Positions 1 to 35,227 of a DNA stretch of 35,227 bases are shown here, one piece after another. The stretch covers positions 1 through 35,227 of the forward strand of contig JAAUQT010000035.1 in NCBI GenBank assembly GCA_012033495.1, written 5' to 3'. The notes beneath the pieces are model-generated. The model saw nothing but the letters and a program-made list of their open reading frames with translations, was not told the origin of the DNA and made no database searches. How positions within the stretch are numbered: the stretch's first letter is position 1; each line of letters starts with the position of its first letter. The translations under genes and the position numbers were made by a program. The DNA is from Cyanobacteria bacterium RM1_2_2. GTDB lineage: Bacteria > Cyanobacteriota > Cyanobacteriia > Elainellales > Elainellaceae.

Positions 1-22
1 GCTTCGTTGCAAGACTTTTTTC

Positions 23-105
23 GCCCCCCTAAATCCCCCCATTCTAGGGGACTTCTCCAAGCCGATTGTGTCTTCAAAGTCCCCCACTGGTGGATTTAGG
101 GGGGC
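23..105. repeat. Nested palindromic intergenic repeat
   Basis: The outer arms GCCCCCCTAAATCC (from 23) and GGATTTAGGGGGGC (92-105) are reverse complements, and inside them AGGGGACTT (46-54) pairs with AAGTCCCCC (77-85) apart from one base. Transcribed, it would fold into a long hairpin. Short C-rich/G-rich palindromes of this type are scattered between genes in many filamentous cyanobacterial genomes, so this is probably a dispersed element (MITE- or REP-like) and not a gene. It could also terminate transcription arriving from outside the window, but there is no T-tract next to the stem. Confidence 0.6.
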
Positions 106-155
106 TGAGAGGAGTTGTGTGTACACCGTAGCTGACTGATAGAAGAGGGATTAAG

Positions 156-174
156 TTAACCCTGATGGGTACTG
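156..174 (+). promoter_or_regulatory. 19-bp motif TTAACCCTGATGGGTACTG, copy 1
   Basis: This 19-mer sits 108 bp upstream of the GTG start of cluster gene 1. A copy with one mismatch occurs at 8904-8922, in the spacer before cluster gene 5, and a 12-bp core occurs on the minus strand at 18022-18033. The centre is a dyad, ACCC-TGAT-GGGT. A shared operator for the two blocks of the cluster is an inference; the repetition itself is seen directly. Confidence 0.4.
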
Positions 175-282
175 TCGAGTCTATTTCTCCCCTCTAACAT
201 TGAATGAGAGAGAGCAGCAAGACTCAAGATCTACCTATAAAAAATTTCTCTTCAGTGGTTTTCGGCTTGCGAAGGAGTTGCC

Positions 283-2829
283 GTGAGTAAAAATATTTTG
301 TCAAACAAAACTTTAATCAGCAGTATTACATTGAATGAGCAAGCAACGGTTGATCTAGTTCAACCTGCGCCTGCTTTTAAAGTTGGGGCGATTCGATCAG
401 GTGATCAGTTTGATCGAATCGATCAGGTTACAACATTTATCCGTAACCCAAACATCATCAAACAACCTATCAGCAAACTTCCAACGCTGCAACCGACCGT
501 CACAATTCGACCTGAACAAACTCGTTGGGTTAATCCTAGACTGGGGCTAGAGATTGCTAACATTCGTGAGCATAAGCTTGGCATTGCTCGTGACCAAGTG
601 ACAGTGCCCGTTAGCCCCACATTTGAGGTGACAGACACAACGCTATTTGAAGATCCGAAAAACGCCACCCAAAAGTTTTATTTACCTCGCTATCGGTTGG
701 TGGATCGCAATCAGCAAGTTCAAATGGCTTTGACCGCGAATGGTCAACAGTGGCAGTTAGTGATCCATCTAGAACAATATCCGGCTGCCTCATTGTCAAC
801 TACGGTACGAGATGCCAGAGTAATCGACCACACGGTTAGCGTCATTTTAGAGCATCGACTGTTGGCAGGGGATGTGAATGGCGGGAAGAGAGAGTGGGTA
901 TTCCCTGAAGTTACAGCCGAGTCGGGAGAATTGCTTGCTGTCCTGCCGATTGCCACCCGTGATGAACGAGATTTGCTTTATCAAGCCCTTACAGAAGCAG
1001 CTTATGGAGCGAACCTGATTATTCGACGCTCCATCAACGTAGCCATTCCGAGTCCATCTGCCCATAGCTCTAGCCCAGTCTTCAGTTATCCTGATGCCAA
1101 TGAAACGGCAATTGCACCGGGTCAGAACTTCAAGCAAATTACGATCGTTTACCCCCAACCTGATTGGATTGGCTTTGAGATCGAGTTTCAGGGAAGGTCT
1201 ACTCTTAGCCAGTTCTTCCTATATTTTTCGACAACAGACCAGAGAGGGGCGGAGATTGCCGTCCGGTGCTATGGCAACGCATTTGAGGTTGCTGCTGCGA
1301 CTCAACCAGGACTCCACAATCAGGTTGTTTATCGCGGTGTGCCTGTCATTTCTGAGAACCGCTATGCCTTTGTTATCCCCTGGCAGCCAGTATTTGGGGA
1401 GTTAGAGCAAGCCGCGTTATGGCTGTTTGCAATGGATGGGCGCGATCGATTACCCGATCAGGGCGAGATTAGCTTTAGCCGCAGCATGACGCAGCAAGCT
1501 CCTTTATATCGGCAAGTGACGCGAGTGTTGGATGATACTCCTCGCGCACCCTTTGTTTTTCCAGCGGCGTTATACGGCTACATTTTTCAGGGAATTACAG
1601 GGACACCGACTAAAGACTTTAAACCTATTCCGTATCCAGCGAATGGTCACAGTTATTATCAAGATCCTGTCCAAAAGTATTTGTTTTATTATTTACCCGA
1701 TAGCTTCAAATTGGTGCGTCGTCCAGAGTCGCCTCATTATCCGATGGTGTCGGTTCGGTTTAATTTAGGCGAAAATGCTGAAGATGTGCGGGCAACGATT
1801 GAGTACTGGGCATATCCTTATGTGAATGCGGCTCGCTTAGAAGCTGCCAGTGCTGCCTTAAACAAACCCCACATCACGGGGCCACTGCCTGAGGGAGTAA
1901 ATGGCATTGTTTTCCAGCCTTTAGTTGCCAGCAAACCGCGATTATTTTTAGGGTTGCCTCATGCAGAAGGAGGATTTCCGAATCAAGAGCGCCCTGATGT
2001 GTTGGTGGAATTACGAACGGGCTTTCGAGATTCTCTAACATTGTCACTGCCAGATTTTCAAACTGTTTACGACGCCTTGTTTGTGGGTGATACTCAGCTA
2101 TTTCAAGGATACGTTCAAGTTGATGCACCAGATGGAACCAAACCGATCAACTTCATTGCCCGCATGAATGATATGGTGGGTGATTGTTTTGATTATACGC
2201 AGGAGATTGATTCTGCCAGCGGAACGATTCATGTCACTTTGAAGAATGCGATTGAGAGCCCAGTTCAAGTCTCTCGCTTGGGGGTTAAGTTAATGCAGGA
2301 GTCGGCTCCAGTCCCCTGCACAATCACTGGATTCAGCGCCTCATCGCCAGTCACTTTAAAGCCAGAAGAAGGGTTGTCATTTACAGTAGTTCCTACGGTG
2401 GCGGTGGCGCTGACAAATTCGGTAGATCTAGTGTTTGATCTAACGGGCACTCAAATATTAACTGACCGCGAGGGAGTGTTTAATTCGATTCTGCGAGGAC
2501 ACACAACTGCCGTTTATAAGCGTCCCATTCTGATCAAAACCGATCGATCTGTCTTTGGCGATCGCATTCGGGTGATTAGCATTGATTTGAAGCAAGGCGG
2601 TTCCGTTGATTTTACACGGGATGATGCCCAACTGGAGGCAAAACAAGATGTGTTTGCTCCCATTAAAAATTTAATTGTGGGAAATGCGGATGGGGGCACT
2701 TACGAATATCGCGTCACGCTGATTCTCACGGACGGTCGCAAGGTTGAAGATCCGGTTGATAGTTGGCGAACAACCACCTCCGAGCCGCTGTGGATTACGC
2801 ATTCAGAACTGCCTACCATCGCGCCCTAA
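283..2829 (+). CDS. Cluster gene 1: large modular protein of unknown function (848 aa)
   Basis: I do not recognise a named family. The GTG start is supported by AAGGAG at 272-277. No signal peptide or membrane segment is visible. There is an FYLPRY motif at about residue 132, matched by FYIPRY in gene 2. A central 'domain A' starts with SYYQDP near residue 455 and has FYYLP near residue 468; 'domain B' (LSLPDFQTVYDALF) starts near 587. The last ~100 residues form a beta-sandwich-like module ending in YEYRVTLILTDGRK, which is the same module repeated in genes 5-7. Residues ~430-650 align with gene 2 throughout (PFVFP, SYYQDP, LPDSFKL against PFVFP, SYYQDP, LPHSFKL). It is therefore a paralogue of gene 2 and a more distant one of genes 3-7. 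The stop is 43 bp before gene 2. Function unknown; a structural or binding role is only a guess from the architecture. Confidence 0.85.
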   Translation: MSKNILSNKTLISSITLNEQATVDLVQPAPAFKVGAIRSGDQFDRIDQVTTFIRNPNIIKQPISKLPTLQPTVTIRPEQTRWVNPRLGLEIANIREHKLGIARDQVTVPVSPTFEVTDTTLFEDPKNATQKFYLPRYRLVDRNQQVQMALTANGQQWQLVIHLEQYPAASLSTTVRDARVIDHTVSVILEHRLLAGDVNGGKREWVFPEVTAESGELLAVLPIATRDERDLLYQALTEAAYGANLIIRRSINVAIPSPSAHSSSPVFSYPDANETAIAPGQNFKQITIVYPQPDWIGFEIEFQGRSTLSQFFLYFSTTDQRGAEIAVRCYGNAFEVAAATQPGLHNQVVYRGVPVISENRYAFVIPWQPVFGELEQAALWLFAMDGRDRLPDQGEISFSRSMTQQAPLYRQVTRVLDDTPRAPFVFPAALYGYIFQGITGTPTKDFKPIPYPANGHSYYQDPVQKYLFYYLPDSFKLVRRPESPHYPMVSVRFNLGENAEDVRATIEYWAYPYVNAARLEAASAALNKPHITGPLPEGVNGIVFQPLVASKPRLFLGLPHAEGGFPNQERPDVLVELRTGFRDSLTLSLPDFQTVYDALFVGDTQLFQGYVQVDAPDGTKPINFIARMNDMVGDCFDYTQEIDSASGTIHVTLKNAIESPVQVSRLGVKLMQESAPVPCTITGFSASSPVTLKPEEGLSFTVVPTVAVALTNSVDLVFDLTGTQILTDREGVFNSILRGHTTAVYKRPILIKTDRSVFGDRIRVISIDLKQGGSVDFTRDDAQLEAKQDVFAPIKNLIVGNADGGTYEYRVTLILTDGRKVEDPVDSWRTTTSEPLWITHSELPTIAP

Positions 2830-2872
2830 CACCTTTATTTCCTTCACTCAGCCTCAACGCCAGAGAAATAAT

Positions 2873-5800
2873 ATGTCTAACAATCTGCCTCGGAGCCAAA
2901 TTACGGTTCCGATTTGTCCGGTGCAACCCGTGACTGACCAAATCCTATTAACCGCTGCAACTGACCCAACAAAAACCTTCTATATCCCCCGCTACTTACT
3001 GGTTGAAGAATCGCTGCCAGGTAAGCACCAGTTTCGGATTATCCTCAACCGCGAAGCGCAACGACGCGGCCTCACTGTGTTTCTTGCACCCACTCCAGCA
3101 TCAGAGTTGGGAACTGCTGCCCGTGACGCTCAGCCCATCGAGCTACAGACGCTTAAATTAGCACTGCAATACCGGATTCCAGGCAGTAGCACGGTCGAAA
3201 CACTACCGTTTCAAACCGTGAATCAGATCGGAGAAGAATTGCAAGCATTCCTGCAAGTTGATAGTTTGGCGAAGTTATCCCAACTGACGGTTGCAATCAC
3301 GGACTCTCATTACACCCCAACGCTTGTTGCGCATCGCCAGGTAAAAATTGCGCTGCCCGCTAAATCTTCGTTTGAGGGACAAGCACCTGAAGCAACTGAC
3401 TCTGAACGATTTGCGGCGATCATCACCCTGCGTTGCGAGGTTTTGCGGCAGCGGGTGGAAATTGCCCGTCGTGCTGTCATGGAGATACAACAGCCACAAA
3501 TTGAAGGATTGGCACTGAGCCGTCTCTTGATTCATCTCAGTAATCAGATGACCGCTCTCTGGCAAAGGATTGCTGGATTTGGATTGGGAACTGATCCTCA
3601 CAAAGAATCGATTCAAGTTTCCAGTTCTGGGTTGATTTCACCCGCTCCTACGCCAACTTTCGGGATTTCTGGATCTGCCGTAGGTATCGGCTGCCCTCGC
3701 CTCTATGAACGGGCGCTCAAGCTGACTAAGCTCTCCGCAACCAGCTTACAGGCGAAAACCGCTCAATTTGCTCAGTCAGTGCAAGCCTACGCCAATCCGG
3801 GAATTTATCCGCATCGAGAGTTCAGTGAGCGGGTGTTTAAGAGCCAGCAACAGAGACGAATTCCCAACTTCAGCGAGTATGCATCTGACTTACAGCAAGT
3901 CGATCAGTGGTTACTCACCTTGTTTAACGACCTCAATCAGGTGTTAGCTGAGGTTGCGCTCCTCTCGGCTCCATTGCCGCTCTCAGTGTCGCCGATTCCC
4001 CCTTATACGGTTATGAGTCTGCCAGTTGAGGAAGAATACGACATTGTTATGAGCCTTGCCACCCTGCGGAGCCGTGACTTACTTAAACTGACACAAAACG
4101 TGCGCAATCTGCTGCGATCTATCCAAAATGGTCAGATTGGGCAATCCGGACCGCTCAATCGCATCAATGATCTCAATAACAATTTAGTGGATTTGTGGTC
4201 TGCGATCGCGGGCTATGGGCTGGCAACCGAACCGTTTCCCAACTCGATTCAAGTTTCCAGTTCTGGGTTTACCGTTGCCAAACCTGCACCCGATTTTGGC
4301 TATGACACTGCTCATAAATCGTTTGGAATGCCCCGGTTGTATGAACGTTTTTTGCAATTGACTGGTGTGACTGGAGCAACTGCTCAAACCCAACGCCAAG
4401 CATTTAACCGTCTGGTGCAGCCCTACGCAAATTCAGAGGTTTACCCCCATCAGTCCTTTTATGAGCGCGCTTACAACGCCTACCGAATTGGAACAGATTT
4501 AGGAACGCCGCAGTACCAGGCAGATTTACAAGCGCTGAACATATGGCTGACTGATTTAGAAAACATATTACAGATTGTTCCTAAACATTTTACGGCAAAC
4601 GCTTCCTTGCCCATATCCCCGATCCCTATTTCAGAACTGGAAGCTGTTAGCACGATCGCCACTCTGCGACTTCGGATGCTGCTCCAAGCAGTTCACAACA
4701 CGCTGACTCAATTACAACCACACCTCACACCATCCCAGGGGCAGACAGAAGGGCAGAGGGATGCGAGAGCCTTCCAGAACGCAATGAACAACTTATGGGC
4801 AATGATTGCAGGCTATGGCTTAGGAACAGAACCTGTAGAGTCAGTTCAGATTACAACCTTCAGTTTCATGGATGGCAAGAAAGCGCCAGATTTTGGCATT
4901 TCTGGTGCCTATACCACCTTTGGGATTCCTCGCCTATACGATCGCTTCCTTCACCTCGCAGGGATTGCTACAGCAGAGGCGAAAACTCAGTCGGCACACT
5001 TTTCCGTTGATTTAGTTGGATTGTTTTGTGAACCTGACATCTATCCGTATGGAAAATTTGTAGAGCAACTAGAGCAGACCCAATACCAGCAAGGCGACCT
5101 GACCTATTTTGCTGATGCCAATAACTTGCTGCTCAAATTACAAGAAATCTTGCAAGCAGCCCTCACCCTGTTTCAATTGCCGGAGCTAACAGAACCCCTG
5201 TTTCGGGAAGAGACATTGGTGCTGGAACAGGTAATTGAGCCTCGCCCCTTTGTGTTTCCCTATCTGGCAGATGCGCTTAACTCAGAAACAAATTTAATTT
5301 TGCGTCCCGTCACTTGGAAAGGAGAATCCTACAGCTATTATCAAGATCCGATCCAATCTCATCTCTTCAAGTATTTACCCCACAGTTTTAAGCTGGCGCG
5401 GCTGGCGTCATCTCCAAGTTATCCAGATATGTCAATCCAGTTTCTCTGGCAGGATCAAGCCTCGGAACCCGATCGCGTGCAGTTGACCTATCGCGCCGTT
5501 CCCTGTGTTGATCAACAGCGACGGATGGAAGAGAAAGTGCAACTGAAAACCTTTACTAGCCGCGAACCTGAATTTGAACCCCTGGTTGCCAGATCGTATC
5601 TGCAAATTAAGTTGAATCCAACTTTGAGTGATACTGCCATTCATAAGAAAGATCCCATTGATCTACGTCAGGACTTTGAAGATACCTTGGTTCTCAAGTT
5701 TTCAGGCTTCATCGAACTCTTCAATCGTCTGTTTAGTACTGCCTCAATTCTCAAGGGAGAAATTGTCGTTGAAGCCGATCGCCAGGAAGTGATTCCAGTT

Positions 5801-6214
5801 GTCTTTCAAATCAACGATCTAGGCTGGCTGTCCGGCTCTGAACCATCCAATTTAGTAGAACCGGATCGAGAATCTCTCCTGAACCACCTTTTGGCAGATC
5901 AGCCCCTGATTCAAACCAAGACAACGATCACAGTCAGCACCTTTTCTTATTTGTTCGATTCACCGAGCGATCAACCCGATAATCCAGTCACGAACATTTT
6001 GGTTGACTTCTTGGAGTATGGTGGCGTAATTTCACTCACTTCTGAAAAACTGAGCGAGAAAATTACGCTAGAGATACCCATTAAAGAACGAATTCTGAGT
6101 CAGTCGAGCAAAGGTACTTTTCGCTATAAAACAATTCCCATTCGGAAGAGCGGCAAGGGCAAGGAGAGCGCTGAATTGCAGGGTGACTCCGACATCTTCA
6201 TCACGGAGGTTTAG
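2873..6214 (+). CDS. Cluster gene 2: 1113-aa modular protein with three internal repeats
   Basis: Unrecognised family. I chose the ATG at 2873 (MSNNLPRSQI) because an upstream extension would overlap gene 1 and the first shared motif, FYIPRY, then falls at residue 36; the ribosome-binding site is weak. Residues ~183-362, 393-568 and 593-768 are three tandem repeats. Each opens with a helical A-T-L-R segment, then LW-x-x-IAG-F/Y-GL-x-T-D/E-P, then S-I/V-Q, then G-I/M/C-PRLY-E/D-R. After them comes the core shared with gene 1: PFVFP, SYYQDPIQ (~821), KYLPHSFKL, and domain B (FEDTLVLKFSGF). The C-terminus is hydrophilic and Lys/Ser-rich. No signal peptide or membrane helix is seen. It ends 4 bp before gene 3, and the gene 3 ribosome-binding site lies inside it, so the two are probably co-translated. 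Function unknown. Confidence 0.85.
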   Translation: MSNNLPRSQITVPICPVQPVTDQILLTAATDPTKTFYIPRYLLVEESLPGKHQFRIILNREAQRRGLTVFLAPTPASELGTAARDAQPIELQTLKLALQYRIPGSSTVETLPFQTVNQIGEELQAFLQVDSLAKLSQLTVAITDSHYTPTLVAHRQVKIALPAKSSFEGQAPEATDSERFAAIITLRCEVLRQRVEIARRAVMEIQQPQIEGLALSRLLIHLSNQMTALWQRIAGFGLGTDPHKESIQVSSSGLISPAPTPTFGISGSAVGIGCPRLYERALKLTKLSATSLQAKTAQFAQSVQAYANPGIYPHREFSERVFKSQQQRRIPNFSEYASDLQQVDQWLLTLFNDLNQVLAEVALLSAPLPLSVSPIPPYTVMSLPVEEEYDIVMSLATLRSRDLLKLTQNVRNLLRSIQNGQIGQSGPLNRINDLNNNLVDLWSAIAGYGLATEPFPNSIQVSSSGFTVAKPAPDFGYDTAHKSFGMPRLYERFLQLTGVTGATAQTQRQAFNRLVQPYANSEVYPHQSFYERAYNAYRIGTDLGTPQYQADLQALNIWLTDLENILQIVPKHFTANASLPISPIPISELEAVSTIATLRLRMLLQAVHNTLTQLQPHLTPSQGQTEGQRDARAFQNAMNNLWAMIAGYGLGTEPVESVQITTFSFMDGKKAPDFGISGAYTTFGIPRLYDRFLHLAGIATAEAKTQSAHFSVDLVGLFCEPDIYPYGKFVEQLEQTQYQQGDLTYFADANNLLLKLQEILQAALTLFQLPELTEPLFREETLVLEQVIEPRPFVFPYLADALNSETNLILRPVTWKGESYSYYQDPIQSHLFKYLPHSFKLARLASSPSYPDMSIQFLWQDQASEPDRVQLTYRAVPCVDQQRRMEEKVQLKTFTSREPEFEPLVARSYLQIKLNPTLSDTAIHKKDPIDLRQDFEDTLVLKFSGFIELFNRLFSTASILKGEIVVEADRQEVIPVVFQINDLGWLSGSEPSNLVEPDRESLLNHLLADQPLIQTKTTITVSTFSYLFDSPSDQPDNPVTNILVDFLEYGGVISLTSEKLSEKITLEIPIKERILSQSSKGTFRYKTIPIRKSGKGKESAELQGDSDIFITEV

Positions 6215-6218
6215 GGTC

Positions 6219-8039
6219 ATGTCTCTGCGAGGCTTACCCGATTTCTATCAGCCCATTCAAGGGGAAAGTTGGCAGGTCTTTTACCCCTACGAAGGGGGAG
6301 CGTTTGTGGCTGTGCCTACCACCATTGAATTGGGCGATCGGGAAGATGGTCAAACTGATTTCACGCTGACGCTGGTGCGGGGACAAAATCCTGATTTGCC
6401 TCCCAAACCGTATGGTTTACTGGATTTTCGCTTGCAGCCTCGCTACCCAATTGCTGAGGCTCTTACCGAGTTGCGATCGCGCCGTCCTGACGCAATGGTG
6501 CAGCCAGCGATGTTTACCTCTGGTTTTCTGCGGCTCTATCCCGCTACAACCGTCGAGCCGATTCCTGAAGATCTGAAACAACCCATACCGTTGGCGTGGA
6601 ATGGCTTGTCTACAGGGCGCTATAGTCTGCGAGCATCCGCTGCGACAATTACGCTGCTGAAAACAGCTTTAACTGGCACAGTGTTGAATCTGTTGGCTCA
6701 AGCAGAAATGGAGTTAGTAGGAGTAGCTCCTCGATTGCCTTTGCGGGTCAAGTTTAATCCGGCGATTCTGTTAGACCGATTAGCGGCATTAGGAGATAGT
6801 CAACGTCGGGTCGCTAGCGAAGACATTGTTGATTATTTGAGGAATTCAGCTTCGCAACCACTAGCTCTACCACTAGAAATTATTGGTGATATCACCGATA
6901 TCATTCCCAATGAATTTGCAGTCACATTCACTGACTGGATTCGCGCTCATTATGGCACTTTCATTCCCTCACCTCGCCTCGATCGCACTGGCTACATTGC
7001 TCTGGCTAGAGTAGAGCCGGACAGAATAAAGCCTGAAATCGTGGAATGGGACTTATCAAAACCCATACAAACGACTCGGACGATTGAGTTATCCTTACAT
7101 CCATTAGAAGCGGCTCGTCAAATTGTGGCGGAACGAGGGTTGGATGCCGTATTTCAGGAAGTGATTGTTCCCCAACTGCCGACTGGCGCGCTATCCGTTG
7201 AGGTGTCAGCCAATTTACCTGCTAAACGATTAGGGGTGTTAGCGATTGGCGTGACTCTGCGAGCAGTTCCATTTCTGCCTTATCGTCCTCAAGCTCAAGT
7301 TGTCTCTACCGAGTTTCAGCCTCCCCACGATTGCGCTCGTTTATTTTTGCGGCTATCTCCAATTGAAAAACCCGTCTATACGTTTGCCACCTATGTTGTG
7401 CTGCAAGATGCTCAAGGTGTACGCCAACTTCGCAGTGCAGAAATTTTTCATCAGGGTAATCAACTTGCGCTTCAGCCCAATCAGTTTCCCGTTAGCTTTA
7501 TTCCGATTTCAGCCACCCGATCGCTGCTGGAACAAGGCACAGTTGAAGGAATTTGTCGCTGGCAGGAAGGGCAAACGATTCAATCGCAAACCTTTGAGTT
7601 GAATCAGCAGAGTCCGGTCATTGCACTGACGCTGCCGCAAGCAGCCAGTCATCCAACGCTGGAATTTAATGCCTATTCTTTAGATCGCACCCGCAGTTTA
7701 GTCATTCCACCCATGCCAGCTAGAAGCTATCAACTCGGACTACACTCGTTTGTAGAGTATGGTTCCCACCTCATTTCGATTGAGTGTGAATTTAATGATC
7801 AGGCATCGTTTTACGCGATCGAACTTCTACCAGAAAATGCACCAGAAACCGAAGCCCGCCTGATCTTATTGACGCCTGACCACCCTCGTCAAACTTGGAG
7901 TTGGTTAGCCACGTCACCTTTCTATGCGGGCTACCGCTACCGACCACACCGCTCTCCTGACCGTCCTGTTGCTGACTGGTCAGATGTTCAGTCTCCCTTC
8001 ACTCCCCTCAAACTTCAAAGCCCCTCTGGAGGTTCTTAA
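6219..8039 (+). CDS. Cluster gene 3: modular protein of unknown function (606 aa)
   Basis: The ATG at 6219 is preceded by GGAGG at 6205-6209, inside the end of gene 2. Residues ~15-110 are a divergent domain A: VFYPYEGG replaces the FYYLP motif, but the following ELGDREDGQ and YGLLDFRL match KLGRREDNQ and GGFLMFDVNL of gene 7. Domain B (GRYSLRASAATITLLKTAL) starts near 134 and continues into RLPLRVKFN, aligning with RPAYSVRLN of gene 6. The remainder looks like at least two beta-sandwich modules; the last one (ISIECEFNDQ ... YAGYRYR) resembles the repeats of genes 5-7. No signal peptide or membrane segment. The stop codon overlaps the start of gene 4 by one base (TAATG). Function unknown. Confidence 0.83.
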   Translation: MSLRGLPDFYQPIQGESWQVFYPYEGGAFVAVPTTIELGDREDGQTDFTLTLVRGQNPDLPPKPYGLLDFRLQPRYPIAEALTELRSRRPDAMVQPAMFTSGFLRLYPATTVEPIPEDLKQPIPLAWNGLSTGRYSLRASAATITLLKTALTGTVLNLLAQAEMELVGVAPRLPLRVKFNPAILLDRLAALGDSQRRVASEDIVDYLRNSASQPLALPLEIIGDITDIIPNEFAVTFTDWIRAHYGTFIPSPRLDRTGYIALARVEPDRIKPEIVEWDLSKPIQTTRTIELSLHPLEAARQIVAERGLDAVFQEVIVPQLPTGALSVEVSANLPAKRLGVLAIGVTLRAVPFLPYRPQAQVVSTEFQPPHDCARLFLRLSPIEKPVYTFATYVVLQDAQGVRQLRSAEIFHQGNQLALQPNQFPVSFIPISATRSLLEQGTVEGICRWQEGQTIQSQTFELNQQSPVIALTLPQAASHPTLEFNAYSLDRTRSLVIPPMPARSYQLGLHSFVEYGSHLISIECEFNDQASFYAIELLPENAPETEARLILLTPDHPRQTWSWLATSPFYAGYRYRPHRSPDRPVADWSDVQSPFTPLKLQSPSGGS

Positions 8040-8896
8040 TGTCTACCTTACCCAATGGTGTTTCTTATCAAGGAATTTACTGTTACCGCAGTGACGATCA
8101 TCCAACGCAGGTCTATTACATTCCAGGCACGCCGATGCCGCAACGTAATGCAGATGGAGTTCCAGCGATTTCATTACTTACATTTGCTCAGATGGCAATG
8201 TTGCAATTGAGTAGTCAATGGGAGATTCCGGCGACTCATTTACAGGGGCTGAAAACCTATCTAGAGCAAGAGTTTGCCGATCTCAAGGCTGATACCCTTC
8301 AACTGACTCCGGCTCCGCTGGAAGTGGAAGCCGTCACCCTATCGCTGATGGATGCTAGCGGCAAACCTGAGGTGTTGGAAACAGCCCGATCGTCTGGGCA
8401 TCCACCCTACTCCACCGTATTCAGCGTGCAATTATCGAATGAACAGAAAGCTCAGGCAATTTCAGCGTTTAATGGACGCAAAAACATCCTCACTGTCACC
8501 TATGAAGCTTCTCTGCCCAAACAGGTCGTTGCTGAAGTGCACATGACTGGTAATGTGTCATCGTTACTCAAACGCTTCAGTAAAGATAGCCCCATATCAG
8601 AATATTTGCAGCAGATTGAAGCCGCAGTGGTTGATAAACAACTCAAGTTCGAGCAATCAATATCACCAGATACGCCTGACTGTTTGCGGCAAAAGACTGA
8701 ACAGCTCGCAAAAGAAAAAACCGCTGAATTGCTGCAACTCATGGTGAAGGGGGCAACGCGAGCCGATCCGAATCACCTGAAAGTTACGGCTCGTTTAACG
8801 GATACTGTACCGATCCCTGTACAACAATCGGCAGATGTGAGCACCTGGTTCCCGCAGGGCAAGGGATTAGACTATGTGCAATTGTTGGGTGCATGA
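8039..8896 (+). CDS. Cluster gene 4: minimal core member of the modular family (285 aa)
   Basis: The ATG overlaps the gene 3 stop by one base and has GGAGG at 8028-8032. This is the shortest paralogue. VYYIP is at residues 25-29, the same place as FYVMP, YYYLP and FWYLP in genes 5, 6 and 7. Domain B starts near 127 (VFSVQLSNEQKAQAI) and leads into ILTVTYEASLP. The middle is helical and charged (residues ~185-235). It ends 11 residues after FPQG (271-274), the motif that in genes 5-7 precedes the repeated beta modules, so it carries the core without the repeats. No signal peptide or membrane helix is seen. It is the last gene of the first block; a 351-bp spacer follows. Function unknown. Confidence 0.83.
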   Translation: MSTLPNGVSYQGIYCYRSDDHPTQVYYIPGTPMPQRNADGVPAISLLTFAQMAMLQLSSQWEIPATHLQGLKTYLEQEFADLKADTLQLTPAPLEVEAVTLSLMDASGKPEVLETARSSGHPPYSTVFSVQLSNEQKAQAISAFNGRKNILTVTYEASLPKQVVAEVHMTGNVSSLLKRFSKDSPISEYLQQIEAAVVDKQLKFEQSISPDTPDCLRQKTEQLAKEKTAELLQLMVKGATRADPNHLKVTARLTDTVPIPVQQSADVSTWFPQGKGLDYVQLLGA

Positions 8897-8903
8897 ACCA
8901 GAA

Positions 8904-8922
8904 TTAACCCCGATGGGTACTG
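8904..8922 (+). promoter_or_regulatory. 19-bp motif TTAACCCCGATGGGTACTG, copy 2
   Basis: Differs from the copy at 156-174 at one position (C for T in the loop). It begins 8 bp after the gene 4 stop and lies 325 bp upstream of gene 5. The ACCC...GGGT dyad is kept. It may be an operator shared by both blocks of the cluster. Confidence 0.4.
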
Positions 8923-9107
8923 CTTCACAGCAGTTAGTTTTCCATAATAGATCTAGAACGTGAGTTTTCAGCCACAAAAAACTCAGCAGGTAAGCATTCA
9001 TTCACACCTATTTGAGTGGTTTAGAAGTTCCTCAGAATGAGGGATTTAGAGGGCATTCACACCCTGATTCAGCAACGCCCTAACTTGAGATATCTGTGAA
9101 GGTAAAT

Positions 9108-9123
9108 TTGACTGTTCAGTCAA
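9108..9123. promoter_or_regulatory. Perfect palindrome TTGACTG-TT-CAGTCAA
   Basis: A 7-bp inverted repeat with a 2-bp centre in the 351-bp spacer upstream of cluster gene 5. The size fits a dimeric repressor or activator site. It lies about 125 bp before the start codon. No regulator gene is found nearby. Confidence 0.4.
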
Positions 9124-9173
9124 CAGTGAAGTAGACGTGCTTATCTAAGCGTATCTTTACGATCTAGACATTG

Positions 9174-9196
9174 AGTAATTTATCTAAAAAATTACT
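9174..9196. promoter_or_regulatory. AT-rich palindrome AGTAATTT-N7-AAATTACT
   Basis: A perfect 8-bp inverted repeat, 51 bp upstream of the gene 5 start. It would form a weak hairpin in a leader RNA or serve as a protein-binding dyad. With the palindrome at 9108 and the repeat at 8904 it suggests that the second block has its own promoter here. Confidence 0.35.
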
Positions 9197-9247
9197 TTGT
9201 CATTCAAAACTTACTAAATTTCCAATACACAACCAGGAGAAAGCTAC

Positions 9248-11512
9248 ATGTTAGCAATTGACAATATTCAAGTTATTGAAGGTGTAACCGTCTATGGTGA
9301 CGATGAAGATCTGACTAAGTTTTACGTGATGCCGGATGTACCCCGGTTTCGCATGAATGAGTCAGGGAAGCCTTCGTTTGCTTTCTACAAATATCGCAAT
9401 CCGATTGATCGGGCTGATGAGTCAAAAGGCGGCGGTTTTCTGATTTGCGATGTTGAGTTTTCATTGACGCCAGAGAAACAGCAAGCGGTGGTTGCTGCCC
9501 TGCAAGAACAGCTAAATCAAAAGTTTCCCAATCGTGACCCAAAGCCACAGGTGAAGATTGGGGCAATGACCTACACCAAAGGAACCGCGAAACTCAATGT
9601 TGAGAACATTAGCGAGAAGTTTGTTGAGAAGGTATTTAACCCTGGTAAACCTTCACTGTATGGTCGCAACATTACGCCTTTCACCGTAGAACTAACCGAT
9701 CAGGGGGCAACTTTCTTCGAGCAGGCCTTGCAAAACAAAGGCGGATTTGTGCAAATTGCCTATGATTTGTGCGCGCCTGTGAAATTGCCCCCGATCGAAG
9801 TTCACATCTGGTTCGTGGCTAGCAAGTTCATGGAGTTTACTCAGGAGTTTGAGAAACGACAAACTCGCCAAGGCGCGTTTGCTTCCGTCTGGAAATGGCT
9901 GTTTGGCGGCACGAGCGGCAATCGAACCGAGATCACCCAGAGTATGGAAGAAGAATCCAGAGAATATCAATGGGGTGGCGTTGACATTGACTTCAAAGAT
10001 TTCAAGGCAACTGAAGAAACAAAGCAACGCATTCGAGATTGGGCTTGGGCATCTTTAGCAGAAGCCGTGAAAGCCAGTCAAGAAATGAAGCTGGATGTGA
10101 TTAAGGAGGAACAGAAGAAGATTCCTGACAATCTGACTGACTTTAACAATCGCATCAGTCAGTTTAAGTTCTCTAGCTACGATCAGAAATATCGAGAGAG
10201 TCAGGCGGTCGAGTGGAATTTTGCACCTCAGGGAATGCTGGAACCGATCGTTAATTTGAAGGATCAAGATGGCAACCTGCTGAAGTGGGAAGATTACAGC
10301 ACGATTGTAGATCTGGATGATCCCTTCTTCAAGAGCCTTGATATCGCTGTCACCGTCAATGCTGATTTCAAAGATTTGCCGATTCATAGCGTTGATGTGT
10401 TCTGTGAATATCAAGAAGGACGGACGAAGGAAAGCAAAGGCTTCACGATCAAGAGTCCCGATCAGATTGAGCGGTTTAAGTCCTTTATTGAGAACAACAA
10501 GTGGGATTACAAGTACTGGTATCAGGTCAACTATAAGGGCGAAAGCAATGCGTATAAATCGCCTGAATTAGTGGGTAAGGGTGGTCGCACCAGTCCTTTA
10601 ACCATTAACGTTGGCGATACGGGAATTCTGGCGGTGGATGTGACCGCTGGAGATTTGAACTGGAATCAGGTGACACAAGCTCAAGTCACGATGGAATATG
10701 ATGCAGTCGGTGCAGGCAATCGCAAGGTTCAGCATGAGTACATTTTGGATAAAGAGCATCCTAGGCACACACTGCGAGAAGTGATTTTCACGCCGGTCAG
10801 TGAGCCATACAAGTATCGAGTGAAATACTTTATGGCAGATGGCAAAGAGTATGAGGTGAGTGAGAAAACCTCGGATGCACCAAGACTGTTTGTCAATGAT
10901 CCCTTTAGCACAATGAAGCGGATCAACTTCCTGGCAGTTGGGAATCTGGATAGCGAGATTCAAACCATTTTCGTGGAAGCGAAATATGTCGATGAAAAGA
11001 ATGACTACGTGAAGACCACAACAATTGCCCTCAGTAAGTCTACACCATTCTTTGAGTGGGAGTTTCCCGCAATCGATGAGCAGCTAGGAGCCGTCACTTA
11101 CAAAGGTTTGATTCAGTACATGAACGGACAAACCGAAACGATTACAGAAGCCACAACCCAAGACCAGAGCATTCCAGTCGGGCAAAAGATCGAAGATGTG
11201 TTAGCAGTTCGGGTACAGCCCATCGGGATTGACTTTAGAAACACGGTGACAACGGTGATTGTGTCGCTCCGGTATGTGGATGAGACTCATCGCGTTGATG
11301 AATCTTGGGATTTGATCTTTGATGCGGCTGATTCAGCCTCTCAAAAGCCTCAAAGCTGGACACTGCCCCTCAAAGACAAAACCAAGACGGAATACGAGTG
11401 GAGCGCCATGTTCTTCCTGAATGATGGCTCTGAGCGTCATATCGCTCCGCAAAAAACTCGGCAACTGACGATTCCGCTGCGGATGCCAGTTGCGGCTGCG
11501 GCTGGTCGCTAA
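9248..11512 (+). CDS. Cluster gene 5: modular protein with repeated beta modules (754 aa)
   Basis: ATG with AGGAG at 9235-9239. Domain A has FYVMP at residues 25-29, then FAFYKYR and GGGFLICDVEF. Domain B (FTVELTDQGATFFEQAL) starts near 144. A charged, largely helical segment (~190-300) follows, then FAPQG (326-330) and VDLDDPFF (from 354). Residues ~360-745 contain about four tandem beta-sandwich-like modules, visible as repeated ends such as KYWYQVNYKG, YKYRVKYFMADG, VTYKGLIQYMNG and YEWSAMFFLNDG. There is no signal peptide or membrane helix, so it is cytoplasmic unless exported by an unconventional route. It is nearly the same length as frame-corrected gene 6 (753 aa). Function unknown. 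Confidence 0.85.
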   Translation: MLAIDNIQVIEGVTVYGDDEDLTKFYVMPDVPRFRMNESGKPSFAFYKYRNPIDRADESKGGGFLICDVEFSLTPEKQQAVVAALQEQLNQKFPNRDPKPQVKIGAMTYTKGTAKLNVENISEKFVEKVFNPGKPSLYGRNITPFTVELTDQGATFFEQALQNKGGFVQIAYDLCAPVKLPPIEVHIWFVASKFMEFTQEFEKRQTRQGAFASVWKWLFGGTSGNRTEITQSMEEESREYQWGGVDIDFKDFKATEETKQRIRDWAWASLAEAVKASQEMKLDVIKEEQKKIPDNLTDFNNRISQFKFSSYDQKYRESQAVEWNFAPQGMLEPIVNLKDQDGNLLKWEDYSTIVDLDDPFFKSLDIAVTVNADFKDLPIHSVDVFCEYQEGRTKESKGFTIKSPDQIERFKSFIENNKWDYKYWYQVNYKGESNAYKSPELVGKGGRTSPLTINVGDTGILAVDVTAGDLNWNQVTQAQVTMEYDAVGAGNRKVQHEYILDKEHPRHTLREVIFTPVSEPYKYRVKYFMADGKEYEVSEKTSDAPRLFVNDPFSTMKRINFLAVGNLDSEIQTIFVEAKYVDEKNDYVKTTTIALSKSTPFFEWEFPAIDEQLGAVTYKGLIQYMNGQTETITEATTQDQSIPVGQKIEDVLAVRVQPIGIDFRNTVTTVIVSLRYVDETHRVDESWDLIFDAADSASQKPQSWTLPLKDKTKTEYEWSAMFFLNDGSERHIAPQKTRQLTIPLRMPVAAAAGR

Positions 11513-11625
11513 TCGGTCTGATGCTCGCTTCCCCGCCAACTTCTTAAAAACTCAACGCTGCTAATTCTGAAAGCGAATTTTGAGAACGTTCGGGGAAGCT
11601 GGCATATGCATACAAGGAGAAATTG

Positions 11626-13886
11626 ATGTTATACCTAAATCCACCGTTTCACATTATCGAAGGCGTTTCGATCTTTCCCGATCATGCCGATCGCCTGCAA
11701 TATTATTACTTACCGCTGATGCCGCAGTTGACTATCCTCAAAGATGGCAGTGGTGGTACTGTCCCTCAAATCCAGCTCATCAAATATCGCGGCAGGGCTG
11801 GCAATGGAGGATTTCTCAACTTTGATGTCAATATCGGGATTGATGACTCAACGCTGAGTAAGATTCGCACCAAATTACGCCAAGCTGCCGGACTCGATCA
11901 AGACCCGCGATTAGCGCCTGTTCAACTCATCGACGGTAGTGTCAAATTGTTGCTGTTGGGCAAACAAACCGGGGACGTGGCAAATCCTGATCCGAACGGT
12001 ACCCCTCAATTTGTGCTCAAAATTGACCAAGCTGCTAAACCGGCCTTGTATGGCTCCAATCAGGCAGCCTTTTCTGTTGCTCTCGATCAGTTTGGCGTCA
12101 CCGTGATGGAGAAGGCATTACAAGGAGAAATGACGCCGATCGGGATTGTGTATTCTCTCGATTATTTAGCGCTGCGTCCAGCTTATAGTGTGCGGCTCAA
12201 TGTGGATTGGGATCGAGTACAAAAGCGTTTAGATGAACAATTTAAAGTAGACGCGATTTTCACGTCGATTGAAATTGATAAAGCAGTGGATGAACTGATT
12301 GAAAAACGAGCGATTGTGCTGGAAGCCGACACCTTCATTCCCGAAGGTGAAGAAAACAGTGCGGTGTTAGGACGACGCGATCAGGCCGTTAACGAAGTGC
12401 GGGAAATGATTACGGATGGCTTTTTCCAGCCCAGCATTAATCCCGTTCAGGAAGCTAAAGATGGCTGGGATCGGGCGGCATTTCTAGCCGATCGCGTCTC
12501 ACGATTAGCAGTGACGGGTGGCTGGTCGTCGGTGGGCACGTTCTCCTACAAAAAGACAGATTACACCCGGATCGATCGTAAATCGCTTAATGTCAATATC
12601 AGCGAACGTACCACCGTTAAACGCAGCATTTATCCCCAGGGACACCTGAGTGGATTATGTCGCTTCCTGACGGAAGAAGGTTATGATCTCGACCGCTTTA
12701 TTGTTCCGGTTGATCTGGATGATCCTTGGTTTGAGCGCCGCAAACTCACGGTGATTTCTCGCGCCAACTTTGATGAAGATTCCATTAGTTCAATCAATGT
12801 GAATCTTAAGTATGGCGACACGCCACAAAATGTTCTGCTGGAATCTTCTACAGCTCGCAGTGAGGTGCAATGGGCTAGTATCCTGCAAGAGCAGGCGATG
12901 CAGCGAGAAGTGGAGGCTGAATACACCGTCAATTTTAAAGATGTAGACGGAGCAGAACGTCCTATATCAATCGCCTCCTCTCCTGAAATTGTCTCGGTTG
13001 ACAATCTGGAAATTAATCCGCGTAAGTTGTACTCAATTGTCCATGTTCCAGTGGTTGCCTTGAGTCTGCCTTGGAGCCGCTACCCTCAGGTAGAAGTGCA
13101 TCTTAAATACACGGATGAATCTAATCAGATTCGCATGGATGACATTCTAGTACTCACTGAAAACATCCAGATCAAACGTGGAAGATATTTATTAAAGATC
13201 CGTTGCGAACACAGTTTCAATACAAGTTAGTGTATCGGGCGAGCGATCATCGAGATGTAGAAACAGCATTTGTAGAAACGGATGAAGAGCGCGTTACCGT
13301 TCGTGATCCGCGTCCTAATAAACGGACTTTGAGTGTTGTGTCGAATTTAGATTGGGCAACGGTAGAGCGGGCACTGGTGGATCTGATGTATGAAGATCCG
13401 GAAAACGATGTGTTTGCGGATGCATCATTTGAGTTCAATGCTGACGAGAATGCATCGAAGAACTTTGTCGTTGATTTAGTTAATCCATCGCGTCGCCAGA
13501 TTGCTTATCAGGTCACGATTTTGTTCAAAAACGGTCGCCTGTTAGAAGTGCCTCGATCGCTGACCAACGATCGACGCATTATTCTTCGCAGTAATATGCG
13601 GGGACATCGCATCATTACAGTCCGTCCTAGACCTGTGGACTTTGCTAGTAAACGGTTGCGAGAAATCCAGGTTGAATTGCGCTATGAAGACATGAATGAA
13701 GGACTCAGCTTCTCGGAACTGGTCAGTTTGCTATCCCGCCATGAACAGGGAAGCTTCGAGTTTGACTATGCCGATGACCAGATTGCCTACGAATATCGCG
13801 TGACCTATTGGTATCTCAATGGCATGACTCGCTCAACGGGCTGGAACATCGCCAAAGCAACCGACTTATTCATTCCAGTAGCTTGA
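11626..13886 (+). CDS. Cluster gene 6: paralogue of gene 5, split by a one-base frameshift (753 aa if corrected)
   Basis: The ATG at 11626 follows AAGGAG (11613-11618). YYYLP is at 26-30, IKYRG and GGFLNFDVN follow, domain B (FSVALDQFGVTVMEKAL) starts near 149, YPQG is at 336-339 and VDLDDPWF starts at 362, all in the same order and spacing as in gene 5. As sequenced, the frame ends at 13230 after a non-homologous tail, and a second frame (open to 13886) continues the same family. Adding one A to the AAA at 13174-13176 joins them through I-K-T-W-K-I-F-I-K-D, restoring the module seen in gene 7 (F-W-K-L-R-L-D). The restored length equals gene 5. No slippery heptamer is seen, so a sequence error or a real mutation is more likely than programmed frameshifting. 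Gene 7 starts 22 bp after the stop. Function unknown. Confidence 0.75.
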
Positions 13887-13908
13887 GATTTACGGAAGGA
13901 GAATTTTT

Positions 13909-16900
13909 ATGCTGGTATTTGGGAGTAAAACCATTACCGTAGACGGCATTACAGTTTATGCCGATCATGCTGACCCTAACCAATTCTGGTATCTGCCTGG
14001 CCCGGTTAAACTGGGACGGCGCGAAGATAACCAAGCTTCCTTTGTGTTCATCAAATACAAACCTGCGGTTGTAGAAGCGGGTGTCAAAGGCGGCGGATTT
14101 CTGATGTTTGATGTCAACTTGCAGCTTGAACGATCGCTGGAGCAAAAAATCCTGTCTCAGCTTTCTGCAATCGCCCCCGATCGGCCTAAACTCGCGGCCG
14201 TTCCCTTTGATGAGGGCACCGTCCAATGCATTGCCTTGAATCTACAAGGGTCGGGCGGCACGACCGCAACGGCAACTCCCGGAACCTTTAATGCGGTTGA
14301 AAAAATTCTTGGGGCGTCTGTTCCGTCACTTGATGCCAAAAACACTGCTAGCTTCAGTTTGACGCTGAGCCAGGAAGGGGCAATTATTTTGGAAAAGGCG
14401 TTTCAGCAAGGAACGACCCCAATTGGAGCGCTCTACAACCTGAAATATACGGGGCTAAGACCTGCTTTAGATGTCAAAATTACGGCGGACTTGAAGCGGG
14501 TTTACACCCAATTTAGCGCCAGTTTAGAAGGGCAGTACTACTTCTTCAAAGTGGGCATCGAAGCCGCTTTTGAAAAGCTCGTTCAGGAAGGAGCCATCCA
14601 GATCGAGGTCATTAACTTCTCTGGGGCTGACGATCGCGTTGATAAGGAAAAGCAGGCAATTGAATTCTTCCGCGATCATCTGCTGCGGGATTGGTTTGTA
14701 CCCACGCTGGCACCTGGCCAACCCGCAGGCGGTATCCCAACCCCTCCAACAGGCAATCCTCCTGTTAGCAATCCTAGCAATCCTCCTGTTGGCAATCCTC
14801 CTGTTGGCAACCCCAATCCTCCCGGCGAAAATCCAACGAGCGGTGGGGAAAATTCGGGCAGCAATGGCGGCATTTCTCCTGCTATTTCTCCTGTTATTTC
14901 TCCTGCTATTTCTCCTGCTAAGGAACCGGTAGGCGTTGCCTCGCGTTTACACCATACCGTGTCATTTCGAGACATCTCAACACAAACTGACCCGGCTCCC
15001 GCAACCCTAGAAATCCTCAGACGCGCACCCGATCCTTTACCTGCCGGATACGGATTACAACATACCTCTACAACAGGCACAACCGAAACCCTCACCGTTT
15101 TGGGGGGAGCGAATCCAGTTGTTCGTGTGAATGGGCAGGTGCAAACACTCGATGCGAATCGGCAGTTCACCGTAGACGTTACGAGTAACAATCCCGCTAA
15201 TATTGTGGTGGAATATCCCCGCGCTACTCGCACCGAAACCTTCCATCTCTATTTTGACTTTGAATTACCGCGTGAGTCGGGTTGGTCAACGGCTTCTCCG
15301 GTCTACCGTAGCTACTTAAATAACACCACTTCAGACCCCCAATTTAGAAACACCGCCACCAATCGGACTGGAATTACTACCGTTTCGGGAACGCACATTT
15401 CGGGCGATGGCAATCAACTGCGAGATTGGGTTCGCAACCAGTTACTTGATCCCAAAGATGTGACGATCGAAGCCTATGCTAGCTTTGAAGACGAAACGCC
15501 ACCGGGCAGCAAGTTGACCTACAATCAAAAGCTGTCTCAACGTCGCCGTCAGGTCGCTGTTGGCATTGTTTCTTCTCTGGTCAACAGCATCAATGGGACG
15601 ACGGCGGGTAATGGCTATTTGCGGGCCAGAAATCAGGGGCGAGTGTCTGACCCCCGCGACCGGGTTGCCGAAATTACTGGACAAGTTGCCGACACCCCAC
15701 CCGCCACCCATCGAAGCGCGCCTCTCCCGTGCTGCCAACTCGACTCCCACTCCGACTCCTCCTACCCCAACTCCGACTCCTCCGACTCCCACTCCTCCGA
15801 CTCCCACTCCCACTCCCACCCCGACGCCAACTCCCACTCCTACAGCAGGTTCTCCTGCAATTGCGTTCAAACTTCGGTTTGTGCGTCAGGAGGAACAAAA
15901 GACGGTGACTTACCGCTACAACCGCACTGAAGCCGTTCAGCGAACCTATGCCCCGCAAGGACTGATTGGTTTACTGCTGGCAGATTTGCAGGACAAAGAG
16001 AAGCATTTTGTTGAGGTAGATCTGGATCATCCCTTCTTCCGAGTGTTTGCGGTCAACGTTGCAGCTCCCATCGACTTTCAGCGCATCGGACTCCTATCAG
16101 CCCAAGTGGCGATCGATTACGGCAACCCTAACGACGCCGCTAATCATAAACATGCCGATTTTGTGTTTGAGCCAGGAAGCCAGACCGAGCGCAAATTTGA
16201 GGTGTTCATGAATCAACAATTTGAGACTGCCTACACTTACTCAGTTCAGTATCATTTTGACCCAGGAAGCGATTGGGATGGACATGCCTTTGCCTACGAA
16301 CTCCCTGCCAAACGCACCGAAGATCGAACTTTGCAAATTCAACCCTTTGCCGATCTGGGATTTTTGGAAGTGCGCGTTTTCTCCAACCGGATTGACTGGG
16401 GCGTGATTGACTCGATCGATGGGCATCTGCATTATCAAAGTCCAACGGGCTGGAAGCGCGACAAAGCGATGACGTTCACCGCTGACACCCCAGCGCAATT
16501 CTGGAAACTACGCCTCGACCACCCCAACGAACGCACCTATTCCTACCATTGTGTGTATCATCTCAAAGATGGCTCTAGGCAAGAATCGGAAACAATCCTG
16601 AGTCAGGCAACTGCCTTACCCATCAATGATCTCTTTGAAGGTGCACTGGATCTGCAATTTATTCCGCTATTCAATGCAGATCAAGTTCGGATGGTCTTCA
16701 TTGATGTCAAATATGATGATCCTGTCAATCGCTATCACCGAGATGAACGATTAGAATTAGTTGGCACAGCAACGGCTCCTGTTTCACTCCGGATCGCGCT
16801 CAAAGATCGCACAAAACGTTCTTTCCAATATCGGTTCACCTTCATCGGAACAGATAATCGCCTAAATCGTGGTTCTTTCGTAACGACCCAAGAATCTCTC

Positions 16901-16924
16901 ATTGGCGTGTCGGACGCGAGCTAA
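13909..16924 (+). CDS. Cluster gene 7: modular protein with proline-rich linkers and an OmpA-like segment, split by a one-base frameshift (1004 aa if corrected)
   Basis: ATG at 13909 after GGAAGGA. FWYLP is at 26-30, GGGFLMFDVNL follows and domain B (FSLTLSQEGAIILEKAF) starts near 148. Residues ~270-340 are a linker of repeated NPPVG and ISPA units. Residues ~445-560 resemble an OmpA-C domain: strand FHLYFDFELP, then VTIEAYASFED and YNQKLSQRRRQV, which fits the N-x-x-L-S-x-x-R signature, although the usual T-D pair is missing. A (PT)n linker follows, then YAPQG (~681), VDLDHPFF (~703) and beta modules ending YTYSVQYHFD and YSYHCVYHLKDG. The initial frame runs into a non-homologous Ser/His-rich tail, stopping at 15930; the family sequence continues one frame over. 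Removing one C from CCCC at 15695-15698 joins them as D-T-H-P-P-P-I-E-A. If the OmpA-like reading is right, the protein may touch peptidoglycan, but it has no signal peptide. Confidence 0.75.
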
Positions 16925-17001
16925 GGGGCTGGCAAAGCAGTAAGCGGTAGTACACTCCAGTCGGAGAGCAATTCTACGACCGCAAATCGGGTCAGCGGCA
17001 G

Positions 17002-17024
17002 GGGCGGATCAGCATTGTCCGCCC
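17002..17024. terminator. GC hairpin between convergent units, possible terminator
   Basis: GGGCGGA (17002-17008) pairs with TCCGCCC (17018-17024) across a 9-nt loop; an alternative stem CCGCC-CTT-GGCGG overlaps it. It lies between the ends of cluster gene 7 and the DevA-like ATPase gene, where a bidirectional terminator would be expected. There is no T-tract, so intrinsic termination is uncertain. Confidence 0.35.
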
Positions 17025-17064
17025 TTGGCGGGAAAAGCAGCAACGTCAAGAGCGGCAAAGCCTG

Positions 17065-17868
17065 CTAGCCTTCAACCTTGGCGGCTCCACCAAAACTAGC
17101 TGACTGCAAAACGCCGTCTTCGATGTGAACCACCCGATCGGCTTCTTCAATAATGCGAGGATCATGTGTCACCATCACAACGGTGCGGTGCTGCTCTTTG
17201 GCTAGTCGGCGCAACAAGGACACAACTGCCTGTCCACTACGGGAATCCAGCGCTGCCGTGGGTTCATCTGCCATGATGAAGTGCGGATCGCCTGCGAGTG
17301 AACGAGCAATCGCCACTCGCTGCTTTTGCCCACCGGAGAGGTCACGGGGGAGGCTGCTGGCTTTGGTATCTAGCTCAACTTGCTCTAGCAGACGCATCGC
17401 CTCTTGGCGTCCTGCTCGCCCTTTAATGCCCTTCATCTCCAGCGCAACGACAATATTTTCTAAAGCCGTGAGTGCCGGAAACAGGTTAAATTCCTGAAAG
17501 ATGAAGCCAATATTCTTCAAGCGGAAGCGGGCAAGCTGCGAACGAGACATCCGCGTTAAATCTTGCCCCAACAGGGAAACGCTTCCCGTTGTGGGGGTCA
17601 AAATCCCGCCTAGAATCGAGAGCAGGGTCGTTTTACCCGAACCCGAAGGCCCCATCAGCAGTTGAATATCGCCGCGATAAACATCCAGATCGATGTTTTT
17701 AAGGGCTTGGAAGCGCTGAGTTCCACTTTGGAAAATCATTTCCACCCCCCTCGCCACAATTGCCCGTGCGCCAGCTTTAACCGGGTCTATAGTTGTATCA
17801 GCCATTGGACTGAAAACTCTGGCGGAGTTGGTTGCGTTGACTTGAAAATTAATTGGCGTCGCAGTCAT
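17065..17868 (-). CDS. ABC transporter ATPase, DevA/MacB/LolD type (267 aa)
   Basis: Nucleotide-binding subunit that would drive an exporter or lipoprotein/glycolipid transporter. Walker A GPSGSGKTT starts at residue 73; the Q-loop is in FIFQEFNLFP; the signature LSGGQKQR, Walker B HFIMADEPTAAL and H-loop VTHDPR follow in normal order. Length fits the family with ~35 extra N-terminal residues, so an internal ATG at 17805 is an alternative start; no good ribosome-binding site favours either. The likely partner is the permease at 18279-19519, encoded upstream on the same strand but 410 bp away, an unusually large gap for such a pair. No HlyD/DevB adaptor gene is present in the window, although DevBCA exporters normally need one. 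Confidence 0.88.
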   Translation of the reverse strand: MTATPINFQVNATNSARVFSPMADTTIDPVKAGARAIVARGVEMIFQSGTQRFQALKNIDLDVYRGDIQLLMGPSGSGKTTLLSILGGILTPTTGSVSLLGQDLTRMSRSQLARFRLKNIGFIFQEFNLFPALTALENIVVALEMKGIKGRAGRQEAMRLLEQVELDTKASSLPRDLSGGQKQRVAIARSLAGDPHFIMADEPTAALDSRSGQAVVSLLRRLAKEQHRTVVMVTHDPRIIEEADRVVHIEDGVLQSASFGGAAKVEG

Positions 17869-18278
17869 TGATCGTTCTGGGTAGGTAAATCGCAGATCTT
17901 TCCTTATGGAAATCTCCTATGTTTGATAACCCCGTAATTATGCAAGTATGCGAGATTTTGACAGGTATGGTTGTTAATCTGGCACAGTCCGAGATCTGTC
18001 ACATCAATTAGAGATTAAGATCCATCAGGGTTATCTGGGGCGGGCAAGCTGTTACACTTACGAATCTGTCACAACTTCAGCGGGAAGTCTCAGAGTAGAT
18101 CCACCATGAATTGCTCGGAATTCGGATGAAGTCTCGAAGTTGCCCATCCTGGCTGCAATTGCTTCAAAGTCAGGGCAGTTTGGGGGCTTGGAGTATGAAG
18201 TATTCATGCTATTTTTTTGTTTTTTGGTTTAAAGATCGAAAAAATACTGATAGATTTCTGAGGCAACCAGGGCAGGTG
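17869..18278. other. 410-bp spacer with a third copy of the TTAACCCTGATGG core
   Basis: No credible gene is seen. CCATCAGGGTTA at 18022-18033 is the reverse complement of the 12-bp core of the motif found at 156-174 and 8904-8922, here oriented toward the ATPase gene and 154 bp upstream of it. The spacer is long enough to hold a separate promoter for the ATPase. Confidence 0.35.
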
Positions 18279-19519
18279 CTACGACTTAAACACAATTGCT
18301 GGATCAACCCGCGTGATTTTTTGAATCGCAAACATCGCCGAACCTACGCACATAAAAATGGTTAACCCCAACACTCCAGCCGCCGTGAGTGGCGTAATCA
18401 AAATCATGATGCCTTGCGTTTGAAACGTCCATGCTCCCAAACCGAGGCAGAGCGCTAAGCTGGGCAAATAGCCGAGCAACCCCATCCAGAGGGCTTGGCG
18501 AATAATAATTCCATACACAACGCCGTCAGAAACTCCCATTGCTTTTAGCGTAGCGAATTCCTTCAAGTGATCGGAAACAGACGAATAAAGAATTTGTCCC
18601 ACAATCACGATGCCGACAATTGCGCCAACGGTAGCACCCAAGCCCAGAATGAAGCCCACTCCCGTGCGTCGCACCCAAAAATTTCGAGTCCGTCTGGCCA
18701 TTTCTGCCTGCGTCAGCGCCATTGTTCCAGGCAAGGTATCTGTCAATCGCTGTTTCAAGGCTTCGAGGTCTTCTCCAGGGGTAGCTCGGATCAGCACATA
18801 GCTAATGGGGTCAGTCGCGGCAAGCGATGTGGGCTGGGAGGAAGGCGGGTTTGCATCAGGAGATTTTTGGTAGACATTGGTGCAGAGAAACTGGTCGGCT
18901 TCAAAGCGGCAAGTCAGGCTGGCACTTAGATTTGCCGTCGAAAAAGTTTTGGCATTTTCAATCGAGGTGAATAAGTAAGGACTGGACGTAATCGACTGGG
19001 AGCTTCGCGTTAGCCCAACCACAGTCAAACCCAAAGAACCCAGGGTTGCTGTATCGTTAACTTGCTCGACGCCAAGACTATCAACAATAGACTCATCTAC
19101 CATGACGGTATAAGGCTGCTGTAAGTTGCTGACATCGCCTGCCACTTGGTTAAAATCGTTAAAAAGTTGTCCATCCGGCTGAAATCCGAAGATCCGCACG
19201 GCGTTGATCTCCCCATCGGGACTGCGCCAGATGCCGCCTGCCATTACCAAAGGTTCTGCCCGCGCCACACCCGGCACTTGCTGTGCCAAACCGAGATTGG
19301 AGGCGGGCATGGGCAACGTCAGTTCAAGCTGCACCATGTCGCTATTGGCAACCCAAATATCGGCGCTAGCGTGATCGACAACTGTGCCCACCGAGCGCAC
19401 AAATCCGTTCAAAACACCCGTCTGGATTGTCACCAAACTCACCGCAAAATGATCCCTGCTTGAGCCACCAGAAAACGCGGAATGTCCTCAAACAGGTTTC
19501 TCCGGGCAATAGAAGACAT
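18279..19519 (-). CDS. DevC-like FtsX-family ABC permease, frameshifted near the start (413 aa if corrected)
   Basis: Membrane subunit of an ABC exporter of the DevC/MacB type. It has one N-terminal membrane segment, a large extracytoplasmic region (~40-270, with two Cys residues in SLTCRF and FLCTNV), and three C-terminal helices beginning VGFILGLGATVGAIVG. It ends DPAIVFKS, close to the usual family ending. The open frame begins at a GTG (19442) and lacks the first helix, but the other frame upstream encodes MSSIARRNLFEDIPRFLVAQAG from ATG 19519. Adding one T (A on the plus strand) at 19446-19449 joins the two as G-I-I-F-A-V-S-L-V-T-I, a normal first membrane helix. So the gene is either intact with a sequence error or has lost its N-terminal helix. 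It pairs with the ATPase downstream. Confidence 0.8.
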
Positions 19520-19550
19520 GAACCTAGACCTTAGTAGAACGGATGAGACG

Positions 19551-19580
19551 AACTTTGGCTACAGCAAACTTTGGCTACAG
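19551..19580. repeat. Two tandem copies of AACTTTGGCTACAG
   Basis: Copies at 19551-19564 and 19567-19580, 16-bp period, about 30 bp upstream of the corrected permease start. This could be replication slippage or a pair of binding half-sites. The rest of the 281-bp spacer up to 19800 shows nothing clear. Confidence 0.45.
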
Positions 19581-19800
19581 TATCAGGCCTCTCGTCGATT
19601 CTGACAAGGCACTGAACGCTTGTCCTCGCCAAGTTGGCTAGCCTGATCGGGTGAACTGGGTAAATTGATGGACAAAACACCGCAGGAATATGTCTGATCA
19701 GGCTCCTCTACTGGCTAGTTTACTGAGTTCAATCGTCTAAAAGTGTTGGCATAGCACCGCCTGGTCAAAATTTTAAGATTCTGGTTCTCCTCAAACACCG

Positions 19801-21345
19801 TCAAGAAATTTTAGTCAAGATCCCCAAAAGCGCCTGACTGCGAGGAGTCAATAGGGTACGACGGTAGGCATCAGCCGCCTTTTTGATCGCTTCTGCCTGA
19901 GTTGGATAGGGATGAATCACGCTAGAAAGCTTGCTGAGTCCGATCTTGTGAACGATTGCGGTGGTGATTTCGCTGATCATTTCTCCCGCATGACGAGCGA
20001 CAATCGTGGCTCCCAGGATTTTGTCACTGCCTTTTGGGTGCAAGATTTTCACAAACCCTTCTGTCTCCCCGTCGGCAATTGCCCGATCAACGCTGCTAAA
20101 CGGAATGTGAATGGTATCAACTGCGATGCCCTGCTGTTTTGCCTCCGATTCATACAGCCCCACATGGGCAACTTCTGGATCGGTGTAAGTTACCCACGGC
20201 ATCACTAAGTCGCTCAGCTTGGATTTGCCCATCCCAAAGGGAGCAAACAGCGCGTTTTTGATTACAATTCGAGCAGCCGCATCCGCAGCATGGGTAAACT
20301 TCCAGTTCATGCAAATATCGCCTGCCGCAAAAATTTTGGGATGGGTGGTTTGCAGATAGTCATTGACCTTAACGCCGTGCTTCGGGCTGTAGTCTACCCC
20401 AACGGCTTCTAAATTTAGCCCTTCGACGTTGGGGGCGCGGCCAGTGCCGACGAGAATTTCGTCTACGGTGATGGAGCCAGGTTTGCCATCTGAGCTAAAG
20501 TGAATCACTTTACCATCGGCTGTTTTCTCGATTTGATCAAGCTGGCAGTTCAGCACTAACCGAATCCCTTCTTGCAAAAACCTCTGCTGCACAATTTCGG
20601 CAGCATCGGCATCTTCTTTATCTAGCAAATGCCCGCCTTTATGAAACAAAATGACCTCACAGCCCAACCGCTGGAAGGCTTGTGCTAACTCACAACCAAT
20701 CGGGCCGCCGCCAATCACTGCCAATCGGCGAGGGCGCTCGGTCAGAGAAAAAACCGTTTCGTTGGTGAGGTAGCCTGCGGCTTCCAGCCCGGAAATTTTC
20801 GGTCGGGCGGCCCGTGCGCCTGTGGCGATCACCGCTTTCTTGAAGCGTAAAACATTGTCTCCGACCGCGAGTGTTCGATCATCCCGAAACTGCCCCTGCC
20901 CCAAAAACACATCAATGCCAATTTTCTGAAACCGGGATGCCGAATCGTGGTGGCTGATCCCAGCCCGGAGTCGCCGCATTCGCGCCATAACTGCGGCAAA
21001 GTCGATCTCAATCGATTCGGGTGGCTTGATGCCAAAGGGTTCTGAGTCGCGTATGTCGGCCACTACCCGCGAAGAGCGAATTACACACTTCGACGGCACA
21101 CAGCCCACATTCAGGCAGTCGCCACCCATCAGATGCCGTTCTACAAGGGCTACCTTTAGCCCTAGGCCCAGTCCGGCTGCCCCGGCTGCGACTACTAATC
21201 CGGCTGTTCCGGCTCCGATCACCACCAGATCATACTCGGCTTGCGGTGAGGGGTTTTGCCAATCGAGCGGGTGAACGTGTGAGACGAGGGTGCGGTTATA
21301 CTCGTCCATTGGAGCAATCAGATCTTGAAAGGCAGAGTGTGACAT
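19801..21345 (-). CDS. Mercuric-reductase-like FAD/NAD(P) disulfide oxidoreductase (514 aa)
   Basis: A class I pyridine nucleotide-disulfide oxidoreductase. In order it has an N-terminal FAD-binding DLVVIGAGTAG, the redox-active disulfide in GGDCLNVGCVPSK, the NAD(P)-binding VIGGGPIGCELAQ, the second FAD motif IFAAGDI, and the C-terminal dimer-interface HPYPTQAEA with the likely catalytic His. There is no N-terminal HMA metal-binding domain and no C-terminal vicinal cysteine pair, so actual mercury reduction is doubtful; cyanobacterial proteins of this type are usually labelled mercuric reductase by similarity only. I chose ATG 21345 (MSHSAFQ); an upstream ATG at 21432 would add a low-complexity proline-rich leader overlapping the TVP38 gene by 17 bp. 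It lies just downstream of the TVP38 gene, a recurring pairing in cyanobacteria. Confidence 0.88.
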   Translation of the reverse strand: MSHSAFQDLIAPMDEYNRTLVSHVHPLDWQNPSPQAEYDLVVIGAGTAGLVVAAGAAGLGLGLKVALVERHLMGGDCLNVGCVPSKCVIRSSRVVADIRDSEPFGIKPPESIEIDFAAVMARMRRLRAGISHHDSASRFQKIGIDVFLGQGQFRDDRTLAVGDNVLRFKKAVIATGARAARPKISGLEAAGYLTNETVFSLTERPRRLAVIGGGPIGCELAQAFQRLGCEVILFHKGGHLLDKEDADAAEIVQQRFLQEGIRLVLNCQLDQIEKTADGKVIHFSSDGKPGSITVDEILVGTGRAPNVEGLNLEAVGVDYSPKHGVKVNDYLQTTHPKIFAAGDICMNWKFTHAADAAARIVIKNALFAPFGMGKSKLSDLVMPWVTYTDPEVAHVGLYESEAKQQGIAVDTIHIPFSSVDRAIADGETEGFVKILHPKGSDKILGATIVARHAGEMISEITTAIVHKIGLSKLSSVIHPYPTQAEAIKKAADAYRRTLLTPRSQALLGILTKIS

Positions 21346-21415
21346 GGCAGTTTTTGAGGGGTTGTTGGAAAGGGAGGGAAAGGCAGAAGGCAGAGGGCGG
21401 AAGGGGGGAATTTGC

Positions 21416-22195
21416 TCAGGAGGTTTCTTCATTGGAGAATTTTTCTTCTGAGACGCTCTCAGCTAGGGCTTTACGGGCAATTTTGGTGACGTAGAGCGTG
21501 ACTGCTAGCGTCGCCGCAAAGCCGATTCCGCGCACTGCCCATTGCAAAGCTGGGTTGGCGTCTGGGGTTTCTGTGCCTAAGGTGGCCAAGTCGCCTGCTA
21601 ATGAGCCGAGATAGACATAGAGCACGGTACCTGGCAACATGCCCACACAGCCCAAAGCGTAATCGCGGAGGGAGACGCCCGTGATCCCGAAGGCATAATT
21701 TAATAAATTAAACGGAAAAACGGGCGAAAGGCGAGTTAGCAGCACAATTTTGAAACCTTCTCGACCGACTGCTTCATCAATGGCTCTGAATTTGGAGTTT
21801 TGCTGAATTTTTCGAGCCACCCAGTCGCGGGCGAGGTAACGTCCGACTAAAAACGCCAGCACTGCTCCTAAACTCGCACCAATGAAAACATAAAACGAAC
21901 CCTGCACGACGCCATAGACAAATCCGGCTCCTAGGGTTAGCAGCGATCCGGGAATAAAAGCCACAGCAGCGACGGCATAGAGCACAATAAACGCCAGTGC
22001 TCCAACTGCCCCTAGCTGTTGAATTTGGCTCAGCACACCTTGCACCGCTTCTTGCAGATTCCAACCTCCTGAAGGCGTTGAGTTTGCAGCAATGGCAGGC
22101 ATTGCAGTAATTAAAAACGACAAAATTGCGAATCCTAAAATTTTGAGACTTTTAAGAACGCTGCCACAAATCTTCGACCGTTTAAGCTGGTGCAT
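21416..22195 (-). CDS. TVP38/TMEM64 (VTT domain) membrane protein (259 aa)
   Basis: An integral membrane protein of the DedA/TVP38 superfamily, whose members act on lipid movement or membrane homeostasis. An N-terminal hydrophobic segment (ILGFAILSFLITAM) is followed by the VTT core with the signature stretches FIPGSLLTLGAGFVYG, LVGRYLARDWV, LLTRLSPVFPFNLLNYAFG and MLPGTVLYVYLGS. The last helix lies near residues 225-245. Length and order are normal. It is the first gene of a probable two-gene unit with the flavoprotein downstream. The ATG at 22195 follows GAAGGGGAAAC on the minus strand. The substrate cannot be told from sequence. Confidence 0.88.
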   Translation of the reverse strand: MHQLKRSKICGSVLKSLKILGFAILSFLITAMPAIAANSTPSGGWNLQEAVQGVLSQIQQLGAVGALAFIVLYAVAAVAFIPGSLLTLGAGFVYGVVQGSFYVFIGASLGAVLAFLVGRYLARDWVARKIQQNSKFRAIDEAVGREGFKIVLLTRLSPVFPFNLLNYAFGITGVSLRDYALGCVGMLPGTVLYVYLGSLAGDLATLGTETPDANPALQWAVRGIGFAATLAVTLYVTKIARKALAESVSEEKFSNEETS

Positions 22196-22320
22196 AGTTT
22201 CCCCTTCGTGAGTTCTAGGTGCTAGGCGCGTGCCTGAATCTACTGTAGAGGCAATGTTTGCTGAGCAGATGATGGGCTGCTAAACGGTTGCTGAAGGTTT
22301 CCTGAGAAGGAGAATGGGAG

Positions 22321-22394
22321 GACAGAAGGGGAAGGAAGAAGGGGAAGGAAGAAGGGTAGAGGAAAACGGAGCGAGAGTTTCCTGTCCTTCTGTC
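22321..22394. repeat. Purine-rich minisatellite with inverted pyrimidine half
   Basis: GAAGGGGAAGGAA occurs at 22325-22337 and 22338-22350 with a partial third unit. The 9-mer GACAGAAGG (22321-22329) is the reverse complement of CCTTCTGTC (22386-22394), so the purine tract can fold back on the pyrimidine side. It lies in the 462-bp spacer between the TVP38 gene and pstS. A similar purine-rich tract lies at about 21367-21410. Confidence 0.5.
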
Positions 22395-22533
22395 TCCTGT
22401 CTTCCCCTCAAAATGCTAAACAGCGCGCGGTCTGCATCTCACGGAACGGGCGAGGCAACAATTTGCTCAACCTTGATTCCAAAGAAGTTCAACTGCACGC
22501 TGCTCAGGCAAATATGGCAGTACTATCTAAGGT

Positions 22534-22599
22534 TAGGACGGGGTGTAGGGGTGGAACCCTTAGCTGGGGGCGTAGCCCCCCCGCACCCCCTATGTCCTA
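22534..22599. repeat. Palindromic intergenic element, possible pstS terminator
   Basis: TAGGAC (22534-22539) and GTCCTA (22594-22599) are the ends of an imperfect fold-back whose core is a perfect hairpin, GGGGGC-GTA-GCCCCC (22566-22580). It lies about 60 bp beyond the pstS stop. Elements with a GGGGGCGTAGCCCCC core are common between genes in filamentous cyanobacteria. It may serve as a terminator, though a T-tract is lacking. Confidence 0.5.
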
Positions 22600-22657
22600 T
22601 TAATGCGTAACGCTATATCAGGTGAAAAAATACTGAAAAGTCTGGTCAGGCTGAAGG

Positions 22658-23791
22658 CTATGAGCTAGCTGTATCGGTAGACTGATCAACGGTTTGCTGA
22701 ACCCGATCGACAACGCTTCCTGAGAGGGGCACATAGCCTAAGTCTTCAGCAAAAGTTCTGCCTTCGGTTAGCGACCAGTCAATCACCGCGTTGAGTGCCT
22801 GAGCTTTAGCAGGATCTTGATATTCGGGGTAGAGCAGCAGCCAAGTCAACCCTGCGATTGGATAAGCTTGAGCGTTTTCAGGATCAGGAACCGTGAGGGC
22901 AAAGTCTTCCGGAATTTCTTCCCCTTCAAACACTAGAGAAGCCGCTTCAGGAGTGGGTTCAACAAAGTTGCCGCTCTGGTTCTCAAGGGCCGCTGTTGAA
23001 ATGTCATTCTCTTTCGCGTAGGCATACTCTACATAGCCTACGGAACCTTCAGTTTGCTGCACCTGAGCCGTGATCCCCTCGTTGCCTCTTGCACCTGAGC
23101 CAACTGGCCAACTCACTGATTTACCATTCCCTGCTTGCCAACCAGGACAGGCTTCGTCGATGTGATTGGTGAAAATGAAGGTTGTACCGCTACCATCTGA
23201 GCGATAAACCCAGTTGATTGGCTGATCGGGCAGGGTTACGCCGGGATTGGCAGCAGCAATGGTGGGATCATTCCAACTTCTGATGTCGCCCTGCACAATG
23301 CCGCAATAAGCTTCACGAGAGAGGCGCAAATCTTCAACACCAGGCAAATTGTAAGCAAACACAACAGCCCCAGCAGTCATTGGAACTTGGATTGGCTCTG
23401 CTCCATACTGCTGCTGAAAAGTCTGCCGTTCTTCAGGCGTCAAAGGTGCGTCACTGGCGCCAAAATCAACCGTACCGGCGAGAAACTGCTCTACACCTGC
23501 ACCACTGCCCACTGATTGATAGCTAACTTGCACGCCGGGCTGCTCTTGGTTGAATTCAGAAAACCAGCGTTGATAAAGCGGAGCCGGAAAGGATGCACCT
23601 GCGCCAGTCAAGGTTGCAGTTAGGTCGCCTGTTGCGGTTTCGGTTGTGCCAGTCGCAGCGGGGCTTTCAGTCGCATCAGGGGCATCCGCGGTTGGAGTGG
23701 TTGTTGTGCCACCACAAGCAGCAACGCCTAGTGTGATTACGGCAACTGCTCCAACAAACATTTGACGATTCGCACGAAATTTAAGATTCAT
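22658..23791 (-). CDS. Phosphate ABC transporter substrate-binding protein PstS (377 aa)
   Basis: Periplasmic phosphate-binding lipoprotein feeding the PstCAB importer. It has a short basic N-terminus, a hydrophobic stretch and the lipobox VAAC with Cys26, then a Thr/Ala/Pro-rich linker (~30-58). The mature domain shows GAGASFPAPLYQRW, SVGSGAGVEQF, DFGASDAPL, RSDGSGTTFIF and GSVGYVEYAYA, which are phosphate-contacting and core motifs of the PstS family. GAGGG just upstream of ATG 23791 supports the start. No pstC, pstA or pstB follows, so this is a solitary copy; extra pstS genes are common in cyanobacteria and are often induced by phosphate starvation. CTTAATC occurs on the coding strand at 23887-23893 and 23994-24000, loosely like Pho-box half-sites, but the spacing is wrong for a proper box. 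Confidence 0.93.
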   Translation of the reverse strand: MNLKFRANRQMFVGAVAVITLGVAACGGTTTTPTADAPDATESPAATGTTETATGDLTATLTGAGASFPAPLYQRWFSEFNQEQPGVQVSYQSVGSGAGVEQFLAGTVDFGASDAPLTPEERQTFQQQYGAEPIQVPMTAGAVVFAYNLPGVEDLRLSREAYCGIVQGDIRSWNDPTIAAANPGVTLPDQPINWVYRSDGSGTTFIFTNHIDEACPGWQAGNGKSVSWPVGSGARGNEGITAQVQQTEGSVGYVEYAYAKENDISTAALENQSGNFVEPTPEAASLVFEGEEIPEDFALTVPDPENAQAYPIAGLTWLLLYPEYQDPAKAQALNAVIDWSLTEGRTFAEDLGYVPLSGSVVDRVQQTVDQSTDTASS

Positions 23792-24356
23792 AGACCCTCA
23801 AGAATTGATAAGTGTTGCAAGATTACTTACACCCTATCGAATTCAAGGTAAAGGATTCATTAACATATTGACCTATGAGTTTTTGTGATTAAGATTTCCT
23901 ATGATTTGAACTTATAAATTTATCTCTTTTGACAGATAAGGCTCTATCAATTGGCATAGATTTTGACTTCAGCTATGATTCAGTTTCATAGACGATTAAG
24001 TTGAAAAAACTCTTTCAGGAAGACGGTTTAGCGATTTAGGGCTGAAAATACTCGATGAATAGAAAGCTTCGGTTTATATAAGATAATAAAATTTATGCAC
24101 CTTGTGATTGAGGAGAGAAATACTGATTCAAATCATCTAAAAACCAGAATCTAAATGAAATGAATGCTGTATAAATTAGAAGCAACTCAGTGATTTTTAT
24201 GGCTCTTTGTCTATCAGGATTTAGATGAAATCTATGAGATGAAAAGAGATGAAAACTGTTGCAGTTGCTATGGCGATTTCTATGGGAGCCATGAAATTTA
24301 GCCACTCAGAACCCTGAATGCTTCGAGAATCCGGGATGCCTAGGCTCACGAATCCT
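23792..24356. other. AT-rich gene-free stretch upstream of pstS
   Basis: No credible coding sequence on either strand. Base composition is clearly more AT-rich than the flanking genes. It should contain the pstS promoter on the minus strand. Two CTTAATC half-sites (minus strand) are noted, without a clear promoter. Confidence 0.4.
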
Positions 24357-24483
24357 CTAGGGGCTGTGATCCATTCCAGCGAGAACCCTGACGTGGCAGC
24401 GCGACAGCCCCTAGCTTGGTTTTGAGGGCGGGCGCGATCAGGCGGATGCCATCAACGGTTGACTATCAATTGATGACGCGCCC
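24357..24483. ncRNA. Candidate structured RNA: two consecutive strong hairpins
   Basis: CTAGGGGCTGT (24357-24367) is perfectly complementary to ACAGCCCCTAG (24404-24414), an 11-bp stem around a 36-nt loop. Sixteen bases later GGGCGCG (24430-24436) pairs with CGCGCCC (24477-24483), extended by ATCA/TGAT with one bulged base. The segment is GC-rich inside an AT-rich spacer and encodes no protein. I could not match it to 6S RNA, tmRNA, SRP RNA, RNase P RNA or a known riboswitch. It may be a small RNA, a leader of crr6 (86 bp downstream), or a dispersed palindromic element. The strand is undetermined. Confidence 0.35.
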
Positions 24484-24569
24484 TAAACTGCTATGGAAGT
24501 CTCTTCATTTGCTCAAAAGCAGCCGATTGGTCAGAGAATAGAAAAGCACTCTGAAACGACGGCAGGGCG

Positions 24570-25046
24570 ATGACAATAACGATTACGGTAGACGCAGATG
24601 CGCTGAATACGCTGGATCTATCTCCGGCTCAGTCCATTATTGAACCTTGGCTCAAGGATGGAGCCGTTGGCAATCATGAGCAAGAACTGCGTCTGGAGAT
24701 TCAGTTTCCCCGCGAGGACGGCGATCCCCGCGAGCTTTCAGAAATTCCTGAAGTGCGGGCCTGGTTCATCCGCCTCGATGCCCGCTATCCCTGGATGCCG
24801 TTTTTACTAGACTGGGAAGCGCAAGAACTGGGACGCTATACAGCAATGCTTGTGCCGCATCAGTTCAGCCCTAGCGGGATCGAGTTCAACCCAGAAGCGC
24901 TGGAGATTTTCATTACTCACAAGATGTTTGTGCTAGCAGATTGGATGGAACAGCAAGGCATCGGCAGCCGCACCAAGCTCAAATTTATGGCACAAATGTT
25001 GGGCTATGAATTAGACGATAGCTTTTTCAACTTGCTGGGAATTTAG
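24570..25046 (+). CDS. CRR6-family NdhI maturation factor (DUF1817, 158 aa)
   Basis: Homologue of chloroplast CHLORORESPIRATORY REDUCTION 6, a soluble factor needed to assemble the NdhI-containing arm of the photosynthetic NDH-1 complex. The whole protein fits the family: the start MTITITVDADALNTLDLSPA, then NHEQELRLEIQFPR, DPRELSEIPEVR, WFIRLDARYPW, RYTAMLVPHQFS, FNPEALEIFITHKMF and the ending MLGYELDDSFF. Length is normal. No signal peptide or membrane segment. It converges with the ABC-2 permease gene, and the two stop codons overlap by 4 bp. Restriction of the family to cyanobacteria and plants is strong evidence for the host lineage. Confidence 0.93.
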   Translation: MTITITVDADALNTLDLSPAQSIIEPWLKDGAVGNHEQELRLEIQFPREDGDPRELSEIPEVRAWFIRLDARYPWMPFLLDWEAQELGRYTAMLVPHQFSPSGIEFNPEALEIFITHKMFVLADWMEQQGIGSRTKLKFMAQMLGYELDDSFFNLLGI

Positions 25047-25843
25047 GCTCCCATCCCGGAATATTGTCGGAGTCCGCGCTGCCAAAGCCAACGGTTGAGC
25101 AGCCAGAAGATTACAATCCAACCAATCATCACTAGCAGCCCTTGTCCGACGTTGACCGGAAGCCCAATCAAAATGCTGGCTGGGAAGTTAATCATGTAGG
25201 GGAAAGGCGTCCAGAGAACGATTTGGCGTACCAGCGGCGGAAAGATCTCTAGCGGTGCAATGATGCCGGAAAGAAACAGATAGAACAAAAACCAAAATTG
25301 CTCAATGGCGTAGGCTCGTTCGATCCAGAAGGCGAACATGGAAAAGGCATATTGGCTGACAAATCGCAAGATGAACGCCAGAAGCACTGTCAACGAACAC
25401 AGCAGCAAATTCGGCAGGGTCGGTATCCAAAGCGCTTGCGGGTAGAGCCAGAAGAACAGCGCAATCAAAATAATCGCAAACGGCAAGCGGGCAAAGCGTT
25501 CGGCAAAATGGGAAGCGAGATGATGCCAGCCTGGATCGAGGGGTTGTAACAGCCGAAAGGAGAGTTTGCCTTCTACCACTTCGCGTTCAAACTCCCAGAT
25601 CACCCAAACGACGGTGAATTGCCGCACAAAAAATACAGCCAAAAAATAACGAATAAAATCAGTGGACGAAAGTCCAAACTGTCCGTTTTGGGCTGCCTTC
25701 ACCCAAGCCCCCATCAAAATCAGCGGCAAACTGCCCGACAATACCCAAAACAGTAGCTCTGCCCGGTATTCCAGCATGTAGGCGTAGTAAACCGAAAGCA
25801 GGGTGCGAGTAATGCGAGCAATGCGACGAAAAGGGCGATTCAT
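25043..25843 (-). CDS. ABC-2 family transporter permease (266 aa)
   Basis: Membrane subunit of an ABC-2 type exporter (the ABC2_membrane_6-like group). There are six hydrophobic segments: ~28-47 after YMLEYRAELLFW, ~63-80, ~115-135, ~140-165, ~180-197 and ~228-247. Aromatic residues are plentiful, as usual for the group. Proteins of this type normally occur as two different permeases with one ATPase; none is adjacent here, so the partners must be encoded elsewhere. The start MNRPFRR at 25843 places a basic N-terminus in the cytoplasm. The 15-bp gap to the TPR gene upstream suggests co-transcription. Substrate unknown. Confidence 0.82.
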   Translation of the reverse strand: MNRPFRRIARITRTLLSVYYAYMLEYRAELLFWVLSGSLPLILMGAWVKAAQNGQFGLSSTDFIRYFLAVFFVRQFTVVWVIWEFEREVVEGKLSFRLLQPLDPGWHHLASHFAERFARLPFAIILIALFFWLYPQALWIPTLPNLLLCSLTVLLAFILRFVSQYAFSMFAFWIERAYAIEQFWFLFYLFLSGIIAPLEIFPPLVRQIVLWTPFPYMINFPASILIGLPVNVGQGLLVMIGWIVIFWLLNRWLWQRGLRQYSGMGA

Positions 25844-25858
25844 GGCGATTTAGGCGAT

Positions 25859-26674
25859 TTACTGAAGCTTCAGAAACTTCTCTAGGGCGGCAACCATAGC
25901 AGGCGACCAGCGGCGTGTGTGGGCAACCCAGTCTAGATCTTTGTAGCGTCTATCCAGACCAACAGCAGCAACCCAGTTGCTTTCCGCTTCGCCCCGATCG
26001 CCTTTTGCCCAGAGCGCTGCGGTGAGGGCGGCCCGCATATCGGCAAATTGGGGATATTTGCGCACCAAATTCCGCATCGTGCGGATCGCTTCGTCGGTTT
26101 GCCCGACCTGATAGAGGGCAATGGCATAGTTGGCGCGGGCAAAGGCAAAGTCGGGAGCCATATCGGCGGCGTGGCGATAGTCTTCGATTGCTTGTTCCCA
26201 TTCTCCCAGTCCGGCTTCCGCGTTGCCCCGGTTGTTGTAGGCGGCAGGATCGTTCGGGTCGAGTTCTAAAACATGGTTGTAGTCGGTGATAGCGTCCTGC
26301 CAGCGTCCCAACCCTTCCAGGGCTGCCCCTCGGTTCAAGTAAGGATCGGGGGCTGCGGGCGCAAGTTCAATCGCCTTTTCGTAGTCAGCAATGGCGGCTT
26401 CTAGCTTGTTTTGACTGACGCGAGCATTGCCCCGATTGCTCCAAATGGCAGGCTCTTGGGGTAACTGATCGAGCAGCTTTGACCAGACGGTTTCTGCCGT
26501 AGCAAAATCGCCGCGATTGGTGGCATCAAATGCCTGAAACCGCAAATCTTCAATCGATTCTAGCTCAGTGGTCTTGTCAGCAGCTTGAACCGGATCAGCA
26601 TAAGTCGGCAGGACAGGAGATGCGCCCAGCCAGAGGGTAATAGTAAGTAAGAATACAAAAATTAACTTCACCAT
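25859..26674 (-). CDS. Exported TPR-repeat protein (271 aa)
   Basis: I chose ATG 26674 (MVKLIFVFLLTITLW) because it puts a typical signal peptide at the N-terminus with a plausible cleavage after PTYA; an ATG at 26701 would bury it behind nine polar residues. Four tetratricopeptide repeats follow, recognisable by WSNRGNARVSQNK, YLNRGAALEGLGRW, YNNRGNAEAGLGEW and ANYAIALYQVGQT, each with the A-x-x-D/E-Y/M pattern in the second helix. The C-terminal ~60 residues (WVAAVGLDRRYKDLDWV) form a conserved tail. TPRs mediate protein-protein contacts, so it is probably a periplasmic or thylakoid-lumen scaffold. Similar cyanobacterial and plant proteins with this layout are known but their roles are not settled. 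It lies downstream of ruvB on the same strand. Confidence 0.85.
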   Translation of the reverse strand: MVKLIFVFLLTITLWLGASPVLPTYADPVQAADKTTELESIEDLRFQAFDATNRGDFATAETVWSKLLDQLPQEPAIWSNRGNARVSQNKLEAAIADYEKAIELAPAAPDPYLNRGAALEGLGRWQDAITDYNHVLELDPNDPAAYNNRGNAEAGLGEWEQAIEDYRHAADMAPDFAFARANYAIALYQVGQTDEAIRTMRNLVRKYPQFADMRAALTAALWAKGDRGEAESNWVAAVGLDRRYKDLDWVAHTRRWSPAMVAALEKFLKLQ

Positions 26675-26780
26675 ATCCCGATCATGACAGGACTTTGGCA
26701 TTCAAGCAATTCTTCGATGGTAGGTCGCAGAACCTGCTGAGATTCGCCTATCGTGATTGCCATTCGGAACTTCATCCTGC

Positions 26781-27998
26781 TTAAGCGTTGGATGTTTGAA
26801 TTGGATTGGTGTCAACGAGATGCAATGCCAACTGGCTTTCGGGGGGTTGATAGCCGAGATGTTTCCATGCGGCAGGAGTGGGGACGCGACCTCTGGGCGT
26901 GCGTTGCAGGTAGCCAATTTGCAGCAGATAGGGTTCGTAGACTTCTTCGATGGTTTGGGCATCTTCGCCTGTTGCGGCAGCTAGGGTATCCAGTCCAACG
27001 GGGCGTCCGGCGAAGTTCTCGATCATGAAAGTGAGCAGCCGCCGATCCGTCCAATCTAGACCGCAAGGATCGACGTTAAATAGCTCTAGAGCTTCTGCGG
27101 CAAGGGTTTCATTCACCTCAGCGCCGCTGGCTCGCACTTCTACATAGTCCCGGACTCGACGCAGCAGGCGATTGGCAATCCGGGGTGTGCCTCTAGCCCG
27201 CCGGGCGATTTCGACGGCTCCGGCTGGGGTGACGGGCGTTGCCAGAATTTCGGCTGTCCGCTGGATGATTTGCGTCAGTTCATCTAGCTCATAGAAGCGC
27301 AGCCGTTGCACTAACCCAAACCGATCGCGCAAAGGTGAAGTTAGCGCCCCAATTTTGGTCGTGGCTCCGACGAGGGTAAACCTAGGCAGGGGTAGGCTTC
27401 GAGTTTTGGCGCTTTGCCCTTTGCCGATGGTGATATCCAACCGAAAGTCTTCCATTGCCGGATAGAGGATTTCTTCGGTGACGCGCGGCAAGCGGTGAAT
27501 TTCATCAATAAACAAAATGTCGCCCGGTTGTAGGCTAACCAGCAGCCCCGCGATGTCTCTAGGACGCTCTAATGCCGGAGCCGTAGTGATTTTGCACTGT
27601 ACTCCCATCTCGGCTGCCAAAATCAGCGCCATCGTGGTTTTACCCAATCCGGGTGGGCCGTAGAGCAGCAGATGATCGAGGCTTTCCTGACGCGATTGGG
27701 CTGCTTTAATCGCAATATCCAGCACTTCCTTCAGCGATTTTTGCCCCACATATTCGGAGATGCGCTGTGGGCGAATTTTCTCTTCCTGTTTGCCCACTTC
27801 ATCAACAGTGGCAGCAGGCTCTAAGAGCGCCTCATTCTCGCTTGGTTGATTTTGCTGTAGTTGATTTTGCTGTGATCGAGGCGTGGGGGACTGAGTAGGT
27901 CGAGGCTCGGCAGAGGGACTGATAGAGGGTTGAGCAGATTGAGCAATCTGGGTTTTCTCTGACTCTGGCGGTTGTGGCTTCGAGGAAATAATTGCCAT
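26781..27998 (-). CDS. Holliday junction branch migration ATPase RuvB (405 aa)
   Basis: Hexameric AAA+ motor that, with RuvA, drives branch migration of Holliday junctions before RuvC cleavage. Walker A GPPGLGKT is at 114-121, Walker B FIDEIH around 165-168, sensor 1 GATTK at 211-215, the arginine-finger segment LRDRFG at 223-228, and the C-terminal winged-helix domain contains [12 protein letters not shown]. It is about 60 residues longer than usual owing to a Gln/Pro/Ser-rich N-terminal leader; the MAIISS start and a variable leader are typical for cyanobacterial RuvB. It is divergent from the gene at 28104, with 105 bp between them. It is possibly co-transcribed with the TPR gene 106 bp downstream. 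Confidence 0.96.
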
Positions 27999-28103
27999 AA
28001 TGCGATCAATTCGACTTCGAGGCAGTACAGTTGGACTACCCTTGTTAGTTCATCTTAACGCTATTGTCTGGTTTATCTGCATTCGCTGCGTTTGGATTTG
28101 ATT

Positions 28104-28643
28104 ATGGCTGAACCGTTGTCTGTGCCCGACTCCATCACCTTTGAAGAAGCCATTGCCCTGACCCAAAAATTAATGGCCCAAATCCAGCAGGGGCAACTTT
28201 CTGAAGCTGATTTGGAATCTACGCTGTCGGCACTGGTCAGCAGCGAAAATGGGGCGCGTGGTTTCTTTGTCACCTATCTGACTGACGATGGCTCCATTCC
28301 CGACTTGCCCTCAGATGCAGTCATTTTGGCGCTGCAATCTTCTCCAGAAATTGTGGCAGAACTGCTCGTGAAAAATCTGGCTATGGCGGCGGCAATGGCG
28401 ATTACCCATCGTCGTAACCAAAATGAAGAAATGGCGAAAGGTTCCGATCGAGTACAGCGCCGCACCGCCTACCTGATCCAGCAAATCCAGTTACCCGAAG
28501 TTACCGAAAAAGCCCAAAAGCTACACGAAAGTGCTTCCACAGGCACAGGCAGTTACCAAGCCTTTTTAAACCGTTGGGGATACGACGCCGAACAGCGGCA
28601 GGTGATCCAGCAAAAAATGGAGCAAATTATCGCCGTTGGGTAG
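28104..28643 (+). CDS. Conserved cyanobacterial hypothetical protein (179 aa)
   Basis: I do not know a function. ATG 28104 (MAEPLSVPD) is a better start than the TTG at 28092. The protein is soluble and mainly helical: FEEAIALTQKLMAQIQQGQLSEADLESTL near the N-terminus, a central segment with NGARGFFVTYLTDD and DAVILALQSSPEIVAELLVKNLAM, and a Gln-rich C-terminal helix. No catalytic motif, metal site or signal peptide is visible. It is transcribed divergently from ruvB. The orderly helical pattern, normal codon use and clean start make it a real gene. Confidence 0.8.
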   Translation: MAEPLSVPDSITFEEAIALTQKLMAQIQQGQLSEADLESTLSALVSSENGARGFFVTYLTDDGSIPDLPSDAVILALQSSPEIVAELLVKNLAMAAAMAITHRRNQNEEMAKGSDRVQRRTAYLIQQIQLPEVTEKAQKLHESASTGTGSYQAFLNRWGYDAEQRQVIQQKMEQIIAVG

Positions 28644-28820
28644 GAGCGGGGTTTGTTTGTCAATCTGCTGTTCCCACTCCAGAATTTTTCGTTGAACTCG
28701 CCTGCATAAATTACAGTTTTGCAAATACTCTATGCCAGAAGGCGAAGTTTTTTGGCAAGCCCGACTCTACAATCTAGGCAAGGAGCGGAAGTTTTAGCGG
28801 CAATCAGGGGCAGATCTGAG

Positions 28821-29270
28821 ATGGGATTGGGCTGGAATGGCAGCATCATTAATGGCGTTGTAGATGCGCTCCTGTCGCCTGTTCAGGATTGGCTAAGTCA
28901 GCATCCGCGCATAGTTTGGCTTTTGGTGAATCCTGGCTGGCTTTTGGTTGCTCTCGTTATAGCGCTGTTTCTGCTGTCAGGTTTACTGAGAGCAATGTCT
29001 AGCCTCACCGAAAAACTGTGGCTAGGACTGCTGAAGCTGCCGATTCGATTGGTTCAGTGGATCTGGCAAGGAAGCCTGTTTTTGTTGCGCCGCTCTGCTG
29101 CTGGAACCCAGTCAAACTTGGCGCAGTCCAGTCTGATGCGACCTTCTGAACCTTCACCTGATCGCCTCACAGAAGTGCTAGATCGGCTAGAAATGCTGCG
29201 ACGCGAGCAGGATGAGCTGATACAGGAAATGAAATCACTGCTGGATGACGGCAGGCAAAAGCAAAGCTGA
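28821..29270 (+). CDS. Small membrane protein with C-terminal coiled coil (149 aa)
   Basis: Unrecognised. ATG 28821 (MGLGWNGSI) is preferred because translation upstream of it is arginine-rich and unlike a protein terminus. One strong membrane segment (~32-62, containing PGWLLVALVIALFLLSGLL) is followed by an amphipathic region (KLWLGLLKLPIRLVQWIW) and a C-terminal helix with heptad spacing (LTEVLDRLEMLRREQDELI) likely to form a coiled coil. It lies 177 bp after the previous gene on the same strand. It may be a membrane-anchored oligomer; function unknown. Confidence 0.72.
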   Translation: MGLGWNGSIINGVVDALLSPVQDWLSQHPRIVWLLVNPGWLLVALVIALFLLSGLLRAMSSLTEKLWLGLLKLPIRLVQWIWQGSLFLLRRSAAGTQSNLAQSSLMRPSEPSPDRLTEVLDRLEMLRREQDELIQEMKSLLDDGRQKQS

Positions 29271-29299
29271 TGAGAGTGAGATCCCTTTTGCATAGAGTT

Positions 29300-29338
29300 T
29301 TTGATTGCATACTTTGATTGCATACTTTGATTGCATAC
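29300..29338. repeat. Three perfect tandem copies of TTTGATTGCATAC
   Basis: A 13-bp unit at 29300-29312, 29313-29325 and 29326-29338 with no mismatches. It lies at the end of the transposase remnant, where family similarity stops. Probably slippage at the broken edge of the element. Confidence 0.6.
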
Positions 29339-29521
29339 AATGATGGGATGAATGCCTTTCCAGGTCATATTTTGTGCCCATTGCAGCATACTATTGCAAT
29401 TTTTGAGTTGAGTGCCATTCCAGTGTTGTTCCAAGACCCCCCATCAGCGCTCAATCGGATTGTACTTGCTGTGGTCAGGCGGATAGTAAAGCAATGAATC
29501 GGCTTGTCGCATGCGGACTTT
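29331..29521 (-). pseudogene. ISAzo13-like transposase remnant (C-terminal part)
   Basis: The minus strand encodes LLYYPPDHSKYNPIER, then an in-frame TGA (29444-29446), then WGVLEQHWNGTQL and MTWKGIHPIIV. This is the conserved C-terminal DDE-region sequence of ISAzo13-type transposases, in which the Glu of NPIE is catalytic. Only about 60 residues remain, and the stop replaces a residue between ER and WGV. It overlaps the corrected 3' end of the PTOX gene, so an old insertion or recombination reached the end of that gene. Confidence 0.75.
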
Positions 29522-30157
29522 TGAACGTTATTTGTGCTTCAGGTTGTTGACAGGCAATCATTGTTTTAACGTGTTCAGATTCATCATCTCGAAATTAACA
29601 AACACGTCATAGAGGTTATCGACTTTGGGGCGGCGAAATTCAGACCGCGTTGCTGTTTGCATTTCCTCAAACATATAATAAAGATCACCATCTCGGTAAT
29701 AGTTGATAGCAATCTGAGGGGCCGGCTGCATTTTTAAAGCTTCCTCATGCGTTGTCAAATAGCAATCGTAGGTGTGGTAAGCATGATTTTCAATTAGCTC
29801 CATCATGTAATAGGCATATCGGGGAAACAGCAGGTAGAGCGGGACAACAATCCAGTAGTAACCTGTCGCAATATGCTGCGCCAAAAAGCGATCGCCCCAA
29901 ACCCGATCGCCGCCCAGAGATTCCATGATCAGCAGATGATGCAGTTCATTCCAGGTTTCGGCAAAGTGAATTTTCAACCAATCTGATTTGCGCCACCAGC
30001 CTAGCGTTTCATACAGATGGAGAACAGATAGGTAGGCAAAGTAGGGAACACGAGCAATCGTTTCCAGGACATAGAAACGAGGATAGGGGCGGTTTCGATA
30101 GACCACATCAGTCATAAAGACCAAAATGCCAACGAGTAGTCGAATCAATGCTTTCAT
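29475..30157 (-). CDS. Plastoquinol terminal oxidase (PTOX/alternative oxidase family), frameshifted near the C-terminus (227 aa if corrected)
   Basis: Diiron, membrane-associated quinol oxidase that passes electrons from plastoquinol to oxygen as a safety valve. Iron ligands visible: Glu32 in LETIARVPYF, Glu71 and His74 in WNELHH, and Glu123 in ENHAYHTY. The sequence tracks plant PTOX (LHLYETLGWW, FLAQHIATGYYW, NLYDVFVN). As sequenced, the frame leaves the family right after VFVN and stops at 29558, losing the last ligand pair. Adding one T (A on the plus strand) at 29592-29594 restores R-D-D-E-S-E-H-V-K-T-M, the expected final Glu and His. I start at 30157 (MKALIRLL), which has AAGAGG upstream. 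The corrected frame stops inside the transposase remnant. It lies 45 bp after the lipocalin-like gene. Confidence 0.85.
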
Positions 30158-30202
30158 ATAACTGCCTCTTCGCATAAACATGATGAAAACAGCACCTTCT
30201 CT

Positions 30203-30688
30203 TCAGTCGGCAGTCGTCTGCGACTTCAAGCGTTCCCACACCAGTTCAAAGACTGTGGCAATACCATCGCTCATGATTTCTGGCGTTCTCAATGTGATTT
30301 GATTACCGTTGAGAGTGAAGGTTCGCACTAATGTTGTCCGAACCCGATTAGGAATGGATGCCATTTCAAGATGATGATTCACGGTGTTGTCATTCACGGT
30401 ATACGTTCCGGCATAAGCATTAAATGTGGCAAATGCTTGGGCGCACTCTTCCACAGGTAGGGATTGAATCTCTCGACTCAAGGGCGATTGAATCTCCTTG
30501 CTAAACAGAGAACGATCGCTTCTGGAAAACATCACCATCATGTAACCGTCAGCGGTGTAGGTAATGTATCCTGTGGGATTTGCACCGTACACTTCAGAAT
30601 CAATCATTCCATCTGAGTGAATCGCAGTTGCAGAAATGAGCTTCCAGGTGCCAATCAGCGGGTTATTTTGAGTCGATCGCGTAGACAT
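30203..30688 (-). CDS. Lipocalin-like domain protein (161 aa)
   Basis: Small soluble protein of the lipocalin-like (Lipocalin_5) type. It opens with the GTWKLIS motif that begins such barrels, continues with GYITYTADGYMMVMFSR and YAGTYTVNDNTVNHH, and ends with ITLRTPEI and VFELVWERLK. No signal peptide. The start overlaps the end of the dioxygenase gene by 26 bp, so the two are almost certainly translated together. Proteins of this type often accompany catabolic or oxidoreductase genes and may bind small hydrophobic substrates; the ligand is unknown. Confidence 0.8.
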   Translation of the reverse strand: MSTRSTQNNPLIGTWKLISATAIHSDGMIDSEVYGANPTGYITYTADGYMMVMFSRSDRSLFSKEIQSPLSREIQSLPVEECAQAFATFNAYAGTYTVNDNTVNHHLEMASIPNRVRTTLVRTFTLNGNQITLRTPEIMSDGIATVFELVWERLKSQTTAD

Positions 30689-31577
30689 AGGATTCAGCCG
30701 TTGCTTTGTGAGTTTCCGCTAGCGTAGCGGGTTTCAACACAAAGTCAAACTCGGTTGTGTAGAAGGGTTTGCTTTGATCTCGCGCCTTGAGTTCATCGGG
30801 TGATTCGTGCTTTTGCAGGTGCACGATCGCCGAGCGCACCGCAAACGTGGTATCAGAATCGAGGTGAGTATCACCACCAATGTAAATCTGAGTTGTCAAT
30901 GGCGTAAACTCTGGAGCATTTAATTTGAAATGGATGTGTGCTGCCCGCCAGGTATGCCGCCCTAGCCGTCGCAGCAACTCACCAGACGGACCGCTGGCTG
31001 GTACGTTGTAGCCCATTGGGACAACAGTTACAAAGGTATACTTGCCGCTGCGATCAGTGCTGAAACGTCCTCGAAAGTTCCCTTGGGGCTGAGCCGGATC
31101 TTGGATGTCATACAGTCCTTGGGAATTGGGCTGCCAAACATCTATCAGCGCATGGGCGATCGGTTCACCGTTCAGATCTAAAACATGACCCGATAGGAAA
31201 AGCGTGTCACCTGCGGGATCAACACCTAAGCGATCGCCCATCTGTCGATCGGGTGCATTCGGTACATACAGCGGTCCTTCAAGATTACCTTCTGTACCAC
31301 GTTGGGCATCATGCAGCAGTTCGACCAATTCTGAAATGCCCAGGAGATCCGTCAACATATGGATTTCGCCCGTGGGAATCTCTTGCGTGTGATGGCTTGC
31401 CTGGTGAATAAAATCGCGTCCCTGCTGCAATTCAGGTTCTGTCAGGTTGACCTCGCGCACAAAGTCGTGCAGATGTTGAATCAATCTGGTGTAAATTTCA
31501 TACAGTCGCGGGTGAGAGGTGCCGCGATCGCCATGATTGATCACGGCTTGCGTGATGTTGTCGAGTGTAATCTGCAT
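30663..31577 (-). CDS. Intradiol ring-cleavage dioxygenase (catechol/hydroxyquinol 1,2-dioxygenase type, 304 aa)
   Basis: Non-haem Fe(III) enzyme that opens catechol-type aromatic rings between the two hydroxyls to give muconate-type products. The N-terminal helical dimerisation domain (~1-100) is present, followed by the beta-sandwich catalytic domain with GEPIAHALIDVWQPNSQG-LYD (first Tyr ligand), PMGYNVP (second Tyr ligand) and HTWRAAHIHF (two His ligands). Length fits the family. GGAG precedes ATG 31577. It sits in a minus-strand row with a GMC oxidoreductase stub upstream (29-bp gap) and the lipocalin gene downstream. Aromatic-ring catabolism is unusual in cyanobacteria and suggests acquisition from heterotrophs. 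The exact substrate cannot be told. Confidence 0.88.
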   Translation of the reverse strand: MQITLDNITQAVINHGDRGTSHPRLYEIYTRLIQHLHDFVREVNLTEPELQQGRDFIHQASHHTQEIPTGEIHMLTDLLGISELVELLHDAQRGTEGNLEGPLYVPNAPDRQMGDRLGVDPAGDTLFLSGHVLDLNGEPIAHALIDVWQPNSQGLYDIQDPAQPQGNFRGRFSTDRSGKYTFVTVVPMGYNVPASGPSGELLRRLGRHTWRAAHIHFKLNAPEFTPLTTQIYIGGDTHLDSDTTFAVRSAIVHLQKHESPDELKARDQSKPFYTTEFDFVLKPATLAETHKATAESYVYAIDSK

Positions 31578-31606
31578 GTAAAACTCCAGTTTAGTAACTA
31601 GAAACT

Positions 31607-32029
31607 TTATCTGAATCTGGATGCTGCTGCGATTGATTTCGATCGATGAAAAACTTGTTCAAGAATCAGATCAGCCGCTTTTTCACCAATCATGATCGTT
31701 GGTGCCATTGTGTGACAGCGGGGCACCGTGGGCATTACCGAGGCATCCGCAACCCGCAGCCCCTCGACTCCATGTACCCGTAGGCTTGGATCAACCACTG
31801 CTAATGGATCAGTTCCCATGCGGCACATTCCCACCGGATGCCACCAGCCGTCTGAGGTAGAGCGAACATACTCCTCAACGTCACGATCGCTGTCCAACTG
31901 GCGATCGGGCAAGATTGGTTTGCCTTGATGAGGTGCCATTGGACTGGCAGCAAAAATCTCCTGTGCTTTCCGCACCCCTGCCATCATCACCCTCAGATCA
32001 TGTCCTTCTGGATCGGAAAGATACCCAAC
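31607..32029 (-). pseudogene. GMC oxidoreductase remnant, C-terminal part only
   Basis: Encodes [20 protein letters not shown], then [28 protein letters not shown] and [16 protein letters not shown], the C-terminal domain of glucose-methanol-choline (choline-dehydrogenase-like) flavoproteins. It keeps the active-site His of HPVG but lacks the whole N-terminal FAD-binding part (about 400 residues, including GxGxxG). Similarity begins abruptly near 32025. It must have belonged to the same pathway unit as the dioxygenase directly downstream. Expected to be inactive. Confidence 0.8.
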
Positions 32030-32076
32030 CCATTGAGAATGCTGCGAATTTGAGCGTTCGTGTAATTAACAGCCAT
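31993..32076 (-). other. Orphan gene start (27 codons) fused to the GMC remnant
   Basis: A minus-strand GGAGG (plus-strand 32085-32089) lies a normal distance before ATG 32076. The first 18 codons read [18 protein letters not shown], similar to my recollection of how small cyanobacterial peptidoglycan-binding-type proteins begin (low certainty). The reading then runs into GMC sequence out of frame and stops at 31993. It looks like the 5' end of a different gene joined by deletion to the GMC stub. Confidence 0.4.
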
Positions 32077-32089
32077 GATGCAAACCTCC

Positions 32090-32350
32090 AATCGTGCGGT
32101 TGATTTACCTGGCGATTGGCAACATTTCAAAGCGATGGACGATGCCGTTCGCGCAGCGGTGCGGAGCACTCATCAAGGATTGGAAGCCTGCGCTCAATCG
32201 CTTTGCTATCGAGTTTGAGGGTAGATTACCGAAAGAGATTTGCCCCTGACACAAAATACTGGACAGATCCTTCCGTCTCACTCATCGCCAGTTGAAAGCC
32301 GCTTAGGTTGAAATGAAGAAAAGCGACTGTCATTCTTCCCTCATCGCTTC
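32090..32350. other. Gene-free stretch between two broken genes
   Basis: No intact coding sequence or clear structure. It separates the GMC/orphan-start junction from the truncated NB-ARC gene and is probably deletion debris. Confidence 0.35.
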
Positions 32351-33048
32351 CTATTTCCGATAAAGTCTATTATCTAAAATCAGCAGACAACGCTGTTGTC
32401 GCAAACAGTCCATCAGCGTTGTCAGTCGTCCGTCTAAACTGTCTGGAATCATCGGATCTGCTGCCTGTATATGCAGCAAAAATTGCAAACGCTCTTCAAA
32501 AAGTCTTCTAGCGGCGGCGCATTTTGCAGCGATCGCCACACAATCACGTCAAACTCAGATTGCAGTTGCATTCCCAACTTCACTGCTAGCGCACTTTTGC
32601 CAATTCCCCCAATTCCCAGCAACGCCACCAGCCGACATTTATCCTCCACCAACCACAGTTGCAACTGTGCCAGAGTTGTTTCTCGCCCATAAAAGATCGA
32701 AACATCGATCGCGTCTCCCCAGTCCTGATGCAGATCGTCCTGACGAGTAGCAAGTTCCTCAAATGGAGCAGTGGGCGGGGCATAGTCTCCAGGCAACAGT
32801 GTCAATTCAAATCCTCGCAAGAAATATTCAATTGATAGGCGATCGACCGCTGCTTCTCGTTTCAAAATTCGGGCGATCGTTTGCAGGGAAAGTCTTGTGC
32901 GATCGCTCAACTGCTCACGGGTAAACCGCTGTCCCCAGTTCTGTTCCGCTGCTGCTGCCTGCATTGCCTGCTGTAACTTCTGCCATCCTTTTGTAGTCAG
33001 GATGACACCTCGATCGCGTTTAGCTTTTGAGGAACGATGGATAGACAT
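32351..33048 (-). pseudogene. Truncated and frameshifted NB-ARC (STAND) NTPase gene
   Basis: The N-terminus is the HTH-like domain found on cyanobacterial NB-ARC/WD40 proteins (KGWQKLQQAM ... LSDRTRLSLQTIARIL), followed by FYGRETTLAQLQLWL and the P-loop GIGGIGKSALAVKL. After DFLKSV the frame shifts; adding one T (A on the plus strand) at 32487-32489 restores L-Q-F-L-L-H-I-Q and leads to the Walker B strand CLLILDN. There the family sequence ends and a stop follows five codons later at 32351. The ARC2 and repeat domains, normally hundreds of residues, are missing. Such proteins act as signalling or defence switches; this copy is very probably dead even if the frameshift is a sequence error. 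Confidence 0.78.
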
Positions 33049-33301
33049 TGGACTTGCAGGAAATGGCTAAACCAGAAATGCTGCTCATCAACAGACCCAA
33101 TGATTTGCCCCGATGATAGTAGATTAATTCAGGGAAACTTCTCTAACCATGCGACCATTTTAGAAAAGATTTTGTTGGCTAACTTAAGAAAATTTATTCA
33201 GTGTTGCTGAATCTGAGTAAAAACTGGCAGATCCGTGGCTGCTTAATCTGTGTAACCCAGTAACGATAAAGGTTTCATCGCAGCAACTGGGGATTTGTGA
33301 T
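33049..33301. other. Spacer without recognised features
   Basis: 253 bp, AT-rich, with no credible gene or strong hairpin. It probably holds the promoter of the NB-ARC remnant on the minus strand. Confidence 0.3.
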
Positions 33302-33823
33302 TTAAGGCTTGTCAATTCTAAAAAACAGTATAGAATTCCCATTCAGATTTTTTTCTTCTATCTGCTTCATTCCGAGTCGTTCCGCCACTTTTTGTGACTC
33401 AAAGTTCGGCTGATCACAGCTTGCCACAAGATACTCATAACCAAGTTCATCAAAACAATACTTTAGTATTTCAGTCGCAGCTTCAGTAGCATAACCCTTC
33501 TTGAGCGCTTTGGGCAGCAAGGAATAAATTAGCTGGGGCTGCTCTTCATCAAAGAAATACCACAAACCAACAAATCCGATAACTTCACTCGTACTATTTA
33601 TTCTAATAAGCCAAAGACCGAACTTTTCTTCTTCAAAGTGTTTTTTGCTCTGGTTGAGCATTTCTTCAACCTGTTGCAGAGAAAAGATTTTACCGTCACA
33701 TAGATACTTCCTCACATAAGAATCAGTGAAAATCGTATAGAGTATGTTAAGTTCACTCTCCAAAATTGGTTGCAAAACTAATCTTTGCGTTCTAAGTATC
33801 ATAGATGAACTGATTCTATTCAT
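33302..33823 (-). CDS. GNAT-family N-acetyltransferase, RimJ/RimL type (173 aa)
   Basis: Acetyl-CoA-dependent acetyltransferase of the Acetyltransf_3 group. It begins with the typical LRTQRLVLQPI strand, has FGLWLIRINSTSEVIGFVGL in the middle, the acetyl-CoA-binding loop at KALKKGYATEAATEIL (a variant of the R/Q-x-x-G-x-G/A motif) and DQPNFESQKVAERLGM, the usual N-x-x-S-x-x-V-x-x-k-l-G-F/M motif, near the C-terminus. Length is normal. The ATG overlaps the stop of the upstream gene by 4 bp (ATGA), so the two are translationally coupled. The substrate could be a ribosomal protein N-terminus, an antibiotic or a small amine. Low GC content and A-rich codons differ from the cyanobacterial core genes here, hinting at transfer. 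Confidence 0.88.
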   Translation of the reverse strand: MNRISSSMILRTQRLVLQPILESELNILYTIFTDSYVRKYLCDGKIFSLQQVEEMLNQSKKHFEEEKFGLWLIRINSTSEVIGFVGLWYFFDEEQPQLIYSLLPKALKKGYATEAATEILKYCFDELGYEYLVASCDQPNFESQKVAERLGMKQIEEKNLNGNSILFFRIDKP

Positions 33824-34122
33824 TGACCTTTCGCTTCATTTAACTGATGGCGAGATCGATCTAACCAAACTAGCGCATCTTCCTCCGAGCTAAAGTAATA
33901 ACATTTTTCGGTATGGGGGTCATAGATTTTGAAATATGATTGCCCCCAGTGATCAGATACGCAGGTAACTTTTGGTTCTTGGTCGGCTTCCGCAGAACAG
34001 ACAAAAGACTGCCAAAGTTGATCAAACCGCTGAATGAAAGATTTCCAGCCAAGTAAGACTTGAGGAATAGGTTCAATTTCATTAACAAGAGTAAGTTGAC
34101 GACGTTTCGTGACTGCTTTCAT
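33820..34122 (-). CDS. Small hypothetical protein (100 aa)
   Basis: Unrecognised. ATG 34122 (MKAVTKRRQL) has GAAGG just upstream on the minus strand and is preferred to ATG 34218, whose extra 32 residues are low-complexity and basic. The C-terminal half contains YFKIYDPHTEKCYYFSSEED and WLDRSRHQL, and looks like a small single alpha/beta domain. No signal peptide or membrane segment. The stop overlaps the start of the acetyltransferase gene by 4 bp, so they form a two-gene unit. Function unknown. Confidence 0.65.
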   Translation of the reverse strand: MKAVTKRRQLTLVNEIEPIPQVLLGWKSFIQRFDQLWQSFVCSAEADQEPKVTCVSDHWGQSYFKIYDPHTEKCYYFSSEEDALVWLDRSRHQLNEAKGQ

Positions 34123-34218
34123 AGTTACCTTCTCTTTGTGATGGAGTGAACATGTCAATTGATGTTTTCTACTTGATCGTCTAGCCTGAATAAAGGCAAG
34201 AAGTTTATGGGCTGTCAT

Positions 34219-34685
34219 GGCTGTATTTTTCTTAAAATATGGTGGTTGTATGATCTACTATTCAGACACAATGCCTAGCCAAACTTTGTCAGAATCAGGC
34301 AATTGGGGTACGTGATCTTGTAGCTAGGCGTCAGATTTTCCTTGAAGCAATTCGCCAACGATTGCTTCATCTAAATGAAGTACAATTGCTTTGCGAAAAG
34401 CGACTCTCAAACTGTAGAGCATTGCCTTCAAACGCTTTGCAAATTAGAGGCTACGATCAGGACATTAATACCTTGAAAGATTCTCAAATTCACGACCGAC
34501 AGCAACCAATTTTTTGTCTTTCAAAGTTAGTAGAAATCTGTCAAGCTTAGATTGAATTGAACACAGATTACTTGTTGAAGCTGTGAACTGTTAGAAAGCC
34601 AACCTTCTCTGTTCTCTCAAATCGAAAGTTTATCACTCACCTATTTAGAATAAGAATTTTTGTTTTATTTGTCAGTCTGAGAAAG
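34219..34685. other. Gene-free stretch before the rRNA terminator
   Basis: About 470 bp with only short chance reading frames. No tRNA, clear hairpin or recognisable protein fragment was found. Confidence 0.35.
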
Positions 34686-34861
34686 TCAGAATAAGTCAGA
34701 AGAAATTAGGTTATCGGCAGTGTTTGAGATTTTTCTAATTAAAACGCCATCAGGGCCGTGAAGTGACAAACGAATAGCAACTTCACCCATAGAGATTGAG
34801 GACATAAAACCGTAAGATGTCTGAGGGAGCCAGTTTAGGGTCGGGGTTATGAGGATGTAGC

Positions 34862-34898
34862 AAAAAGTCCTCCACTCAACAGATTCGAGTAGAGGACT
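34862..34898 (-). terminator. Intrinsic terminator of the rRNA operon
   Basis: On the minus strand the 12-bp stem AGTCCTCTACTC / GAGTGGAGGACT (one G-T mismatch type pair) with a 9-nt loop is followed by TTTTT. It lies about 18 bp beyond the 3' end of 5S rRNA, where the operon should end. Confidence 0.85.
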
Positions 34899-34915
34899 CT
34901 CCTTTTTTAATATCA

Positions 34916-35033
34916 CCCTGGCACTGAGCTATTTTTGCAGGCAGCTACCCACCAACTATCTTCGCCGCAGATGCGTTTCACCACTCAGTTCGAGATGGAT
35001 GAGCGTGGTTCCACACCGCCATAAGCACCAGGA
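34916..35033 (-). rRNA. 5S ribosomal RNA
   Basis: The minus strand reads TCCTGGTGCTTATGGCGGTG at the 5' end and ...AAAATAGCTCAGTGCCAGGG at the 3' end, so both ends pair to form helix I. The conserved CCATCTCGAACTGAGTGGTG and GCGGCGAAGAT loops are present. Length is about 118 nt. Ends are estimated to within a few bases. Confidence 0.93.
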
Positions 35034-35100
35034 ATCTTGTTTGAGTTGTACAACCCAGAAGGCTGCATAGTAGGAATCAAGTTAAAAGTCAATGTATTTG
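35034..35100 (-). other. 23S-5S spacer
   Basis: Short, AT-rich transcribed spacer without a tRNA. Confidence 0.7.
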
Positions 35101-35227
35101 AGGTCAAGTCCTCGGTCTGTTAGTACGCCTCAACTTCATGTGTTACCACACTTCCATTTAGCGCCTATCAACGGGTCGTCTTCCCGTGACCTTACCAGCT
35201 TATGCTGTGAGAGCACTCATCTTGAGG
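35101..35227 (-). rRNA. 23S ribosomal RNA, 3' end only
   Basis: The minus strand contains GCGCTAAATGGAAGTGTGGT and ends GGCGTACTAACAGACCGAGG-ACTTGACCT, the conserved 3' terminal segment of cyanobacterial 23S rRNA. The gene continues past the right edge of the window. Confidence 0.93.

Follow-up and report, generated by a model that had tools for sequence, protein, structure and literature searches.

A recurring bacterial gene cluster that probably encodes an undescribed multi-part protein machine

Comparison with described systems

In NctPC, an ABBA/DMATS-like prenyltransferase is coupled to an MstE-like monodomain cyclase, and this type of enzyme (Hubrich et al. 2024, as described in PMC13290415, section 8) prenylates and cyclises on tryptophan. 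At some of the loci studied here, two neighbouring genes suggest a similar pairing, one for a DMATS-like protein (X) and one for a protein with a D-x-D-D/S-T motif (Y). However, compared with NctPC, X and Y are separate genes, the similarity of X is weak and that of Y is firm only in genome G131. Moreover, their neighbours encode large core-family proteins, neither a precursor peptide nor a substrate residue was found, and the pair is absent from the window (the whole analysed stretch of 35,227 nucleotides from Cyanobacteria bacterium RM1_2_2).

The EAD1-trypsin fusions next to our clusters in Paracoccus and Caldilineaceae, and a STAND NTPase at the former, recall EAD-linked NTP-dependent conflict systems (Kaur et al. 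2020, PMC7159879). The passages of that study consulted contain no description of the core family. As a further difference, EAD1 proteins were found at only 2 of our 17 loci, on neighbours only. None of the nine window ORFs carries an EAD, and an EAD on both an effector and a core component was not observed.

Layout of the cluster and its shared core

The ORF listing confirmed that adjacent long genes, all on the + strand, fill positions 283 to 16,924. An earlier note made from this DNA alone had counted seven genes; there are indeed seven (g1 to g7), encoded as nine ORFs, as g6 and g7 each contain a frame break. The first gene, g1 (283..2829, 848 aa), has a C-terminal half paralogous to g2 and a module motif at its C-terminal end. 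The ORF of g2 begins at 2744, and with the ATG chosen at 2873 the gene covers 2873..6214 and ends in a g1-related part. Within it, three repeats of about 200 aa span approximately 3449..5254 (anchors at 3569, 4205 and 4805); they were undetected by self-BLAST and were revealed by direct pairwise scoring, with pairwise identities of 36-38% that exceeded all 200 shuffles in each case. No orthologue of g2 was found at the other loci compared. For g3 (6219..8039; ORF from 6183), the ATG at 6219 agrees with the orthologue starts, and profile comparison places a core at about residues 29-205 of the ORF.

The remaining genes were described in the earlier note as a core alone (gene 4) and as a core plus repeats (genes 5-7), and both descriptions hold. 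The window copy of g4 (8039..8896, 285 aa) is the core alone, while its orthologues are longer (479 aa in FACHB-471, 476 aa in Caldilineaceae). In its predicted structure, g5 (9248..11512, 754 aa) consists of a mixed alpha/beta core (residues 1-200, 9248..9847) and four tandem Ig/FN3-like modules at 10334..11476 (residues about 363-444, 451-549, 555-644 and 650-743). The first piece of g6 (11623..13230) contains the core and the first modules, and the second, in a different frame (13203..13886), further modules. Likewise, the first piece of g7 (13909..15930) comprises the core, a Pro/Gly-rich linker and a middle domain, and the second (15560..16924, different frame) a Pro/Thr-rich linker and modules. 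These interruptions could mean that the window copy is decaying, with real frame breaks and no product made, or that they are assembly errors, given that the g6 and g7 orthologues are unbroken single ORFs in five genomes (FACHB-471, G142, G224, G211 and Caldilineaceae). We regard this as quite unlikely: the reading frames of the other five cluster genes are uninterrupted, errors of this sort can occur in a draft assembly, and broken cluster ORFs are also found in the CSU_1_3 MAG and in an actinobacterial MAG. In agreement with the earlier reading that no member has a signal peptide or membrane helix, the hydropathy scan of the nine ORFs reached a maximum of 1.62 over 19 residues; for comparison, two genes of the window judged by eye to encode exported and membrane proteins reached 1.92 and 2.06.

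To compare the seven proteins, profiles were aligned all against all, with orthologues standing in for g6 and g7 and g2 as a single sequence. A probability above 20% was obtained in 8 of the 21 pairs. The pairs g5-g6, g5-g7 and g6-g7 each gave 100%, g4 gave 94, 98 and 97% with g5, g6 and g7, respectively, and g3-g7 gave 59%, while the N-terminus of g3 matched the core profile at 93%. A core of about 200 residues is thus common to g4-g7 and, by profile, also N-terminal in g3. In contrast, g1 and g2 were joined only to each other (99.9%). The claim that they carry the core in their C-terminal halves was not borne out: the C-terminal half of g1 matched the core at only 29%, and the core profile reached neither the N-terminal half of g1 (4%) nor g2 (0.3%). 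With 29% as best probability, g1 and g2 were dropped as core members. The view that all seven genes are composed of one set of parts in a fixed order is therefore not supported, and these two are unproven members. What g1 does have in common with the g5-type modules is the motif at its C-terminus (38% in profile comparison), which also matched two stretches in an L055 protein (i-E 3.8e-4 and 5.2e-4). Of the short motifs ascribed to all seven, P-Q-G was read by eye in g4-g7 and not in g1-g3, and V-D-L-D-D/H-P-F/W-F in g5, g6 and g7 and not elsewhere.

No library searched gave a family name for any cluster protein, the earlier note having likewise put no name to the system, and matches to well-characterised unrelated families, set beforehand as the refuting outcome, were looked for and none was found. 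Nor did we find a description of the cluster in the open-licence literature searched. The predicted g5 core had no fold match in the PDB at E<=0.001. The g5 module arrays, on the other hand, matched the tandem Ig/FN3 modules of adhesins, cytokine receptors and complement/macroglobulin proteins in fold; this likeness is generic (about 6-12% identity, TM-scores up to 0.22), and the core has no match of that kind. The sole match to the core at E<=0.001 in the viral library was the predicted structure of an uncharacterised protein of a giant virus, Medusavirus stheno A0A7S7YF07 (2.7e-5, probability 1.00, 14% identity over 218 columns). Because its TM-scores are 0.23-0.25 and its rmsd is 15.4, we treat it as a lead only.

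The g7 middle domain was suspected by eye to be OmpA-like, but three orthologues gave no OmpA Pfam match, and this candidate was rejected. Their sub-cut-off Pfam matches (DUF6002, CBM_20 and Cementoin) were taken as chance, and the 17 PDB matches of the g7 profile (E 0.38-0.98) lie in its linker region. A phage origin was rejected, as g5 had no match among 50,697 phage records and no PHROG matched the window ORFs strongly (the best match, to a tail fibre family, had E 0.032 and was to the second piece of g7). Viral contigs gave three pattern matches, none of them related.

Distribution and neighbouring genes

The order g1-g3-g4-g5-g6-g7 was found again in five genomes, four of them cyanobacterial and one from Chloroflexota, and subunits are conserved in part in Actinobacteria and Pseudomonadota. 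Hits were obtained in at least 11 of the 388 class genomes, a lower bound because the search missed G131; G289 and G321, which also had hits, were left out of the cluster-level examination. The family was not found in the four other genomes of the window's genus. In a midpoint-rooted core tree, g4, g5 and g6 each formed one clade with 100% support that united copies from cyanobacteria, Chloroflexota and an actinobacterial MAG; the divergent g5 of G131 fell outside the g5 clade, and the g6 of G131 was left out of the tree. The g7 clade had 100% support over six loci and 76% once G131 joined. These clades across phyla and the recurring gene order support the proposal that the cluster arose by duplication of one core, with synteny conserved as the earlier note had suggested checking. 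The subunits are thus ancient paralogues, every one of them maintained in its own right, as would suit a putative hetero-oligomer.

Neighbouring genes were counted at 17 loci in the fetched stretches, with family scans covering part of the neighbours. At 8 of these loci, X and a core-family gene are no more than about 2 kb apart, and Y follows X at five of the eight; at FACHB-471 and G001, X is present with no Y beside it. At G001, Caldilineaceae and an actinobacterial MAG, g7, a trypsin-like gene and X occur in that order. All five Y proteins contain the D-x-D-D/S-T motif. By sequence, Y is clearly MstE-like in G131 (4.2e-59), and a Y profile including G131 matched MstE at 9.3e-7. However, a profile of three other Y proteins without G131 had no PDB match at E<=1, and the Y proteins of Caldilineaceae and G131 did not match each other by tblastn. 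For the other four, the putative relation to MstE is based on the motif and on gene position. The apparent DMATS link of X is weak: matches to DMATS in the PDB ranged from E 0.32 to 1, the match to NCBIfam TIGR03429 (8.3e-4) scored 18.7 bits where the cut-off is 163.85, a second X gave 0.04, far below cut-off, and the X of G742 had no NCBIfam match. Among the 388 class genomes X occurs in three, each time within such a cluster. As G131 was recognised as a cluster genome solely through X and counted only afterwards, we do not rely on the corresponding Fisher test (2.3e-5).

X and Y might instead belong to a peptide natural-product pathway whose product is a peptide or small molecule with an isoprenoid modification, with the core proteins as carriers or binding scaffolds. 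Their adjacency recalls the NctPC fusion, and X was near core-family genes at all 8 loci where it was seen, two of which (G131 and a Calothrix cluster) were found through X. However, none of the short ORFs listed at six X loci stood out as a precursor peptide with a modified tryptophan, 9 of the 17 loci, including the window, have no X in the fetched stretches (and none was reported from the window's genome), and it would be unusual for such a pathway to include as many as six large scaffold genes. We consider this pathway unlikely.

Next to the Paracoccus cluster are EAD1-trypsin, EAD1 and STAND genes, and next to the Caldilineaceae cluster an EAD1-M10 and two EAD1-trypsin genes. S1 protease or trypsin-like genes occur at 4 of the 17 loci, one of them in the actinobacterial MAG, and 3 of 7 such proteins examined have the H, D and S motifs. 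This could indicate intracellular immunity, with core proteins that sense or execute and proteases and EAD1/STAND proteins that signal, comparable to the NTP-dependent conflict systems of Kaur et al. 2020 (PMC7159879). On balance we think this unlikely, given the two EAD1 loci and the EAD-free window ORFs. In addition, the other 4 of 7 trypsin-like proteins each lacked one or two of the triad motifs in the motif scan, and a PADLOC search with five window proteins and two g6 and g7 orthologues found no match at E<=0.01. The fetched stretches of 13 loci, the window included, gave no trypsin-family match, and the Paracoccus STAND NTPase had no tblastn relative in the other fetched stretches. STAND NTPase, HBL-like, PLD-like and tyrosinase proteins were each found at one or two loci.

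A very unlikely explanation, in our view, is that the proteins form a surface matrix or adhesive in which tyrosinase, P450 and X cross-link aromatic residues oxidatively or through isoprenoids, with the proteases acting in maturation. It would account for the tyrosinase family protein adjoining the Paracoccus cluster, the P450 protein with a weak DyP-peroxidase match alongside the Pararhizobium cluster, the conserved Tyr and Trp of g5-g7 and the adhesin- and receptor-like modules. Each oxidising enzyme, however, is found at one locus, and the window ORFs have no signal peptide. As no secretion signal or membrane segment is apparent in them, an extracellular role would require lysis or an unseen exporter.

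In G224, genes for gp25, Baseplate_J and Tail_P2_I lie downstream of g7, and the window's genome has contractile injection system (CIS) tube, hub and gp25 genes. That the cluster is a part or payload of an extracellular CIS nevertheless appears highly improbable. Although 7 of the 11 genomes searched carry gp25, only G224 has it beside the cluster, in a block that also contains a transposase; elsewhere it is on other contigs, mostly of draft genomes, and the CIS genes of the window's genome are likewise on a different contig. The window ORFs include no tube, sheath or baseplate genes, and g5 lacks a phage match. CIS membership was rejected for the location of these genes.

A putative scaffold and its implications

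Given its recurrence in distant groups and the putative anchor-attaching enzymes next to it in some of them, the cluster is probably an undescribed multi-part protein machine. As to its function, we tentatively favour a heteromeric binding scaffold that is made in the cytoplasm, has conflict-related partners and is sometimes isoprenoid-anchored. In such an assembly, a platform would be formed by the packed cores, with the module arrays projecting as arms for binding to a surface or ligand. If the analogy with NctPC holds, X may prenylate an aromatic residue in one of the cluster proteins, and Y may then fold the prenyl chain into a polycyclic, sterol-like membrane anchor. The result would be a membrane-seeking scaffold for biological conflict with variable partners, of which the window copy would be the bare form. 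An unlikely, more far-reaching version is a new class of bacterial multi-subunit particle built from paralogues of undescribed core fold. In one lineage it would be lipidated by two enzymes acting on the intact proteins, with aromatic prenylation followed by terpene-type cyclisation, and the resulting polycyclic isoprenoid anchor would bring a changing set of partners, among them pore-forming-toxin-like proteins, to membranes.

Six proteins without a family name that keep one order in Cyanobacteria and Chloroflexota, and partly in Actinobacteria and Pseudomonadota, are rare. The proteases, EAD1 proteins and pore-former-like proteins encoded nearby suggest a role in bacterial conflict, and the core would offer structural studies a new target. 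If the X/Y pair acts on the core proteins, polycyclic isoprenoid modification would extend from short peptides to large proteins, and a testable substrate would be gained.

Gene layout, paralogy and the search for known families

The earlier note described seven adjacent genes on one strand, and this layout was borne out as nine long ORFs on the + strand from 283 to 16924 of the window (bases 1-35227 of contig C190, in a draft genome of 5.54 Mb and 335 contigs). Genes g6 and g7 each occupy two frames, and single-ORF orthologues of both are found in FACHB-471, G142, G224, G211 and a Caldilineaceae genome (Chloroflexota). The frame break in g7 adjoins a C-rich, Pro/Thr-coding simple repeat at 15690-15860, where g7 orthologues have proline- or glycine-rich linkers. 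Past 17 kb, the majority of the genes lie on the opposite strand and appeared ordinary on inspection by eye. Also by eye, a short ORF at 32449-33048 with the P-loop GIGGIGKSALA looks like an NB-ARC-like N-terminal piece with an early end, and another at 31607-31990 resembles the C-terminus of a GMC-type oxidoreductase and neighbours an intradiol dioxygenase-like ORF (30663-31577).

It had also been claimed that all seven products share the same parts. In the all-against-all profile comparison proposed for this claim, only 8 of 21 pairs exceeded 20% probability. The products of g5, g6 and g7 are full paralogues (100%), and g4 matches them over most of its length (94-98%). Residues 29-205 of g3 match the core profile at 93%, whereas the remainder of g3 has no match within the set (core 0.1%, modules 2.2%). 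The shared core thus stands for g3 to g7, but the claim was too strong for all seven, because g1 matches g2 (99.9%) and neither matches the core (29%, 4% and 0.3%). The C-terminus of g1 bears a motif of the Ig/FN3-like modules of g5-g7, and g2 has three repeats of its own of about 200 residues each.

No above-cut-off match was found for the nine window ORFs in Pfam or NCBIfam, and none was strong in PHROG. The best sub-threshold matches were ECH_0659 of NCBIfam for g4 (0.024), a PHROG tail fibre family for the second piece of g7 (0.032) and Pfam DUF5036 for the second piece of g6 (0.046); g1 matched a Tc-toxin repeat at 0.11. PADLOC at E<=0.01 gave nothing for g1-g5 or the FACHB-471 orthologues of g6 and g7, and the phage records searched with g5 gave no match. 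Against PDB sequences, profiles of g5, g1 and g3 had zero matches at E<=1, and the 17 matches of g7 (0.38-0.98) were located in its linker region.

Predicted structure of g5 and the core

The AlphaFold2 model of g5 (10 rows; mean pLDDT 74.4, pTM 0.37) has an alpha/beta N-terminal region followed by four tandem beta modules, with a weakly predicted helical stretch at about 205-305. Searched with Foldseek, it gave 138 PDB matches at E<=0.001. The 50 of these that were listed are repeat structures of the adhesin, receptor, complement and macroglobulin kind and their like, and their TM-scores do not exceed 0.22. Modelled by itself, the core (365 residues and 17 rows; mean pLDDT 74.5, pTM 0.59) reached a pLDDT of 83-93 at residues 11-120 and 141-180. 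This model had 0 PDB matches at E<=0.001 and 708 at E<=10; in the viral library, a single protein, from Medusavirus stheno, fell under 0.001 (2.7e-5, with a TM-score near 0.24). The core may be a new fold, or a known fold imperfectly modelled. None of the libraries searched gives any subunit a name, the core found no confident fold match, and the open-licence literature searched listed no paper on the cluster.

Distribution, gene order and tree

The cluster family is sparse. With the query genome included, 3 of the 36 genomes in the window's family gave matches, as did at least 11 of 388 in its class, a count without G131, which was found by another route; four other genomes of the window's genus had none. 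The class of the Caldilineaceae genome has matches in 2 of 396 genomes, query included, and an actinobacterial MAG also carries the family. Among 72,556 plasmid records it occurs in Pararhizobium, Paracoccus (two records) and Azospirillum, and the Azospirillum query adds Calothrix and a short piece in Bradyrhizobium.

We compared 17 loci: the window, FACHB-471, G001, CSU_1_3, the actinobacterial MAG, Caldilineaceae, G142, G224, G211, G294, G373, Pararhizobium, Paracoccus, Azospirillum, G131, G742 and Calothrix. The one-strand order g1-g3-g4-g5-g6-g7 is found in FACHB-471, G142, G224, G211 and Caldilineaceae; CSU_1_3 runs from g1 to g6, with the contig end near. No g2 orthologue is present at the loci compared. 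The order in G131 is g3-g4-g5-g6-g7-X-Y-g1, where X is a DMATS-like protein and Y carries a D-x-D-D/S-T motif; two small related proteins after this g1 (L072:14714-15962) had no family above cut-off. A 590-aa family (48% identity, no Pfam match) lies between g6- and g7-like genes in G294 (L053:13489-15279) and Pararhizobium (L056:20435-22198).

A midpoint-rooted tree of 47 cores places g4, g5 and g6 each in a clade of its own that spans phyla and has 100% support; the G131 g5 stands outside the g5 clade. Support for the g7 clade is 100% without G131 and 76% with it. The g4 (98), g5 (100) and g6 (95) of FACHB-471 join Caldilineaceae or actinobacterial copies, whereas its g7 joins other cyanobacteria (65). 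This different grouping suggests, but does not settle, horizontal transfer.

Neighbouring genes and possible roles

At eight loci (FACHB-471, G001, Caldilineaceae, actinobacterial MAG, Azospirillum, G131, G742 and Calothrix), X, a protein of about 340 aa, is encoded no more than about 2 kb from a core-family gene. Six of these loci were found through the core, so that the adjacency there was built into the search. When the 388 class genomes were searched for X, three had it, all inside clusters and including the previously unseen G131, and a plasmid search led to the Calothrix cluster. The window's own genome has no X at E<=1e-5. Similarity of X to DMATS aromatic prenyltransferases is weak but repeated. 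Y follows X at five of the eight loci; it is clearly MstE-like in G131 (4.2e-59), and the other four form their own family, all with D-x-D-D-T. A Y profile including G131 reaches MstE (9.3e-7), and a profile built from three Y without G131 finds nothing at E<=1. The review PMC13290415 describes NctPC, in which an ABBA-fold prenyltransferase is fused to an MstE-like cyclase; the protein geranylgeranylates tryptophan and then cyclises the chain. On the Calothrix plasmid, X, Y and a core gene of g4 type are followed by Gly-rich 309-aa, 346-aa and 1494-aa proteins (L074:14427-20975); the first two have no Pfam match.

Family scans covered part of the genes flanking the 17 loci. Trypsin-like genes occur at four loci (G001, Caldilineaceae, actinobacterial MAG and Paracoccus), at the first three of which they separate g7 from X, and a CarboxypepD_reg-like small protein adjoins one in G001 and Caldilineaceae. 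EAD1-trypsin-like fusions are found in Paracoccus and Caldilineaceae, and an EAD1-M10 peptidase fusion in Caldilineaceae. Paracoccus also has a STAND NTPase, a PLD-like gene and a tyrosinase gene, and Pararhizobium a P450 gene. An M15 peptidase gene flanks the G142 and G224 clusters on the opposite strand. Azospirillum encodes an HBL-family protein (E 2.2e-12), whose homologues in G742 stand in the same order ahead of a g5-like gene and X. The window cluster has none of these X/Y, protease, EAD1 or pore-former-like partners. In Caldilineaceae, a trypsin-like gene precedes the cluster, and more g1- and g3-like genes with two EAD1-trypsin genes follow it (L065:12155-13111, L066:1602-10699), an arrangement that resembles a second, partial set. 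Contractile injection system genes (gp25, Baseplate_J, Tail_P2_I) stand directly after g7 in G224 (L050:5988-10521); in the window's own genome, tube, hub, gp25 and baseplate homologues of such a system lie on C214 (L061:5704-14658), a contig separate from the cluster.

As the paralogues are old, separately kept and in fixed order, we infer from sequence that the cluster proteins would form a hetero-oligomer. The module arrays point to a binding role, and the missing signal peptides suggest that the proteins would assemble within the cell. The X/Y pair, proteases, EAD1 and pore-former-like neighbours suggest that part of the family may have a membrane- or conflict-related role.
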